From Dysgonomonas hofstadii (GTDB taxonomy: Bacteria > Bacteroidota > Bacteroidia > Bacteroidales > Dysgonomonadaceae): 64,000 nucleotides of DNA. Shown here piece after piece: positions 1-64,000 of the stretch. Below the pieces are notes generated by a model that did no database searches, was not told the DNA's origin, and saw only the letters and a list, made by a program, of their open reading frames with translations. The stretch covers positions 434,001 to 498,000 of the forward strand of contig NZ_JACIEP010000001.1 of NCBI RefSeq assembly GCF_014196915.1, read 5' to 3'. Positions within the stretch are counted from its first letter, which is position 1. Each line of letters begins with the position of its first letter. The position numbers and the translations under genes are program-made.

Positions 1-998
1 TGATAGCAAAAAATCCGACTAAGAGATGGATGCTTAACGAAGTATGGAATCAACAGGTTTGGGGTAGCCCCGATTTGAATGAGGTACAGGTTCAGCCATA
101 TTTGAATCAATTTCTTGAAAAATGCGGAGAAAGAGATATTAAGGTGGGAATATCATCATGGTACAGGCAGGATACCGATAATACGGTTATGTCGATCACC
201 TCTCCAGAAATCATGGCTGATTGTTGGATTAAAACATTGCAGTCTATCGAAGCGGATGGACTTTTAGATACAGTTATGTTTGTGGACTTGTGTAATGAAT
301 GGCCGGGAAACCTTTGGGCTCCATATTTTTCCAGTCAATATCCGCATGTAGTCTGGGGGCAATGGTATAAAGATGAATCCCTGAAATGGATGAAAACTGC
401 GTTGAAAATAATGAGAGGTAAATATCCGGAAATGCCTTTCTTATTCTCTTTCGATCATGGTGATGTGGAAAAATACAATGAAATAGATACTTCATTTCTA
501 GACTTATACGAACACCATATATGGATGGTTTATCAGAACGGTAGTGAGTTCTACAAAGCAGTTGACTATAAAGATGGACAGTTCTCTCCTCAGGCATACA
601 AGAATGTTGTTGCACGGGCTGAAAAATTATATAAAGAAAAACCCGAATACTGGCAACAACTCCTTGTTGACAAAATCGAATTAATGGGTAAAGTAGCAAA
701 GCAAAACAAACGTCTTGTGGTGACTACTGAATGCTGGGGAATTGTGGACTATAAAGATTGGCCGTTGCTCAGTTGGGATTGGGTGAAAGAACTCTGTGCG
801 TTGGGAACCATAACCGCTGCTAACACAGGAGCTTGGATAGGAATTGCAACCAGTAACTTCTGCGGGCCTCAGTTTGTCGGTATGTGGCGGGATATCGAGT
901 GGCATAGGAATTTGACAAAAATAATCCGCTCTTCCAAACTCGATAAAACGATTACAGAAGATAATGAAATTGTACATAAATTACTAAGAAGAATATAA
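1..998 (+). CDS. Cellulase-like clan GH-A glycoside hydrolase (5' truncated)
   Basis: The reading frame is open to the window edge, so the internal ATG at 30 is probably not the true start and the N-terminus with any signal peptide is missing. The visible ~330 residues look like a TIM-barrel hydrolase of the GH5/cellulase-like type. A strand ending in C-N-E-W carries the candidate acid/base Glu90 (counted from the ATG at 30), and V-V-T-T-E-C-W carries the candidate nucleophile Glu234. The ~144-residue spacing suits clan GH-A. The gene lies 143 bp upstream of susC on the same strand, so it probably belongs to the same locus. Substrate cannot be read from the sequence; a beta-mannosidic or beta-glucosidic target is inferred from its neighbours. 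Confidence 0.7.
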   Translation, partial: IAKNPTKRWMLNEVWNQQVWGSPDLNEVQVQPYLNQFLEKCGERDIKVGISSWYRQDTDNTVMSITSPEIMADCWIKTLQSIEADGLLDTVMFVDLCNEWPGNLWAPYFSSQYPHVVWGQWYKDESLKWMKTALKIMRGKYPEMPFLFSFDHGDVEKYNEIDTSFLDLYEHHIWMVYQNGSEFYKAVDYKDGQFSPQAYKNVVARAEKLYKEKPEYWQQLLVDKIELMGKVAKQNKRLVVTTECWGIVDYKDWPLLSWDWVKELCALGTITAANTGAWIGIATSNFCGPQFVGMWRDIEWHRNLTKIIRSSKLDKTITEDNEIVHKLLRRI

Positions 999-1141
999 TA
1001 TAGACAAATTATCAGATTGTAAATAAGCTTAAATTTAATATCAAAACTCTAACTATTACTATGAAAATGGTAGACAAGGTCAATCCGGATATAAGCCCTT
1101 GTTAATCATTAGAATTATTAATCTATCAAATTAATTATTTT

Positions 1142-4100
1142 ATGGAAAAAAGAAATAGAATTATTTCCTTTAAGGCCTTTCTTTTCTCAAAAAAGACGGT
1201 GCTACTTCCGGTTTTTCTACTCATATTTTGCCAGTTGATACAGGCACAAAGTGGAAAAAACATTGCAGGGATTGTAACTTCCCTCTCAGACAATGAACCT
1301 TTGATTGGGGTGAGTGTCGTACAAAAAGGAACAACAAATGGAACGTTAACCGATATCGATGGAAAGTTTGAATTGACTGTTCCTTCCGATTGTGTACTCG
1401 AAATCAGTTATATTGGTTTTATCCGTCAGGAAATAAATGTAAGGCCCGGAGATACCGACATCCGGATATCCCTGAAAGAGAATTCTCAGGAATTAGAAGA
1501 AGTCGTTGTCATGGGGTATGGTGTTCAGAAAAAGAAACTTATCACCGGCGCTACTGTACAGGTAAAAGGTGATGATATTCAAAGAATGAGCACAGTAAAC
1601 CCACTTACAGCTTTGCAAAGCCAGACTCCAGGCGTTAACATTACCCAGACTTCCGGTATGCCGGGCGAAGGATTCAAAGTCAACATCCGTGGTATAGGAA
1701 CTGTCGGAGATTCCAGCCCCTTAGTGGTTATCGACGGAATAGTAGGAGGTGATATAGGTACGCTCAATCCCGGAGACATAGAGTCGGTGGATGTACTTAA
1801 AGATGCGGCTTCCGCAGCTATCTATGGATCGAGAGCGGCAAATGGCGTTATCCTTATTACGACTAAACAGGGAAGAAGTGGAAAAGCAACAATCTCATAT
1901 GATGGATATTTTGGTGTGCAGAATGTGTATAAAATGCCCGATCTTCTTAACGCGCAGGAATATGCAACAATAATGAACGAAGCCAGATTAATGGACGGAC
2001 TTCCTGAATATAATTTCAGCAGTCTGGTTCCTGATTGGGAAAGTATTGCAAATGGAAGCAATCAGGGAACAAACTGGTTCGATGCCATAAGGAATAAAAA
2101 TGCTCCTATGCAAAACCATTCTCTCAATATAACTGGTGGTAACGATCAGGGCATATATTCTATCGGCATTTCATATACTTCGCAAGAAGGTATACTGGGG
2201 AAACCCGTTGAACCGAACTATGACAGATACAATTTCCGGGCAAATTCAGAATTTACTCTCTATAAAAAAGACGGACTTGATATCATAAAATTCGGTGAAA
2301 ATGTAACATATTCATATACTGAAAAATCGGGTATTGGTATCGGAAACATCTACCAGAACGACTTGCGATATGCGATGCGTGCCAGTCCATTTATGCCTGT
2401 CTACGATGAAAATGGCGACTATCATTCTGCTTTGCAATGGAATCTGATGCAGGCAAACCCTATAGCATACATGGATTATGAAAGAGGACAGAATATGCAG
2501 AAAAATCATAATCTGAGGGCAAAAGCATTTATAACCATACAACCGGTTAAAAACCTGGTAATCAAGAGTAACTTTAGTATTGGTCTCAATGGAATATCTT
2601 ATCGGGTGTTCAAACCGGAATATAATTTATCTTCCAATGCATATAGGAATGAGAATTATGTCTCTCAGGAAATGGCGTTAGGCCTTGGATGGTTATGGGA
2701 AAATACGGTCAATTACAGCTTTAATCTGAATGAAAAGCACAACTTCGATGTTTTGGTTGGTCAATCATTAGAGCGTAATGGGCTGGGTGAACGTATGAAA
2801 GGAGAAAATGTAAATTCCATATTCAATGATTTTGATCATGCTTATCTCACTAATACAAATGTAATCTATGCTGACAAAACGAAATTGATCGGTTCGCCTT
2901 ATGCCGACAAGCATGGTATTGCTTCTTTCTTTGGACGTGTAAATTATAACTACAAAGAAACATACATGGCCTCATTGATTATGCGCGCCGATGGGTCATC
3001 TAATTTTGCAAAAGGTAACAGATGGGGTTACTTCCCGTCCATATCTGCCGGATGGGTAATTTCTAATGAATCATTTATGGAACCGACAAGAGGATTTATG
3101 GATTTCCTCAAATTACGGGCGAGTTGGGGACAAAATGGAAACCAGCAAATTGATCCTTATCAATACCTGGCACAGATTTCCTTTACCAGTTCTAATTATT
3201 TCTTTGGAAACGATAAGAAAACAATATCTTCAGGATCATATCCTTCTCTGTTAGCAAATCCCGACGTCACATGGGAAACATCTGAACAATTAGATTTTGG
3301 ATTTGATGCCCGATTCCTCAATGGACGCTTAGGTGTAAACTTCGATTATTACACTAAGACGACCAAGGACTGGTTAGTTGTAGCCCCTACATTAGATCTT
3401 TACGGAGCTAACCCTCCCTATAAGAATGGAGGAGAAATCAAAAATAATGGAGTCGAAGTTCAATTGAACTGGAATGATCATATTACTGATTTTACTTATG
3501 GCGCTAATCTGAATTTCACTTATAATAAAAATGAGGTGACAAAAATAGATAATACAGAAGGTATTATTCAGGGAAGAACTAATGTATTAAGCGAGGGAAT
3601 GACCGAAATATATCGTGCTCAGGTTGGTTATCCTGTAGGATATTTCTATGGATACAAAACCTTAGGTGTTTTTCAGACAGAAAAAGAAATAGCGGAATAT
3701 AAAGGTGCTAAATTATCGAATTCACAACCGGGAGACCTTATTTACGAAGATTACAATGGAGATGGATCTATAGATGATAAAGACCGCCAGATGATAGGTA
3801 ATCCAAATCCTGATGTAATCCTTGGTCTTGGATTAAACTTTGGATACAAAGGTTTTGACTTGTCGATAACAGCAAATGCTTCGTTAGGACACCAGATAGC
3901 AAAATCGTACCGTTCTTTCACTGACAACCCGCTCGATAACTATACTACTGAGATTTTTGGACGCTGGCATGGAGAAGGAACATCTAACCGTCTGCCAAGG
4001 CTTACTTCAGGCTCTAGTTCAAACTGGCAATACATGTCTGATATTTTTATTGAAGACGCTGATTATCTGCGTATCCAGAATATTACCATAGGCTACGACT

Positions 4101-4300
4101 TCAAAAGACTATTTCCTCGCATGCCTTTGGGACAAGCACGACTTTATTTTACTGCGCAAAACCTGTATACATTTACAGGCTATTCCGGTCTTGATCCTGA
4201 AATAGGCTGGGGTGCGGATGCTTCATGGGCTTCTGGTATTGATGTGGGTAACTATCCTGTACCACGAACGTATATCGTGGGAGTTAACCTAAAGTTTTAA
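1142..4300 (+). CDS. SusC/RagA-family TonB-dependent outer-membrane transporter (PUL 1)
   Basis: This is an outer-membrane glycan importer that pairs with the SusD-like lipoprotein encoded next. At 1052 residues it has normal SusC length. A signal peptide ends near residue 36 (I-Q-A-Q). It is followed by a CarboxypepD_reg-like domain (~40-125, with G-x-V-x-D and D-I-D-G-K-F), a TonB-box/linker region E-E-V-V-V-M-G-Y-G, and a plug domain with the family hallmarks V-D-G and D-V-L-K-D-A-A-S-A-A-I-Y-G-S-R-A-A-N-G. The rest is a TonB-dependent beta-barrel ending in an aromatic-rich strand (V-N-L-K-F). The ATG at 1142 gives a clean signal sequence. The 143-bp leader shows no clear promoter consensus. 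Confidence 0.97.
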   Translation: MEKRNRIISFKAFLFSKKTVLLPVFLLIFCQLIQAQSGKNIAGIVTSLSDNEPLIGVSVVQKGTTNGTLTDIDGKFELTVPSDCVLEISYIGFIRQEINVRPGDTDIRISLKENSQELEEVVVMGYGVQKKKLITGATVQVKGDDIQRMSTVNPLTALQSQTPGVNITQTSGMPGEGFKVNIRGIGTVGDSSPLVVIDGIVGGDIGTLNPGDIESVDVLKDAASAAIYGSRAANGVILITTKQGRSGKATISYDGYFGVQNVYKMPDLLNAQEYATIMNEARLMDGLPEYNFSSLVPDWESIANGSNQGTNWFDAIRNKNAPMQNHSLNITGGNDQGIYSIGISYTSQEGILGKPVEPNYDRYNFRANSEFTLYKKDGLDIIKFGENVTYSYTEKSGIGIGNIYQNDLRYAMRASPFMPVYDENGDYHSALQWNLMQANPIAYMDYERGQNMQKNHNLRAKAFITIQPVKNLVIKSNFSIGLNGISYRVFKPEYNLSSNAYRNENYVSQEMALGLGWLWENTVNYSFNLNEKHNFDVLVGQSLERNGLGERMKGENVNSIFNDFDHAYLTNTNVIYADKTKLIGSPYADKHGIASFFGRVNYNYKETYMASLIMRADGSSNFAKGNRWGYFPSISAGWVISNESFMEPTRGFMDFLKLRASWGQNGNQQIDPYQYLAQISFTSSNYFFGNDKKTISSGSYPSLLANPDVTWETSEQLDFGFDARFLNGRLGVNFDYYTKTTKDWLVVAPTLDLYGANPPYKNGGEIKNNGVEVQLNWNDHITDFTYGANLNFTYNKNEVTKIDNTEGIIQGRTNVLSEGMTEIYRAQVGYPVGYFYGYKTLGVFQTEKEIAEYKGAKLSNSQPGDLIYEDYNGDGSIDDKDRQMIGNPNPDVILGLGLNFGYKGFDLSITANASLGHQIAKSYRSFTDNPLDNYTTEIFGRWHGEGTSNRLPRLTSGSSSNWQYMSDIFIEDADYLRIQNITIGYDFKRLFPRMPLGQARLYFTAQNLYTFTGYSGLDPEIGWGADASWASGIDVGNYPVPRTYIVGVNLKF

Positions 4301-4340
4301 TAATATACAAATATTGCCTTTACAATAAAAATGTATAAAT

Positions 4341-6029
4341 ATGAAAAAAATTATATTTCTTTTAATAATAACATTCACGCTTATATCCTGTGATGGGTTC
4401 CTCGACTCAGAAAACATGGTGCAAAAGGATACCTCAAACTATCCTACAAATGCTAAGGAGATTGAAGAACTGTTGACAGGTACTTATTCTGTATTTCCCT
4501 CTGTAAATGTAAATCAATGTACGTTTTTTGTTTCTGAGTTAATGTCCGACGACCGCCTGGGAGGAGGAGCAGCAGTCGACAGAAGTTGGGCAGCATTAGA
4601 TCAGATGAAGAAAATTAATGATAACATGTTTTCCGATTTCTGGAAAAAGATGTATTACGGTATTTATCGTACGAATCTGTTGTTGGAAGTGATCGACAAT
4701 ATTGAGACTTGGAATACCCCTAATCAAAAGAATATTATAAAAGCGGAGACTCATTTCCTGCGGGCTTACTTCTATTTCGAACTGAGCAGAGCTTTCGGGA
4801 ATGTACCTTTAAGTCTGAATACTCTGGATGAGAATCTGCCACGTGCTTCAGTTGAAGAAGTTTATGGACAAATAGCAGCCGACCTGAAATATGCGATAGA
4901 AACACTAACAGATAATACTTTTGAACAGGACAAAGCCCGTTCAGGACATGCTACTAAATGGGCCGCCCAGGGTATGATGGCACGTGCGTTCCTATTCTAT
5001 ACCGGATATTATAAAAAAGAGTCGATGCCTCTCGCAGGAGGAGGAGAAATGAGCAAACAGCAGGTAATAAACTGGCTCGACGACTGTATAAAAAATAGTG
5101 GTCACGGCCTGATACCTAAGTTCCATAATCTTTGGCCTTATGGAAATAGGGCTACAGCGCCTGATTACAAATATGTCGTGGATAATGATGTTCAATGGAT
5201 AGGTGAAGAGGGTGCAAATTATGAGACAGTCTATGCAATAAAATATTCAGCAATGGGTGAAGATAATTCAACAAGCCTGTATTATTCCAATCAACCCGTT
5301 CTTTATTTTTCGATACGTAATCAACCTAGTTTTGCTGACATATTCCCATTTGGCGAAGGATGGGGCGGAGGTCCCGTGGCTACAAATATGATAAATGACT
5401 GGAAAAGTAAAGAGCCGAATGATCCAAGACGCGATGCTTCTGTCCTTGATGTGGAAAATCCGGACGAAGGATTAACAAATTATACATGGGGAGCCAGTAT
5501 GCAGATTCAGGAAACAGGACTTTGGCAAAAGAAATATATAGCTATCAATGCTTACCACTCTGAATATGGTCTCTGCAATTACAGTTGTTCTTTATATGGC
5601 CGGTCACCAAGTTATAAGGCAGATAATACTCAGGATCAAATCATTATTCGTTTCGCTGATATCCTGTTAATGATGGCCGAATTGACGAAGGACGCGTCAT
5701 ATATCGATCAGGTAAGAGACCGTGTAGGTTTAGGTTCTGTTGGAGCCTATACTGAAGAGGCGTTGCGCAACGAACGCCGTTGGGAGCTCGCTTTCGAAGG
5801 ATTACGTTATTACGATCTTCTCCGTTGGGGTATTGTTGGTGACGCGCTCAACAAGCAAAATGGAATTCAGGTGAAAAATAATGGAGTAGATGCAGTAATG
5901 AGTTATGATAACATCAATGCACGTTACCAGCAAACAGGAGGCTTCCTGCCTGTTCCACAGACTCAGATTGACCTCTCCGGAGGTGTTTTAACGCAGACTC
6001 CTGGTTGGGGAAGCGATGCAATTTATTAA
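4341..6029 (+). CDS. SusD/RagB-family surface glycan-binding lipoprotein (PUL 1)
   Basis: This is the outer-membrane lipoprotein lid and glycan-binding partner of the SusC transporter 40 bp upstream. The 562-residue protein begins with a short lipoprotein signal (L-I-S-C, lipidated Cys17), then D-G-F-L-D. It shows typical SusD features: helical TPR-like segments such as A-E-T-H-F-L-R-A-Y-F-Y-F-E-L, a C-terminal region with R-N-E-R-R-W-E-L-A-F-E-G-L-R-Y-Y-D-L-L-R-W-G, and the ending F-L-P-V-P-Q-T-Q. The length is normal. Sugar specificity is not deducible, but downstream beta-mannosidase and mannose-6-phosphate isomerase genes point to a mannose-containing ligand. Confidence 0.97.
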   Translation: MKKIIFLLIITFTLISCDGFLDSENMVQKDTSNYPTNAKEIEELLTGTYSVFPSVNVNQCTFFVSELMSDDRLGGGAAVDRSWAALDQMKKINDNMFSDFWKKMYYGIYRTNLLLEVIDNIETWNTPNQKNIIKAETHFLRAYFYFELSRAFGNVPLSLNTLDENLPRASVEEVYGQIAADLKYAIETLTDNTFEQDKARSGHATKWAAQGMMARAFLFYTGYYKKESMPLAGGGEMSKQQVINWLDDCIKNSGHGLIPKFHNLWPYGNRATAPDYKYVVDNDVQWIGEEGANYETVYAIKYSAMGEDNSTSLYYSNQPVLYFSIRNQPSFADIFPFGEGWGGGPVATNMINDWKSKEPNDPRRDASVLDVENPDEGLTNYTWGASMQIQETGLWQKKYIAINAYHSEYGLCNYSCSLYGRSPSYKADNTQDQIIIRFADILLMMAELTKDASYIDQVRDRVGLGSVGAYTEEALRNERRWELAFEGLRYYDLLRWGIVGDALNKQNGIQVKNNGVDAVMSYDNINARYQQTGGFLPVPQTQIDLSGGVLTQTPGWGSDAIY

Positions 6030-6055
6030 TAAAATAAATTTCTAAATTGAAGAAT

Positions 6056-6907
6056 ATGAAAAAAATAACATTAATATATTCCTTTTTATTCTCTCTTATA
6101 TTTATGTTCTCCTGTGATCCTATCGAGGATAGAGAGGGTATGGGAGGTATAGTTCCTGCAAGCGACTTCAAACTGGAGACTTACTCTATTTTAGTAGACA
6201 ATGTGGCCAGTAATAAGATTGTAATGAAGAACAGCACCTTTGGCGTCGGTTCATTCTGGGATTATGGTTCAGGATTTTCATCTCGTCAGCAAGATACAGT
6301 TATTGTACCGTTTTTGGGTAATCTCCCAATTACATTCACCGGAATATCCAACGGAGGAACAGATACAAAAAGCCAGACAGTACAAGTCGATAAAATAGTA
6401 TTTCCCGTAGACGAAACATGGAACCTGTTAGCTGGTTATGACGCAAATGGCAAGACCTGGATGTGGGACTTTATCGATCCTGGTAATGTGGTCTTTGGTA
6501 ATGGTGCTGCATTAGTAAATTACGGGCCGGCATGGGCACAAAACTCCGCCGCATCAATGGATACAAACGACCCTACAGTAGGTATGAACGGCACAATGAC
6601 TTTCGACTTGAATATGAAAGCGAATTTTACCAAAAAGAACGGTAGTGGAAGTGTGGTTGAGACAAGTTCTTTCTCGTTCGATATGACAAAGACAATTCTA
6701 TCGGCCGATGGTGTGACCGATTGGTCGATAGGCCAGCTTAATATTCCTGATGCCTCTGTAATGCATGGTATCTCCCCGAATGCACCTGGTCAACCGATTG
6801 TTCACACTTACGAAATATTGAAACTCACTGAGGATGAAATGGTTCTTGCAATCATTAGTCCTAATGGGTGGGAAGGATGGTATTGGAAATTTAAGGTAAA
6901 AAGATAA
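6056..6907 (+). CDS. Surface lipoprotein with PKD-like domain (putative glycan-binding protein)
   Basis: This 283-residue lipoprotein (signal M-F-S-C, lipidated Cys20) follows SusD by 26 bp. I chose the ATG at 6056 over an in-frame TTG nine bases earlier because it starts the signal peptide directly. After the lipid anchor there is a beta-rich segment resembling a PKD/Ig-like fold (~35-110, including F-W-D-Y-G-S-G). The C-terminal half (~115-283) is rich in Trp, Gly and Asp and ends W-E-G-W-Y-W-K-F-K-V. Position directly after susCD is typical of SusE/SusF-like or SGBP proteins, which bind but do not cleave glycan. I do not recognise a named family for the C-terminal domain. No catalytic motif is visible. 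Confidence 0.7.
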   Translation: MKKITLIYSFLFSLIFMFSCDPIEDREGMGGIVPASDFKLETYSILVDNVASNKIVMKNSTFGVGSFWDYGSGFSSRQQDTVIVPFLGNLPITFTGISNGGTDTKSQTVQVDKIVFPVDETWNLLAGYDANGKTWMWDFIDPGNVVFGNGAALVNYGPAWAQNSAASMDTNDPTVGMNGTMTFDLNMKANFTKKNGSGSVVETSSFSFDMTKTILSADGVTDWSIGQLNIPDASVMHGISPNAPGQPIVHTYEILKLTEDEMVLAIISPNGWEGWYWKFKVKR

Positions 6908-6941
6908 TGGGATTTTAGGCTAAACAAATTTTATGCATTCT

Positions 6942-6982
6942 AATCAGGAGCAGAGTGAAAATCTCTTCCTCTGTTCCTGATT
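6942..6982 (+). terminator. Strong stem-loop terminator/attenuator after the binding cassette
   Basis: The arms 6942-6955 and 6969-6982 pair over 14 bp with a single G-U, around a 13-nt loop, and are followed by a T-rich tract. The hairpin lies between the PKD-like lipoprotein and the SGNH hydrolase gene, and covers a GTG that could be mistaken for the latter's start. It probably lowers transcription of the enzyme genes relative to the SusCD genes, or stabilises the upstream message. Confidence 0.75.
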
Positions 6983-6996
6983 TACCTTTATTTATG

Positions 6997-7662
6997 ATGA
7001 AAAAAAATATACTTTTTATTTGTTTGATATTTAACACTGTTCTCCTTTCTGCTCAGTATCAACGGGCTGAAATGTGGGCAGAAAAAATAGCCGAACTCGA
7101 CGATAAAAACCGTAAAGAAGGAATTATTCAGGATTGCGTTCTATTTATAGGCAGTTCTACTTTCACACGTTGGGGAAATGTTGCAGATTATTTTCCTGAT
7201 TTTAAAGTCGTAAACAGGGCCTTCGGAGGCTCTATGTTATGCGATCAGATCTATTTTTTTGATAAGGTTGTAAAACCATTCAATCCGAAACAAGTTGTTA
7301 TTTATTCCGGAGATAACGACCTGAATGATACACCTACCACACCGGAACAATATATGGAAGATGTTATATGCATGACCAGGCTTATTCATTATCATTTTCC
7401 GCAAGCTAAAATAATGTTTACATCCGTAAAGCCATGTCCGGCACGGACACATTCATTCAAAAAATATAAGAAGGCAAATCAGCTAGTAGCCGGATATGCT
7501 GCTAAGTACGATTATATAGATTATGTAAATATATGGGATTGTTTCTTCGATAAAAAAGGAAAACTAATTCAGGAATATTTTACCGAAGACAATATACATA
7601 TAACTAAGGACAGCTATCGTTTCCTGAAAGAAGCGATGTATGACAAAATACTTCAAAAATAG
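6997..7662 (+). CDS. SGNH/GDSL-type hydrolase, secreted (putative carbohydrate esterase or lipase-like)
   Basis: This 221-residue exported hydrolase probably removes ester groups, such as acetyl, from glycan. The signal peptide ends near L-L-S-A-Q. SGNH-family blocks are visible: block I as G-S-S (residues 52-54, with Ser54 the likely nucleophile, Gly-Ser-Ser replacing Gly-Asp-Ser), N-R-A-F-G-G-S, block III as S-G-D-N-D (Asn107), and the C-terminal D-x-x-H dyad (Asp198, His201). An in-frame GTG at 6955 would add 14 residues, but it lies inside the terminator hairpin and has no signal-peptide character. The ATG pair at 6994/6997 is preferred. The gene is followed after 8 bp by the GH2 gene, so the two are probably co-transcribed. 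Confidence 0.85.
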   Translation: MKKNILFICLIFNTVLLSAQYQRAEMWAEKIAELDDKNRKEGIIQDCVLFIGSSTFTRWGNVADYFPDFKVVNRAFGGSMLCDQIYFFDKVVKPFNPKQVVIYSGDNDLNDTPTTPEQYMEDVICMTRLIHYHFPQAKIMFTSVKPCPARTHSFKKYKKANQLVAGYAAKYDYIDYVNIWDCFFDKKGKLIQEYFTEDNIHITKDSYRFLKEAMYDKILQK

Positions 7663-7670
7663 ACGGTGAT

Positions 7671-10529
7671 ATGAAAAATATATTTGGGATTATTATATTA
7701 TTCCAGTTTATTGCAGGTTTTCAAAATCTGAATGCCCAATACGAACTCAATTTCGGGCTTCAGTCGAAACAAGCGGAAAGTGAACTGCCGAAGTCAAAAG
7801 CGGCATACATCCCCCCCACCCCTAAAGCTTATCAGTATATAAATGGAGAGCTACAAAAAGATGAGGAAGGGAATTTTACAATAAGCAAAGGTTGGGAAAT
7901 GACAGAAGCTTATAAGCTGTTTGAAGAGGGAAATTCTTTATGGAAGACTTCTTCAGGTAATACCGGCTGGTATAACGCGACTGTCCCCGGAACTGTATTG
8001 ACTACCTTAGTCGATCAGGGAATATATCCTGATCCTTATTATAGTCTCAACAATCTACATATCCCCGATACCTTATGCCGTATGGACTGGTGGTATCGTG
8101 TAGCTTTCGATATTCCGGCAGATGGACTCGATTCCGAATACGAACTTTTATTGAACGGTATCAATTACAAAGCTGATGTTTGGCTGAACGGGCAACGGCT
8201 CGGAAATCTCGCCGGAGCATTTAAAAGAGGCATCTTTCCGACAAAAGGAATATTGAAGAATAATGAAAAAAATATTCTGGCGATACATATATTTCCACCT
8301 AATAATCCGGGCATACCTCACGAGCAAAATAAGCTGTCATTCGGTGGCAACGGAGGAGCCTTATGTCTCGATGGCCCCACTTTTATTTCATCCGAAGGAT
8401 GGGACTGGATACTTGGAATGAGAGACAGGAATATCGGTATATGGCAGGATGTTAAGCTAGTTAGGATGAACAAGGTCAAAATAATAGATCCGTTTATTAT
8501 TACAGACCTGCCTCTGCCTGATACTTCTTATGCCGATTTGACGATAAAAACAACACTGGAAAATATCACAGACCAGTCACAAATATTTATATTAAAAGGG
8601 ACAATAAACAACATTACTTTCTCAAAAGAGATTACGCTTAGCCGCAATGAAAAGAAAGAGGTAACCATTGACAAAAATGAGTTCAGCCAGTTAAGGATAC
8701 AAAATCCACAACTATGGTGGCCAAACGGTTATGGAAGTCAATTTCTCTATAATCTTAAACTGTCGGTAGAACAAGAAAATAAAATATTACAAACCAAAAA
8801 TATCCGTTTCGGTGTTAGGGAACTGTCTTATGAACTGATGGCTCAATCCGAAGCCAAAGAAAACGTTCGTTTCAACTACAGTCCTACCGATGCGGGTAAA
8901 CCTTTATTCAATAATAAAAATGCCGTAAAATTGGAAAACACTCAATATCCCGACATCTTTGTGCCGACTTTTGAGAGCGGTGCGGAAAAGTATATCAACA
9001 GAATAACCGCTAGCGAAGAAAAAGATAATCCTTACCTGACTATACTGGTAAATGGCAAAAAAATATTCTGCCGTGGTGGAAACTGGGGAATGGATGACGG
9101 GATGAAGCGGGTGTCGAGGGAAAGACTCGAACCATATATCAAACTCCATAAGGAGATGGGCTTCACCATGGTGCGCAACTGGACAGGTGAAACAACCGAA
9201 GAATTGTTTTACACGCTGTGCGATGAATATGGATTACTCGTATGGAACGATTATATGATGTCGACTCAGACTTTCAACCTGGAACCCTTAGACCATAAAC
9301 TCTTTCTTGACAATGCGGAAGACATTGTGCGCCGTTTCCGCAATCATCCGTCCATTGCTATCTGGTGTCCTCGCAATGAAGGGTATGCTCCTGCGGCATT
9401 GGAAGACGGTTTTCAGAAAATAATCACAGAGAACGACGGAACACGCCATTATCATGGAAACTCGATGAAACTCAATCTTCGTCCAAGTGGGCCATGGCAT
9501 TATCTGGTAAAATCTATGGATTACCTGACTGAGCGTTCTGATGGATTCACTACCGAACTGGGAGCGCCATCCGTACCTACAGCCAATACTATCCGCAAGT
9601 TTATAGCAAAAGAAGATCTGTGGCCGATAGGAAACGTATGGTATTACCACGACCTGCACATCGAGAGTTTCGACTGGAAAGATTATATCCGTGATGTAAA
9701 CCGTATAGGTAAAGAAGAAAGTAAAAATATAGATGAATTTGCTGCGCGGGCACAGTTCAAGAATTACATCCTCTACCGTAATATGCTGGAGGCGTGGAAT
9801 AACAAAATGTGGAACCATGCCAGTGGAATACTGCTGTGGATGAGCCATCCGGCATGGCCCAGTATGACATGGCAGACATATTCTTATGATTATGAAACTC
9901 CCGGATCGTATTTCGGAGCAAAAAAGGCCTGTGAACCTGTGCATATTCAATGGAATTGTATCAACAACCAGTTACAGGTTATAAACACAACCTTGGCAAG
10001 TCTGCCTTCAGCTAAAGTTAGCTTTGGAATATATGATTTAAAAGGGAAAAAGCTTTTCAACAAACAACTGAAAGTGAACATCGGAGAGAATAGTGCAACT
10101 AATTGCGGTGAGATGACTATTCCTTCGGATATTCAAGAAGAATTGCTGTTAGTGAGGGTAGTATTGGAAGATGCCAAGGGAAAACAGATTTCAGTAAATG
10201 ATTACTGGATCAATCAGAAAGACAGTAACGATTATACTAAAATATCAGATATAGGAAAAGCCGGAATTAAGATCATAGAAAAAGGAACTAATTATAAAAA
10301 CGGAATTCTATCACTCAAAGCGGAAGTTAAGAATACGGCACCGGATATAGCCCTGACTGTCAAGCTAAACGCCCGGGAAAAAGAAACCGGTCAGATTATA
10401 CTCCCTGCTTATATTTCCGATGGGTATTTTAATTTATTACCTGGTGAAACCCGGATTTTAGACGTGGAAATACCATTGCAGGAGAAGAGAGAAATATACA
10501 TGTCGGCAGAAGGATTAAATACATTCTAA
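7671..10529 (+). CDS. GH2-family exo-beta-glycosidase (beta-mannosidase / exo-glucosaminidase-like), exported
   Basis: A signal peptide (ending L-N-A-Q) is followed by an unusual ~55-residue linker and then the GH2 architecture: sugar-binding jelly-roll domain (~80-270, with G-W-Y-x-A-T-V-P-G-T-V and W-W-Y-R), Ig-like domain (~275-385), TIM barrel (~450-720) and C-terminal beta domains to residue 952. The candidate acid/base is Glu570 in W-C-P-R-N-E-G. Glu629 in T-T-E-L-G-A-P-S is the most plausible nucleophile. The layout resembles mannosylglycoprotein endo-beta-mannosidase and exo-chitosanase relatives more than lacZ-type enzymes. It likely acts in the periplasm on oligosaccharides imported by SusCD. 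The precise sugar is not certain. Confidence 0.85.
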   Translation: MKNIFGIIILFQFIAGFQNLNAQYELNFGLQSKQAESELPKSKAAYIPPTPKAYQYINGELQKDEEGNFTISKGWEMTEAYKLFEEGNSLWKTSSGNTGWYNATVPGTVLTTLVDQGIYPDPYYSLNNLHIPDTLCRMDWWYRVAFDIPADGLDSEYELLLNGINYKADVWLNGQRLGNLAGAFKRGIFPTKGILKNNEKNILAIHIFPPNNPGIPHEQNKLSFGGNGGALCLDGPTFISSEGWDWILGMRDRNIGIWQDVKLVRMNKVKIIDPFIITDLPLPDTSYADLTIKTTLENITDQSQIFILKGTINNITFSKEITLSRNEKKEVTIDKNEFSQLRIQNPQLWWPNGYGSQFLYNLKLSVEQENKILQTKNIRFGVRELSYELMAQSEAKENVRFNYSPTDAGKPLFNNKNAVKLENTQYPDIFVPTFESGAEKYINRITASEEKDNPYLTILVNGKKIFCRGGNWGMDDGMKRVSRERLEPYIKLHKEMGFTMVRNWTGETTEELFYTLCDEYGLLVWNDYMMSTQTFNLEPLDHKLFLDNAEDIVRRFRNHPSIAIWCPRNEGYAPAALEDGFQKIITENDGTRHYHGNSMKLNLRPSGPWHYLVKSMDYLTERSDGFTTELGAPSVPTANTIRKFIAKEDLWPIGNVWYYHDLHIESFDWKDYIRDVNRIGKEESKNIDEFAARAQFKNYILYRNMLEAWNNKMWNHASGILLWMSHPAWPSMTWQTYSYDYETPGSYFGAKKACEPVHIQWNCINNQLQVINTTLASLPSAKVSFGIYDLKGKKLFNKQLKVNIGENSATNCGEMTIPSDIQEELLLVRVVLEDAKGKQISVNDYWINQKDSNDYTKISDIGKAGIKIIEKGTNYKNGILSLKAEVKNTAPDIALTVKLNAREKETGQIILPAYISDGYFNLLPGETRILDVEIPLQEKREIYMSAEGLNTF

Positions 10530-10640
10530 AGAGAAAATAAAAGGTAAAAAGTACAGATTAATTATACAAAGAATACATTACCATGAAATAGAAATATCTT
10601 ATGGATAGGGAGAAATTGTCTCAAAAAATAAAGAACGAAC

Positions 10641-11201
10641 ATGGATAAATCGAAAATTTTGTTTCCAAAAGCAATATTCACGAATAATCTTTTAACCGGG
10701 GAGAGCGTAAAATGTGACACACGCAAACTATCCGATCTGGAGAATATATTTCTGGATAAAGAAGCTTTCCGCAATATGGACTTGCAGCAAACAGTCTACA
10801 ATGTCAACAGCCTGCTTCCCGTAAAGGAAAATACTCCCGGAGGGCTTTTTTTCGGTATCACTACTATTTATCCGGGAAAAGTAGGGAATGAATTTTTTAT
10901 GACAAAAGGGCATTTTCATTCAAATCTCGATACTGCCGAATTTTATTGGGGAGTGGAAGGTGAAGGAATGCTTATAATGATGGATATGGACAGGAATGTA
11001 TGGGCCGAAAGAATGTTTCCGGGAAGCCTGCATTATATACCGGGAAAAGTTGCCCATCGTGTAGCGAATACCGGCTATCGAAAGCTGGTATTCTCTGCCT
11101 GCTGGCCATCAGATGCCGGGCATGATTATAAATCGATCGCGAAAGATGATTTCGCCATGCGGCTGATAGAAAAAAATGGAGTTCCTGTACTGATTAAATA
11201 A
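10641..11201 (+). CDS. Cupin-type (archaeal-type) phosphoglucose isomerase
   Basis: This cytoplasmic metal-dependent isomerase interconverts glucose-6-phosphate and fructose-6-phosphate. The 186-residue protein has no signal peptide and a single cupin domain. The motif G-H-F-H (His91, His93), Glu100 in T-A-E-F-Y and His139 in V-A-H-R-V reproduce the spacing of the four metal ligands known for the Pyrococcus furiosus enzyme (H88, H90, E97, H136). It starts a cassette (isomerase, ROK kinase, mannose-6-phosphate isomerase, second cupin isomerase), with 6 bp to the kinase gene. The 111-bp upstream gap shows no clear promoter. Bacteroidales normally use a different, sugar-isomerase-fold Pgi, so this copy is likely dedicated to the locus. 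Confidence 0.88.
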   Translation: MDKSKILFPKAIFTNNLLTGESVKCDTRKLSDLENIFLDKEAFRNMDLQQTVYNVNSLLPVKENTPGGLFFGITTIYPGKVGNEFFMTKGHFHSNLDTAEFYWGVEGEGMLIMMDMDRNVWAERMFPGSLHYIPGKVAHRVANTGYRKLVFSACWPSDAGHDYKSIAKDDFAMRLIEKNGVPVLIK

Positions 11202-11207
11202 AAAACG

Positions 11208-12176
11208 ATGAAAGAAACATATACAATAGGAATCGATCTGGGAGGTACATTCGTAAAGGTGGGATTGATTGGCAACGGGCTAATTATTGACTGTTCTGTA
11301 TTCGAGTCTAATATGCATAACGGATTAGAAGCTAATTTGCCTGACCTGAAATCGACGATACTGGATATTATCGATAGGAATAATGTCCTGGTAAATGAAC
11401 TGACCGGCATTAGTCTCGCTTTCCCGGGCATAGTAGATGCGACTAACAGCAAAGTATTATCGACGAACGAAAAATATGATGACGCATGCCGGTTGAATCT
11501 GGAAGCATGGTGCGAAATAAATTTCGGAGTGCCGTTCTATATCGATAATGATGCCCGGCTTGCCACAATAGGAGAATGGAAATACGGCGGCGCAAAAGGC
11601 CTCAATAATGTAGTAATGATGACTCTCGGCACGGGAATAGGCACAAGCGTCATTCTGGATGGCAGGGTGATGTACGGAGAGCATTTTCAGGCGGGATCGC
11701 TGGGCGGCCATTTTGTGGTAGATTATAAAGGACGGAAATGCTCGTGTGGAAACATCGGATGCGTAGAAGCTCATGCTTCATCATTTTTCCTGCAAAGAAT
11801 AATCGAGGAAAGTGATAGCTTATCCGCTGCATTTAAAGCTGAATCAAAGGAGTACACTTTCGAAAAATTGTTTTGCCTGTCGAAAGAGAATGAAGAAGCC
11901 CAATCATTGATAAATGAATGCCTGAATGTGTGGGCTGCGGCAATAGTCACTTATATACATGCGTACGATCCTCAGATAGTGATCGTAGGAGGAGGAATTA
12001 TGAAAAGTGAGGATTTAATCTTACCATTTCTTCGCCGCTATGTGGACGAAAACGCATGGTGCCCTACACAAAAAGTAGAGATAGTAGCTTCTGAACTGGG
12101 AGATAATGCCGCCGTGTTAGCAGCAGAATATTGTTTAATAAATAAAATAAGAAAAAGTGAATCCGCTAAAATATAA
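11208..12176 (+). CDS. ROK-family sugar kinase
   Basis: This cytoplasmic ATP-dependent hexose kinase has 322 residues, the usual ROK length. The N-terminal phosphate loop is I-D-L-G-G-T (Asp10-Thr14). The catalytic aspartate lies in Y-I-D-N-D-A (Asp115). G-T-G-I-G-T-S and the ROK zinc-binding signature C-S-C-G-N-I-G-C-V-E (Cys178, Cys180, Cys185) follow, then G-G-G-I near the C-terminus. There is no DNA-binding HTH domain, so it is a kinase and not a ROK repressor. Its neighbours suggest that it phosphorylates mannose or glucose delivered by the MFS symporter encoded at the end of the locus. The final 20 bp overlap the next gene. Confidence 0.92.
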   Translation: MKETYTIGIDLGGTFVKVGLIGNGLIIDCSVFESNMHNGLEANLPDLKSTILDIIDRNNVLVNELTGISLAFPGIVDATNSKVLSTNEKYDDACRLNLEAWCEINFGVPFYIDNDARLATIGEWKYGGAKGLNNVVMMTLGTGIGTSVILDGRVMYGEHFQAGSLGGHFVVDYKGRKCSCGNIGCVEAHASSFFLQRIIEESDSLSAAFKAESKEYTFEKLFCLSKENEEAQSLINECLNVWAAAIVTYIHAYDPQIVIVGGGIMKSEDLILPFLRRYVDENAWCPTQKVEIVASELGDNAAVLAAEYCLINKIRKSESAKI

Positions 12177-13932
12177 ATCAAATTATGATAAATATCCGGT
12201 GGTTCAATTACCGGACGATTATATAAAAGATTGTTTCCCAGGCTGGAATGCAATATTAAGTGAAATAGCTTCTAAACTGCAACAGAAAGTTGGGAAAAAA
12301 AATATCCTTGTCATAGAATGCTATCCTGGGGTATTTGAAAAAGAAATTGAAGATAATTTTCTATCTAAATTTCCTGATGTACTGATTCTGAATTCATCAT
12401 CGGCAATGCTCTGTGAGGATAAACTCAATGCCTTGCTGAAAGAAGATATAACAGACGATGAAATATTCGGCTATATGACCCGCCGGAATATCGACTGCTA
12501 TTTCGACACTATAAAAGTTGAAGCATTACGAAGCCAAATAAAAGAAGCGAAGAATGATCTTATAATCATTTTTGGTACAGGCGCGGCTTATATACAACCG
12601 GAATCCGATATTCTCATGTATGCCGATATGGCAAGGTGGGAGATACAGATGCGTTTCCGTAGAAATGAGTTAGGCAATATCGGAGTCAATAATAAAGACG
12701 AACGGGCTTCTCTGAAATATAAAAGAGCTTTTTTTGTAGACTGGCGCATCTGTGACCGATTCAAAAAGAAATTAATGCCAAAATGGGATTACGTCCTCGA
12801 CACGAATATCAAAAACGAACCTAAAATGGCTACGGCCAAGGCTATACGTGCAGGACTGAAACAGGCTGCAAGCCAGCCATTCCGTGTAGTTCCTTTTTTC
12901 GATCCCGGACCATGGGGCGGACAATGGATGAAAGAAGTCTGCGACCTCGACAGAGATCAAAAGAACTTTGCATGGTGCTTCGATTGTGTGCCTGAAGAGA
13001 ACAGTCTCTTGCTTGGTTTCGGCGATGTGAAATTCGAATTGCCGTCTATAGATTTGGTTTTCGCACATCCCTGTGATTTGTTGGGAAAACCTGTGCATGC
13101 TCGTTTCGGAGATGAATTCCCTATTCGCTTCGATTTCCTCGATACAATGGATGGAGGTAATTTAAGCTTACAGGTGCATCCTCTGACAGAATATATACAG
13201 GAAAAGTTCGGGATGCACTACACGCAGGAAGAAAGCTATTATATGCTCGATGCCCGAGAAGATGCAGTAGTATATCTCGGTCTGAAGAACGGCATAGATA
13301 AGGATAAAATGATCAGTGAACTTGAAGATTCCCAGACTACAGGAAAATTCGACGCAGATAAATATATAGGGAAATATCCGGTAAAAAAGCACGACCATAT
13401 CCTTATTCCTCCCGGCACGATCCATTGTTCAGGGATTAATGGAATGGTACTCGAAATAAGTGCAACTCCTTTCATCTTTACCTTCAAACTATGGGACTGG
13501 GCCCGTCTGGGGCTTGATGGCAGACCACGACCTATCAATATCGAGCATGGAAAGAATGTGATCCAATGGAACAGGGACGAAAACTGGGTGAAAAATGAAG
13601 GTATCAATCAGATAGTGAAGGTGGCTGAAGGCGATGGCTGGCATGAAGAAAAAACCGGATTGCACGAGTGCGAATTTATAGAAACCCGCCGTCATTGGTT
13701 CTCCAAGACAGTACCTCATAAAACAAATGGTAGTGTAAATGTACTGAACCTGGTGGAAGGACGTGAGGCGATAGTGGAAAGTCCGACAAACGCATTCGAA
13801 CCGTTTGTTGTGCACTATGCCGAAACTTTTATCATCCCTGAGGCTGTGAAAGAATATACAATACGTCCTTTCGGCGAATCGGAAGGGAAAGAATGTGCTA
13901 CCCTCAAAGCTTATGTGAGACACAATGGATAA
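12157..13932 (+). CDS. Class I mannose-6-phosphate isomerase with large N-terminal extension
   Basis: This enzyme converts mannose-6-phosphate to fructose-6-phosphate using zinc. The cupin-type PMI domain occupies about residues 260-591. It shows the zinc-ligand motif L-S-L-Q-V-H-P (Gln339, His341) and the second-half H-I-L-I-P-P-G-T-I-H (His423). Classic PMIs are 300-400 residues; here residues 1-250 form an extra domain that looks like a degenerate nucleoside-kinase-like alpha/beta fold without an intact P-loop. The start is a GTG inside the kinase gene. No in-frame ATG occurs nearby, and the 20-bp overlap implies translational coupling. The stop overlaps the next start by 8 bp. Role and fold of the N-terminal domain are inference. 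Confidence 0.88.
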   Translation: MNPLKYKSNYDKYPVVQLPDDYIKDCFPGWNAILSEIASKLQQKVGKKNILVIECYPGVFEKEIEDNFLSKFPDVLILNSSSAMLCEDKLNALLKEDITDDEIFGYMTRRNIDCYFDTIKVEALRSQIKEAKNDLIIIFGTGAAYIQPESDILMYADMARWEIQMRFRRNELGNIGVNNKDERASLKYKRAFFVDWRICDRFKKKLMPKWDYVLDTNIKNEPKMATAKAIRAGLKQAASQPFRVVPFFDPGPWGGQWMKEVCDLDRDQKNFAWCFDCVPEENSLLLGFGDVKFELPSIDLVFAHPCDLLGKPVHARFGDEFPIRFDFLDTMDGGNLSLQVHPLTEYIQEKFGMHYTQEESYYMLDAREDAVVYLGLKNGIDKDKMISELEDSQTTGKFDADKYIGKYPVKKHDHILIPPGTIHCSGINGMVLEISATPFIFTFKLWDWARLGLDGRPRPINIEHGKNVIQWNRDENWVKNEGINQIVKVAEGDGWHEEKTGLHECEFIETRRHWFSKTVPHKTNGSVNVLNLVEGREAIVESPTNAFEPFVVHYAETFIIPEAVKEYTIRPFGESEGKECATLKAYVRHNG

Positions 13933-14719
13933 GAAAATTCTTCAATTCGATCCAGGATTTGGAATTCAGCCAGTCAGTAATCCTTTAGGTTTTCTCTACG
14001 ACAATGATGTATTTGGACCTGAGGTTGAAAACAGACGGTTGGACGATATACGAAAAAGCCTGATGCAACCCGATTGCGATGGCCCGGAAGTGGTCTATTC
14101 CATTGCTATGGATGTAGGAAAAAAAATACACCGTGAGATGCTAATCGACAGGCACCTCTTGTTTGGAGTGGTGACATTTGCTGCCGGGAAATTAGGTGCA
14201 GAGCCTATACGCAGTCAGGGACATATACATAAAGTCTCACCGATAAGTAACTGGTCTACTCCCGAGGTATATGAAATATGGTCGGGTGAAGCCATTATAT
14301 ATATGCAGGAATATGCAGAAGACGATCCGGGACGTTGTTTTGCTGTGTATGCCAAGCAGGGAGACGTGGTAATTGTTCCGCCTTATTGGGCTCATGCCAC
14401 TATAAATGCGAATCCGGACAAGGAGATGACATTCGGGGCGTGGTGTGACCGAAAATACGGATTTGAATATGATGGCGTGAGAAAGCATAAGGGTATAGCA
14501 TGGTATCCGCATTTCGATGAGAATAATACATTGGAATGGGTGGCTAATCCCCTCTATAATAGTTCATCTTTAATATGCAAAACGCCTGAAAAATATCTTT
14601 CTTTAGGCATTAAGGATAATAAGTCTATATATCAGTTGTTTGAAGAAAATCCTGATTTATTTTCGTTTGTTCCTTTTCCTCAAAAAAAGAAGGATGTATG
14701 GGTGGATTTTGTGCCATAG
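13925..14719 (+). CDS. Second cupin-type glucose-6-phosphate isomerase family protein
   Basis: This 264-residue cytoplasmic cupin is related to archaeal-type phosphoglucose isomerases but longer than the copy at 10641. Metal ligands are visible in Q-G-H-I-H (His100, His102), in P-E-V-Y-E (Glu114 or Glu117) and in Y-W-A-H-A-T (His157). It shares the pattern around those motifs with the first copy, but little else is obviously conserved, so the two are distant paralogues and not a recent duplication. The ATG lies inside the PMI stop region (8-bp overlap), placing it firmly in the cassette. It may act on glucose-6-phosphate or on another phosphosugar made by this locus. Confidence 0.82.
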   Translation: MDKKILQFDPGFGIQPVSNPLGFLYDNDVFGPEVENRRLDDIRKSLMQPDCDGPEVVYSIAMDVGKKIHREMLIDRHLLFGVVTFAAGKLGAEPIRSQGHIHKVSPISNWSTPEVYEIWSGEAIIYMQEYAEDDPGRCFAVYAKQGDVVIVPPYWAHATINANPDKEMTFGAWCDRKYGFEYDGVRKHKGIAWYPHFDENNTLEWVANPLYNSSSLICKTPEKYLSLGIKDNKSIYQLFEENPDLFSFVPFPQKKKDVWVDFVP

Positions 14720-14805
14720 AAGTAAATTAATTTAAAATAGAAAAGTTTATCTATATATTTTAGGTGTAGGAATAGTTATTAAAAACGATCTTTGAAAAAT
14801 AGAAA

Positions 14806-14922
14806 GTCAGGTTTTAATAAAATAAATACACAATAAAAATCCTGCAATAGTGTAACATTTGCCTCGCCTTCGCTTCGGCGATCGTTGATTGTTACTTTTT
14901 TGTTAAAAAGCTAATGGCTAAC
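14806..14922. repeat. Copy 1 of a dispersed intergenic repeat (degenerate)
   Basis: The block starts with gtcaggtttta (14806-14816), continues through a hairpin containing cttcgctt, and ends with ctaatggctaac (14911-14922). The same three blocks, in the same order but on the opposite strand, recur at 49560-49650. The conserved parts are short and the spacers differ, so this is an old or degenerate pair. It sits entirely between genes, in the 247-bp gap before the beta-mannosidase gene. Confidence 0.5.
14852..14903 (+). terminator. Probable terminator after the isomerase/kinase cassette
   Basis: Arms gtaaca (14852-14857) and tgttac (14890-14895) enclose an inner tcgcc/ggcga stem, and a run of six T follows. 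It would end transcription of the cassette before the downstream beta-mannosidase gene. It is also part of the dispersed repeat, so it may be a by-product of that element. Confidence 0.45.
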
Positions 14923-14966
14923 AGTTAAAGGCTAAAATACTAATTCGTATATTTAAATTTCAAAAT

Positions 14967-17555
14967 ATGAGATTTTTTTATTTTTTACCAGTATTATTTT
15001 TTATTATGTTGTCTTCCATAGTTTTGGCACAGAAACCTATCTATATGCAGATAAATGAAAGTTGGCAATTCAAACAGGCCAGGTTGGATAATTGGTATCC
15101 GGCAACAGTACCCGGAGTAGTGCATACCGATCTTGTCAAGAATAAATTGATAGAAGATCCTTTCTTCGGGCTCAATGAACGAACCATGCAATGGATAGAC
15201 AAGGAGGATTGGATCTATGAAACAAATTTTGACGTATCATCCGAAATCTTTGAGAAGAATAACATTTCTATTTTCTTCAAAGGATTGGACACTTATGCCG
15301 ATGTATATCTTAATGAGGAAAAAATACTGGCAGCGGATAACATGTTCCGTGAATGGAAAGTAGATGTAAAGAAATTACTGAAACAAAAAGATAATAAACT
15401 AAGGATATATTTTTATTCCCCGATAAAAAAAGCGTTGCCCGAATGGCAGGCCAGTCCGATCACTTATTTTGCATCTAACGATCAATCGCAAAACGGCGGA
15501 ATGTTCGATGCGAAAGTCAGTGTTTATACCCGTAAGGCCGGATATCATTACGGATGGGACTGGGGGCCACGGTTGGTTACTTCCGGTATCTGGAAACCGG
15601 TTATACTGGAAGCATGGAATGATGTGAAAATAGAGAATGTACATTACATACAGAAAAATGTAACAGCCCGCCATGCTGATATTGATACTGGCATCGAAAT
15701 ATTATCAGATAAGGATGCACAGACAGTAAAGATTCAAATACTGGACGAGAACACGGATAAGATATTAACCGAAACTTCATCTGAACTGACAGCAGGAAAA
15801 AACATAGTAAATGTAAACTTCAAACTGAAGAATCCGACCTTGTGGTGGAGTAACGGGCTGGGTAAACCTCATTTGTACAGTTTCAAAACAAAACTGATAC
15901 TGAATGGTGAGACTGCCGATGAAGATAAAACCCGCGTTGGTATCCGTTCCATAGAAGTAGTCAGAAAGCCTGATAATGAAGGCTTGGCATTCTATTTTAA
16001 ACTGAATGGAGTTCCAATATTCTCGAAAGGAGTTAACTACATACCCGGAGATGTTTTTTTGCCCCGTCTAACAAGGAGCGACTATGAGAAGACGATAAAA
16101 GATGCAGTAGATGTCAATATGAATATGATACGTGTCTGGGGAGGCGGTATCTATGAGGATGATATATTCTACGACCTTTGTGACGAAAATGGCATTCTTG
16201 TATGGCAGGACTTTACATTCGCCTGCAGTGTATATCCTTTAGGCGATAAGATGAAAGAAAATATAAGACAGGAAGCTAAAGACAACATTCGCCGTTTGCG
16301 CAACCATGCATCGCTTGCTCTCTGGTGCGGCAATAATGAGATTATGGATGCGATATTCAATTGGGGATGGATGGAAAAATATAAAAAGGAAAATCCGGAA
16401 CATTTTAATATTATTCTGAAACAATATTTTGATCTTTTTCACGAACTGTTACCTGAAGCGGTGGCAGAACATAACCCAGAGACTTACTATCTCCCTACAT
16501 CACCTTTCAATGATATGAAAGGCACACGAAGCGAGACTTCGGGCGATTATCATTACTGGGCCACCTGGCAGCAGGGGCTTCCTATTTCAACATTCAATGA
16601 TGTTCGGAGCCGTTATTTCAGCGAATATGGTTTTCAATCTTTTCCGACGATCGAAACTGTGAAAAAATACGCATCCGACAGCCGTGACATGAATATATAT
16701 TCAGATGTGATGATGTGGCATCAAAGGGGTGGAATGAACGCCAATAAAACAATAGAGAAATGCATTATCAATGAATATGGCAAAGCGAAAGATTTCGAAT
16801 CCTTTCTGTATCTCAGCCAACTGTTGCAAGGCGATGCCATGAAGATCGCCATGGAAGCACACCGGCGCGATATGCCATTCTGTATGGGTAGCCTTTACTG
16901 GCAGCATAACGATTGCTGGCCTGTGGCCTCATGGTCGAGCAGGGATTATTGCGGGCAATGGAAAGCGCAGCATTATTTTACAAAAAAGGCTTTCGATGAA
17001 ATATTGATATCGACTGATCTGAAAAATAATAACTTAGATGTATATATTATTTCCGACAAGTTGGAAAAACTGAAAAGTAAATTAAGGATACAGATTATAA
17101 CACCGGATGGGAAAGTTATCTCCGATATAAGTAAGGATATCATTGCCGTACCAAATTCGAGCACCAAGGTTTTAGAATTAAATCTTGCTGAATTACTAAA
17201 AGAGGAGAAAAAAGAAAATGTTATTATTTATTCATATCTTGAAAACGATAAAAAACCGCAGTATGAAAACATTTCATTCCTGACCGAGCAAAAGAATATG
17301 CAATATCCAGCTTGTCAAATAACCCAAAATATACTTGCTATCGATGGAGGATATGAAATAAATTTAAAGAGTGATAAATTCGCAAGAGGTATCTTTCTAT
17401 CGATAAAAGGAACTGATCATCACTTTAGTGATAACTTTTTTGATTTACTTCCTGGTAAAGAATATAAGATAAATGTGACTACATCTTTATCCCTGAATGA
17501 ATTTGAGAAACAGCTAAAAATAATATCAATAGCAGACGCCTTAATAAATGAATAA
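14967..17555 (+). CDS. GH2 beta-mannosidase, exported
   Basis: This exo-acting enzyme removes terminal beta-linked mannose. The 862-residue protein has a signal peptide ending V-L-A-Q and the typical beta-mannosidase layout. It has an N-terminal sugar-binding domain with W-Y-P-A-T-V-P-G-V-V-H-T-D and N-E-R-x-M-Q-W-I (~40-85), an Ig-like domain, and a TIM barrel with the active-site strands V-W-G-G-G-I-Y-E-D-D and W-C-G-N-N-E (acid/base Glu458). The nucleophile Glu553 lies in Y-F-S-E-Y-G-F-Q-S. C-terminal Ig-like domains follow. The 95-residue spacing of the two glutamates fits the family. Only 11 bp separate it from the symporter gene, so release and uptake of the sugar are probably co-expressed. 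Confidence 0.93.
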   Translation: MRFFYFLPVLFFIMLSSIVLAQKPIYMQINESWQFKQARLDNWYPATVPGVVHTDLVKNKLIEDPFFGLNERTMQWIDKEDWIYETNFDVSSEIFEKNNISIFFKGLDTYADVYLNEEKILAADNMFREWKVDVKKLLKQKDNKLRIYFYSPIKKALPEWQASPITYFASNDQSQNGGMFDAKVSVYTRKAGYHYGWDWGPRLVTSGIWKPVILEAWNDVKIENVHYIQKNVTARHADIDTGIEILSDKDAQTVKIQILDENTDKILTETSSELTAGKNIVNVNFKLKNPTLWWSNGLGKPHLYSFKTKLILNGETADEDKTRVGIRSIEVVRKPDNEGLAFYFKLNGVPIFSKGVNYIPGDVFLPRLTRSDYEKTIKDAVDVNMNMIRVWGGGIYEDDIFYDLCDENGILVWQDFTFACSVYPLGDKMKENIRQEAKDNIRRLRNHASLALWCGNNEIMDAIFNWGWMEKYKKENPEHFNIILKQYFDLFHELLPEAVAEHNPETYYLPTSPFNDMKGTRSETSGDYHYWATWQQGLPISTFNDVRSRYFSEYGFQSFPTIETVKKYASDSRDMNIYSDVMMWHQRGGMNANKTIEKCIINEYGKAKDFESFLYLSQLLQGDAMKIAMEAHRRDMPFCMGSLYWQHNDCWPVASWSSRDYCGQWKAQHYFTKKAFDEILISTDLKNNNLDVYIISDKLEKLKSKLRIQIITPDGKVISDISKDIIAVPNSSTKVLELNLAELLKEEKKENVIIYSYLENDKKPQYENISFLTEQKNMQYPACQITQNILAIDGGYEINLKSDKFARGIFLSIKGTDHHFSDNFFDLLPGKEYKINVTTSLSLNEFEKQLKIISIADALINE

Positions 17556-17566
17556 ATAATAAAAAC

Positions 17567-18892
17567 ATGAAAAACAGCAAATATTTATATTGGATCACAT
17601 TTGTAGCGATTAATGGAGGATTGATGTTTGGGCTTAACATGGCATCTATTTCAGGCGCTACGGAAATGTTGCAAAGCGATTTTTCATTAAGCAACAGCGG
17701 CCTCGGAATGGTTACAGGCTCAATGATGCTCGGTTGTCTGATTGGGGCATTATTCACGGGAAGTCTGGCTGAAAGATTCGGCCGGAAAAAGATAATGATA
17801 TTCGCTGCTATTTCTTTCATCATTTCAGCGTTGGGTTGTGCATTATCCAATAGTCTGGCTATGCTGACCGCTTTCCGTATTCTTACAGGTATTACCGTAG
17901 GCTCAATATCTGTAGTCGGACCCATGTATATTTCGGAAGTTGCACCTGCAAAAAAGAGAGGAACACTGGTGTCGTTTAATCAATTAGCGATAACTATCGG
18001 AATCCTTTTAGCTTACTTTCTGGATTATCTGTTGGTTGATCTGGGAGACCAAAGCTGGAGGTATATGCTGGGAATTCCTGCTGTTTTCGCTGTACTATTC
18101 CTAATTTTCCTTATTATATCCTTTCCCGAAAGCCCGCGTTGGTTGTTGAAGCAGGGTAAAAAAGAGTTATCCCTGACTATCTTTGAAAAAATAGAAGGAG
18201 GTATTCCTGAAGAATTATCAGAATTAAAAATATCGAATAACAACACTACCTCTATTTCTATCAAAGACTTATTTAGAGGAAAAACAGGAAAGATCGTATT
18301 CATCGGTACACTGATCGCTGTATTTCAACAAATAACAGGGATAAATGCGGTTCTTATCTTTGCCCCTGATATTCTGAAATCGGCAGGCGTCGGAGGAGAA
18401 ACTGCTTTGCAACAATCGATGCTCGTCGGGCTGGTTAATTTCTTAATGACCATTGTCGCTATTCGCTTGGTGGATAAGAAAGGACGCAAGACATTGTTGC
18501 TATCAGGGGCGATAGGAATGACCATCGCATTATCTTTCCTTACTTATCAGTTTACTCAACCGGACAGGAACTCCACTCTGGTACTGATCGCATTATTATT
18601 GTATATTGCTTTTTTCGCAGCATCTTTCGCTCCTGTAATGTGGGTTATTATATCGGAAATATACCCTGCTGATATAAAAGGACTGGCTATGTCTTTTTCT
18701 ACAGCAGTGAGCTGGGTGTTTACGTTCATAACTGTTTACACAGCTCCTTTAATCCGCTCCAACTGGGGAGATTATGCTCTATTTGCGATTTATGCCTTAT
18801 TTTCTGTATTGGCTTTTATTTTTGTAAAGAGATATATACCCGAAACAAAAGGCAAAACATTGGAACAAATACAAGAAGAACTGAAATTATAG
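17567..18892 (+). CDS. MFS sugar porter (sugar:H+ symporter)
   Basis: This inner-membrane monosaccharide importer has 441 residues, about 12 hydrophobic segments and the sugar-porter family signatures: G-S-L-A-E-R-F-G-R-K-K after TM2 (65-75), P-E-S-P-R-W-L before the central loop (from residue 187), D-K-K-G-R-K between TM8 and TM9, and P-E-T-K-G-K near the C-terminus (from residue 425). It is the last gene of the locus, 11 bp after the beta-mannosidase gene. It likely imports the released mannose or glucose for the ROK kinase. No obvious terminator follows. Confidence 0.93.
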   Translation: MKNSKYLYWITFVAINGGLMFGLNMASISGATEMLQSDFSLSNSGLGMVTGSMMLGCLIGALFTGSLAERFGRKKIMIFAAISFIISALGCALSNSLAMLTAFRILTGITVGSISVVGPMYISEVAPAKKRGTLVSFNQLAITIGILLAYFLDYLLVDLGDQSWRYMLGIPAVFAVLFLIFLIISFPESPRWLLKQGKKELSLTIFEKIEGGIPEELSELKISNNNTTSISIKDLFRGKTGKIVFIGTLIAVFQQITGINAVLIFAPDILKSAGVGGETALQQSMLVGLVNFLMTIVAIRLVDKKGRKTLLLSGAIGMTIALSFLTYQFTQPDRNSTLVLIALLLYIAFFAASFAPVMWVIISEIYPADIKGLAMSFSTAVSWVFTFITVYTAPLIRSNWGDYALFAIYALFSVLAFIFVKRYIPETKGKTLEQIQEELKL

Positions 18893-19219
18893 TTCTACAG
18901 AGTGCCTTTTCTTCTGGAATATCTTTGCTATAATGAATTTAATCGGACTTTTCGCGACATTCTAAGTCGGTCTTATTTGATGTTTAGACAGGATTCTCCA
19001 GATTGTGGCAGTTTAACATTAAGTTAGATAATACTCGGTTGATTCTCTACCAACCAAATCTATTGAGTTTTGGAAACTGCCAAGTTTATGAAATGACCAT
19101 ATAACACCATCTGTTATAGTTATTTCAAAACCATTAATAATTTCATTAATTTTCAGAGGCGAGTATAGCGAGTATAGAACGTTCTCTATTTCCTCATTTT
19201 CTATGCTATAATAAAAGGT

Positions 19220-19254
19220 ACCAATATTTCCATTAAAATTATGGAAATATTGGT
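19220..19254. repeat. Perfect 14-bp inverted repeat
   Basis: Arms 19220-19233 and 19241-19254 are perfect reverse complements around a 7-nt A/T spacer. The repeat lies inside the decayed gene and reads through its best-preserved segment, so it may be a chance coding palindrome or a terminator/recombination relic. Confidence 0.6.
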
Positions 19255-19600
19255 CCGAAGCGGATCCCTTCTAAATATTATCTGCAGCTTGTAGATATAA
19301 TAAATTAGTAGCCTCTGTTATCTCTATTTAAAAACGAAATCTCCAGAATCGTAAGAATTATTGGCTGATTGAACAATTATCCCACCGGCATTTAATACCC
19401 AACATCTTTAATCAAATTGAAAACTACAATATAGTCTGTTATGATATTCTAAACTGGCTCTGGCAATTTTCTTATCGTCTGTCGATAAGCTAAATGCTAA
19501 AATAGCCCTATAGCCATCTTTCATTCAATAAATATATGCTTCTGAAAACAATAGTACTGTAAGTTGCACATATTTTCTATTTCATCGGTGTCAAACAATC

Positions 19601-19608
19601 TATATTTG
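19601..19608 (+). promoter_or_regulatory. Candidate sigma-ABfr -7 box of PUL 2
   Basis: The sequence tatatttg matches the Bacteroidetes -7 consensus TAnnTTTG exactly and lies 37 bp before the first sulfatase ATG. No TTG is present at the usual -33 distance, which fits an activator-dependent promoter. The HTCS encoded within the locus is a possible activator. Confidence 0.5.
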
Positions 19609-19644
19609 CGTACAGAAATACAATAAAGTACGTACATAATACCT

Positions 19645-21168
19645 ATGAAAAACTCAATCTTATATTTATCTACATTGTCTTTAATAGGATGTGCTGCTCA
19701 ACCCGAAGAGAAGCCCAATATTATCGTTATTCTCGCAGATGATTTAGGCTTTGGGGATGTCAGTGCCTATGGTTCTACAACAATACATACTCCAAATATA
19801 GACAGACTAGCACATGAAGGCGTTTGCTTTACTAATGGATATGCTACCTCGGCAACATCCACCCCAAGCCGTTATGCATTAATGACGGGAATGTATCCAT
19901 GGAAAAATAAAGATGCTAAGATCCTTCCGGGTGACGCACCACTTATTATAGACGAAAATCAATATACACTTTCCAAAATGATGCAAAATTGCGGATATGC
20001 AACAGGAGCTATTGGTAAATGGCATTTAGGAATGGGTAGTGGCAATGTTAACTGGAACGAAACAGTAAAACCGGGTGCAAAAGAAATCGGATTTGATTAT
20101 TCATGTCTTATTGCTGCGACTAACGACCGGGTACCTACAGTGTATGTGGAAAACGGGAATGTTGTTGGCTTAGACCCAAATGATCCTATAGAGATAAGTT
20201 ATGAAAAGAATTTCGAAGGTGAACCTACTGCTATATCCAATCCCGAAATGCTGAAAATGAACTGGGCGCACGGACACAACAACTCCATAGTCAATGGTAT
20301 ACCGCGTATCGGTTATATGAAAGGGGGAAAAAAAGCCCGATGGAAAGACGAAGATATGGCCGATTATTTCATAGATAAGGTTAAAGGATATATAACAGAA
20401 CATAAAAACTCCCCTTTCTTCTTATATTACGGCCTGCATCAACCTCATGTGCCACGGGCACCTCATGAACGCTTTGCCGGAAAAACAACAATGGGGTCCC
20501 GGGGGGACGCGATTATAGAAGCAGACTGGTGTGTAGGTGAATTATTGGCTCATTTAGAAAGAGAAGGACTTCTGGAAAATACGATCGTTATTTTCTCCAG
20601 TGATAACGGGCCTGTTCTTAACGATGGGTATAAAGACGGTGCAGCTGAACTGGTTGGTTCGCATTCTCCTGGTGGAGGTTTGCGTGGTGGAAAGTACAGC
20701 TTATTTGACGGAGGAACCCATGTGCCTTTGTTTGTGTATTGGAAAGGTAAAATTCAACCGATAAAATCTGATGCATTAATTAGCCAGATGGATCTTCTTG
20801 CTTCTTTGGGAGATATGCTGGGTGCATCTATCCCCGAAGGTTTGGATAGTCGTAATTATTTAAATGCATTTCTTGGAAAAGAACTAAAAGCCCGCGAAAA
20901 TTTTGTTGTCGAAGCTCAGGGCAGGATGGCATATCGTAGTGGAGAGTGGATTATGATTCCTCCTTATAAAGGTTCGCAAAGAAATCTGACAGGAAACGAA
21001 CTTGGTAATATCGACGAGTTTGGTCTATTCAATGTGAAATCGGATAGGGAACAACAAACGAATGTTGCCGTACAGCATCCGGATGTTCTTGAGAAACTGA
21101 AGCAGGAATTCTTTTCTCAGGTAGAAGGCTTTTATAGTACTAATGTAGAAGAAGAACCATTGAAATAA
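19645..21168 (+). CDS. Sulfatase (S1 family, serine-type), lipoprotein
   Basis: This enzyme removes sulfate esters from glycan. The 507-residue protein starts with a lipoprotein signal (L-I-G-C, Cys16), so it is membrane anchored. N-terminal calcium/metal ligands lie in I-L-A-D-D-L-G-F-G-D (Asp32-Asp33). The sulfatase signature S-T-P-S-R (Ser72-Arg76) is followed by L-M-T-G, so Ser72 would be converted to formylglycine. G-K-W-H-L-G, H-Q-P-H-V-P and S-S-D-N-G-P complete the active-site pattern. It is the first gene of PUL 2, followed by a GH43 gene. The specific sulfate position is not deducible. Confidence 0.93.
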   Translation: MKNSILYLSTLSLIGCAAQPEEKPNIIVILADDLGFGDVSAYGSTTIHTPNIDRLAHEGVCFTNGYATSATSTPSRYALMTGMYPWKNKDAKILPGDAPLIIDENQYTLSKMMQNCGYATGAIGKWHLGMGSGNVNWNETVKPGAKEIGFDYSCLIAATNDRVPTVYVENGNVVGLDPNDPIEISYEKNFEGEPTAISNPEMLKMNWAHGHNNSIVNGIPRIGYMKGGKKARWKDEDMADYFIDKVKGYITEHKNSPFFLYYGLHQPHVPRAPHERFAGKTTMGSRGDAIIEADWCVGELLAHLEREGLLENTIVIFSSDNGPVLNDGYKDGAAELVGSHSPGGGLRGGKYSLFDGGTHVPLFVYWKGKIQPIKSDALISQMDLLASLGDMLGASIPEGLDSRNYLNAFLGKELKARENFVVEAQGRMAYRSGEWIMIPPYKGSQRNLTGNELGNIDEFGLFNVKSDREQQTNVAVQHPDVLEKLKQEFFSQVEGFYSTNVEEEPLK

Positions 21169-21223
21169 AATATTGAATGATAAGCCCGGGAGGCTTTCGT
21201 ACAGGAAGCACAGTATTGTCTGC

Positions 21224-21231
21224 TATGTTTG
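21224..21231 (+). promoter_or_regulatory. Possible secondary -7 box before the GH43 gene
   Basis: The sequence tatgtttg fits TAnnTTTG and lies 37 bp before the GH43 ATG, the same distance as at 19601. A weak aagcc/ggctt hairpin at 21182-21196 precedes it. No TTG occurs at the -33 distance. It may allow separate initiation, but a chance match is possible. Confidence 0.35.
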
Positions 21232-21268
21232 TGTAATAAATAGTAAATAATTAAATAGTAATAAATAT

Positions 21269-22261
21269 ATGAAAGTATCTATACAATTATTAATGGCATT
21301 TATAATATTAATGTGTGGAAGTTGCCAGACAACAAAAGACAACAAGGTAGATACACAGCAGGATGAAATTGCGTTTGCCGACCCGACTATATTTGTCGAA
21401 AACAACAAATATTACCTGACAGGCACACGTAACAGAACCCCTCAGGGTTTTTCGATATTCGAATCAACAAATCTGGAAGATTGGAAGACTGCAAACGGAG
21501 ATACTCTTCAGCTAATTTTACGGGAAGGAGATTCTGCGTATGGAGAAAGAGGTTTTTGGGCACCTCAGATATTTAAAGAGGGGAGCAAATACTATATGAC
21601 ATATACGGCAAGTGAACACACAGTATTGGCCTCGTCCAATTCAATATACGGTCCTTTCCGGCAGGACGAAGTTCGCCCTATTGACGAGAGTGCCAGAAAT
21701 ATCGATTCGTTTTTGTTTAAAGATTCAGATGGAAAATATTATCTCTACCACGTACGCTTCAATAAAGGGAATTATCTATGGGTAGCAGAGTTCGATTTAC
21801 CCAATGGTCGTCTCAAATCCGAAACACTCAAAAAATGTTTTGACATAACAGACTCCTGGGAAGCGACAACCAATTACAACTCTTCCCCCGTAATGGAAGG
21901 GCCTACAGTTGTTAAAATGGATGATATTTATTATCTGTTTTATTCTGCAAATCATTTCAGAAACATAGATTATGCGGTTGGTTATGCAACATCTAAATCT
22001 CCTTACGGGCCATGGGAGAAATACGCAGGTAATCCTATTATTCATCGAAGTATTGTACACGAAAACGGCTCCGGACATGGCGATTTGTTCCATGGGCCGG
22101 ATGGACGTTATTATTATGTATATCATGTACATAATTCCGACAGCATTGTGCAGCCCCGCAAAGCACGAATTGTACCAATGATTATGAAAAAGAACAGAGA
22201 GACCGGGATATATGACATATCTGTTGATCCATCAAATATTATTATACCTAGAATCAAATAA
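21269..22261 (+). CDS. GH43-like five-bladed beta-propeller glycosidase, lipoprotein
   Basis: This is probably an arabinofuranosidase, xylosidase or galactosidase-type enzyme of GH43. The 330-residue lipoprotein (C-G-S-C signal) has the catalytic base in A-D-P-T-I (Asp38), the pKa modulator in N-I-D-S-F-L-F-K-D (Asp146) and the acid in M-E-G-P-T-V (Glu210). It also has the blade motif F-W-A-P-Q-I-F. The length matches a single catalytic domain with no extra binding module. It sits between two sulfatase genes, suggesting sequential sulfate removal and sugar release on the same glycan. Linkage specificity is not visible. Confidence 0.87.
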   Translation: MKVSIQLLMAFIILMCGSCQTTKDNKVDTQQDEIAFADPTIFVENNKYYLTGTRNRTPQGFSIFESTNLEDWKTANGDTLQLILREGDSAYGERGFWAPQIFKEGSKYYMTYTASEHTVLASSNSIYGPFRQDEVRPIDESARNIDSFLFKDSDGKYYLYHVRFNKGNYLWVAEFDLPNGRLKSETLKKCFDITDSWEATTNYNSSPVMEGPTVVKMDDIYYLFYSANHFRNIDYAVGYATSKSPYGPWEKYAGNPIIHRSIVHENGSGHGDLFHGPDGRYYYVYHVHNSDSIVQPRKARIVPMIMKKNRETGIYDISVDPSNIIIPRIK

Positions 22262-22279
22262 TTACTATACCAGATTATT

Positions 22280-23935
22280 ATGAGGAAAAACACTATCTTA
22301 CCTTTAATGTGTGGAATAGGGGCAACAGCAGTTCCCTTATCAAACGCACATGCCCAACAAACGGCCGACAAACCTAATATCGTATTGATATTATTGGATG
22401 ATGTTGGCTACTCGGATTTTGGCTGCTATGGTTCTGAAATTGAAACTCCTAATATTGATCAGTTGGCAGACAACGGGATCCGGTTACGCCATTTTTACAA
22501 TCAGGCGCGTAGTGCTCCTACTCGTGCATCATTATTAACGGGATTATATCCCCATCAGGTTGGTAATGGCGCTTTAGGCAAGGTGCCGGGTTACAGTGCA
22601 TATCAAGGACATCCCAACGAAGAAAATGCATTTATTCCTGAGGTCTTAAAATCTGCTGGATACTTTAGTGTAATGACCGGTAAATGGCATCTTGGCCAAT
22701 ATCAGGGAGTAACTCCGATAAAACGTGGTTTCGACCGATCGTTGAATGCTCCTTTCGGAGGCTTCTATTTTTCTACGGATGTAAATAGTCCCAAAAAGGC
22801 TAATGGAAATACTTTATTTCTGAATGATGAGAAAATCGCTTTCGATGATAAGCGTCTTCCCGAAAACTGGTATTCTACACATTTATGGACAAAATACGGG
22901 TTAGAGTTCATCGATGAAGCAATTGATAAAAAACAACCATTTTTCTGGTATCTGGCTCATAACGGAGCGCATTTCCCTTTACAAGCCCCCCAAAAAACGA
23001 TCGATAAGTATAAAGGGAAATATATGAATGGCTGGGAAGATGTGCGCAACGCACGTTTCCAAAAACAGCTGGAAATGGGATTGTTTGAAAGTCCCGATCA
23101 ACTGACACCCCGTAACCCTAAAGCCCCAGACTGGGCTTCTCTCACGCAGGTCGAAAAAGAGCGCTATGATTTACAAATGGCTATTTATGCAGCAGTTATA
23201 GAAGAAGTAGACCGGAGCATTGGAAATGTAGTTAAACACTTGAAAGAAAAAGGCGTATTAGAAAATACATTAATCATCTTACTTTCAGATAATGGCGGAA
23301 ATGGAGAGCCGGGCATAGAAGGTCGCTTTGTTGGTAAAAAACCGGGTGCGGTGAATAGTACTGTATTCCTTGGTGCTGCATGGGCTGATGTTGCCAATAC
23401 ACCATTTTTTCTCTATAAACATCATGGACACGAAGGTGGATGTAATACACCATTTATTGTTTCTTATCCGAAAAAAATTGATAAAAGTTTGAACAATACT
23501 ATTCAGAAAGATGATTACGGTCATGTTATCGACATCATGCCTACACTGGTAGAACTAACCGGAGCCACTTATCCTTCCTCACGCGATGGACATAAGGTTC
23601 CTCCAATGGAAGGCGTTTCATTATTGCCTTTATTAAAAGGGCAGCATGTTAATCAACTAAAACCGGTTATCGTCGAACATGAGGGTAATAAGATGCTCCG
23701 CGAAGGAGATTGGAAGATAGTGCAGGAATATAAAGAACCCGAATGGAGGTTATATAATCTGAAAAACGATCCGACCGAGATGAAGAATCTTGCAGAAAAA
23801 GAACCGGAAGTATTGAAGCACATGGTTGGTGATTACAATAAAATGGCAGACCACATTGGAGTCGAAAGTGAAATTGAGTTCAAGATTGGTAAATGGTATA
23901 CTCCGGTGGAAGAATATCTCAATAATAGAAAATAG
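22280..23935 (+). CDS. Sulfatase (S1 family, serine-type), exported
   Basis: This 551-residue sulfatase has a signal peptide ending near A-H-A-Q. L-L-D-D-V-G-Y-S-D-F-G carries the metal-binding aspartates. The signature S-A-P-T-R (Ser78-Arg82) is followed by L-L-T-G, making Ser78 the formylglycine precursor. G-K-W-H-L-G, N-G-A-H-F-P-L and L-L-S-D-N-G-G are the other conserved sites. It is closely similar in layout to the sulfatase at 43126, and both end with a segment carrying the conserved W-K-I/L-V, so the two are probably paralogues with related substrates. It begins 18 bp after the GH43 gene. Confidence 0.93.
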   Translation: MRKNTILPLMCGIGATAVPLSNAHAQQTADKPNIVLILLDDVGYSDFGCYGSEIETPNIDQLADNGIRLRHFYNQARSAPTRASLLTGLYPHQVGNGALGKVPGYSAYQGHPNEENAFIPEVLKSAGYFSVMTGKWHLGQYQGVTPIKRGFDRSLNAPFGGFYFSTDVNSPKKANGNTLFLNDEKIAFDDKRLPENWYSTHLWTKYGLEFIDEAIDKKQPFFWYLAHNGAHFPLQAPQKTIDKYKGKYMNGWEDVRNARFQKQLEMGLFESPDQLTPRNPKAPDWASLTQVEKERYDLQMAIYAAVIEEVDRSIGNVVKHLKEKGVLENTLIILLSDNGGNGEPGIEGRFVGKKPGAVNSTVFLGAAWADVANTPFFLYKHHGHEGGCNTPFIVSYPKKIDKSLNNTIQKDDYGHVIDIMPTLVELTGATYPSSRDGHKVPPMEGVSLLPLLKGQHVNQLKPVIVEHEGNKMLREGDWKIVQEYKEPEWRLYNLKNDPTEMKNLAEKEPEVLKHMVGDYNKMADHIGVESEIEFKIGKWYTPVEEYLNNRK

Positions 23936-23957
23936 CATAATCCTTAATTTATAACAT

Positions 23958-26225
23958 ATGAAAAATAAGTATTCTAAACTAGTTGTTACAGTATTGACCG
24001 CTGTATGCTTCATGGGATGTCAGGAAGATGGTATTATATACCCTGAGGCGAATGCAGAAGTGGCAGCAACTTACCTGAACCTTGACGAACTGAGCCAATC
24101 GACAATACAGGTACAGGGTGTAGAGGGTAGCCATATATTGAAGGTTAAATCCGATGAAAAATGGACATTATCCAGTTCTCAGGCTTGGTGTAGCCCTTCT
24201 GATACAGAGGGTTTCAAATATTCTCAGATATCCCTGTCCTTTTCTGAGAATTCATGGAACGAGCCTCGTACCGCAATCCTGACTTTCGTCATCAATGAGA
24301 CACAGGAAGAAAAGAAGGTAACAGTAGAGCAGGAAGCCAGTGAAACCACTTTTGCTACAGATGTACCGGAATTGCAATATAACATAGGAGGTGGTGAAAA
24401 GAGTATTGAATTGCAAACCAATGCAGTGGAATGGGAAGTAGAAATAATAGACGAAGCCACTAATGCTCCGGCAACATGGTGTTCTGTGACCCCTGCAACC
24501 GGAAAAGGAAAAACAACATTGAAAATTACTGCCGGGAGCAACGCAACAAATGTATTACGTAAGGCTAAGTTAGTTTTTACAGCAGCTGATAAGAGTCTGA
24601 GTGTTCCAATTATCCAGGTTGAAAAATTAGATGCTCCTGTCGTTAATCTGGAAGATAATGATGCATTCTTACTTTCATGGGATGAAATAACCGGTGTGGA
24701 TGGCTATAAATTGAAATATATAACAAGTTTAGGCGAAAATACAATAGATATACCTTCGGGAACCATATCTTATGACCTGAATCTTATTGATTGGAATGGT
24801 TATGTAGGAATGATCTCTGTTCAGTTGTTCTCTTACGCAAATGTGGGAGGAGGAGCAATATCCCAGATGGGAAGTGAAGTTATAAATGTGCATAATTTAT
24901 TTGACGATGCCAGTGGAAACGGAGGAGAATATTCTGAATATATTATTACAAAACCGCGTCATTTAAGGAATGTCAATAAGTACCTCGATAAACATTATAA
25001 ACAGACAGCCGATATCGACTTGGCTAATGTCGATTTCTCTCCTATTTGTGCCGATCTGGTAGCTAATGTTTATACCGGTAATTTTACGGGAGTGTATGAT
25101 GCTGCTAAAGGTAGTATCGTGGATGCGAACACAAAACGTTCTTCCGAACAATATAAGATAAAAAACTGGACATTGAGCAAAGGCTCTAATTCAAACTGTG
25201 GCTTATTTGCTAATATAGGAACAGAGGGCATTGTTCGGAATGTGAGTATCGAAAATGCAGTTATCACAGGAAAAGCGAAGGTTGGTGCTATTGCTGGAAG
25301 TTGTTTGGGTAAGGTTATATCTTGTCATACAATAGGTAGTAGTAACATCAGTACATCGGCAACTACCGATACCGAAATCCATCTTGGTGGAATTGTAGGA
25401 TATCTTACCGAAAAAGGAGAAGTTTCTTATTGTTCTAATGCGGCAACAATAGACGGTTCAGCTGGTTGTGTAGGAGGAGTTGTGGGAATGGTGATGCGTG
25501 ATGCAAATAATGCCCCTGCTATTTCATATTGTATAAACAGTGGTAATGTCGTTTGTAACAATAAGTCGCCGTTAGGAGGCGTCGTTGGTTCGATGGGAGG
25601 CACAGCTGGTACAGATCCGATCAAAGTAACCACTTGTATAAATATTGGAAATGTATCAGGAAGCCAGGCGAATAACCAGGTTGCCGGAATAGTAGGCCGT
25701 GCAGTTGTAGATACAGAAATATCCCAGTCCTACAATGCAGGATCTATTACTGCGGCAGGTTCGGCAGCTGGTATTATCGGACGCATGGGAGGAAACAGTG
25801 CAACAATCAGAGATTGCTATAATGCCGGTTCAATCAAGAGCACAGGTACAGTTACAAACGGGAATAGTAATGCTGCAGGCATTTTGGCTACATGTACAGT
25901 AGCTGCAGCGGGTACTATGACTATCGAAAATTGTCATAATACAGGAAATATGGAAACCGCAAACGGAGCCTCTCAATATAACGGATTGTTCCATCGTACC
26001 GATGGTAAGATTTCCCAGATAACAATGAAGAGCTGTTTTACCCTGAATGAGGGTTCCAAGTCTCAAAGTAATAGTAGCGATTCATATATATCAGGAGGTT
26101 CTTCAAATTATAAGAACCTGTCTGTGAGTGATATGAAAAACACTTCTTCATTTACAGGATGGGATTTTAGTACAATTTGGAAAATGGGAAGTGAGTATCC
26201 AACATTACAAGCATTATCAAAATAG
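23958..26225 (+). CDS. Surface lipoprotein with tandem BACON domains, FN3-like domain and GLUG-type beta-helix repeats
   Basis: This is probably a surface glycan-binding or adhesive protein of PUL 2. The 755-residue protein has a lipoprotein signal (M-G-C, Cys21). Two BACON-like domains follow (~38-128 and ~130-222; the first ends in K-V-T-V-E-Q-E, and both carry the W-C-S/P motif). A FN3-like domain (~225-315) comes next. A long C-terminal region (~360-710) contains about nine Gly-rich repeats of the pattern I-x-x-C-x-N-x-G-x-V...G-G-I-V-G, typical of GLUG beta-helix proteins. No glycosidase motif is seen. It lies 27 bp before susC, the position of an SGBP, although those usually follow susD. 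Confidence 0.78.
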   Translation: MKNKYSKLVVTVLTAVCFMGCQEDGIIYPEANAEVAATYLNLDELSQSTIQVQGVEGSHILKVKSDEKWTLSSSQAWCSPSDTEGFKYSQISLSFSENSWNEPRTAILTFVINETQEEKKVTVEQEASETTFATDVPELQYNIGGGEKSIELQTNAVEWEVEIIDEATNAPATWCSVTPATGKGKTTLKITAGSNATNVLRKAKLVFTAADKSLSVPIIQVEKLDAPVVNLEDNDAFLLSWDEITGVDGYKLKYITSLGENTIDIPSGTISYDLNLIDWNGYVGMISVQLFSYANVGGGAISQMGSEVINVHNLFDDASGNGGEYSEYIITKPRHLRNVNKYLDKHYKQTADIDLANVDFSPICADLVANVYTGNFTGVYDAAKGSIVDANTKRSSEQYKIKNWTLSKGSNSNCGLFANIGTEGIVRNVSIENAVITGKAKVGAIAGSCLGKVISCHTIGSSNISTSATTDTEIHLGGIVGYLTEKGEVSYCSNAATIDGSAGCVGGVVGMVMRDANNAPAISYCINSGNVVCNNKSPLGGVVGSMGGTAGTDPIKVTTCINIGNVSGSQANNQVAGIVGRAVVDTEISQSYNAGSITAAGSAAGIIGRMGGNSATIRDCYNAGSIKSTGTVTNGNSNAAGILATCTVAAAGTMTIENCHNTGNMETANGASQYNGLFHRTDGKISQITMKSCFTLNEGSKSQSNSSDSYISGGSSNYKNLSVSDMKNTSSFTGWDFSTIWKMGSEYPTLQALSK

Positions 26226-26252
26226 AATTTAATAATCAATGAATATAATATT

Positions 26253-29200
26253 ATGAAACAAAGGATTCGATTTAAGTTGATAGGTAGGTATTTAGCCCTG
26301 TTGGTATGCTTTTTGGGATGTGTATCAGCCGTATCAGCACAAACCCATAAAATTACCGGTATGGTAATTGATGAGGGAAATATTCCTATCATCGGAGCTA
26401 CTGTTCAGGTGAGGGGTGCAAATAACGGAACTATTACAGATGCTGATGGAAATTTTACCCTGGAAGTAAGAAATCCGAAAGCCATATTGCAGGTGTCATA
26501 TATCGGGTTTACCAGTATTGCCGTTCCGGTATTACTAAACGAAAAGATGGTAATTACAATGACAGAAAGCGCCCGTGACCTCAACGAAGTAGTCGTTATC
26601 GGTTATGGAACTGTTCGCAAGTCCGATCTCTCCGGAGCAGTGAGTGCACTCAGTATGAAAGATGAGGCGGAGGTTTTACCGATAACAAGTGTCGACCAGT
26701 TTTTGCAGGGACGTGTATCCGGTGTCAACATTTCGTCAAATAGTGGTGCGCCCGGAGCAGGGATGAATATTCAGATTCGCGGAACCTCTACACTTTCGGG
26801 CAACACCGACCCTCTTTATGTAGTTGACGGTTTCCCTATCGAAGCAGCTACTGCAAGCATAAACGGCAGCACCAACGAGTTGAGTCAGCAACCGGCAATG
26901 AATCCGTTAGCTGCTATCAATCCAAATGATATTGAATCTATTCAGATTTTGAAAGACGCCTCGGCTACGGCTATTTATGGTTCCCGTGCTACAAATGGTG
27001 TTATTCTGATCACAACGAAACAGGGAAAAGAAGGAAAAATCAATATAAGCTATAATGCACGTGTTGACTTTTCTACTATTGCCAAGAAATATAATCTGTT
27101 GAATGCTTATGAATACGGTCTTTATGAAAATGAACTGGATCGGACTTCAGCGGGATATGATATGCAGGGAAATGTTATTCCTGGCACGACAGTTCCCAGA
27201 CATACTGACGATATGTTGGAAAGATATAAAACTTATTCAACCGATTGGCAGGATTTAATGTACCAGACAGCAGTAACTCACGATCACCAGTTAGTGCTCA
27301 ATGGGGGAGGTAAAGCAACCCAATATAATATTACAGCCGGCTATACCAATCAGGAAGGAATTATTATGAATACCGGACTTGAACGTTACTCTTTTCGTAT
27401 GAACCTTAAGTCCGAACTTGCTAAACGTTTGGTATTACAGGTAAATACAAGTTATTCACAGACAGAACAGAAACAAACATCGCATTCTCAGTCGGCTAGT
27501 ATGAATCAGATGGTACGGCGTATCCTTACTACTAAACCGACGTTGATGCCCGGAGACGTTATTTATGAAGATGAGAATGTGGAATATGTTGCTGCAGATA
27601 ATCCTTATGTTATGGCTACAGAGTTGAAGGACATACTGAAACAGAACTTCTTTATTTTGAATGCATCTTTGAATTATGGTTTTGGCAACGGACTTTCACT
27701 GAAAGCTGCCGGAAGTATTAATCGCACGGACGGCTCACGTTCAACCTATTATCCAATAGGTACCAATGCAGGAAACAGTGCCAATGGCTTGGCATTCCGT
27801 GGTGAGGATGATCGTCAGAATATTGTATTGGAAACTACAGCTAATTATGATCGTAAATTCAAGAAAAATCATCATATAAATGCTGTCTTGGGGTATACGC
27901 ATGAAGACCGTCAGAGAAATACTTTAGGAATTCAGGTTGGGGACTTTGCCAGCAACGACTTGTTGTATTATGCTATCGGAGAAGGAACCAACACTATGGA
28001 TAAATCCAGTTCAGTGATCCAGACAAAGCTTTCATCTTTCTTGGGGCGTGTAAACTATACATTGTATGATCGTTATATATTCACGGCAACCGGACGTTAC
28101 GATGGATCTTCGCTGTTGGCAAGTGGCAATCAGTGGAGCTTCTTCCCTTCGTTTGCAGCGGCTTGGCGTATCAATCAGGAAAGCTTCCTGAAAGATATAA
28201 AACCAATCTCGAATATTAAACTTCGTTTAAGTTATGGTGTCACAGGTAATCAAAGTATTGCGTATGCAGCTCCACTTGCCATCATGAATCACGTTCGTTC
28301 ATATTCCGGAGGTTCAGTAACTCATGGTATGGTTAACGGGAAACTGGCAAATCCTGATTTAGGCTGGGAAAATACGACTACTTATAACGGTGGGTTCGAT
28401 TTTGGTTTTGTAGATAATAGATTCAGAATTACCGTAGACGCTTATAAGCGCGTAACTAAAGATATGTTGATGAATTTCGGCCTGCCTTTATCTTCCGGAT
28501 ATGGATCTATACCTTACAACATGGGGGAAATGACAAATAAAGGATTTGAATTAGAGGTGAGTGCCGATATATTAACAGGGCCTGTAAAATGGACACTAGG
28601 AGGAAATATCTACCTGAATAGGAATAAAGTGAACAATGTGGGAGGAAATGAATTATTGGGAGCTTCATATTTAGCAGGAGGCGGAGTATTCAGCCAAAGT
28701 ATACATATAACCAAAGCTGGTTATCCGGTAGGTAGTTTCTATGGTTATATAGTAGATGGCGTTTACCAGAACGAAGAAGAGGCAAAATTAGCACCTTACG
28801 ATACACCTCAGGCTACTCCGGGATCTTTACGCTTCAAGGATATTAGTGGCCCTGATGGCCTGCCTGATGGGAAAATTACTTCTGATGATATGACAATCAT
28901 TGGAAGGGCAGAACCGAAATTCAATTATGGTATTTCTTCCGAATTAGCATGGAAGGGGCTGTCTTTATCTATGATTTTCACAGGTCGTGCAGGGGGCGAT
29001 GTTGCCAATCTGAATCGTTACTTCCTCGATTCCTATACAGACAGTAGCGATAATATCCGTGCCGAAGCGTGGAATGGCAGATGGCAGGGAGAAGGTACCA
29101 GTAATTTCTATCCGGCAGTAAATGGTGCACAAGGTAGTTCCTATTTCAACAAACGCTTCTCTAACTTCCTGCTTGAAGACGGTTCATTCTTTCGCTTGAA

Positions 29201-29417
29201 AAATGTGACTCTTGCTTATCAGTTCAATGTGAAGAAATGGAAATGGATACGTAATATACGTGTGTTTGGAACCGCTACTAATGTATTTACAATCACCAAT
29301 TATAGTGGCTATGATCCCGAAGTGAGTATAACATCAGGGGCAATGTCGCCTAATGTCGATTATGCTGCCTATCCTTCCAGCCGGACATATTCTTTTGGTG
29401 TAAATTTTGCTTTTTAA
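26253..29417 (+). CDS. SusC/RagA-family TonB-dependent outer-membrane transporter (PUL 2)
   Basis: This outer-membrane importer has 1054 residues. The signal peptide ends A-V-S-A-Q, followed by a CarboxypepD_reg-like domain (~32-115), the linker L-N-E-V-V-V-I-G-Y-G, a plug with D-P-L-Y-V-V-D-G-F-P-I and I-L-K-D-A-S-A-T-A-I-Y-G-S-R, and then the beta-barrel ending F-G-V-N-F-A-F. It differs clearly from the SusC of PUL 1 in the plug loops, which fits a different glycan. It is preceded by the BACON/GLUG lipoprotein and followed by susD with no true intergenic gap. Confidence 0.97.
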   Translation: MKQRIRFKLIGRYLALLVCFLGCVSAVSAQTHKITGMVIDEGNIPIIGATVQVRGANNGTITDADGNFTLEVRNPKAILQVSYIGFTSIAVPVLLNEKMVITMTESARDLNEVVVIGYGTVRKSDLSGAVSALSMKDEAEVLPITSVDQFLQGRVSGVNISSNSGAPGAGMNIQIRGTSTLSGNTDPLYVVDGFPIEAATASINGSTNELSQQPAMNPLAAINPNDIESIQILKDASATAIYGSRATNGVILITTKQGKEGKINISYNARVDFSTIAKKYNLLNAYEYGLYENELDRTSAGYDMQGNVIPGTTVPRHTDDMLERYKTYSTDWQDLMYQTAVTHDHQLVLNGGGKATQYNITAGYTNQEGIIMNTGLERYSFRMNLKSELAKRLVLQVNTSYSQTEQKQTSHSQSASMNQMVRRILTTKPTLMPGDVIYEDENVEYVAADNPYVMATELKDILKQNFFILNASLNYGFGNGLSLKAAGSINRTDGSRSTYYPIGTNAGNSANGLAFRGEDDRQNIVLETTANYDRKFKKNHHINAVLGYTHEDRQRNTLGIQVGDFASNDLLYYAIGEGTNTMDKSSSVIQTKLSSFLGRVNYTLYDRYIFTATGRYDGSSLLASGNQWSFFPSFAAAWRINQESFLKDIKPISNIKLRLSYGVTGNQSIAYAAPLAIMNHVRSYSGGSVTHGMVNGKLANPDLGWENTTTYNGGFDFGFVDNRFRITVDAYKRVTKDMLMNFGLPLSSGYGSIPYNMGEMTNKGFELEVSADILTGPVKWTLGGNIYLNRNKVNNVGGNELLGASYLAGGGVFSQSIHITKAGYPVGSFYGYIVDGVYQNEEEAKLAPYDTPQATPGSLRFKDISGPDGLPDGKITSDDMTIIGRAEPKFNYGISSELAWKGLSLSMIFTGRAGGDVANLNRYFLDSYTDSSDNIRAEAWNGRWQGEGTSNFYPAVNGAQGSSYFNKRFSNFLLEDGSFFRLKNVTLAYQFNVKKWKWIRNIRVFGTATNVFTITNYSGYDPEVSITSGAMSPNVDYAAYPSSRTYSFGVNFAF

Positions 29418-29436
29418 CAATGAAATATTGAAAAAT

Positions 29437-31137
29437 ATGAAGAAATATATATTATCCTTACTGATAGCGACACTTACTTTTTCAAGCTGTCTGGACGTAG
29501 ACATGGTAGACCGTATAGAAAAAGAAGACGGTTTCTTCAAAACCGAAGACCATGCTTTGATGGCTATTAACGGAGTATATTCCACATTATACCAATTTGC
29601 TTATCATAAAACAAACTGGCCTATTATACTCCCAACTTTCGAAGATGCGATGTTTTCTACCGGAACAGCTGTGCCGGCCACAGCTTCCAATAATACGCAC
29701 AGTGCTGGTTCGGCTCCGGTTGTGAATTTTTGGGGGACATTGTATGATGGTATTAAAAACGCAAATGAAGTGATTGCGCGTGTTCCTTCGATCGAGTTTA
29801 AAAGCGAAAATGATAAGAGCCGCATTATTGCAGAAGCTTATTTTCTGAGAGCACTTTACCATTACGATTTAATGCGCTTGTTTGGTGGTGTTAATGGCAT
29901 TCCTATTGTGACCGAACCGGTGACAGGAATCGAAAATGCATATATTCCACAATCTTCAGCCGAAAAGGTCTACGAGTCAATAATAAATGATTTCCAATAT
30001 GCTGCTGGAATGAATGATGATGGAACGCCCCGTCTGCCTAAACGTTTAGATACCGGTTATACAGTAGGGCGTGTAACGAATGGAGCAGCTCATGCATTAT
30101 TAGCAGAAATTTATCTCACTTTAGGCAGATGGAGGGATGCAGCCGATGAGGCTCAAATCGTTATTGATTCTAACCAATATGAGCTTGTTAGTGATTATCG
30201 GAGTTTATGGGATGTTGACCAGGAATCTTCGGCACAAAAAGAGCATGTGTTCTTTGTCCCGTTCTTCCGCGACAAAGAAGCATCGGCCGACGTGTCATTG
30301 GGTTCTAATATTGCTCATCTGTTCAATCCGAATGGTGTTGAGGTCGGAGGAAAGCTGCTTTCGGGAAATCCTTATGGAAAAGGAGCGGGAGTTCATAGAG
30401 TACAAAAATGGTTCATAAAATATTTTCAGGACGATCAGGGTAATCTGGGATATAGCGATCCGTTAGTTGATGCGTCAATTGATGAAGCGAAATTGGTATC
30501 GAAGGATTACCGGATTGAAACTACGTTTTGGCGCCGTTTCCAGCAGAAGAACAATACCACAGGCGTGTTGGGGAATATTGTAACTGCATATCCGGCCGCC
30601 GGAGGGAATACTCAGGAAAACTGGGGGTATATCCGTAAATTCATCGATCCGCAGGGTGTGAACAACCGTACCAACGAAAATGATATGCCACGCCTGCGTT
30701 TGTCGGATATGTATCTCATAAAGGCAGAAGCATTAAACGAACTCGGAGAATATACAGAAGCATGCAAAGCGATAGATATGGTACGCGAACGTGCTCGTAA
30801 GGCCGATGGTGTCGGGCGTGATTATCCTAAATATATAGGCATGGATAAATCGGATAACATTGGGCGTACATTGACAAAGCAGGAATTCCGCTGGTTAGTA
30901 TTCATGGAACGTGGTCTGGAATTTGCCGGAGAGCAAAAACGTTGGTTCGATCTTATCCGTATGAAATATGATGAAAACACATTGATGTATGATTATATGA
31001 AAAATACTTTCATTCCGTCATTGCCTGCTGCGGATGTACAAAAACAAGGTGTTATGGCCGAGCGGAAGAAATATTTTCCGATCCCATTTGCAGAAGTTAC
31101 CCGCAATAATGGTGTGCAGCAGAATCCCGGATATTGA
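29437..31137 (+). CDS. SusD/RagB-family surface glycan-binding lipoprotein (PUL 2)
   Basis: This is the partner lipoprotein of the upstream SusC. I chose the ATG at 29437 because it gives a canonical lipoprotein signal (F-S-S-C, Cys18); an in-frame TTG at 29407 lies inside susC and adds ten non-signal residues. The mature protein of about 550 residues shows A-E-A-Y-F-L-R-A-L-Y-H-Y-D-L-M-R, the C-terminal segment F-R-W-L-V-F-M-E-R-G-L-E-F and F-D-L-I-R, and the ending Y-F-P-I-P with Q-N-P-G-Y, all standard for SusD. Its stop codon lies inside a strong hairpin. Confidence 0.97.
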   Translation: MKKYILSLLIATLTFSSCLDVDMVDRIEKEDGFFKTEDHALMAINGVYSTLYQFAYHKTNWPIILPTFEDAMFSTGTAVPATASNNTHSAGSAPVVNFWGTLYDGIKNANEVIARVPSIEFKSENDKSRIIAEAYFLRALYHYDLMRLFGGVNGIPIVTEPVTGIENAYIPQSSAEKVYESIINDFQYAAGMNDDGTPRLPKRLDTGYTVGRVTNGAAHALLAEIYLTLGRWRDAADEAQIVIDSNQYELVSDYRSLWDVDQESSAQKEHVFFVPFFRDKEASADVSLGSNIAHLFNPNGVEVGGKLLSGNPYGKGAGVHRVQKWFIKYFQDDQGNLGYSDPLVDASIDEAKLVSKDYRIETTFWRRFQQKNNTTGVLGNIVTAYPAAGGNTQENWGYIRKFIDPQGVNNRTNENDMPRLRLSDMYLIKAEALNELGEYTEACKAIDMVRERARKADGVGRDYPKYIGMDKSDNIGRTLTKQEFRWLVFMERGLEFAGEQKRWFDLIRMKYDENTLMYDYMKNTFIPSLPAADVQKQGVMAERKKYFPIPFAEVTRNNGVQQNPGY

Positions 31138-31159
31138 TTTTACACCTGTAAAATCAATA
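31132..31159 (+). terminator. Perfect 12-bp hairpin across the susD stop
   Basis: Arms 31132-31143 and 31148-31159 are perfectly complementary with a 4-nt loop. The stem includes the susD stop codon. There is no long T-run after it, so it may act as a weak terminator or as an RNA-stabilising end rather than a strong intrinsic terminator. Confidence 0.6.
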
Positions 31160-31190
31160 CACTGATACTTGTTTAATTAGCTTTGAGTAT

Positions 31191-31267
31191 TAGAGCCTGT
31201 TAAAATTTTTCACGAAAATATTCTTATAAAAGAAAGTTAGTAGTTCAAAAGATTTTAACAGGCTCTA
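31191..31267. mobile_element. MITE-like element with 16-bp terminal inverted repeats
   Basis: Arms 31191-31206 and 31252-31267 are perfectly complementary over 16 bp and enclose a 45-bp A/T-rich core with no ORF. If the outermost TA pairs are read as a target duplication, the element is 73 bp with inverted ends beginning gagcctgtt. TA duplication is typical of IS630/mariner-type transposases, but no transposase is present. It lies between susD and the next lipoprotein gene. A hairpin terminator is the alternative reading. Confidence 0.5.
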
Positions 31268-31290
31268 GATAATTATAATTGCCTATGCCG

Positions 31291-32559
31291 ATGAAGAAAA
31301 TTTTGATAATGATTTCCGCTATTCTGTTCATCTTGCTTATAGGATGTTCGGAAGATGGCGAAGTGTCGATAAACGGGAATGAAGAAGAGAACAATGGGGA
31401 TAATGAAACTATATTTTCTACTCAGTTAGGTGCCAATTTCAACGAGAATATAGATGAGATTGCCGATGTGACAGACTTAATGTACGACTCGCATGTAGAG
31501 TGGGTACGGTCGTTCGTACAAATAGCCCAGAATTTCCTTAAGAAGAACAACGGTGTCATAACAGGTGTAAAAGACGAAGCATTCGATACCTATACCGAGA
31601 CGCAGGATTTCATAAAGATAAAGACCGAGTCAAACAATAAGGTTAAGCTCATTATGAGCCTTAAGATACCGTTTGGTAACTTTACACATAGTGTTCCCGG
31701 TAAAGACAGTAAGGAAATGGGTTATGTAATAGAGGCTTGTCGTAAATTTCTCTTGTTGCATAACTTGGGTGGCAATATAGATATCCTTGTCATGGGTAAT
31801 GAACCTATGTGGGAAAATGGAGGCAATGAGGAAAATTACAAAGATTACCTGGATATAATGGCCTCTAAACTTACTGAATGGAAAGAAACTTATGGTTGGA
31901 ACTTCAAGATATTTGCCGGAGCTTTGAATCGTATTTCATTGAACGCCTCGACTAATCCGCTTATCCCAATAGTTATAAACGAAGTCAATCAAAATCCGCT
32001 GATAGACGGTTTAGACCTTCATATTCACGCTCTGGATATAGGGGAGGTCGGTAATTCCCTAAAAATGATCAGGGAGGATTTCGAAATGAAGAAAGATATA
32101 ATTATCACCGAATTCTCGATGGTATGGTTGTATAATCAGCATGTGAACGACGATCTGGGGCAATGGGGTAAGAATAATGGCTACACATCGGATATGAAGA
32201 TGTATGAATGGCTCAATAATGCAATCGATAAGGCGCAAGACGGGACTCCTGTCAGCCAGGAAGAGTTTTCCTCCTTTTTCGATAGTACAGAATGGTATCC
32301 CAAAAATTGGTTTAAATCATTTTATGATGAGTTTGTCAAATATGAGGTTTTATGCGCAACAGGACGTTTTTCATGTGCGCTTAAGGAAGGTGATAATAAT
32401 GAGCGATATACTTCATCTTCAACCATGTGGGATTTGAATGCTATTTTTAGTTCGAAACTGCTGGGTGTGAGTCCTTCTACCAAACTTATGAATCCAAGTC
32501 CGTTGGCATACCCGGACTATAAAGAGATAATTGAAAACAAATTCGGAAATATAAATTAA
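31291..32559 (+). CDS. Putative clan GH-A glycoside hydrolase, lipoprotein
   Basis: This 422-residue surface or periplasmic lipoprotein (signal L-I-G-C) starts at the ATG 31291; an in-frame ATG two codons earlier and a TTG at 31279 are alternatives. After an acidic linker (~22-35) it looks like a TIM barrel. The acid/base candidate is Glu171 in V-M-G-N-E-P-M-W, and the nucleophile candidate is Glu274 in I-I-I-T-E-F-S-M. The 103-residue spacing and N-E-P motif are typical of clan GH-A. I cannot assign a CAZy family. It follows susD after the hairpin and MITE-like element, and the next gene starts 3 bp after it. Confidence 0.65.
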   Translation: MKKILIMISAILFILLIGCSEDGEVSINGNEEENNGDNETIFSTQLGANFNENIDEIADVTDLMYDSHVEWVRSFVQIAQNFLKKNNGVITGVKDEAFDTYTETQDFIKIKTESNNKVKLIMSLKIPFGNFTHSVPGKDSKEMGYVIEACRKFLLLHNLGGNIDILVMGNEPMWENGGNEENYKDYLDIMASKLTEWKETYGWNFKIFAGALNRISLNASTNPLIPIVINEVNQNPLIDGLDLHIHALDIGEVGNSLKMIREDFEMKKDIIITEFSMVWLYNQHVNDDLGQWGKNNGYTSDMKMYEWLNNAIDKAQDGTPVSQEEFSSFFDSTEWYPKNWFKSFYDEFVKYEVLCATGRFSCALKEGDNNERYTSSSTMWDLNAIFSSKLLGVSPSTKLMNPSPLAYPDYKEIIENKFGNIN

Positions 32560-32562
32560 TAT

Positions 32563-34062
32563 ATGAAAAAAGTATTTTGTGTATTTGTTTCGTTTGCAGT
32601 CATACTTATGGCTTGCGACGGCAAAGAGGGGGAGTCAGGTCTGGTGGGATCTGAACCAACATCACCTACTGATGGATCAGCGGTAGTTATTGATTTTTCG
32701 GAATCGGGGCTACCCAGGTTGGACATCAAGAGGGGGTATGTACTCCGTCCTGCTATTGACCGCCTGAATACGCGTATAATGGATGAATTGAAAGCATTGC
32801 CGGATATGGGTATGCAGCTTGTAGCCATGCCAAAAGATCTCAATCAGTTTGATGAAAACTGGAAAACAAACCCTCGTGGCGATTATTTTCTCAGCTACCG
32901 TTCGATGGGGAATTCATATTTAGGTGGCGATGGGGAAAAGGAAGAATTCAGTAAAAATTCTGAAGGAGGAATAGATGTCAGTATTAATTCCAAATATCTT
33001 GAGCTTTGTCGTACAGCCCGTAACCTTGGGCTTCAATTGATCGTTCAATGTTCTGGTGTTCCCGTAGAGGGCAAAGAGGACGGCTCGGTCGAACACCTTT
33101 TTCCCTTAGACGACAGACGGTCATTTCACGGTAGTGCACGCTATTACCCTTTACCGGCTCCTGGTAATTACGAAGCCAATGCAAACGTGATTTTCGAATG
33201 GATGAAAAAATTGCATGATGAATTGGGCGGTGGCAATACTATCTATGCCGGAAATCAGGAACCATCCCATACTACAGGTTACTTCAATGGTACGCAAACC
33301 GATGCGGCAACTATTCAAAACTTGCAGGTATATCCCGCTATATGGAAACCTATAGCCATGAAGTTGCAAAATGGAGGGATGTTGAGTGCGGTATCACAGC
33401 TCAACGAGGTATATAGTCATTACGATCCTTCTGTTGAATCCATAGTATCAAAAGGAGTACCGATGGATTATTATTCTATCCAGAATTATAGAGCGCAGAA
33501 CAATCGAACTATTCTTACTTCTGTTAAAAACGCCCTGGAGAAATATGGGTTATCAACATCCAAGAAAGTCCTTTTCAATCGATATGATTATGGGGAAATG
33601 CCGGGATTGACAACCAATGATTTGCGGTTTGGTACTGCTCCCGGGATTATAAAGTTTCTTGAATCGGAACTTGTACTTTGCGAGTATGCCGATATGGTAT
33701 ATGGATATTGTTTTTTTACAGGTGCCCAGAGTTACGAAATGATGAATTCGACCTTTACATTTCTCAATCGGATGCCGCAAATGCGTAAAAAGATATTGAA
33801 TATTCCTGACGGTCTGAAATATATAGCATCGGCGGACGAGAATAAGGTGTCGGTTATAATCTGGAATCCCGGTGATAACGATTGTCTTTTCGACCTGGAT
33901 GCATCCGGTGCAGGTAGTGGCACTGCAGAATTATCGATACTGAAAGGTTCAGAATCAGAGATTTCCCAATATAGTCCGGCGGGATGGGATCAGACATCTA
34001 AAAAAATATCGGGGATAGACATTAAAGGTAAAGAGTTTATACTTATAACTTTACAACTTTGA
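32563..34062 (+). CDS. Putative clan GH-A-like glycoside hydrolase, lipoprotein
   Basis: This 499-residue lipoprotein (signal L-M-A-C, Cys18) starts 3 bp after the previous GH-A-like gene. It appears to have an (alpha/beta)8 core (~45-420) and a C-terminal beta-sandwich (~425-499, starting around V-S-V-I-I-W-N-P-G). The motif A-G-N-Q-E-P-S places a candidate acid/base at Glu233, with an inserted Gln relative to the usual N-E-P. A candidate nucleophile is Glu345 in D-Y-G-E-M-P-G. It might instead be a non-catalytic binding protein derived from such a fold. I cannot name a family, although agarase-like or GH39-like relatives are conceivable. Confidence 0.5.
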   Translation: MKKVFCVFVSFAVILMACDGKEGESGLVGSEPTSPTDGSAVVIDFSESGLPRLDIKRGYVLRPAIDRLNTRIMDELKALPDMGMQLVAMPKDLNQFDENWKTNPRGDYFLSYRSMGNSYLGGDGEKEEFSKNSEGGIDVSINSKYLELCRTARNLGLQLIVQCSGVPVEGKEDGSVEHLFPLDDRRSFHGSARYYPLPAPGNYEANANVIFEWMKKLHDELGGGNTIYAGNQEPSHTTGYFNGTQTDAATIQNLQVYPAIWKPIAMKLQNGGMLSAVSQLNEVYSHYDPSVESIVSKGVPMDYYSIQNYRAQNNRTILTSVKNALEKYGLSTSKKVLFNRYDYGEMPGLTTNDLRFGTAPGIIKFLESELVLCEYADMVYGYCFFTGAQSYEMMNSTFTFLNRMPQMRKKILNIPDGLKYIASADENKVSVIIWNPGDNDCLFDLDASGAGSGTAELSILKGSESEISQYSPAGWDQTSKKISGIDIKGKEFILITLQL

Positions 34063-34083
34063 TAGATTGCTGAAAAGCAAAGA

Positions 34084-34112
34084 AAAAGGACATCTCATTG
34101 AGATGTCCTTTT
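34084..34112. terminator. Bidirectional terminator between convergent genes
   Basis: Arms 34084-34095 and 34101-34112 form a perfect 12-bp stem flanked by A-rich sequence on the left and T-rich sequence on the right. It serves both the GH-A lipoprotein gene (ending 34062) and the HTCS gene on the minus strand (ending 34117). Confidence 0.9.
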
Positions 34113-34116
34113 CTTT

Positions 34117-37100
34117 TTATTTTAACTGCTTGATGAAATCAGTAGGAGTTATGTTAAACTCTTTTTTAAAGCATTTGGTGAAATAGTTTGGATCAGTCAT
34201 CCCCACAGCATAGGAAGCTTCGGAAACATTCATGCCATTTTGCAAATGAATCCTGGCTTCTTTCATCCTGATAGTCCTCATAAACTGGGTTATGGAGCAT
34301 CCGGTCAACGATTTGAGTTTTGTATGCAATAGGCTTCTACTTACCTTCATGTGATTGATGATTTCGGTAACGCCAAACTCTTCGTCTTTAATGTTAACCA
34401 TAATTAGGTCTACCAATTCTTTCATGAAAACCTCATCACGCGGACTGTTGGTGATTTGTGTGATATTCAATTTTTCGATTCGTTTGAAATATTCAATATT
34501 GCGTTTTCTGTTAGTACGTATGTTCTGAACTAATAACTCCAGATTTTGTGCATTGAAAGGTTTGGTGATATACGCGTCTGCTCCTTTCAAATATCCCTGG
34601 GTATGATCCGACTCATCTGTTTTTGCTGTCAACAAAATTACGGGGATATGGCTGGTATTCAAATCTTGTTTGATATGTTCTGTTAGTTCAAGACCATCCA
34701 CACTTGGCATCATGATGTCCGTGATGATCAGGTCAGGTAATTGTTTTTTCAATAACTTGAATGCTTCAGCACCGTCGTAAGCCCGGAGAACCTCGTAATC
34801 TTTACTGAATATTTCAACTAGATAATCATTTATTTCTTTATTGTCTTCTACAATAAGGATACTTTCTCTGGTAGTAGCACTATCTCGTTTTGCAGATATT
34901 AACTGTTCCGGAATCAGCTCAACAGTCTCTTTCATGTGTAAATTATATTTCCGGATTTCTTCGGACGTAATATTCTCCAATGACCTTTCAGAAGGACTAT
35001 ACGCCGATTCTGAAACATTTAAATTGACAATAAATTCTGATCCGTTCCCAACCTCGCTCTCGACCCTAATATGACCTTTATGCATCTGAATAAGCGATTT
35101 TGTAAGCGATAATCCTACTCCAAAACCTTTTCTATGGTCTTTTTTCTCCACCTGGAAATAGCTATCGAAAATTTTGTCCTGTGCTTCCTTCGGAATTCCC
35201 CTGCCACTGTCTTTTACTGAGATTTCAATAAAGGTTTCCGATTCTTTCTTAATTAACTTGGCACTGAGTTTTACATAATCGCCTGGCTGGGTATATTTGA
35301 AAGCATTAGATAATAGATTATACATAATACGCTCCAGTTTGGACGGCGAAAACCAAACCTCTTCGTCAGTCTCTTCGAGGCTAACGATGAAATCAATTTC
35401 CTTGTCTTTGGAAACTATATCGAAGATATGAGATAATTCGTCCAGAAAATGGATAATATTCCCTTTCCGGACATTAATCTTCATCTGGTTCATTTCTATT
35501 TTACTGAAAGTGAGCAGTTCGTCGATAAGATAATGCATTCTGTTGGCATTATGGTAGATTACTTCTAATTTTTCACGGTAATTATTTCCGATTTGCCCTT
35601 GCTCTATGAGTCGTTGGAGTGGTGATAAGATCAATGTCAATGGAGTTTTTAAATCATGGGAAACATAAGTAAAGAAATTGATCTTCGACTGGTTTAGTTT
35701 TTCCATATTAACTCTTTGTTCATGCTCTGTTTTCAGCCTCATAAGAAGAATTAATCTGGCTTTAGTATATTTATAAGCTAAAAAAATAACACAAAGGACT
35801 AATATCGCATAAATCAGATATGCCCATGGGGAAAGCCACCATGGAGGAAGCACCTGAATCGCTAATGTTTTCTGTCCTTTTTCATCCCAGTTGATACCGT
35901 CACTGCTCGCTTTGATTCTTAGAGTGTAATTGCCGGCCGGTAGATTAGAAAAACGTACCTGATGCTGATTCCCTACGATTTGCCATTCTTTGTCTATACC
36001 TTCCAGTATCATGGCATATTGTGTCTTATCTTTATATTGATAGTTAAGTCCCGAATATTCGATGCGTATAGACTGAGCCTGCTTATGGGTGAGTACTATA
36101 GCGTCACTTTCGGAAATAGAGGCAGGTAGTAGCGCATCCGGATTACTCGGGGATAAAAAATTGTTATTGCTCCATATCTCTGTCAGCGCAATATTGAAAT
36201 GAGGTTCTACCGGATGTACCTGATCGGGATAAAATGAAATCATTCCGTTTATTGTTCCAAAAAATAGTTCACCGTCAGGTGTTTTACAAACTGAGGAGTA
36301 GTTGAACTGATTGGTTGGTAAGCCATCGGCTATGGTATACCTGTTGATCAGGCCGCTTTTTGTTTGGATATTGCATAAGCCATTATCTGTCCCTATCCAG
36401 ATAGAGTTTTGATTATCTTCTATAATACCCTTTATAGCATTAGACCCTAATTCCGTTTTAGAATAGCTCTTTAGCTTTTCACCATTCTTATTCAATACAA
36501 ACAGCCCATCATTATTGGTTCCCATCCAAATATTTTCCTTTGAATCTATATAAAGATAGGTTACATATAATTTATTGGATGAAAATTGCGGAAGAGGTGT
36601 CTCTTTTTCTGTTTGTTTATTTATTTGATGAACACCATTAACCCGATTTCCGGTCCATATAATGCTATCATTTAGATTGAGCATACAGAAAACAGGGAAA
36701 GATGATATTTTTTTTAACTGAAATCCACCATGTTGCCTTGTCAGGGTAAATAATCCGGTAGGGCCTCCATACCATATTTTACCTGTTTCGTCTTCAATAA
36801 CACAAAATCCGGATGAGTTTTCGCCGGCTCCACTATTGAACGAGAGTGTTTTATTCTCTTTAGGCATGTAATATTTCATTCCTCTAAGAAATAAACCAAT
36901 CCATAGGTTTTGATGACTATCAATTAACAAAGAATGGATGTTTCGGTTTTTTATATCCATTTGCTTTTGGATTTGCTCCGATCGTGTGATCTCCCGATGG
37001 GCATTCAAATAATTTAGTCCTCCATCCTCGGTAGCGACGTAGAGGCCATTGTTTGGTGCATTGATAATTTGACGTACAGCTTTGCCGCTAATATGATTAA

Positions 37101-38133
37101 GTGAATTGCCATAAGGATAAATCCGGAATTGATCCGAATTATATATAAAATAATTTACTCCTCCAAAATAGGTTCCCACCCACATATTATGATTCGAATC
37201 TTTGAAAAGGCTATAAATCGGAGAGTCGTTCAGATTACTTAAATCGCTTTCAGATTGCTTATAATTTGCAATTAGCCGGAAAGTTTGGTCATAAACAAAA
37301 ATACCATTCTCGGAGCCTACCCAAATATTATTTAAACAATCAGTCGTTACACATCTGAATTGTCTGATTTCTTCAATTGAAGTAAGAGTATATAATGAAT
37401 TATTATTGATATTATAGACAAATACTTCCTGAGAAGTAGTGAATAACAACTGGTTATTAGGCAGAAGAGCCAGATTGATACATGTGCTGAGAAAAGGTTT
37501 TATAATTGAAGATAAAGGTTCAAATTGTTCTTTCTTAAGATTATAGCGTTTTAATTCTTTATTCGTATTGATCCATAAAATGCCATTTGAGTCTTCTATC
37601 AATCCCCGTATATTTTCACCTTTACTATCACATAATAAAAACGGAATGAAACGATCGTTTTTTTCGTCATATTGAAAAATACCATTGCTGCATCCGGCCA
37701 GGAATTTATTATTAGAAGTATTTAGAAGGAGAACATTATTCTTATTATTACCTTCAATATGGTAGCGTGTAAATTGTTCATTTTGGGTGTTGTATTTACA
37801 GACTCCTTGTTCGGTGGAAATCCAGAGAGTATTTCTGTAAGAATCATTATATAATCTGGTAATAAAATCGTGGCTAATAGAGGTAGAATCATTCTCTTCA
37901 TGTACATATTTCGTGATGTTATACCCATCATACCTGCACAGGCCATTCCTGGTGCCAAACCACATAAACCCTTTACAATCCTGAGATATGGCGTTTACAG
38001 TGCTATGTGCAAGCCCTTCTGTAATGCTTAGTTGTTTAAATCGGATGTTACTATATTGAATTTTCCCTTCAATGAAGACAGGACAGAGTAGAGAAAAAAG
38101 GCATAAGATTACTGATATATATTTTTTGTGCAT
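34117..38133 (-). CDS. Hybrid two-component system sensor/regulator (HTCS), PUL 2
   Basis: This one-protein signalling system senses glycan fragments in the periplasm and activates PUL genes. The 1338-residue protein has a signal sequence (~1-24), about 14 Reg_prop-type propeller repeats (with I-W-I-G-T/W-F-G-T-like motifs), a Y_Y_Y domain before the membrane, and one TM segment (~770-788). It continues with HisKA (S-H-D-L-K-T-P, phospho-His826), HATPase (G-R-G-I-P and G-F-G-V-G-L-S), a receiver domain (I-T-D-I-M-M-P, phospho-Asp1139) and a C-terminal AraC-type HTH ending in the P-x-D-F-I-K motif. It is encoded opposite to the rest of PUL 2, splitting it in two, and is divergent from the GH51 gene. 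Confidence 0.95.
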   Translation of the reverse strand: MHKKYISVILCLFSLLCPVFIEGKIQYSNIRFKQLSITEGLAHSTVNAISQDCKGFMWFGTRNGLCRYDGYNITKYVHEENDSTSISHDFITRLYNDSYRNTLWISTEQGVCKYNTQNEQFTRYHIEGNNKNNVLLLNTSNNKFLAGCSNGIFQYDEKNDRFIPFLLCDSKGENIRGLIEDSNGILWINTNKELKRYNLKKEQFEPLSSIIKPFLSTCINLALLPNNQLLFTTSQEVFVYNINNNSLYTLTSIEEIRQFRCVTTDCLNNIWVGSENGIFVYDQTFRLIANYKQSESDLSNLNDSPIYSLFKDSNHNMWVGTYFGGVNYFIYNSDQFRIYPYGNSLNHISGKAVRQIINAPNNGLYVATEDGGLNYLNAHREITRSEQIQKQMDIKNRNIHSLLIDSHQNLWIGLFLRGMKYYMPKENKTLSFNSGAGENSSGFCVIEDETGKIWYGGPTGLFTLTRQHGGFQLKKISSFPVFCMLNLNDSIIWTGNRVNGVHQINKQTEKETPLPQFSSNKLYVTYLYIDSKENIWMGTNNDGLFVLNKNGEKLKSYSKTELGSNAIKGIIEDNQNSIWIGTDNGLCNIQTKSGLINRYTIADGLPTNQFNYSSVCKTPDGELFFGTINGMISFYPDQVHPVEPHFNIALTEIWSNNNFLSPSNPDALLPASISESDAIVLTHKQAQSIRIEYSGLNYQYKDKTQYAMILEGIDKEWQIVGNQHQVRFSNLPAGNYTLRIKASSDGINWDEKGQKTLAIQVLPPWWLSPWAYLIYAILVLCVIFLAYKYTKARLILLMRLKTEHEQRVNMEKLNQSKINFFTYVSHDLKTPLTLILSPLQRLIEQGQIGNNYREKLEVIYHNANRMHYLIDELLTFSKIEMNQMKINVRKGNIIHFLDELSHIFDIVSKDKEIDFIVSLEETDEEVWFSPSKLERIMYNLLSNAFKYTQPGDYVKLSAKLIKKESETFIEISVKDSGRGIPKEAQDKIFDSYFQVEKKDHRKGFGVGLSLTKSLIQMHKGHIRVESEVGNGSEFIVNLNVSESAYSPSERSLENITSEEIRKYNLHMKETVELIPEQLISAKRDSATTRESILIVEDNKEINDYLVEIFSKDYEVLRAYDGAEAFKLLKKQLPDLIITDIMMPSVDGLELTEHIKQDLNTSHIPVILLTAKTDESDHTQGYLKGADAYITKPFNAQNLELLVQNIRTNRKRNIEYFKRIEKLNITQITNSPRDEVFMKELVDLIMVNIKDEEFGVTEIINHMKVSRSLLHTKLKSLTGCSITQFMRTIRMKEARIHLQNGMNVSEASYAVGMTDPNYFTKCFKKEFNITPTDFIKQLK

Positions 38134-38206
38134 GATATTTTCCGTGTATAATTGTATTCCTCTTTTAATAATCGAAGATAAGATTTTTTAGCAGGGTATT
38201 ATAGTA

Positions 38207-38214
38207 CAAATGTA
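38207..38214 (-). promoter_or_regulatory. Candidate -7 box for the HTCS gene
   Basis: On the minus strand this reads tacatttg, matching TAnnTTTG, about 74 bp before the HTCS ATG. No TTG is seen at the -33 distance. Confidence 0.4.
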
Positions 38215-38319
38215 TATTCTATTAGTAATTATGTGCATGAATGTGATTTTATGAACCTGTTAAATACATGATTGCTAACATTGAAGCAGAATTTACGAAT
38301 ACCGACAGATTGAAAACCT

Positions 38320-38327
38320 TAAATTTG
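38320..38327 (+). promoter_or_regulatory. Candidate -7 box for the GH51 operon
   Basis: The sequence taaatttg matches TAnnTTTG and lies 25 bp before the ATG at 38352. If used, transcription starts near 38334, which excludes the longer reading frame from 38268 and supports the chosen start. No TTG at -33, so an activator would be required. Confidence 0.45.
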
Positions 38328-38351
38328 TATTATAAATCAAAAGATAAAACT

Positions 38352-40394
38352 ATGAAAACAGGTTTATGTGGAATAATATTATGTTGCCTGTGTTATTTTG
38401 TTTCAGCGCAGCCATTAACAGGGCAAATAAATAATACTTATGACGGTGTTCTGCGTATCGACAAACAAAAAACAACCAAAGTGAGTCCCGTAAAATACGG
38501 ATTTCATTACGAAGAAATCGGGATGATGGGAGAAGGTGCCTTGCACGCAGAGTTAATCAGAAACCGTTCATTCGAAGAAGCAACTCCTCCCGCTGATTTG
38601 GCTGTTAAAAATGAACTGTATCAGGATGTGCCCAATCCGCGGGGAAAAAATAAAGAGGTATTCCATGTAGATCCTCTTATCGGATGGACAGCATACCCCT
38701 TGTCTTATTCCCCTGTTTTTATCAGTCGTACCGCCGAAAATCCATTGAATAAAGATACTAAATATTCCATGTTAGTCAATGTGACCGCCGATATTGTGAG
38801 CAATCCAGAAGCGATGATCCTGAATCGGGGATATTATGGGATGAATCTGAAAAAGGATTTATATTATAATCTTTCTCTGTATGTAAAAAGCCTGAATTAT
38901 AGTGCTTCTTTACAAATAATGCTGGTAGACGAACAGGGGAAACCGGTCAGCGCACCCATTGTTTTGGATGCGAAGGATAAAGAGTGGGTGAAAATGAGTG
39001 GAACATTGAAGCCGGATCGGAATGTGAAACGGGGTATGCTGGCTATTAGACCTTTGGCTGTCGGGAAGTTTCAACTGGATGTTGTCTCTTTGTTCCCTTC
39101 TGATACTTGGGATAGCGGGAGATCTATTTTCCGTGCTGATATTGTACAAAACCTGAAGGAGTATGCTCCTGATTTTATTCGCTTTCCCGGAGGATGCATC
39201 GTACATGGAGTCAATGAGGCTACAATGTATCACTGGAAAAAGACAATAGGGCCAACTGAAAACCGGCCAGGTCAATGGAGTAAATGGGCGCCTTATTACC
39301 GGACAGACGGAATCGGCTATCATGAGTTTTACGAACTGTGCGAATATGTGGGAGCTGATGCAATGTATGTAACTCCTACCGGAATGGTTTGTACTGGTTG
39401 GGTTCGAGAAAAGTCTTTCTGGAATTTTATACAACCGGAAGTCAATTTAGATGCTTATATTCAGGATGCTTTGGATGCGATTGAATATGCAATTGGTCCT
39501 GTAACATCTAAATGGGGTGCCTTACGTGCTCAGAATGGGCATCCTAAGGCCTTCCCACTGAAGTACATCGAAATAGGAAATGAGGATTTCGGCCCTGTTT
39601 ATTGGGAGCGTTATGAGAAAATTTATCAGGCATTGCATAAACAGTATCCCGACTTGATTTATATAGCCAACAGCATCATAGGTAAAGAGAATACTGATAA
39701 GCGTATTGATATTGCCAAATTTGTAAATCCTAAAAACGTGAAAGTATTCGACGAACATCATTATCAGCCGGTTGAATGGGCGTGTAAACAGCATTATCGC
39801 TTCGATGAATATGAACGGGGTGTGGCTGATTTATTTATCGGGGAATTAGGTATTGACGGAAAATATCCTTCTAACTTGTTAGCCAGCGGTGCGGTGCGGA
39901 TGTCGCTGGAACGCAATGGAGATATGAACCCTTTATTGGCAGAACGGCCTGTAATGCGTCATTGGGATTTCATGGAGCATCGTAATATGCAGCCGATGTT
40001 GATAAATGGTGTGGATTGCAGTATAAAGACACCTTTTTATTACCTGTCGAAAATGTTTAGAGATAACACCTTTGATGTTTGTTTGGATGCAAGTATTCAG
40101 GGAATGAGAGGATTGCAGGACGTATTTGTTACTTTAGGCTATGACAGTAAGAGCAGGGAATATATATTGAAATTGGTGAATTTAAAGAAAAAAGAAGTTA
40201 AGCTGCGGACGGAAATGAAAGGATTCGGGAAAAGCATGCAAGCACAAAAAAACATATTGAGTTTAGAGACAGACAAAAACAATACACCGGAAACACCGGA
40301 TGTGGTAAGGCCTGTTCAATCAACTGTCTCTCTGAACTTGAACCAAGATATTACAATAGAAGCTTCTTCGATGGTGGTATACCGTTTTAAATAA
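38352..40394 (+). CDS. GH51 alpha-L-arabinofuranosidase, exported
   Basis: This enzyme releases terminal alpha-L-arabinofuranose. The start at 38352 gives a signal peptide (ending V-S-A-Q); an upstream in-frame codon at 38268 would add 28 residues without signal character. The mature part shows the GH51 pattern: an N-terminal H-Y-E-E-I-G and A-E-L-I-R-N-R-S-F-E region, a carbohydrate-binding-like insert (~110-250), then the barrel with F-I-R-F-P-G-G-C-I. The acid/base Glu411 lies in E-I-G-N-E-D and the nucleophile Glu498 in F-I-G-E-L-G. A C-terminal beta-sandwich follows. At 680 residues it has the longer form common in Bacteroidales. It heads the second half of PUL 2, 8 bp before a sulfatase gene. 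Confidence 0.92.
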   Translation: MKTGLCGIILCCLCYFVSAQPLTGQINNTYDGVLRIDKQKTTKVSPVKYGFHYEEIGMMGEGALHAELIRNRSFEEATPPADLAVKNELYQDVPNPRGKNKEVFHVDPLIGWTAYPLSYSPVFISRTAENPLNKDTKYSMLVNVTADIVSNPEAMILNRGYYGMNLKKDLYYNLSLYVKSLNYSASLQIMLVDEQGKPVSAPIVLDAKDKEWVKMSGTLKPDRNVKRGMLAIRPLAVGKFQLDVVSLFPSDTWDSGRSIFRADIVQNLKEYAPDFIRFPGGCIVHGVNEATMYHWKKTIGPTENRPGQWSKWAPYYRTDGIGYHEFYELCEYVGADAMYVTPTGMVCTGWVREKSFWNFIQPEVNLDAYIQDALDAIEYAIGPVTSKWGALRAQNGHPKAFPLKYIEIGNEDFGPVYWERYEKIYQALHKQYPDLIYIANSIIGKENTDKRIDIAKFVNPKNVKVFDEHHYQPVEWACKQHYRFDEYERGVADLFIGELGIDGKYPSNLLASGAVRMSLERNGDMNPLLAERPVMRHWDFMEHRNMQPMLINGVDCSIKTPFYYLSKMFRDNTFDVCLDASIQGMRGLQDVFVTLGYDSKSREYILKLVNLKKKEVKLRTEMKGFGKSMQAQKNILSLETDKNNTPETPDVVRPVQSTVSLNLNQDITIEASSMVVYRFK

Positions 40395-40402
40395 ATACAG
40401 AT

Positions 40403-41956
40403 ATGAAAAATACGGCTTTAAGTATTACAGGATTAGCGCTACAGGGTTTGTGTATACCATTGGCGGCACAAACTGAAAAACCGAATATTGTAGTAATTAT
40501 GACTGATCAGCAGCGCGCTGATTTGTGTGGCAGGGAAGGTTTTCCTTTGGAAGTAACGCCTTTTGTAGATCGATTAGCTAAAGAAGGAGTATGGTTCGAT
40601 AAAGCTTATACGGTAGCCCCGGCCAGTTCTCCGGCTCGTTGTTCCATGCTCACCGGGCGTTTCCCTTCGGCTACTCATGTACGCACAAATCATAATGTCC
40701 CCGATGTCTACTTCGAGAAGGATTTAGCGGGTGTTCTAAAAGAAAATGGATATAAAACAGCCCTTGTTGGTAAAAATCATTCTTATCTGAAACCTGGAAA
40801 CTTGGATTTCTGGTCTGAATATGGTCATTGGGGAAAGAATAAAAAGATAACTCCTGCAGATAAAGAAACTGCCCGCTTTCTCAATCAGGAAGCTAGAGGG
40901 CAATGGCTGGAGCCTTCTCCGATACCTTTAGAAGAACAATTGCCAACAAAAATTGTAGATGAAACATTAGCATGGATCGAAACTCAGAAAGACAATCCAT
41001 TCTTCGTGTGGGTATCTTTTCCGGAGCCTCATAACCCCTATCAGGTTTGCGAGCCTTATTATTCCATGTTTTCACCGGATAAACTGCCTGTTCTGAAAAC
41101 ATCCCGTAAAGACTTGGATAAAAAAGGGGAAAAATACCGTATTCTGGCAGAGCTGGAAGATGCTTCCTGCCCCAATCTCGAGAAAGACTTACCCAGAATT
41201 CGTGCTAACTACATTGGAATGGTTCGTCTGATAGACGATCAGGTAAAAAGATTGGTTGAATCATTGAAAGCAAATGGACAATTTGAAAATACTGTATTTG
41301 TAATCTTGTCGGATCATGGTGACTATTGGGGAGAGTACGGGCTGATCCGTAAAGGAGCCGGACTTTCAGAAAGCCTGAGTCGTATTCCAATGGTGTGGAC
41401 GGGTTATCAGATAAAAAATCAGTCTGCTCCCTTGGATAGCCATGTATCGATTGCAGACATTTTACCTACATTCTGTTCTGCTATTGGTGCTGAAATTCCG
41501 GCGGGAGTTCAGGGGCGAAGCTTATGGCCTATGCTGACAGGAAAAGCATATCCTAAAGATGAATTTTCCAGTATTGTTGTGCAACAGGGTTTTGGCGGAG
41601 CGAATGTCGGGTTGGATTCATCCCTGACCTTCGAACAGGAAGGCGCATTGACTCCGGGGAAAATAGCACATTTTGATGAATTGAACACATGGACTCAAAG
41701 CGGTACATCGCGGATGATAAGAAAAGACGATTGGAAACTGGTTATGGATAACTATGGTAACGGAGAACTGTATAACCTGAAAAAAGATCCGGCGGAAATA
41801 AATAATTTATTCGGTATAAAAGAATATAACGCTGTTCAGACAGAGCTTCTGGCAAAAATGCTGACATGGGAATTACGTCTGCAAGATCCATTGCCACTTC
41901 CACGGAAGCGTTATCATTTCAAGCAAAACCCATATAACTATCTACATACAGAATAA
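40403..41956 (+). CDS. Sulfatase (S1 family, serine-type), exported
   Basis: This 517-residue sulfatase has a signal peptide ending P-L-A-A-Q. Metal-binding residues lie in I-V-V-I-M-T-D-Q-Q-R-A-D. The signature is S-S-P-A-R (Ser75-Arg79) followed by S-M-L-T-G, so Ser75 is the formylglycine precursor. V-G-K-N-H replaces the G-K-W-H seen in the other three sulfatases, and P-E-P-H-N-P and L-S-D-H-G-D-Y complete the active site. The D-Q-Q/S-D-H-G-D pattern marks a different S1 subgroup from its neighbours, so a different sulfate position or sugar is likely. It lies between the GH51 and GH43-like genes. Confidence 0.93.
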   Translation: MKNTALSITGLALQGLCIPLAAQTEKPNIVVIMTDQQRADLCGREGFPLEVTPFVDRLAKEGVWFDKAYTVAPASSPARCSMLTGRFPSATHVRTNHNVPDVYFEKDLAGVLKENGYKTALVGKNHSYLKPGNLDFWSEYGHWGKNKKITPADKETARFLNQEARGQWLEPSPIPLEEQLPTKIVDETLAWIETQKDNPFFVWVSFPEPHNPYQVCEPYYSMFSPDKLPVLKTSRKDLDKKGEKYRILAELEDASCPNLEKDLPRIRANYIGMVRLIDDQVKRLVESLKANGQFENTVFVILSDHGDYWGEYGLIRKGAGLSESLSRIPMVWTGYQIKNQSAPLDSHVSIADILPTFCSAIGAEIPAGVQGRSLWPMLTGKAYPKDEFSSIVVQQGFGGANVGLDSSLTFEQEGALTPGKIAHFDELNTWTQSGTSRMIRKDDWKLVMDNYGNGELYNLKKDPAEINNLFGIKEYNAVQTELLAKMLTWELRLQDPLPLPRKRYHFKQNPYNYLHTE

Positions 41957-41998
41957 TAGTAAACCAAAAGAATATACAGATATTAAATACTATAACAT

Positions 41999-43129
41999 AT
42001 GAAACTCTTTGTACGACTAGGATTTATTTTATTGACAGGACTTTTATCAGCTTGTTCAGCATCGTCACAATCATACGGTACGGCCGATACAAAAGCTCCC
42101 GAATTACGTGTTCCGCAATTTGTAGAACCTGCATTCGATTATTGGATGAGGGATACCTGGGCTATTTTAGGACCGGATGATTATTATTATATCACAGGTA
42201 GTACTTCTACCCCCGCCCGGGAATTTCCGGGGCAGAAGCACTGTTGGGATTGGAACGATGGCTTGTATTTATGGCGTTCCAAAGACATGAAGTCGTGGGA
42301 GGCAATGGGGCAAATCTGGTCGATGGAAAAAGATGGGACATGGCAGAAAGAACCGAAAGTATATAAAGAGGGAGAGAAATACCAGAAGAAGTCACTTAAT
42401 GACGATCCTTTGGATAACCGTTTCCATGCGGTGTGGGCTCCTGAACTGCATTATATAAAAAGTGCAAAAAACTGGTTTATTGTGGCTTGTCTGAACGAGT
42501 CGGCAGGAGGAAGGGGGTCTTTTATTTTACGGAGCACTACCGGAAAACCGGAAGGGCCTTATGAGAATATAGAAGGAAATAAAGATAAAGCCATCTATCC
42601 GAATATCGACGGTAGTTTGTTCGAAGATACAGATGGTACTGTGTATTTTGTAGGTCATAATCATTATATAGCACGGATGAAGTCAGATATGAGTGGTTTA
42701 GATGAAGAGATAGTAACATTGAAAGAGACTAAATTCGAGCCGGAACCATATTGTGAAGGAGCATTCATTTTCAAACATGATGACAAATATCATCTGGTAC
42801 AGGCTATCTGGGCACATCGTACAGCAGAGGGAGATACATATGTAGAAAAAGAAGGGATTACTAATAAGAAAACACGCTATAGTTATGATTGTGTTATCGC
42901 TACTGCCGACAATGTATATGGCCCATATGGGGAGCGTTATAATGCGATCACAGGTGGAGGGCATAATAATTTATTTCAGGATAGGGATGGCAATTGGTGG
43001 GCGACTATGTTTTTCAATCCACGTGGAGCTCAAGCTGCCGAGTATGATGTTACATGTCGTCCGGGACTGATCCCTATGCTTTATGAAAGTGGTAAGTTTA
43101 AACCTAATCATAATTACAGGGCACAATGA
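41999..43129 (+). CDS. GH43-like beta-propeller glycosidase, lipoprotein
   Basis: This 376-residue lipoprotein (signal L-S-A-C) has a five-bladed propeller pattern. The usual D-P base motif is replaced by M-R-D-T-W (Asp52). I-D-G-S-L-F-E-D-T-D-G carries the pKa modulator Asp204, and C-E-G-A-F carries the candidate acid Glu253. H-A-V-W-A-P-E-L and G-G-G-H-N-N-L-F are other propeller motifs. It is divergent from the GH43-like protein at 21269 and could belong to a neighbouring propeller family such as GH117 rather than GH43. Its stop overlaps the next sulfatase start in an ATGA arrangement (4 bp), showing tight coupling. Confidence 0.78.
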   Translation: MKLFVRLGFILLTGLLSACSASSQSYGTADTKAPELRVPQFVEPAFDYWMRDTWAILGPDDYYYITGSTSTPAREFPGQKHCWDWNDGLYLWRSKDMKSWEAMGQIWSMEKDGTWQKEPKVYKEGEKYQKKSLNDDPLDNRFHAVWAPELHYIKSAKNWFIVACLNESAGGRGSFILRSTTGKPEGPYENIEGNKDKAIYPNIDGSLFEDTDGTVYFVGHNHYIARMKSDMSGLDEEIVTLKETKFEPEPYCEGAFIFKHDDKYHLVQAIWAHRTAEGDTYVEKEGITNKKTRYSYDCVIATADNVYGPYGERYNAITGGGHNNLFQDRDGNWWATMFFNPRGAQAAEYDVTCRPGLIPMLYESGKFKPNHNYRAQ

Positions 43130-44793
43130 AGATACCATTATTAATCACCGGTGGGCTGGCTATAGGAGCAATGTCTTTTGCTCAGCAGAAGCCTAATATT
43201 ATAGTTATATTAGCCGATGATATAGGTTTTTCCGACCTGGGTTGTTTTGGAGGAGAGATACAGACACCTGTTCTCGACAAAATGGCGGAACAAGGAGTCA
43301 GGATGACTCAAATGTATAATAGTGCACGTAGTTGTCCGTCACGAGCTAATCTGCTAACGGGACTTTATCCGCATCAGACGGGTTTAGGACATATGGATGC
43401 TATTCGTCCTGCATGGCCGAAAGGATATGCAGGTTTCCGCTCCAACTCAGATAATGTCACCATTGCCGAGGTACTGAAAGAAGCCGGATACTTTACCGCA
43501 ATGTCTGGTAAATGGCATTTGGGAAAAACAACTGATCCGATAGATCGTGGTTTTCAGGAATATTATGGTTTGCTGGGTGGTTTCGACTCCTTCTGGAACC
43601 CTAAAGTGTACACCCGCTTACCGGAAGACCGGACACTGCGCCAATATAAAGAAGGCGAATTTTATGCTACGAACGTAATAACCGATTATGCAATAGATTT
43701 TATTAATCAGGCACATCAGGAAGAAAAGCCTTTATTCATGTATCTGGCTTATAATGCCCCTCACTTTCCATTACATGCTCCGAAAGAAGTGACTGATAAA
43801 TATATGAAAACCTATTTGCAGGGATGGGACAAAATTCGGGATCAACGTTGGAAACGGATCCTAGATATGAAGCTTCTGCAAGGAAAGCCACAACTAAGTC
43901 CGCGAGGGGTTGTTCCCGAAAGTTTGTTTGAAGATGAAACCCATCCACTACCGGTATGGAGTTCACTTTCCAAAGAGCAACAAGTTGATTTAGCTCGCCG
44001 GATGGCTATTTATGCAGCAATGATAGATATTATGGATAGCAATATCGGGCGGATAATGGAAACATTGCAAAAGAATGGAGAGTTGGATAATACATTTATC
44101 ATGTTCATGTCTGACAACGGGGCCTGTGCAGAATGGCATGAATTTGGTTTTGATAAACAAACAGGAACGGAATACCATACGCATACAGGCAAAGAACTAG
44201 ACCAAATGGGGTTATCAGGTACTTATCATCATTATGGAACCGGTTGGGCAAATGTGTGCTGTACCCCATTCTCACTCTACAAACATTATGCGCATGAAGG
44301 AGGAATTTCTACTCCCTGCATTATTAGGTGGGGTAACCATATTAAATCTAAAGGAGGAATAGATCACCAACCGACACAATTCTCTGATATTATGTCGACT
44401 TGTATTGAACTAGCCGGAACGACATATCCGGATGAATACCAGGGTAGAAAAATTATACCTACACCGGGAAAATCAATTCTTCCTATAATACGTGGAGAAA
44501 ATATGCCGGAACGCTATATTTACGCAGAACACGAAGGGAACCGGATGGTACGCAAAGGCGAATGGAAACTTGTTTCTGCAAATTTCAAAGGCGATGAATG
44601 GGAACTCTATAATATTAAAGAAGACCGCACAGAACAGTATAATTTGATAAAGATGTATCCCGGAATAGCGAAAGAGCTTGAAAATGCTTACTTCGAATGG
44701 GCGGATAAGAGTGATGTACTTTATTTTCCTAAGGTATGGAATACATATAACAAAGGACGTCGAAAAGATTTCAAAGAATATAAAGCAAAATAA
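43126..44793 (+). CDS. Sulfatase (S1 family, serine-type), exported
   Basis: This 555-residue sulfatase has a signal peptide ending S-F-A-Q. I-L-A-D-D-I-G-F-S-D-L-G holds the metal ligands. The signature reads S-C-P-S-R (Ser69-Arg73) followed by L-L-T-G; the formylglycine position is Ser69, and the Cys is at the variable second position. G-K-W-H-L-G, A-P-H-F-P-L and M-S-D-N-G-A are also present. It resembles the sulfatase at 22280 in length and order of motifs. Translation is coupled to the upstream GH43-like gene, and 6 bp separate it from the GH2 gene. Confidence 0.93.
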   Translation: MKIPLLITGGLAIGAMSFAQQKPNIIVILADDIGFSDLGCFGGEIQTPVLDKMAEQGVRMTQMYNSARSCPSRANLLTGLYPHQTGLGHMDAIRPAWPKGYAGFRSNSDNVTIAEVLKEAGYFTAMSGKWHLGKTTDPIDRGFQEYYGLLGGFDSFWNPKVYTRLPEDRTLRQYKEGEFYATNVITDYAIDFINQAHQEEKPLFMYLAYNAPHFPLHAPKEVTDKYMKTYLQGWDKIRDQRWKRILDMKLLQGKPQLSPRGVVPESLFEDETHPLPVWSSLSKEQQVDLARRMAIYAAMIDIMDSNIGRIMETLQKNGELDNTFIMFMSDNGACAEWHEFGFDKQTGTEYHTHTGKELDQMGLSGTYHHYGTGWANVCCTPFSLYKHYAHEGGISTPCIIRWGNHIKSKGGIDHQPTQFSDIMSTCIELAGTTYPDEYQGRKIIPTPGKSILPIIRGENMPERYIYAEHEGNRMVRKGEWKLVSANFKGDEWELYNIKEDRTEQYNLIKMYPGIAKELENAYFEWADKSDVLYFPKVWNTYNKGRRKDFKEYKAK

Positions 44794-44799
44794 GAAGTA

Positions 44800-47004
44800 A
44801 TGAATAGAAAGTATTTAATAGCCTTATTAATCAGTATTACAGCATATACCTTAGTTAATGCGACAAATACTAAAGAAGAAAAAATTAAGACAGTTTGGGG
44901 CGAAAAAGTCACAGCAAATAATGTGTGGCAGAGCTATCCCCGTCCACAATTACAGCGGTCGCAATGGATGAATCTGAATGGTTTCTGGAATTTTTCGGTC
45001 ACTGATCAGGAGACTCTAAAAGAACAGGTAAAATTTGAAGAAAGAATACTTGTCCCGTTTGCAATAGAATCTTCATTGTCGGGTGTACAACGTAGTTTTC
45101 TCCCTACCGAAAAGTTGTGGTATCGACGTGAATTTACTCTGAACGAAAAATGGAAAGATAGGAATGTAATCCTGCATTTTGGTGCTGTCGATTATGAGTG
45201 TCAGATATGGGTAAATAACAAATTAGCCGGCAGTCATAAAGGTGGGAATAATCCTTTCTTCTTTGATGTAACCAGATATTTGAAAAAAAGCGGTCCACAG
45301 GTTATAGAAGTTGCAGTTATTGATCCTACAGATACAGAATCTATATCGCGAGGAAAACAACAATTAGACCAAAAAGGAATCTGGTATACACCAGTATCCG
45401 GTATTTGGCAAACAGTGTGGCTCGAGGCAGTAAATCCGATACATATTCTTCAGGTTCTTCCCACAGCTGATATCAATAAAAAGACGATTAGCTTGGATAT
45501 AAATGTGGCTGAAGCAAAAGGAAGAGAGACCATTAAAATAGAAATACTGGATGAAGGTAAAGTCGTAAATACAACAGAGCAAAAATTAACATCGAAGATA
45601 GAATTAGAGGTTCCTAATGCTATTCTCTGGTCACCAGATTCTCCAAAGCTTTATGATCTGAATATTGAGTTACTTAGTAATGGGAAACTGGTAGATCAGG
45701 TGAAAAGCTACTTTGCTTTGCGTGAAGTTAGTATTAAAAAAGATGAATGTGGTTATCAACGCATTTGCCTGAATGGAGAACCTATATTCCAATATGGAAC
45801 GTTAGATCAGGGCTGGTGGCCAGATGGATTGCTGACACCTCCATCGGAGGAGGCTATGCTTTGGGATATGGTGCAATTGAAGGAGATGGGATTCAATACC
45901 ATTCGCAAGCATATCAAAGTAGAACCCGAGCAATATTACTATTATGCCGATTCACTGGGGTTAATGATGTGGCAAGATATGGTTTCAGGCTTCTCTACAG
46001 AAAGGAAAGATGAAGAACACATCAAACCGAATGCACAGGCTGATTGGAATGCACCTGCTTCGCATACTGATCAATGGCAGCAGGAAATGTTTGAAATGAT
46101 CGACCGTTTGCGTTTCTATTCGTGTATTACCTCATGGGTCGTTTTCAACGAGGGATGGGGGCAACACAATACAGTAGAGATTGTAAAAAAGGTAATGGAT
46201 TATGATAAAAGCCGCATCATCGACGGAGTGACCGGATGGACAGATAGAGGTGTAGGACATATGTATGATGTTCATAACTATCCGGTAACTTCTATGATTC
46301 TTCCGGCCCATAATGGAAATCGTATTTCTGTTTTGGGAGAATTTGGAGGATATGGTTGGGCAATTCAGGATCACTTATGGAACCCGAATATGAGGAACTG
46401 GGGATACAAAAATATTGATGGAGCAATGGCTTTAATGGATAGTTATGGAAGATTGATATATGATTTGGAAACTTTAATAGCTCAAGGCCTTAGCGCCGCA
46501 ATCTACACTCAAACGACAGATGTCGAGGGAGAGGTGAATGGCCTGATCACTTATGACCGTAAGATTGTAAAAATACCAACAAGCCTACTGCACATTTTAC
46601 ATGACCGTTTATATCGGGTGAAGCCGGCCAAGGCTGTGTCTTTGATAGCTGATGCACGCGATGAAACGAAGAATACTCGTCTGGTTGGATTAAATGGTAA
46701 AGAACTAAAGAATATATCACTTCCTTATTCCACAAAACCAGATTCAAATGTAGTGTCAGAAACAGCCTTTTCTATAGAGAATCCTTTCGAGCACTTATCC
46801 TTATGGTTAAATGTTGCAGGTAAAGCTCAGGTATGGCTGAATGGAGTCAAGGTCTTCGAACAGGAAGTAAAACAGACGAGGCATTATAGCCAGTTTAACA
46901 TCAGTGATTATGTCCATTTATTAAGAAATGGGAATAATATATTTAGAATAGAGGTAACTGATACAGGCAAAATGAACTTCGATTATGGGTTAAAGGCTTA
47001 TTAG
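44800..47004 (+). CDS. GH2 beta-galactosidase-like glycosidase, exported
   Basis: This 734-residue exported GH2 enzyme (signal ending V-N-A) shows a sugar-binding jelly-roll with W-Y-R-R-E-F and V-N-N-K-L-A-G-S-H-K-G-G (~60-200), an Ig-like domain (~205-315) and a TIM barrel. The acid/base is Glu451 in V-V-F-N-E-G-W-G, and the nucleophile is Glu514 in L-G-E-F-G-G-Y-G. A further jelly-roll-like domain with W-L-N-G-V-K-V-F is at the C-terminus. Beta-galactosidase is the most common activity for this subtype, but beta-glucuronidase or arabinopyranosidase are alternatives. It closes PUL 2 and is followed by a terminator. Confidence 0.85.
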   Translation: MNRKYLIALLISITAYTLVNATNTKEEKIKTVWGEKVTANNVWQSYPRPQLQRSQWMNLNGFWNFSVTDQETLKEQVKFEERILVPFAIESSLSGVQRSFLPTEKLWYRREFTLNEKWKDRNVILHFGAVDYECQIWVNNKLAGSHKGGNNPFFFDVTRYLKKSGPQVIEVAVIDPTDTESISRGKQQLDQKGIWYTPVSGIWQTVWLEAVNPIHILQVLPTADINKKTISLDINVAEAKGRETIKIEILDEGKVVNTTEQKLTSKIELEVPNAILWSPDSPKLYDLNIELLSNGKLVDQVKSYFALREVSIKKDECGYQRICLNGEPIFQYGTLDQGWWPDGLLTPPSEEAMLWDMVQLKEMGFNTIRKHIKVEPEQYYYYADSLGLMMWQDMVSGFSTERKDEEHIKPNAQADWNAPASHTDQWQQEMFEMIDRLRFYSCITSWVVFNEGWGQHNTVEIVKKVMDYDKSRIIDGVTGWTDRGVGHMYDVHNYPVTSMILPAHNGNRISVLGEFGGYGWAIQDHLWNPNMRNWGYKNIDGAMALMDSYGRLIYDLETLIAQGLSAAIYTQTTDVEGEVNGLITYDRKIVKIPTSLLHILHDRLYRVKPAKAVSLIADARDETKNTRLVGLNGKELKNISLPYSTKPDSNVVSETAFSIENPFEHLSLWLNVAGKAQVWLNGVKVFEQEVKQTRHYSQFNISDYVHLLRNGNNIFRIEVTDTGKMNFDYGLKAY

Positions 47005-47038
47005 ACGATAGCCTGGCATGTTGCCTGTAAAAATAGAT

Positions 47039-47066
47039 TAAGGCATCTCATACTTGAGATGCCTTA
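47039..47066. terminator. Bidirectional terminator closing PUL 2 and PUL 3
   Basis: Arms 47039-47050 and 47055-47066 are perfectly complementary over 12 bp with a 4-nt loop, T-rich on the right and A-rich on the left. It separates the convergent GH2 gene and the GH20 gene. Confidence 0.9.
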
Positions 47067-47121
47067 TTTCTTATCCTTGTTCAGGTTCTTAGAAATACTG
47101 GAGAGCAAAACCAGTATACTG

Positions 47122-49452
47122 TCAATTTACCTCAATTTCGTCTACAAATAATAATCCGGGAACTCCGCTACCGTCGTGCCAGGACGGAATAATAGTACTG
47201 GATAATGAGACTTTTACATAGCGGACTTTTACAGGAGAAAATCCAACTCCAATTGCTACTCTTTCAATAGGGGTATTCTTGGTTGGTTTATCAACGTTTT
47301 TCTCTGCTAAAAGATTATAATTCTTACCATCGGCCGAGCCTGATACCTTTATTCCCGATGCTGCAAAGATCCAGTTCGGTGTGTCACTCAGTGTTCCTGC
47401 CTTTACAGAAGAGATTTCTTTTTCTTCGCCTAAGTCTATTATTGCAGCCAGTCCTGTTTTTCCGCTAAAACCAACCCAGTTGCCATCAACATAAGATGCT
47501 GCTCCATATTTGCAATCTACCAGTCCCGGGGCTCCGTTAAAAGTGTATTTAGGATTGGTCGGTACCAGTAATTCTATTGGTTTATATGTAGCCTTGTTGA
47601 ATCCCGATTTATACTCAAATATACTGCTTGTTGTATCGGGATGCACGGCAACAGCCTTCAATATACCGGCAGAAGTTATTTTGATGGGAGATGTATACGG
47701 CATACTTTCTTTAGTCGGGGTTGTCCCGTCTGTTGTGTAATATATCTGCCCTTTGCCGACAGTATAAAGGCTCAGTAAAGTTCCCGATTTATCTTCCGAT
47801 GGATTTACGTCAGAAGTGATGCCATATAAATGTTTCGCAAAATTACAGCCTTTCTTCTTATATATCCCGAGCATATTATCCATACGGATAAGGAACGACC
47901 GATAGTCTTTATTTTCCGGTAATACCCATTGTATTTCAGACAGGGCCGCTAAACGTGGCAGCAGCATATATTCGGCATGCGCAGGAGTTTCTATATACTC
48001 GGTCCATAGATTACCCTGTGGACCAATAATATATCTGGCCTCTTCTTTGGTCAGTTCGCTTGGAATCGGTTCATAATCATATACTTTGCGTACAGGGAGA
48101 TATTCTCCGATAGACAGGGGTTCTTTACTCAGATCTTCTCCCTGGTTATAATCTAAGTACAAATTGTAATGTGGCACCATTATCACTTTATGCTGTTTCT
48201 TTGCTGCGGCGATACCTCCTTCTGTTCCGCGCCAGGACATGATAATCGCACTTGGCTCTACACTGGCATCAAGTATCTCGTCCCAGCCGATAATTTCCCG
48301 GCCTTTTTCTTTCAGTATCTTTTCGACGCGGGATACCACGTAGCCTTGTAGCTTTGTTTCAGCAGAATGTTCACTATCGGCTTTCAACCCAAGTTTATGA
48401 ATCATCGACTGGCATTTCGGACATTCTTTCCATTGTGTTTTCGGACATTCGTCTCCGCCGATATGTATGTATTGGGACGGGAACAATTCAGCGATCTCGG
48501 TGAACACTCCTTCCAGAAATTCGTAAGTTTTTTCATTTCCCGCACAGAGAACATCTTCAAATACTCCCCATTTGGTTGCAACCTCATAAGGCCCGCCTGT
48601 ACAGCCAAGTTCAGGATAGACTTTCAATGCAGCAAGCATATGCCCCGGCATATCGATTTCGGGAATTATTGTAATAAACCTGTCCTGAGCATATTTTACA
48701 ATTTCTTTTATCTCATTCTGTGTATAATATCCTCCGTATGGCTTACCGTCAAACTTGTGCGGAGTGTCTTTCAGCAAATGTCCTACAAGGGTTTCTTTAC
48801 GGATAGAACCGACCTCTGTCAACTCTGGATATTTTTTTATTTCTATGCGCCATCCCTGATCATCAGTCAGGTGCCAATGGAAATAGTTTATATTATGCAG
48901 AGCCAGCAGGTCAATATATTTTTTTATGAAATCGACAGGAAACATATGGCGTCCCACATCGAAATGCATACCCCGGTAACCGAAACGTGGATAATCTATA
49001 ATGTCGGCAGCCGGAAAAATTACCAATTTATTATCTGAAGCTACAGGTATTGATTTTCTTAATGTCTGTATTCCATAGAATGTTCCCGCATCACTGGCTC
49101 CATTCACCAGTATCGAATTTTGTGTTACTGTCAATTGATATGCGTCCTTATTATCGTTTTGTAATCCGCTCTGCAACTTTATTACTTTACCTTGGGCGTC
49201 GGGTTTTACCGGTAACTGTACGGATGTGAAGTCTTTTATATAATCGGCCAAAAACCTGGCAGTCCTTTCCAGAGCTTCATCTCCGTTGGGGTAGCTAATT
49301 ACGGTTTTCCCATCGAGTTCAAATGCGTCATCATCAGTGTATGAGATTTGCTGAGGCAATGGCACAATATTATAATCGGCCTGTATAACGGTTTTTTTAC
49401 ATGAGACAAATACAAAAGCAAATATAATGATGGTAAAAGGTAGTTTTTTCAT
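47122..49452 (-). CDS. GH20 beta-N-acetylhexosaminidase, lipoprotein
   Basis: This exo-enzyme removes terminal beta-GlcNAc or GalNAc by substrate-assisted catalysis. The 776-residue lipoprotein (signal V-S-C, Cys18) has a GH20b N-terminal domain (~30-150) and a GH20 barrel (~155-500). The barrel contains H-W-H-L-T-D-D-Q-G-W-R and the catalytic pair Asp334-Glu335 in I-G-G-D-E-C-P. A short beta domain with Y-Y-T-T-D-G-T-T-P (~545-615) and a C-terminal F5/8-type carbohydrate-binding domain (~630-776) follow. A 337-bp gap separates it from the upstream fimbrillin-like gene, so it may be transcribed on its own. Confidence 0.95.
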   Translation of the reverse strand: MKKLPFTIIIFAFVFVSCKKTVIQADYNIVPLPQQISYTDDDAFELDGKTVISYPNGDEALERTARFLADYIKDFTSVQLPVKPDAQGKVIKLQSGLQNDNKDAYQLTVTQNSILVNGASDAGTFYGIQTLRKSIPVASDNKLVIFPAADIIDYPRFGYRGMHFDVGRHMFPVDFIKKYIDLLALHNINYFHWHLTDDQGWRIEIKKYPELTEVGSIRKETLVGHLLKDTPHKFDGKPYGGYYTQNEIKEIVKYAQDRFITIIPEIDMPGHMLAALKVYPELGCTGGPYEVATKWGVFEDVLCAGNEKTYEFLEGVFTEIAELFPSQYIHIGGDECPKTQWKECPKCQSMIHKLGLKADSEHSAETKLQGYVVSRVEKILKEKGREIIGWDEILDASVEPSAIIMSWRGTEGGIAAAKKQHKVIMVPHYNLYLDYNQGEDLSKEPLSIGEYLPVRKVYDYEPIPSELTKEEARYIIGPQGNLWTEYIETPAHAEYMLLPRLAALSEIQWVLPENKDYRSFLIRMDNMLGIYKKKGCNFAKHLYGITSDVNPSEDKSGTLLSLYTVGKGQIYYTTDGTTPTKESMPYTSPIKITSAGILKAVAVHPDTTSSIFEYKSGFNKATYKPIELLVPTNPKYTFNGAPGLVDCKYGAASYVDGNWVGFSGKTGLAAIIDLGEEKEISSVKAGTLSDTPNWIFAASGIKVSGSADGKNYNLLAEKNVDKPTKNTPIERVAIGVGFSPVKVRYVKVSLSSTIIPSWHDGSGVPGLLFVDEIEVN

Positions 49453-49789
49453 TTCAGTTTTATTTATTTTTATTTATGTGAATCGGTCGTTCAGATTGTT
49501 AAAAGTTGACAAAGTTGACACATATTTCAGTTTTTAATTAGCCAATAGCTGTCAGCTTGTAGCCATTAGTTTTCTTGTCATCCTGAGGAACGAAGGATCT
49601 CCTTCCGGATGCTTCGCTTTGCTCAAGCATGACAAGTCGTAAAACCTGACAAACCTGACACTTTTGATTCTTTCCATTCTTCATTTAAATATTAGCATAT
49701 CGGCATGTTATCACATTTGCTCATTGTTTATTCTATTGATAAAGTTCCTAAATAATAATGCAGTTTCAGATACTGATTCACATTATTTA
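49453..49789. repeat. Intergenic region holding copy 2 of the dispersed repeat
   Basis: No gene is visible in this 337-bp gap. Tandem direct repeats aagttgaca (49505-49521) and aacctgaca (49642-49660) flank a block. The block holds tagccattag (49560-49569), an 8-bp outer stem cttgtcat/atgacaag (49574-49581 and 49628-49636) and an inner gaagga/tccttc hairpin. In reverse orientation the blocks match those at 14806-14922. The type of element (tgtcatcctgagg core) resembles short interspersed palindromes common in Bacteroidota. It forms the leader region of the GH20 gene, and no TAnnTTTG box was found. Confidence 0.55.
49754..49787 (-). terminator. Possible terminator of the PUL 3 minus-strand operon
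   Basis: A nested hairpin lies just after the fimbrillin-like stop: outer arms aataatg (49754-49760) and cattatt (49781-49787), with an inner tcag/ctga stem. The stem is A/T-rich and the T-tail weak. Confidence 0.35.
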
Positions 49790-51526
49790 TTAATATTCTT
49801 TTACACAGCGCACCGACCGTCCTGCGGCTTTGCCACCGCCAAAACTAAGGTTGACAGATGTAAAGTCGAGGCGCAACGTTGTACCCGATTTCGCAGTATG
49901 ATAGAATCCGGCGCTTCCGGCATAGGTTGTGCCACCTATAGCAGTCCTTTGCCCGGCAGCAGGGTAATATCCCAGAAGTGGAGTTTCTTCGAAATGCCAT
50001 CCGCTACCCCATTTATTCTCGTCTTCAGGCAAGACTAAACCGTTCCATGGTGATTCGCCGTCACTACCGGTTGCTGCTACCCGCCATCCTTTCGGACACG
50101 GATCGAATGGTGTTTTAGTATTTTGTTCACCGTCCCAGCGGTCAAGTCCCAGGCTCCCCGTCTTTGTATACCAGTCGTTCTGACCGGAAGAAGAGGTTAT
50201 GTAAGTATTAGGATAGATAATGGAATTTGCAAGATTGGTCTTTATCTCTGAGGTAACTTCTGCCATTTCCACATTGCCGCGTGTGGGGAAAGGATCTTTT
50301 CTACCCCATTGATAATACAATCCGAATGTACGGTCTCCACCAGCTTTAGGATTGCCTGTTGCTCCCAGGTTACGATCCATGAATGTGAGTCCGTTAAAAT
50401 CATATGTAGTGCCATTCTCTTTTGATAAAGGATTGTAATCAGATACCCATAACTGCCAGCTCCAGCGGATAGTCTCACCTATCTTCAGAGCGATAACAGC
50501 ATTTCCTTCTTTATCTGTTTTCGTTTTCACATGGATTATCGCATTTTCACCTGATCCGATGACTTCAATATCTTCGACAACCTCATAGGAGTCTTCCTGC
50601 CATACAGCCTGCGAACTTACTTCCCCACTCAGGTCGGGAGAGGTAGATAATAATAAGCTGTTTGTCTTCCATATCTTATAGGCTTTTTGTGCAGATATAT
50701 AAATGTCTTCTCCGGGTTTTACCATAAAAGTATTCGGCAGGTCGGAAAGGTTATCTACCGTATAATTCACCGGAATGATATTCTCTTTGTTCTCTTCTAC
50801 CCGGAACTGTTCCGGCAAATTATAGTTTATAGTCTTATCTCCGTCTTTTATGTCCAGTAAAAGTTTATTTCCGGCAAGGACCTGTTCGGGCAGATAGGCT
50901 ATGAAACATCCGTTATCGAATGTCAGTGTTTGGTCGCTGTTGCTTTCGGAAGCTTTAAAGTCATCATCTTCTCCAAGTTTCGCAGGATAAAGTGTGCCGC
51001 CGCTTAATGCTCCTTTTAATGTCACCTGTACCGTGGATAAGATATCCATATCCGGTATCACGACTTTTACTAAAGTATTTTTGTTTTGTAAGGCCAATTT
51101 AACCTGAGTATTATCATTTCCTACATTTAAAACACGGCCAGTCATTATACAAGACACCGAGGATATCGATATTTCATTCGTTCCAGCCTGGCCTGTATAT
51201 GGATAGTAAGCATATATATCCAATGGCATACCATCCTCGGATGTATAAATAATATCATCGGAACCCGCAGGGCTCCAGTTGCCATCTTCCTGATATATCC
51301 ATTTAATATTTGTTTTGTAATTGCTATTGCCGGCTACCGACTGTGTATTCCGGTCTGACCTTTTTTCGACAAACAAACCGATAGCATCGCCTGCCTTAAA
51401 ATTATAGGAGGACTCTATGCTGAGTTCGACTGCTTTGCTTTCAAAGCTATTGTTGTCATCATCGCTGCTGCATGCGCATAAAACAGCAATCAGGAAAGTG
51501 CAAGTGATTATTTTAAATTTATACAT
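49790..51526 (-). CDS. Fimbrillin-like lipoprotein with Fib_succ_major domain
   Basis: This 578-residue surface lipoprotein (signal C-A-C, followed by S-S-D-D-D) is the last gene of the susC-led operon. Residues ~25-270 resemble a Bacteroidales fimbrillin/FimA-type N-terminal region (A-G-D-A-I-G-L-F, Y-Y-P-Y, A-Y-L-P-E-Q). A short linker domain (~275-370) follows. The C-terminal ~200 residues carry the Fibrobacter succinogenes major paralogous domain signature: M-D-R-N-L-G-A, Y-Y-Q-W-G-R-K-D-P-F, C-P-K-G-W-R and R-S-V-R-C-V. These domains occur on cell-surface proteins of carbohydrate users. It may be an adhesin or a glycan-binding protein; no enzyme motif is seen. Confidence 0.8.
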   Translation of the reverse strand: MYKFKIITCTFLIAVLCACSSDDDNNSFESKAVELSIESSYNFKAGDAIGLFVEKRSDRNTQSVAGNSNYKTNIKWIYQEDGNWSPAGSDDIIYTSEDGMPLDIYAYYPYTGQAGTNEISISSVSCIMTGRVLNVGNDNTQVKLALQNKNTLVKVVIPDMDILSTVQVTLKGALSGGTLYPAKLGEDDDFKASESNSDQTLTFDNGCFIAYLPEQVLAGNKLLLDIKDGDKTINYNLPEQFRVEENKENIIPVNYTVDNLSDLPNTFMVKPGEDIYISAQKAYKIWKTNSLLLSTSPDLSGEVSSQAVWQEDSYEVVEDIEVIGSGENAIIHVKTKTDKEGNAVIALKIGETIRWSWQLWVSDYNPLSKENGTTYDFNGLTFMDRNLGATGNPKAGGDRTFGLYYQWGRKDPFPTRGNVEMAEVTSEIKTNLANSIIYPNTYITSSSGQNDWYTKTGSLGLDRWDGEQNTKTPFDPCPKGWRVAATGSDGESPWNGLVLPEDENKWGSGWHFEETPLLGYYPAAGQRTAIGGTTYAGSAGFYHTAKSGTTLRLDFTSVNLSFGGGKAAGRSVRCVKEY

Positions 51527-51547
51527 CTTGTTTTAAAGTTTTGAGGT

Positions 51548-52951
51548 TTAAAACTCTATTGACGGAATATATTCAACCCGGTAGAATATCTGGGGAGTGG
51601 AGATAGCCCTTAATACCTTAGCTTTAGGCTGGCTGTCGGTGAAAAGGATTAGCCGTGCTGTTCCCGAACCGAATATGAGCATATCGTCCCCGATCTTCTG
51701 CACATTGCTCCTGTTGGGTGAGCTGTACTCCTGTGGTAATTCGCTGTTGATGATGATGTCGGCAGAACCTTGCGATTCATTCACTTTATACATTATAGCC
51801 CTGGAACCTTCACTCTCATTACGGGCATTGTCTATTATCAATACTTCGTCAGGTGACTGCGGATTGGCGCAATGCATACCGTTAGCGTTCCCTTCCTCCG
51901 GAATGTTTACAGTTCCGTCTCTTCCTACACGGTATTTTACTTCATCCGATTTTGGATCTATTTTCCAAAGCTGGCTGATTGTATTGAAAGTCATATAGTA
52001 ATTGCCTTCCGAATCGTAATTGATAGAATTGGCATGTAGCCAGTCCGATTTGCTTGACATGATTTTTGGATCATCGGCAGGATTCATTTCATCAAAGCAA
52101 TCCCAGAGTTTTGTAATATTTCCTTCGATGTTCATAATCACATAACCATCGCCCTTTACCGTTTCATGCTCTGTACCTCCCTGTGATCTCAGGTCAAATT
52201 CACGGTCTACATAACTGACCATGATAATACTTCCGTCGGGCAAAGGGCGGCATTCATGGTGTATCTGCCTGTCGGCCAGTTCGGGTATTGCGGTCAGGTC
52301 TTTGGAAAGTATTGTGTTGCCGAACAGGTCAATAACCTTTACATATTGCCCGTTATAAGCGTATGTCTGGTCTGTTGGTCCTGTAAGCATATAAATACGG
52401 TTTGTCTTGGTATCGATATTGGCAACCAGAACACCTTCCTTCACCAGTTCGTACCATACCAGATTGCCTTTGGTATCCATCAGGTAGACCGAGCCTGGCG
52501 TATTCCTGTTGTATGAAAGAATATATCCGGGGAAAGCCTCTTGAATATCATCTATATACAAATCATGTTTCGGAATAGCTACGGGTGCAGCTTTGGTAGT
52601 AAATGTTTTCACTTCCGATTTTCTGTCACCGTCATAAACAATACAATATGAATATTCGGTTTCGGGTTTTAATATGATCAGGGTAGCTGATGAACTTGAC
52701 GTACCTTCATAATTCTTGGTTGTCCTTTTGGTTGATTCATCTTTTGTTTCCCAGTATTCAATTTTATAAGAGGTAGCTTCCGTAAAACTGGTTTGCACTT
52801 CAGCCCTTAGCATATTAGATGAGGAGATAGAAGCACTGAAAGATTTTATCTCTGTATTCCCGGCAGGAAGTGTATCATCATTGTCGCTGCTACACGACAT
52901 AACAGACAAGATGATAGCTGACAGGCAGAACAGTAATTTTATCTTTTTCAT
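51548..52951 (-). CDS. Arylsulfate sulfotransferase-like (ASST-type) lipoprotein
   Basis: This 467-residue lipoprotein (signal M-S-C) has a FN3-like domain (~30-125), then a six-bladed beta-propeller resembling arylsulfate sulfotransferases. These transfer sulfate from an aryl ester to another acceptor instead of hydrolysing it. Conserved histidines that suit the family lie in I-H-H-E-C-R-P-L-P-D-G (His231/232), D-W-L-H-A-N-S (His306) and G-M-H-C-A-N-P (His360); one may be the transiently sulfated residue. Blade motifs such as G-N-I-T-K-L-W and G-Q-Y-V-K-V-I-D are present. It could also be a non-catalytic relative used for binding. It lies between the GH16-like and fimbrillin-like genes. Confidence 0.75.
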   Translation of the reverse strand: MKKIKLLFCLSAIILSVMSCSSDNDDTLPAGNTEIKSFSASISSSNMLRAEVQTSFTEATSYKIEYWETKDESTKRTTKNYEGTSSSSATLIILKPETEYSYCIVYDGDRKSEVKTFTTKAAPVAIPKHDLYIDDIQEAFPGYILSYNRNTPGSVYLMDTKGNLVWYELVKEGVLVANIDTKTNRIYMLTGPTDQTYAYNGQYVKVIDLFGNTILSKDLTAIPELADRQIHHECRPLPDGSIIMVSYVDREFDLRSQGGTEHETVKGDGYVIMNIEGNITKLWDCFDEMNPADDPKIMSSKSDWLHANSINYDSEGNYYMTFNTISQLWKIDPKSDEVKYRVGRDGTVNIPEEGNANGMHCANPQSPDEVLIIDNARNESEGSRAIMYKVNESQGSADIIINSELPQEYSSPNRSNVQKIGDDMLIFGSGTARLILFTDSQPKAKVLRAISTPQIFYRVEYIPSIEF

Positions 52952-52970
52952 ATGGATGAATTTTATAAAC

Positions 52971-53004
52971 CAGAGTATCCCTGATTAATGAGGGGGATAC
53001 TCTG
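52971..53004 (-). terminator. Strong hairpin inside the PUL 3 operon
   Basis: Arms 52971-52981 and 52994-53004 form a perfect 11-bp stem with a 12-nt loop. On the minus strand it follows the GH16-like stop and precedes the sulfotransferase-like gene by about 20 bp. It probably reduces expression of the last two genes. Confidence 0.7.
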
Positions 53005-53019
53005 ACTTCAATTGTTATT

Positions 53020-54516
53020 TTAGTATGCGGTATATTCTAAATAGTCAAATTTAGCAGCATATTTCTTCGATATATCATTACCCGGCATCCATGCACGATT
53101 AGACTCCGCCGATGTAATGAACAGGAATTTAACAGTGTCGGGGCCGTATGCCGTATTCAGTGTGTATACTATTTCATCATTCAACAGCCAGACAATCATA
53201 TATTTACCGCTGATATTCTTCAACTCTACCGACAATTTATAATCGGTATCCGGATCTAATACAGCTACATTTTTATCGACAGAAGGTATTTCTGAATATA
53301 CACGCAGTAATAATTGTTTACCTGTAGCTCCCAGTCTTGTCCTTTCTGCATCAGGTCCATACCATCCGACCATCGTTATGGTGTGGTAACCTCCGGCCTC
53401 ATTGGCTGTATACAGAGTGCCTCCCGACATAAATCTTTCGGCTCCTGCCAGTTCGGGGAATTGAACACCCCATGTGTATTTGCCAAAACCAACGGCTGTA
53501 TTATATTCAATTTTTGAAGTAATACAATAACTATCGTTAGAGAGGTTCAGATATCCGTCTTTCACTCCGTAATATGCCGGGCCGTCTTCTCCGACACTTG
53601 TCCATGCTTTCCAGCCTGCAGGCATATTGCCATCGTCGAAATTCCATGTAACGGTTTCACCTTCCTCTGGTTCTGTTGGCGGATCTACAGGGTTTGTAGG
53701 ATCTTCCGGAGTGATTGGCTCCATCGAGTAAGAGTAAGGTGTATATGTAACATAGTCCCATAATCCGTAATTATCTTTGTATGGCCATGTATCACCCACA
53801 AATTTGAGATTCTCGGTACTGCAAAATATATAGAACGGGTAATCTTCACCAAAAGACAATTGCTGGGCTGCACAAGCCACTCCATCGATGAGCCATGTGG
53901 CAAAATACTTTCCGCCTACAAGCTTCAGGTCTATCTGGAATATATGCCATGCATTTTTCTTGATCTTCACCCCCTGATGCAGCCACGGATTTGCCTGACT
54001 GGTCATATAAGCTATAACTTCATCTTCTGTGGCCTGTAGTGCTGTCCTTTCCTCTCCTGTGCCCGAGCCGATTTCAAAATCCAGTTCGTGCTCGTCGTCG
54101 TGCCATAGCCATGAACCGATACTTACACGCTCCACTTCTCCCAGATCGGAGATATAAGTCCTCCATGTGTAAAGCCCTGAACCGTATTGTTTCGAGGTTC
54201 TCACTTTTTTACGTTGCTGGCTATTGGCTTCGGTATATATCTTGAGTGCTTTGCCGTCTTCACAGTCCGCGTTGTTTTCTATCGATGTATGATCGGTTTC
54301 GCTGTCTTCACCCTGATTTGCGAGTTCCCATCCGTTAATATCTGCAAAATCCCATTTCGTCACTTTATCTTTCAGTAGTTCGCCTTCCTGGGGAGCCGTA
54401 ACCCAGCTGTTGGGATCGTCTGAGAATCGGTCGTCTTTGCTGCTGTCATCGCATGCAGTTGTCATAAACAGGCAGCATGCTGCAATTGCCAGTGTATTTA
54501 TCATATTTTTTTTCAT
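53020..54516 (-). CDS. Lipoprotein with two concanavalin-like domains, first GH16-like
   Basis: This 498-residue lipoprotein (signal T-T-A-C, Cys22) has an acidic linker and then two similar beta-sandwich domains joined by a Pro/Glu-rich hinge (~270-285). The first (~50-260) resembles GH16. It contains the catalytic-type motif E-L-D-F-E (Glu144, Asp146, Glu148) after W-H-D-D-E-H and aromatic surface residues. The second (~290-498) has the same W-T/G-Y-T-W...I-G pattern but lacks the E-x-D-x-E motif. The protein could be a hydrolase with a binding duplicate, or a surface glycan-binding protein, as its position after SusD suggests. Confidence 0.7.
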   Translation of the reverse strand: MKKNMINTLAIAACCLFMTTACDDSSKDDRFSDDPNSWVTAPQEGELLKDKVTKWDFADINGWELANQGEDSETDHTSIENNADCEDGKALKIYTEANSQQRKKVRTSKQYGSGLYTWRTYISDLGEVERVSIGSWLWHDDEHELDFEIGSGTGEERTALQATEDEVIAYMTSQANPWLHQGVKIKKNAWHIFQIDLKLVGGKYFATWLIDGVACAAQQLSFGEDYPFYIFCSTENLKFVGDTWPYKDNYGLWDYVTYTPYSYSMEPITPEDPTNPVDPPTEPEEGETVTWNFDDGNMPAGWKAWTSVGEDGPAYYGVKDGYLNLSNDSYCITSKIEYNTAVGFGKYTWGVQFPELAGAERFMSGGTLYTANEAGGYHTITMVGWYGPDAERTRLGATGKQLLLRVYSEIPSVDKNVAVLDPDTDYKLSVELKNISGKYMIVWLLNDEIVYTLNTAYGPDTVKFLFITSAESNRAWMPGNDISKKYAAKFDYLEYTAY

Positions 54517-54555
54517 TATGTTCTGTTATTAGATTAATTTGAGAAAACAAGACTA

Positions 54556-56211
54556 TTATTCTTCTGCAAAATCCCGGTTATTCATCAAATCAGGGAATTT
54601 GCTGCTATACACTTTCGGTATAGGATAATAACGCCTCTTGTCGTATTTCTTCAGAGGACTGCTTGAGAATTTAGGGTATACCGACCATTCAGCGCTTAAT
54701 GTGCCGGAGGCTACACCCATATTTTGTTCTTTCTTTTCCACTTTTGCTTTGATTGCATCCATATATTTATCCATACGGTCTTTCCATAGTCCCATACGGA
54801 TCAGGTCAACACGGCGGATTCCTTCGTTATTCAGTTCAAACAATCGTTCGTCACAGATTGCACTGCGAAGTTCGTCTTTTGAAGAAAAATCACCGGTTGT
54901 ATAATTATGGCCGCTGTTGCCAAACGCACGCTCCCTTATCTGGTTTATCAGTCCGACCGATTGCTGGTTGACATCATTCAACTCATTCAGGATTTCAGCT
55001 TTGCATAGCAGTACATCTGCATACCGGAGCAATGGAAGGTTATTCGGGGTATTATAGTTATAAGTGCCCGCCTTTTCGTAAAAATATTTGTCTGTATATG
55101 CCTGTGCCAGTTCCACAACAATAGGGCTGCTGGTCTCATCGTTAAGAGTTCCTGTTTCATTTATACTGGAAGGAACCTTATATAATTTGTCCGGATCATA
55201 AACATCGGTGTATTCTCCTACCATAAGCTTTGAGAAACGTTCGTCCGCAGGATCGAATTGCCAGTAAAGTTCGAGTGGAATACTGAAAATATCCCAGCCG
55301 TAATTATAGTACCATGGAGTAAAATACAGGGCAAGGTCTGAACTTCCCGAAGGGATGTCTTTACTGGAACGGACTGCAAAAATAATTTCGTTATTATACA
55401 AACTGGCATCACTTGTCGGATCAAACACATCCCATATAGTTGGCCGCAAAGAGTATTCACCTGTGCCAATCACATTATCGGCATAACTAAGGGCTGATCT
55501 CCAGTTCGATGTCGCATCCTGTCCCTGCTCACGCAGGTAGCCTGCCTTACGCATATATAGCCGCATAAGGTATCCGTATGCTGCCCCGATAGTCGGGCGG
55601 CTGCCATCCTTCATTTCCCTTGATGATGGTAAACCATTGAGGGAGATAAGTAGATCTTTCTCAATCTGGTTATCCAATTCCTCGACTGTGGCCAATACCG
55701 GATTGGATGCAGCATCATGAAATCCGTTGGTGATAAGCGGAACACGGTAGTAGATGTTCGTTAACTGGTAGTAAGCAAAAGCTCTCATAAAATGGGCCTC
55801 AGCCAGTAATTCCGCCTTTTTATTTCCCGAAAATTGACTGTCATCCATTAAGGTGATGTTGTCGATTGCTGAATTTGCACAACCTATCATCTGCCAGTTT
55901 CCGTTGTAAGCTCTTGCCACATCGACGTTTCCCGACAAATTGTTATCATTCATTATTTCATAGTCCAGCCCCGATTTGAAACAGGCATCAGTAGACATGT
56001 CGTTGAGGTAAAAAGTAGCAGGATGAGTCCCTGCATTCAGATAACGAAAGATGCCGTTTACACCTTCCTGGGCATTTTGTTCGGTTACATAGGCATTGTC
56101 TGTACCATATACAGAGGTAAGTTCTTCATCCAGGTTACATGAGGCAAAACCTCCTATAACCAGTACTTGAAGCAGGCAATATATTAGTTTTTTTGTCAAT
56201 TTATTCATCAT
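54556..56211 (-). CDS. SusD/RagB-family surface glycan-binding lipoprotein (PUL 3)
   Basis: This 551-residue partner of the PUL 3 SusC has lipoprotein signal F-A-S-C (Cys25). SusD features include A-E-A-H-F-M-R-A-F-A-Y-Y-Q-L, L-P-L-L-R-Y-A-D-V-L-L-C-K-A-E, D-E-R-L-F-E-L and R-Y-Y-P-I-P at the C-terminus. The gene follows susC with a 9-bp gap. The sequence differs clearly from the other two SusD proteins in the window. Confidence 0.97.
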   Translation of the reverse strand: MMNKLTKKLIYCLLQVLVIGGFASCNLDEELTSVYGTDNAYVTEQNAQEGVNGIFRYLNAGTHPATFYLNDMSTDACFKSGLDYEIMNDNNLSGNVDVARAYNGNWQMIGCANSAIDNITLMDDSQFSGNKKAELLAEAHFMRAFAYYQLTNIYYRVPLITNGFHDAASNPVLATVEELDNQIEKDLLISLNGLPSSREMKDGSRPTIGAAYGYLMRLYMRKAGYLREQGQDATSNWRSALSYADNVIGTGEYSLRPTIWDVFDPTSDASLYNNEIIFAVRSSKDIPSGSSDLALYFTPWYYNYGWDIFSIPLELYWQFDPADERFSKLMVGEYTDVYDPDKLYKVPSSINETGTLNDETSSPIVVELAQAYTDKYFYEKAGTYNYNTPNNLPLLRYADVLLCKAEILNELNDVNQQSVGLINQIRERAFGNSGHNYTTGDFSSKDELRSAICDERLFELNNEGIRRVDLIRMGLWKDRMDKYMDAIKAKVEKKEQNMGVASGTLSAEWSVYPKFSSSPLKKYDKRRYYPIPKVYSSKFPDLMNNRDFAEE

Positions 56212-56220
56212 TTCTGTTTT

Positions 56221-59200
56221 TTAGAAAGTTACTTTTGCTCCAAAATTGAATGTACGGTAAGTAGGATATGAGTTCAGGTCGAGCCCCTGAGATATGGCGC
56301 TGCTACCGTTGGTGCTGGTATCAGGGTCAAATCCTTTGTAACCTGTTATAGTGAAAAGATTCTGAGCACCTACAAAAACCCTCATATTCTTTATGTAGTT
56401 ACTTGTCTTTCCCCACTTCTTCAAAGGAAGAGTATAACCTAATTCTATATTCCTTAGTTTAAGATAGTCTGAGTTTTCCACAAAACGGGAATTTATATAT
56501 GATCCGTATTGTATTTCAGAGTTCCGCTGATATCCTTTACGGGGTACTGTAGTCGATGCGTATCCGGTAGTGGTGTATGAATTACCGCTTTCATCGGTCA
56601 TTACACGTCCTCCCTGTGTCCATCTTTGTTCAGAGTCTTTCAGCCGGTTATTATCTTCAAGATAGATGCGTGTAAGGTTCAGCATTTTTCCTCCCAGAGA
56701 AGCATCAAGGAAGAAAGAGAAATCAAAACCTTTGTATGTGAATGTATTACTAAGTCCCAACATCATACCCGGTGTGCCATGTCCCAGCACTTCACGGTCT
56801 TTATCGTCTATTATTCCATCCCCGTTAATATCCTTGAATTTAGGGTCTCCTGCTACCGAATTAGGTTGTGCACTATAAGTCTCACCCTGTTGTATAATGC
56901 CGTCGAATACATAGCCATATATCGCACTCAGTGGCTTGCCTTCCTGTAGGATAATATATTCCTTTTCATCATACGACCCGTGAGGTCTTATATATTGGAA
57001 GCGGGATTCTCCGTTATTAAGTTCTAATACACGGCTGCGGTTAGTAGAAAAATTAAATGATGAGCTCCAATTGAAATCCTTCGTACTGATATTTGTTGAC
57101 TTAATAGCGATTTCGAACCCTCTGTTATCTATTTTACCGTCATTTACCATCATGGCAGTATATTCATATCTGCGACTGTTGGTATCTGTATAATTAGGGA
57201 ATCCTCCGGATGGATGTATTGGTGTAGGATTTAATAAATCTTTTGTGCGTTTTATGTAAAAGTCCAGGCTGGCTTCGATCCTGCCATTCAGGAAAGTCAG
57301 ATCTGTACCAATATTCCATTGCGCGGTTGTTTCCCATTTAAGGTCTGGATTGTATGGGTTCGACGGATACATTCCTTTGGAGGCATTGCTTCCCCCGATA
57401 TACACATCGCGTACCGAATACTGGTATTGCGACAAGCCAAACCGGATTCCATCGTTACCGCTCAATCCATAACTTGTACGTAATTTAATCCTTGAGAAAA
57501 CTGATTTTGAGAAATCCATGAAGGATTCGTCCCCTATATGCCAGGCTACAGATCCTGCAGGGAAATATCCCCAACGGTTATTTGCTCCGAATACGGATGA
57601 GCCATCTGTACGGAACGAAGCATTAAATATATATTTGTTATTCAGCACATATTCGGCACGTCCGAAGAAAGATGCTTTTCTTAAAGATGACTCGCCCGAA
57701 CCGATCCAGTCGATATGCTCTGCGGCTCCCATATTCTTGAAAGAAAAAACATCAGATGCGAATCCATATGCTTGGACTTCGTCACTTTCTCCATTCTGAA
57801 AAATGTAAGATGCGCCACCGACAGCTTTTACATCGTGTATCTCTCCGAATTTCTGATGCCATGTTGCTACACCTTCTATCTGGTGTTTTGTTGTTTCCTC
57901 ATGTCCAACAAAAGCCTGACCGTTGTAGGATTGCCCTGTTGTAGTGGAGCGGTCATAATATTTCTGGGTTTTCAGATTGTCGTAGCCATAAGTATATTGT
58001 CCGCGCATGGTTAATGAAGGCAATAAATCTACTTCAGCAAATACTGATGCATACATCGTATTGTATTTCTGGAAAAGCTGAGCGCCCTGCATTTCTTCGA
58101 ATACTCCCGGACGACGGTCTTTTGTGCCGAAAACATCATATCCTTCTTTATCTTTCCATGGTTCCAGATTAAAAATACGGTACATGATATTTTTATCGGA
58201 AGAAACGGTTCCCATATCCAGGAACTTTTTCTTTGAATGCGCAAAGCTCATATTCGCCCCTGCACGTATGCTGTTACTGATTTTATAGTTGATATTGGTA
58301 CGCCCGCCAAACCGTTCATAATCGGTGTTCAGCAATATACCCGGCTCGGTCATATAGTTTGCCGATGCAAATGCTGTGAGTTTGTCACTTCCTCCCGATA
58401 CCGATAATTGATGAAGGTTGGTAGTTGCGTTGCGGGTGGTTTCTTCTACCCAGTCGGTTCCTTTTCCCCTGTATTTTGCCTGTTCGGCTGTCCATTTGCT
58501 ACTGGTAGCCGTAGGGTCTTCCTCATAAAGACGGCGTGTCAAAGCTATTGTTTCCCCGGCATCCAGCAAATCCCATGGATTATACATCATTTTCACAGAT
58601 CCGCTGTATGAATACTCAACGTTAAATTGTCCGGATTTACCTTTCTTTGTAGTAATAAGGATAACCCCATTCGCGCCCCTTGCTCCGTAAATGGCTGTAG
58701 TGGAGGCGTCTTTCAGAATTTCGATAGACTCGATATCATCAGGATTTATATGAGTCATATTATCTGTCTGAAAACCATCAACTACATACAACGGTTCGTT
58801 CTCTGCACTCACAGAAGATGCTCCTCGCACGCGGATAGATACACCCCCGCCCGGTTCCAGAGAATTCTGGCGAACCTGGACACCTGCTGCCCGGCCTTTA
58901 AGTAGTTGCGACATATTGCTGATAACACCTGCTTCTATATCGTCAGGTTTGAGGGAGGATATAGCGCCTGCCAGATCGCGCCGTTTGGTAACGCCGTAAC
59001 CGACAACCACAACATCATCCATCATTACTTCATCCGATTGAAGTTTTACATTTAATACAGACGGCGTTGTTCCGGTCACATTTACTTCATAAGCGTTCAT
59101 GCCAATATAAGAATAGGTCAGTGTCTGGCCGGCAGAGGCCTGGATCGTATATTTACCATCAACATCGGTCATCACACCTATGGTCGTCCCTTTCACAACA

Positions 59201-59328
59201 ACCGATACCCCGATAAGAGGTTCTTCGTTTTTAGCGTCTGTGACTATTCCGCTTATTGTCTTCTGCTGGGCATATAAGCCGGAGCACAAAAACACAAGTG
59301 AAAATAAAAGAATTAAGATTTTTTTCAT
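56221..59328 (-). CDS. SusC/RagA-family TonB-dependent outer-membrane transporter (PUL 3)
   Basis: This 1035-residue importer has a short signal peptide ending L-Y-A-Q, a CarboxypepD_reg-like domain (~24-105) and the linker M-D-D-V-V-V-V-G-Y-G. The plug has P-L-Y-V-V-D-G-F and I-E-I-L-K-D-A-S-T-T-A-I-Y-G-A-R-G-A-N-G, followed by the beta-barrel ending F-G-A-K-V-T-F. It is the first gene of a minus-strand operon and is divergent from the HTCS gene, the usual arrangement for HTCS-controlled PULs. Confidence 0.97.
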   Translation of the reverse strand: MKKILILLFSLVFLCSGLYAQQKTISGIVTDAKNEEPLIGVSVVVKGTTIGVMTDVDGKYTIQASAGQTLTYSYIGMNAYEVNVTGTTPSVLNVKLQSDEVMMDDVVVVGYGVTKRRDLAGAISSLKPDDIEAGVISNMSQLLKGRAAGVQVRQNSLEPGGGVSIRVRGASSVSAENEPLYVVDGFQTDNMTHINPDDIESIEILKDASTTAIYGARGANGVILITTKKGKSGQFNVEYSYSGSVKMMYNPWDLLDAGETIALTRRLYEEDPTATSSKWTAEQAKYRGKGTDWVEETTRNATTNLHQLSVSGGSDKLTAFASANYMTEPGILLNTDYERFGGRTNINYKISNSIRAGANMSFAHSKKKFLDMGTVSSDKNIMYRIFNLEPWKDKEGYDVFGTKDRRPGVFEEMQGAQLFQKYNTMYASVFAEVDLLPSLTMRGQYTYGYDNLKTQKYYDRSTTTGQSYNGQAFVGHEETTKHQIEGVATWHQKFGEIHDVKAVGGASYIFQNGESDEVQAYGFASDVFSFKNMGAAEHIDWIGSGESSLRKASFFGRAEYVLNNKYIFNASFRTDGSSVFGANNRWGYFPAGSVAWHIGDESFMDFSKSVFSRIKLRTSYGLSGNDGIRFGLSQYQYSVRDVYIGGSNASKGMYPSNPYNPDLKWETTAQWNIGTDLTFLNGRIEASLDFYIKRTKDLLNPTPIHPSGGFPNYTDTNSRRYEYTAMMVNDGKIDNRGFEIAIKSTNISTKDFNWSSSFNFSTNRSRVLELNNGESRFQYIRPHGSYDEKEYIILQEGKPLSAIYGYVFDGIIQQGETYSAQPNSVAGDPKFKDINGDGIIDDKDREVLGHGTPGMMLGLSNTFTYKGFDFSFFLDASLGGKMLNLTRIYLEDNNRLKDSEQRWTQGGRVMTDESGNSYTTTGYASTTVPRKGYQRNSEIQYGSYINSRFVENSDYLKLRNIELGYTLPLKKWGKTSNYIKNMRVFVGAQNLFTITGYKGFDPDTSTNGSSAISQGLDLNSYPTYRTFNFGAKVTF

Positions 59329-59375
59329 AATTAATTATTAGTTTAAAGATAACGTTTTGTTTAACTTTACATTTC

Positions 59376-59406
59376 CAAAGTATCCATCACTATCATACAA
59401 TCACAA
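59376..59406 (-). promoter_or_regulatory. Candidate susC promoter (PUL 3)
   Basis: On the minus strand tactttg (59382-59376) approximates the -7 box TAnnTTTG, and TTG (59406-59404) lies 21 bp upstream, the normal -33 spacing. This is the most complete promoter found in the window. Transcription would give a leader of about 40 nt. Confidence 0.55.
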
Positions 59407-59408
59407 GG

Positions 59409-59437
59409 AGATATGCGTTTGCATGACAAACATATCT
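59409..59437. promoter_or_regulatory. Inverted repeat beside the susC promoter (candidate HTCS operator)
   Basis: Arms agatat-gc-gtttg (59409-59421) and caaacatatct (59427-59437) pair over 11 bp with a 2-nt bulge and a 5-nt centre. The site abuts the -33 element of the PUL 3 susC promoter, where an activating AraC-type regulator would bind. It is 116 bp from the HTCS start, so it could also affect that gene. Confidence 0.45.
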
Positions 59438-59464
59438 TTATTATAAAACAAAGTTGTTTAATAT

Positions 59465-59509
59465 TGTCTAATTTTTTTTTGTTTTCGTCTATAAAAACAA
59501 TATTAGACA
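59465..59509. repeat. 8-bp inverted repeat before the HTCS gene
   Basis: Arms tgtctaat (59465-59472) and attagaca (59502-59509) flank a T/A-rich spacer that partly pairs with itself. It is near the HTCS start and could be an operator, but the A/T bias makes chance likely. Confidence 0.3.
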
Positions 59510-59552
59510 TCTTTTTAAACAGAATATTGCTTATTTAACTTTATGACTGGTT

Positions 59553-62500
59553 ATGCTACATTATATCTTGAGATTGATTCTTTCCTTCATTATATTCATT
59601 ACCTTACTCTCCGCTGAAGCGAGTGCATCGGATTATTTTTTTAAACGTATATCCATTGAGCAAGGTTTGTCACAGCCGGGTGTAAACAGTATTTTACGCG
59701 ATCGCAGTGGAATTTTATGGATTGGGACGCGTCAGGGGCTTAACAGGGTAGACAGGAATGACCTGAACATATATTTTCATGATAGTGGTGACTCAAATTC
59801 GCTACCCGGTAATTATATCTATAACCTGAATGAAGATGAACAAGGCAACCTGTGGGTTGTCTCGGACGGTGGATTATCCTTATACAACAGGGAAGAGGAT
59901 AATTTCATAACCAAAATCACCAATCGTATCCAGTCCGTGGTAAATACGAAGGAAGGTGTGTTGTTTGGCGGATATACTGCTATCTATTTCTATAGTTATC
60001 AGACAAAGGAAACAGAACGATTGCCTCTGATAAATAAAGACCCGGGAAAAGATATTTCCGATAAAGATTATTTCATAGCGCATCTTACGCCTATCAACGA
60101 TTCAATTGTACTTGCTGGAACGGAAGGAGATGGTATCTTCCTGTACAATCTGAAGTCACACGATTTCACACCACTCATTACGAAGAATATACTTCCTCTG
60201 CAGGCCATGTTATTCGATCCTGCTACAGATGAAATCTGGGTTTCTGTTTTCCAGAACGGTTTGTACCGTTACAACCTGAAAGGAGAAATGAAAGAGCATT
60301 ATACAGTAAGTAACTCAGGTTTATCCAATAACATCATTCTCGATGTTGAGAAACATAATGACAAGATATGGCTGGCCACCGATGGCAGTGGGGTAGATAT
60401 CCTGGATATCAGAACAGGGCAATTTGATAATATCCAACATATTCCGGGCGATATAAATTCATTACCGGTCAATTCGATTACGATTCTGTATAATGACAGT
60501 AACAACAATCTGTGGGCGGGAAGCGTGCGAGATGGTGTTTTCCTCTTTAAAGAAACATATATCCGCACGTACAAAGATATAACCCTCGGCAGCAATAAAG
60601 GTTTGAGTGAAAGAGTCGTGATCAGTCTCTTCGAAGACAAAAAGGGAAACCTGTGGATCGGAACCGACGGTGGTGGAATAAATATGTTTAACCCTGATAC
60701 GGAAACATTCACACACCACCTGAAAACATACGGGGATAAGGTTGTTTCTATTACCGATTTGTCTGACACTGATTTATTGGTATCCTTATACGGAAAAGGT
60801 GTCTTTACATATAACACAAAAACACAGACTTATAAGCCTTTTATAATAATTGATAAGGAGAAGAATGAAGAAGAGTGTTTTAGCGGATTCGTACCTTTTT
60901 GCTACAGGATAACTCCTGACAGGATACTGATACTATCAAAAAATGCTTATATATATAATGTCAGTTCCGGCCGGTTCGATACCCTTCATTACGATAAAGG
61001 TTTGGGCAATATACATTCATTACAGCTTGTGTATAGTGACAGCGACAGGTCTTTTATGACAAAGGGAAACACAATATACGTGCTTGAAAATAAAGATAAC
61101 CTTATCAAAAAACTATTGGTGCTGGAGGATAATGAATATGTAAACTCTACGAGCTATGATAAAAGTAAGAACCGATTATGGATAGCTTCTACCGCGGGGT
61201 TGAAGTATTATGATATAAACTCGGGAAAATTGGAAAAGATCGGAACAAACATGTTTCATCGTATCTCATATATGTATCATGATGCAGAAAACCGCTTATG
61301 GATCAATGCTTCCAATATGTTGTTCTCTTACGATGTAAAGGATGAAAAATTTATGATATGGGACGATTCGGATGGCTTTTTATCTAATGACATATTAACG
61401 TTATATGTAAAATCTTCCCAATCGCGCTATATTTATATGGGTGGATCGAATGGCTTGGTACGGATCGATAAAATGATCAGTTATGACGATGACGAGCCTG
61501 TTACATTCAGCCTGCAGGATATAGACATGGACGGGAAAATATATCTTGGAAATACCCTGTCAAGTTCACGGAAATTCAGCGTGCCTCAAAATTATAGTTC
61601 GCTGAAAATCCGGATCGATCTGAATGAGAAAGATTTATTCCGGCGCATTCTTTTCAGATACCGGATAAGTAATCCGAACAATAATTCGGTTGTGGAATCT
61701 TATAGCAACATTCTCGATCTGGCTTCTCTGGCTCCGGGGAAATACGATATATACGTTTCGTGCATGACTAAAAGCGGGAGCTGGACAGATGAAACGAATC
61801 TTGTTACTCTTGAGGTGGTTCCACCCTGGTACAACCGCACATGGTTTATAATCTCCGTAATATGCGTTATTGCAGCACTGGTTGTGTTATCAGTGCGTTC
61901 CTTACTTAAAAGGAATAAACGGAAAATGGAATGGGAAATGGCTATTCATCAGCAGGAGCTAAATGAAGAAAAGATACAGTTCCTGACTAATGTCAGTCAC
62001 GAATTGCGTACCCCTCTTACCCTTATATATGCTCCGTTGAAGCGTATGCTGGACAGTAAAGGGGAAAGTATGGAAAACGAAGAGCATAAAAAACAGATCG
62101 AAAGTATTTACCGTCAGGCAAATCACATGAAGGGAATCATTAACTGGATACTGGATTATGATCGCAATACAAGCCTTTCAAACGATTTGAACCTGGCATT
62201 TGTAGATATAAACGAATTGATACGGAAAGCGGCCGGTGACTTTACACAGGAGTTTGAGGAAAAGCAGATCGGCATAGAATTTAGGCTGGATGATACATTA
62301 AAGCCTGTTGAAATAGATGCGACCAAGATTAGGGTTGTTATTTCCAATATAGTGATGAATGCCCTTAAATTCAGTGAACCTGAAACAAATATTACAGTGG
62401 GGAGTTGTATAAGAGGAGAATATATACATATCTGGGTCGAGGATAAAGGTATCGGTTTGAATAACGTGGATACTAACAAGTTGTTTACCCGGTTTTATCA

Positions 62501-63509
62501 GGGGAACCATGATTTTAAAGGAAGTGGGATAGGTCTTTCATATTGCAAAGAACTGGTGGAGAAACATCAGGGAAGAATCGGTGCGGTTGATAACGAAGGA
62601 GCCGGGGCTACTATATATTTTGAACTGCCTTATAGGATAACATCAGACAATATGATACTCGGCCGGTTCGACGACTCTGAAATGTATAATAGTCTTATCG
62701 AACAGGAAAATGTTTCGGAAACACTTGACACATCAAAATACTCCATATTAATAGTAGATGACAACAAGGAATTCTTGCAATATCTGGAAAGTGAGTTAAA
62801 ACCTCTGTTCAGGAAAGTTTTTAAAGCAAATAACGGTGCTGAAGCAACAGACGCATTAACTAAATATCAGCCTGATATATTGATAAGTGATGTGATGATG
62901 CCTGTAATGAATGGTTACCAGCTATGCAGATATGTGAAGGAAAAAATTGAAATCAGCCATATTCCTGTAATATTACTTACAGCAAAGGGTGATGGCGATA
63001 GCCAGAAAATGGGATACAAATTGGGTGCGGATTTTTATCTGGCAAAACCCTTCGATATAGAGCTACTGCTATCCGTAGTCCGCAATCAGCTAAAAAATAA
63101 GGAGATTATCAAACAGAAATATCAGACAGAAATATTGACTATAACTCCCGAACAGGCAACAATAAGCAATGCTGACGAACAATTCATGGCCAAACTGAAT
63201 CAACTGATAAAAGAAAATTACAGCGATGCCACGTTTGATGTTTCTGCTATAATTGATAGCCTGGCTATGAGCAGGGCATCTCTATACAACAAGATGAAAA
63301 ATATTACAGGAATAGGAATTAGTGACTATATAAACAAATACCGCATATCAGTGGCCTGTTCTTTACTAACCGATACGGATAAAAGTATTGCCGATATAGC
63401 TTTTGAAACCGGATTTACATCCCAGCAGTATTTCAGTACGGTATTTAAGCAAGCAATGGATAAAACACCGTCAGTTTATCGCAATGAAATGAGAGCTGAT
63501 CTTTCATAA
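59553..63509 (+). CDS. Hybrid two-component system sensor/regulator (HTCS), PUL 3
   Basis: This 1318-residue regulator is organised like the HTCS at 34117. It has a signal sequence ending A-S-A-S, about 14 propeller repeats (L-W-I-G-T-R-Q-G-L-N-R and similar), a Y_Y_Y domain (~680-755) and a TM segment (~764-783). HisKA follows with S-H-E-L-R-T-P (phospho-His816), then HATPase with D-K-G-I-G-L and G-S-G-I-G-L-S, a receiver with I-S-D-V-M-M-P (phospho-Asp1113), and an AraC-type HTH (~1210-1315) with F-T-S-Q-Q-Y-F-S-T-V-F-K. It is divergent from susC and likely activates that operon and possibly the GH88 gene downstream. Confidence 0.95.
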   Translation: MLHYILRLILSFIIFITLLSAEASASDYFFKRISIEQGLSQPGVNSILRDRSGILWIGTRQGLNRVDRNDLNIYFHDSGDSNSLPGNYIYNLNEDEQGNLWVVSDGGLSLYNREEDNFITKITNRIQSVVNTKEGVLFGGYTAIYFYSYQTKETERLPLINKDPGKDISDKDYFIAHLTPINDSIVLAGTEGDGIFLYNLKSHDFTPLITKNILPLQAMLFDPATDEIWVSVFQNGLYRYNLKGEMKEHYTVSNSGLSNNIILDVEKHNDKIWLATDGSGVDILDIRTGQFDNIQHIPGDINSLPVNSITILYNDSNNNLWAGSVRDGVFLFKETYIRTYKDITLGSNKGLSERVVISLFEDKKGNLWIGTDGGGINMFNPDTETFTHHLKTYGDKVVSITDLSDTDLLVSLYGKGVFTYNTKTQTYKPFIIIDKEKNEEECFSGFVPFCYRITPDRILILSKNAYIYNVSSGRFDTLHYDKGLGNIHSLQLVYSDSDRSFMTKGNTIYVLENKDNLIKKLLVLEDNEYVNSTSYDKSKNRLWIASTAGLKYYDINSGKLEKIGTNMFHRISYMYHDAENRLWINASNMLFSYDVKDEKFMIWDDSDGFLSNDILTLYVKSSQSRYIYMGGSNGLVRIDKMISYDDDEPVTFSLQDIDMDGKIYLGNTLSSSRKFSVPQNYSSLKIRIDLNEKDLFRRILFRYRISNPNNNSVVESYSNILDLASLAPGKYDIYVSCMTKSGSWTDETNLVTLEVVPPWYNRTWFIISVICVIAALVVLSVRSLLKRNKRKMEWEMAIHQQELNEEKIQFLTNVSHELRTPLTLIYAPLKRMLDSKGESMENEEHKKQIESIYRQANHMKGIINWILDYDRNTSLSNDLNLAFVDINELIRKAAGDFTQEFEEKQIGIEFRLDDTLKPVEIDATKIRVVISNIVMNALKFSEPETNITVGSCIRGEYIHIWVEDKGIGLNNVDTNKLFTRFYQGNHDFKGSGIGLSYCKELVEKHQGRIGAVDNEGAGATIYFELPYRITSDNMILGRFDDSEMYNSLIEQENVSETLDTSKYSILIVDDNKEFLQYLESELKPLFRKVFKANNGAEATDALTKYQPDILISDVMMPVMNGYQLCRYVKEKIEISHIPVILLTAKGDGDSQKMGYKLGADFYLAKPFDIELLLSVVRNQLKNKEIIKQKYQTEILTITPEQATISNADEQFMAKLNQLIKENYSDATFDVSAIIDSLAMSRASLYNKMKNITGIGISDYINKYRISVACSLLTDTDKSIADIAFETGFTSQQYFSTVFKQAMDKTPSVYRNEMRADLS

Positions 63510-63580
63510 TATTGAGAATAACACACTTTTATATCAATCAGGCCGGAAATCAATTTTACAAATTCTTCTTGGTTTTAAAT

Positions 63581-63605
63581 ATAAGGTGAAAACACTTATA
63601 GATTT
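63581..63605 (+). terminator. Possible terminator after the HTCS gene
   Basis: Arms ataaggtg (63581-63588) and cacttat (63593-63599) pair over 7 bp with one bulged G and an AAAA loop, followed by gattttt. It lies in the 248-bp gap before the next gene; the rest of that gap shows nothing clear apart from a weak catatttg box near 63724. Confidence 0.4.
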
Positions 63606-63757
63606 TTCTTACCTTTACATCCTATTCTTAGGAATACTAAATGTCTGATTAAAAGGAGTATTTGCTATTTTGAAATATAATATTGATATGAATTTTTAAA
63701 ATAATGAATAGCTATATTTCTCATATTTGTGATGTAAAATAACGAAAACCTAAATCA

Positions 63758-64000
63758 ATGAGCAAACTATTTATCCTGATTACTTCCTTCATCATTATCC
63801 TGGTATCATGTAAAAGTAAAAAAACAGAGAAAACAGATATCGTTCAATCTGATTTCAATTTTGCATCTGCGCAACTTAGCTATGCAATGGTCGAAGTAGA
63901 TAAGGGCATTACAGAAGAGCCTGAAGAAAGTAAAGAAAAACGGGAAAAGAGAGGGCATAGCCCTTTAGTCTCTCCAAGGTCCATAGATGAAAACGGTAAA
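63758..64000 (+). CDS. GH88-like unsaturated glucuronyl hydrolase lipoprotein (3' truncated)
   Basis: The frame from the ATG at 63758 stays open to the window end (81 codons). It starts with a lipoprotein signal (L-V-S-C, Cys18) and a Lys-rich linker. The segment F-N-F-A-S-A-Q-L-S-Y-A-M-V-E-V followed by S-P-R-S-I-D-E-N-G-K matches the conserved N-terminal region of Bacteroidales GH88 proteins, where S-P-R-S is followed by the W-T-S-G-F-F-P-G motif, here beyond the window. GH88 enzymes hydrolyse unsaturated uronic acids left by polysaccharide lyases. The catalytic residues are not visible, so the family call rests on this N-terminal pattern. Confidence 0.7.
   Translation, partial: MSKLFILITSFIIILVSCKSKKTEKTDIVQSDFNFASAQLSYAMVEVDKGITEEPEESKEKREKRGHSPLVSPRSIDENGK

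Follow-up and report, generated by a model that had tools for sequence, protein, structure and literature searches.

Organization of the locus

A compact cassette of four open reading frames, all on the plus strand and separated by a gap of 6 bases and then by overlaps of 20 and 8, is located in a 64,000-nucleotide stretch of the genome of Dysgonomonas hofstadii, a gut-type bacterium; this whole stretch is referred to as the window. The cassette encodes two cupin-type phosphoglucose isomerases of family PF06560, a short one (GPI1) and a long one (GPI2), a ROK sugar kinase, and a 591-aa protein resembling phosphomannose isomerase (PMI-ext), and it is embedded in a SusC/SusD polysaccharide utilization locus (PUL) carrying a GH2 beta-mannosidase and a sugar porter (Table 1). 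This gene content, including the beta-mannosidase and the dedicated transporter, is in agreement with an original prediction made from the letters of the window, and the solved beta-mannosidase 2vjx is presumably BtMan2A of Bacteroides.

Table 1. Features of the window in and around the cassette
Feature	Position	Strand	Basis or remark
PF12876 cellulase-like protein	1..998	+	truncated by the left window edge; 421 aa in the genome
SusC/RagA-type TonB-dependent transporter	1142..4300	+	TIGR04056, 8e-287
SusD-like partner	4341..6029	+	assigned from its position and from blastp relatives in L003 that carry a SusD annotation
GDSL-type esterase	6955..7662	+	PF13472
GH2, beta-mannosidase / exo-beta-glucosaminidase kind	7671..10529	+	
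GPI1, short cupin-type GPI	10641..11201	+	Pfam PF06560; Trp155 at the PfPGI Tyr152 position
ROK sugar kinase	11208..12176	+	retains the catalytic Asp115 and the zinc motif, lacks the ExGH glutamate
PMI-ext	12157..13932	+	C-terminal part type I PMI-like; N-terminal alpha/beta domain of ~240 residues
GPI2, long cupin-type GPI	13925..14719	+	Cys174 in place of PfPGI Tyr152, Phe180 in place of His158
GH2 beta-mannosidase	14967..17555	+	matches solved beta-mannosidases (2vjx, 5e-209)
MFS sugar porter	17567..18892	+	score above the TIGR00879 sugar porter cut-off

The PF12876 gene, first read as 30-998, begins upstream of the window (L110 2733-3998, window positions of about -267 to 998). It is a recurrent neighbor of the cassette, which it also adjoins in L104, a genome of the order of Cohnella. 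Two Parabacteroides loci (L011 and L014) share with the window the SusC gene, the SusD gene (63-65% identity), a 286-aa gene, the GDSL gene, and the first GH2 gene. The beta-mannosidase is not found in the stretch read of either locus and is thus not a conserved partner. The hydrolases beside cassette loci belong to many families (GH1, 2, 4, 13, 38, 43, 127) and do not name a sugar.

Recurrence and distribution of the cassette

The cassette is not a lone occurrence, since it recurs across phyla, and the order GPI1-ROK-PMI-GPI2, with the porter ignored, is kept in 31 of 49 loci; a lone gene order, which the original prediction had named as refuting a specialized pathway, is thereby contradicted. 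From 80 fetched loci, these 49 were used because their flanks reach 6 kb or more on the upstream side of GPI2 and 2.5 kb or more on the downstream side. GPI1 is present in 47/49, PMI in 45/49, ROK in 41/49, and the porter in 33/49, and all four core genes occur together in 36/49. Some sense genes, such as GPI2 in L108, were displaced by antisense ORFs in the greedy gene calling, and the locus counts were therefore obtained from profile searches on stop-to-stop frames.

The distribution is rare and patchy: within Bacteroidota and Bacillota, 0.5-4% of the genomes sampled carry the cassette. The pairwise distances of the four cassette proteins (45 sets, one protein per locus above a length floor, with L022 excluded for its broken genes) correlate with r of 0.78-0.82, a level reached in 0/500 permutations, with host relatedness uncontrolled. 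We read the cassette as a patchily spread and probably mobile module, and literature searches found no paper describing the four-gene arrangement.

Strictly obligate partnership of GPI1 and GPI2 was considered and rejected, as no GPI1 was found at 1e-10 in 2/23 genomes with GPI2. A GPI1-like gene adjoins PMI-ext in genome G1114 (locus L161), with no GPI2 at 1e-40.

Both kinds of isomerase have housekeeping counterparts, in line with the redundancy that had been predicted. A classical PGI was found in all 18 cassette genomes searched, namely in the window's own genome and in 17/17 others, in one of which it is fragmentary and located where a contig ends, and a short PMI is also present in the own genome.

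Active sites of the two cupin isomerases

Both proteins match PF06560 above the gathering score of 20.7, GPI1 at 5.8e-24 (84.8 bits) and GPI2 at 2.2e-21 (76.4 bits). Residues 21-183 of GPI1 match 1j3p (2e-39), and the relationship of GPI2 to solved PGIs is distant (5e-7). They share the fold, the family, and the metal ligands with the cupin PGIs of Pyrococcus furiosus (PfPGI) and Thermococcus litoralis and differ from them in coexisting with a classical PGI. The positions of PfPGI His88, His90, Glu97 (which we take to be a metal ligand), and His136 are kept in 64/64 GPI1 and 78/78 GPI2 proteins, so that the predicted intactness of the metal sites holds throughout these proteins. These residue counts were made with one protein per locus above a length floor, the 64 GPI1 proteins being cassette members of at least 150 aa.

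For PfPGI, the three His are reported to be metal ligands, and proton transfer is ascribed to Tyr152 and His158 (PMC6627849). This pair is carried by neither cupin. At the Tyr152 position of GPI1, Trp155 is found in 64/64 cassette proteins, and the His158 position is kept in 62/64. In GPI2, Tyr152 is replaced by Cys174 and His158 by Phe180 in 78/78, Arg96, Ser97, and Gln98 are also kept in 78/78, and additional C-terminal residues are present in comparison with PfPGI. The original prediction that one of the two may act on a different phosphosugar is compatible with these departures from the PfPGI relay, which are fixed among the members examined and affect both cupins, not one.

Sixteen cupin GPIs from outside the cassette were compared at the same positions as a control set. 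The set draws on 7 of the 63 plasmid records that matched and on 7 of 13 further places, from which four matches that were short and weak and both cupins from the cassette of Cohnella itself had been set aside, and contains L174 as a divergent member. The Tyr152 position is Tyr in 8, Phe in 6, Cys in 1, and Ser in 1, with Trp in 0/16, and the His158 position is His in 10/16. Since both positions vary outside the cassette as well, loss of the relay residues need not abolish PGI activity. Judged from these residues, GPI1 and GPI2 look specialized, suggesting more than a repeat of the textbook glycolytic step.

Cupin GPIs tend to be annotated by default as glucose-6-phosphate isomerases. The founding study of cupin PGIs, Hansen et al. 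2005, reportedly included Salmonella and S. meliloti among the sources of the enzymes tested. In a review, cupin PGIs are described as specific for the interconversion of G6P and F6P, with Hansen 2005 as the source (PMC12965863). For a widely shared cassette with two diverged cupins beside a classical PGI, the reaction is one to be measured, not assumed, and the four proteins, together with Trp155 of GPI1 and Cys174 and Phe180 of GPI2, make the question directly testable.

PMI-ext, the ROK kinase, and related modules without cupins

PMI-ext has no Pfam match at 1e-3, and its residues 240-467 align to the PMI 1qwr (B. subtilis ManA; 5.5e-9), which is also the best structural match of its model (TM 0.85 by target length). 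The two proteins share the PMI fold and the active-site residues, His341, Glu359, His423, Glu433, and Arg450 being kept in 46/46 PMI-ext proteins. PMI-ext differs from ManA in its extra N-terminal domain, its lack of a Pfam match, and a Gln for Lys exchange. This Lys, which precedes the metal Glu by two residues in the 1qwr alignment, presumably has a role in type I PMI; its place is taken by Gln357 in 84/84 PMI-ext, members outside the cassette included. The N-terminal domain has no significant PDB sequence match (best 0.19), and the 50 structure matches listed for PMI-ext consist of PMIs and other cupins, none of which names this domain.

PMI-ext was found in 10/10 GPI2 genomes checked. For four of these (G106, G1500, G1501, G1503), the best copy comes from a locus whose read stretch contains no cupins, and for G1502 from a second cassette copy. 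In a phylum sample, it occurs in 14/395 genomes at E <= 1e-250, including all 5 GPI2 genomes, and in 29/395 at E <= 1e-100. The idea that PMI-ext is private to the cassette was rejected in view of these 29 genomes and of outside members placed among cassette members in the PMI tree, which was built by a short search with SH-aLRT only, contains one long branch, and bears the label 'far' partly because sense genes were lost by the gene caller.

The ROK protein (Pfam ROK, 1.8e-49) shares with glucokinase 2qm1, MNK 2yhw, and E. coli D-allose kinase (AlsK) a DxGxT-type start, the catalytic Asp, and a CxCGxxGCxE-type zinc motif, Asp115, Cys178, Cys180, Cys185, and Glu187 being invariant in 30 rows. 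It differs from them in that the ExGH Glu is replaced and one residue is inserted before Gly-His, the Glu being absent in the window's ROK and in 58/58 cassette ROKs. Among loci where no ROK was seen, a lactose/cellobiose-family PTS with GH1 occurs in L072 and L073 (the upstream side of L073 being short), a Man-family PTS in L105, an FGGY kinase in L056, and a BadF-type protein in L071. In L051, L054, L057, and L078, no substitute kinase was recognized by eye in the gene lists, a reading from which L046 was left out.

The view that PULs usually leave monosaccharide enzymes to housekeeping genes was not supported, as other SusC/SusD loci, some of which also encode GH92, carry the ROK/PMI/porter trio on a stretch that contains no cupin GPI, and PMI with ROK also occurs with GH92 and another MFS protein. 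Such modules (for example, in P. distasonis NZ_OY725755), some with GH92 or GH38, carry the same PMI subfamily, some also the same ROK and porter types, and differ from the cassette locus in their glycosidases and in the absence of any cupin GPI seen there. The gene lists for some PMI-ext loci, such as L159 and L161, are confined to PMI-strand genes of 150 aa or more. In the PMI tree and, with less certainty, in the ROK tree, cassette members are interspersed with members of loci in which no cupin was seen, so that neither enzyme points to a private substrate. The likeliest entry is mannose-6-phosphate, because PMI and ROK share subfamilies with these modules, some of which lie beside GH92 or GH38, and a purely exotic-sugar reading is thereby weakened.

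Proposed function and alternative readings

The best explanation, to which a probability of roughly one half is assigned, is that the cassette is a conserved, patchily spread cytosolic module converting one or more hexoses released at the locus to fructose-6-phosphate, with the cupins at two non-identical steps. The porter would import the hexose, the ROK kinase (or the PTS, FGGY, or BadF-type protein of some loci) would form the 6-phosphate, and PMI-ext would interconvert mannose-6-phosphate, or a close analogue, and a ketose phosphate. GPI1 and GPI2 would act as metal-dependent isomerases of aldose-ketose type beyond the housekeeping PGI, with a substrate, direction, and step order that we infer. 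The specialized pathway originally proposed is partly supported, and the cassette may reveal which glycan hexose these saccharolytic bacteria take. Counting against this explanation are the genomes with GPI2 alone, the specificity stated in the review, the mixing of the PMI and ROK trees, the variability of the relay positions outside the cassette, the four ROK-less loci without a recognized kinase, and the mixed hydrolase families.

A possible but clearly less probable reading is an ordinary supply module for glycans that contain mannose and glucose, in which ROK phosphorylates both sugars, PMI-ext handles mannose-6-phosphate, and the cupins are plain PGI duplicates serving flux or regulation. 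Elsewhere, PMI-ext modules, in some cases accompanied by GH92 or GH38, duplicate a housekeeping-type PMI, which makes duplicated housekeeping steps normal here; the PTS of L105 and the PTS with GH1 of L072 and L073 would suit mannose and glucose, and the window's GH2 is a clear beta-mannosidase. However, two different cupins per cassette, with residue changes fixed in each, are left unexplained by such a module, as is the side-by-side occurrence of ManA and PMI-ext in L106.

It is unlikely that the cassette serves a C3-epimer hexose such as D-altrose, D-allose, or D-allulose, which a kinase would convert to the 6-phosphate and PMI-ext to allulose-6-phosphate, with GPI1 and GPI2 leading via 3-hexulose-6-phosphate to F6P. 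The glutamate missing from all cassette ROKs is proposed to bind the sugar 3-OH in ROK kinases (PMC10031466), and two paired isomerases with different proton relays would suit two different isomerizations. In Cohnella, the cupins of L056 are grouped with a zinc dehydrogenase and the FGGY kinase, which would fit a ketose or polyol, and hxlA-hxlB have a GPI1-like gene in their vicinity; a distant GPI2 relative accompanies hxlB-hxlA on a Salmonella plasmid. ExGH loss was nevertheless rejected as proof of a C3-epimer sugar, as zinc-type ROKs that adjoin PMI-ext in loci with no cupin seen share it (L159, L162, and L165; a GH92-type gene is in the L162 list and none in the L159 list, which is confined to PMI-strand genes of 150 aa or more). 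Moreover, AlsK keeps the Glu, so a C3 epimer does not require its loss, the PMI-ext of four loci without cupins (L128, L129, L130, L132) has the same active-site motif residues, and GPI2 can occur without GPI1. Slightly more doubtful still is the part assigned to the cupins, a paired C3-epimerizing system taking a D-allulose-6-phosphate-like 2-ketohexose-6-phosphate through 3-hexulose-6-phosphate to F6P, which, if true, would give an altrose/allose-type sugar route without an AlsE-type epimerase.

The least probable reading, that GPI2 (or GPI1) is a sugar-phosphate anomerase or sensor on a mannose module and no isomerase, draws on the complete loss of both relay residues in GPI2 and its distance from solved PGIs, and is opposed by the retained metal ligands and fold and by relay positions that vary in outside cupin GPIs too.

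Gene content of the cassette locus

The four-gene phosphosugar cassette of the original prediction was confirmed, all four open reading frames being present with the predicted families according to Pfam and structural comparison. PMI-ext, the extended PMI, gave zero matches in the Pfam search; its residues 240-467 are alignable to B. subtilis ManA (1qwr), which was also the best fit of its AlphaFold model (TM 0.85 by target length, mean pLDDT 92.5). The best fit of the GPI2 model was P. furiosus PGI 1x82 (TM 0.77 by target, pLDDT 96.1). An NCBIfam match at 1e-3 was found for neither the cupins nor PMI-ext. The 5.0-Mb genome of D. hofstadii holds one classical PGI and one short PMI, and no PF06560 gene beyond the cassette.

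Coordinates of features in the window
Feature	Position	Strand	Assignment
286-aa protein	6047-6907		
GPI1 (short cupin GPI)	10641-11201	+	PF06560 (cupin-type GPI)
ROK kinase	11208-12176	+	Pfam ROK family
PMI-ext	12157-13932	+	1qwr alignment and AlphaFold model
GPI2 (long cupin GPI)	13925-14719	+	PF06560 (cupin-type GPI)
Further carbohydrate genes past the porter	19645-49452		
Sulfatases, GH43, BACON-domain protein, SusD	19645-31137		
Hybrid two-component regulator	34117-38133	-	

Upstream of the cassette lie genes for PF12876, SusC, a SusD-like protein, the 286-aa protein, a GDSL esterase and GH2, and downstream a GH2 beta-mannosidase and a sugar porter. The 286-aa protein, which adjoins SusD and is kept in Parabacteroides (L011 and L014, 52-53% identity), had no match in the Pfam search and is possibly a surface glycan-binding protein. 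The carbohydrate genes past the porter also include an arabinofuranosidase-domain protein, one more sulfatase and GH20.

Conservation and distribution

A GPI2 profile search of genome contigs yielded 98 relatives, the best 80 of which were retained as loci; gene content was counted in the 49 whose flanks reach 6 kb or more before GPI2 and 2.5 kb or more after it, partners being accepted on the same strand within 10 kb. GPI1 was present in 47/49, PMI-ext in 45/49, ROK in 41/49 and the porter in 33/49, with all four core genes together in 36. Surveyed as originally suggested, the order GPI1-ROK-PMI-GPI2 proved recurrent, occurring in 31 of the 49 loci if the porter is ignored and in 22 when an intervening porter is taken to interrupt it. 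The cassette is real and recurs in Bacteroidota and Bacillota. It is also rare, being found in 4/101 genomes of the family of D. hofstadii, 5/395 of a phylum sample and, for three Bacillota carriers, 2/296, 2/392 and 3/299 of the genomes in their orders, the carriers themselves counted in.

Among the best 80 of 98 loci, carriers are mostly Bacteroidota to judge by their record titles. Nine belong to Bacillota (L056, L061, L071, L072, L073, L076, L081, L083 and L089); gene order deviates in the five named isolates (L056, L073, L076, L081 and L083) and is that of Bacteroidota in the MAG L061. Three MAG contigs (L045, L055 and L082) are labelled with other phyla, which could be due to binning error. 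Pairwise distances of the four proteins were correlated in all six protein pairs (r 0.78-0.82; 45 full sets, the window among them), and 0 of 500 permutations reached the observed r, which fits joint inheritance or transfer, although host relatedness alone would also raise r.

Active sites of the cupin isomerases

The metal of P. furiosus PGI is reported to be bound by His88, His90 and His136, and proton transfer to involve His158 and Tyr152 (PMC6627849). The metal ligands, originally noted as intact in both cupins, hold in 64/64 cassette GPI1 and 78/78 GPI2 proteins. Tyr152 is replaced by Trp in all 64 GPI1 proteins, 62 of which retain His158, and Tyr152 and His158 are replaced by Cys and Phe in all 78 GPI2 proteins. 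For comparison, a control set of 16 non-cassette cupin GPIs was used. Proteobacterial plasmids supplied seven of them (7 of 63 records with a match) and the order of Cohnella another seven (7 of 13 places, including the second Cohnella copy), the remaining two being P. furiosus PGI and the product of a GPI1-like gene in L161. The Tyr152 position holds 8 Tyr, 6 Phe, 1 Cys and 1 Ser in this set, so that within this 16-protein comparison Trp (64/64 versus 0/16) marks cassette GPI1; the His158 position, with 10 His, 5 Gln and 1 Asn, is less telling. For GPI2 the control is thin, consisting of a single Salmonella plasmid relative with Ala and Val at the two positions.

Judged from these alignments, the cassette cupins are non-standard. 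Since the active-site changes are peculiar to the cassette, the original guess that one cupin acts on a different phosphosugar gains support and is plausible.

The ROK kinase

The ExGH glutamate, for which a contact to the sugar 3-OH has been proposed (PMC10031466), is missing in 58/58 cassette ROKs examined; it is retained in E. coli AlsK and, by profile alignments, present in glucokinase and MNK. Its loss was considered as a sign of a C3-epimer sugar, an idea dropped because the zinc-type ROKs of L159, L162 and Hymenobacter L165, beside PMI-ext with no cupin seen, also lack it. L159 and L165 place within the cassette ROKs, L162 less surely.

Several cassette loci had no ROK in view. A lactose/cellobiose-family PTS with GH1 stands in L072 and L073 (the latter with short upstream sequence), a Man-family PTS in L105, an FGGY kinase with a zinc dehydrogenase in L056 and a BadF-type protein in L071; no substitute phosphorylating system was recognised in L051, L054, L057 and L078.

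PMI-ext and a probable link to mannose

PMI-ext occurs in 29/395 genomes of the phylum sample at E <= 1e-100 (14/395 at E <= 1e-250) and in 10/10 GPI2 genomes checked. GH92 and GH38 are directed at alpha-mannosides. In five of nine close PMI-ext genomes without GPI2 (L156, L158, L160, L162 and L163), PMI-ext stands beside a gene of a cluster whose GH92 identity rests on the Pfam match of its L129 member. P. distasonis TSDC17.2 has a cassette without PMI, its PMI-ext lying on another record and adjoining ROK, GH92 and GH38. Cassette and outside PMI-ext are intermixed in the PMI tree. The active-site motifs of the cassette are shared by PMI-ext of L128, L129, L130 and L132 and almost fully by that of L137, whereas the divergent L134 differs. 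L106 has a standard ManA next to its PMI-ext, a hint that PMI-ext is more than a second ManA.

Because kin of ROK and PMI-ext occur beside GH92 and GH38 without cupins, the cassette appears to be a mannose-type module, made up of porter, ROK and PMI-ext, that has gained two specialised cupins. That it is a plain supply module for mannose and glucose would suit the mannose link, sits less easily with the altered cupins, and is rather unlikely; a rare-sugar route, to which those cupins might lend themselves and the mannose link would not, is improbable.

In L137, from the genus of D. hofstadii, a 903-aa ORF (8941-11652) resembling a ROK-PMI-ext fusion adjoins GH92- and GH38-like genes.

Cupin isomerases in other contexts

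Cupin GPIs may have roles beyond glycolysis, as some are accompanied by polyol-type enzymes (L184 and L185). A Salmonella IncI resistance plasmid (L090, 6132-9867) carries a distant GPI2 relative between ptsG and hxlB-hxlA, perhaps a glucose-to-ribulose-5-phosphate route. On plasmids of Lichenicola, S. meliloti and Marinovum (L183, L184 and L186), a cupin GPI heads a common gene row whose annotations read KDPG-type aldolase, shikimate dehydrogenase, phosphoglycerate dehydrogenase and MBL-fold hydrolase, likely a non-glycolytic pathway. In Cohnella (L133, 4760-16806), a second cupin GPI is accompanied by genes for an FGGY kinase and a 2-hydroxyacid dehydrogenase and lies close to hxlA-hxlB; ABC-transporter and aldo/keto-reductase genes were also seen nearby by eye.
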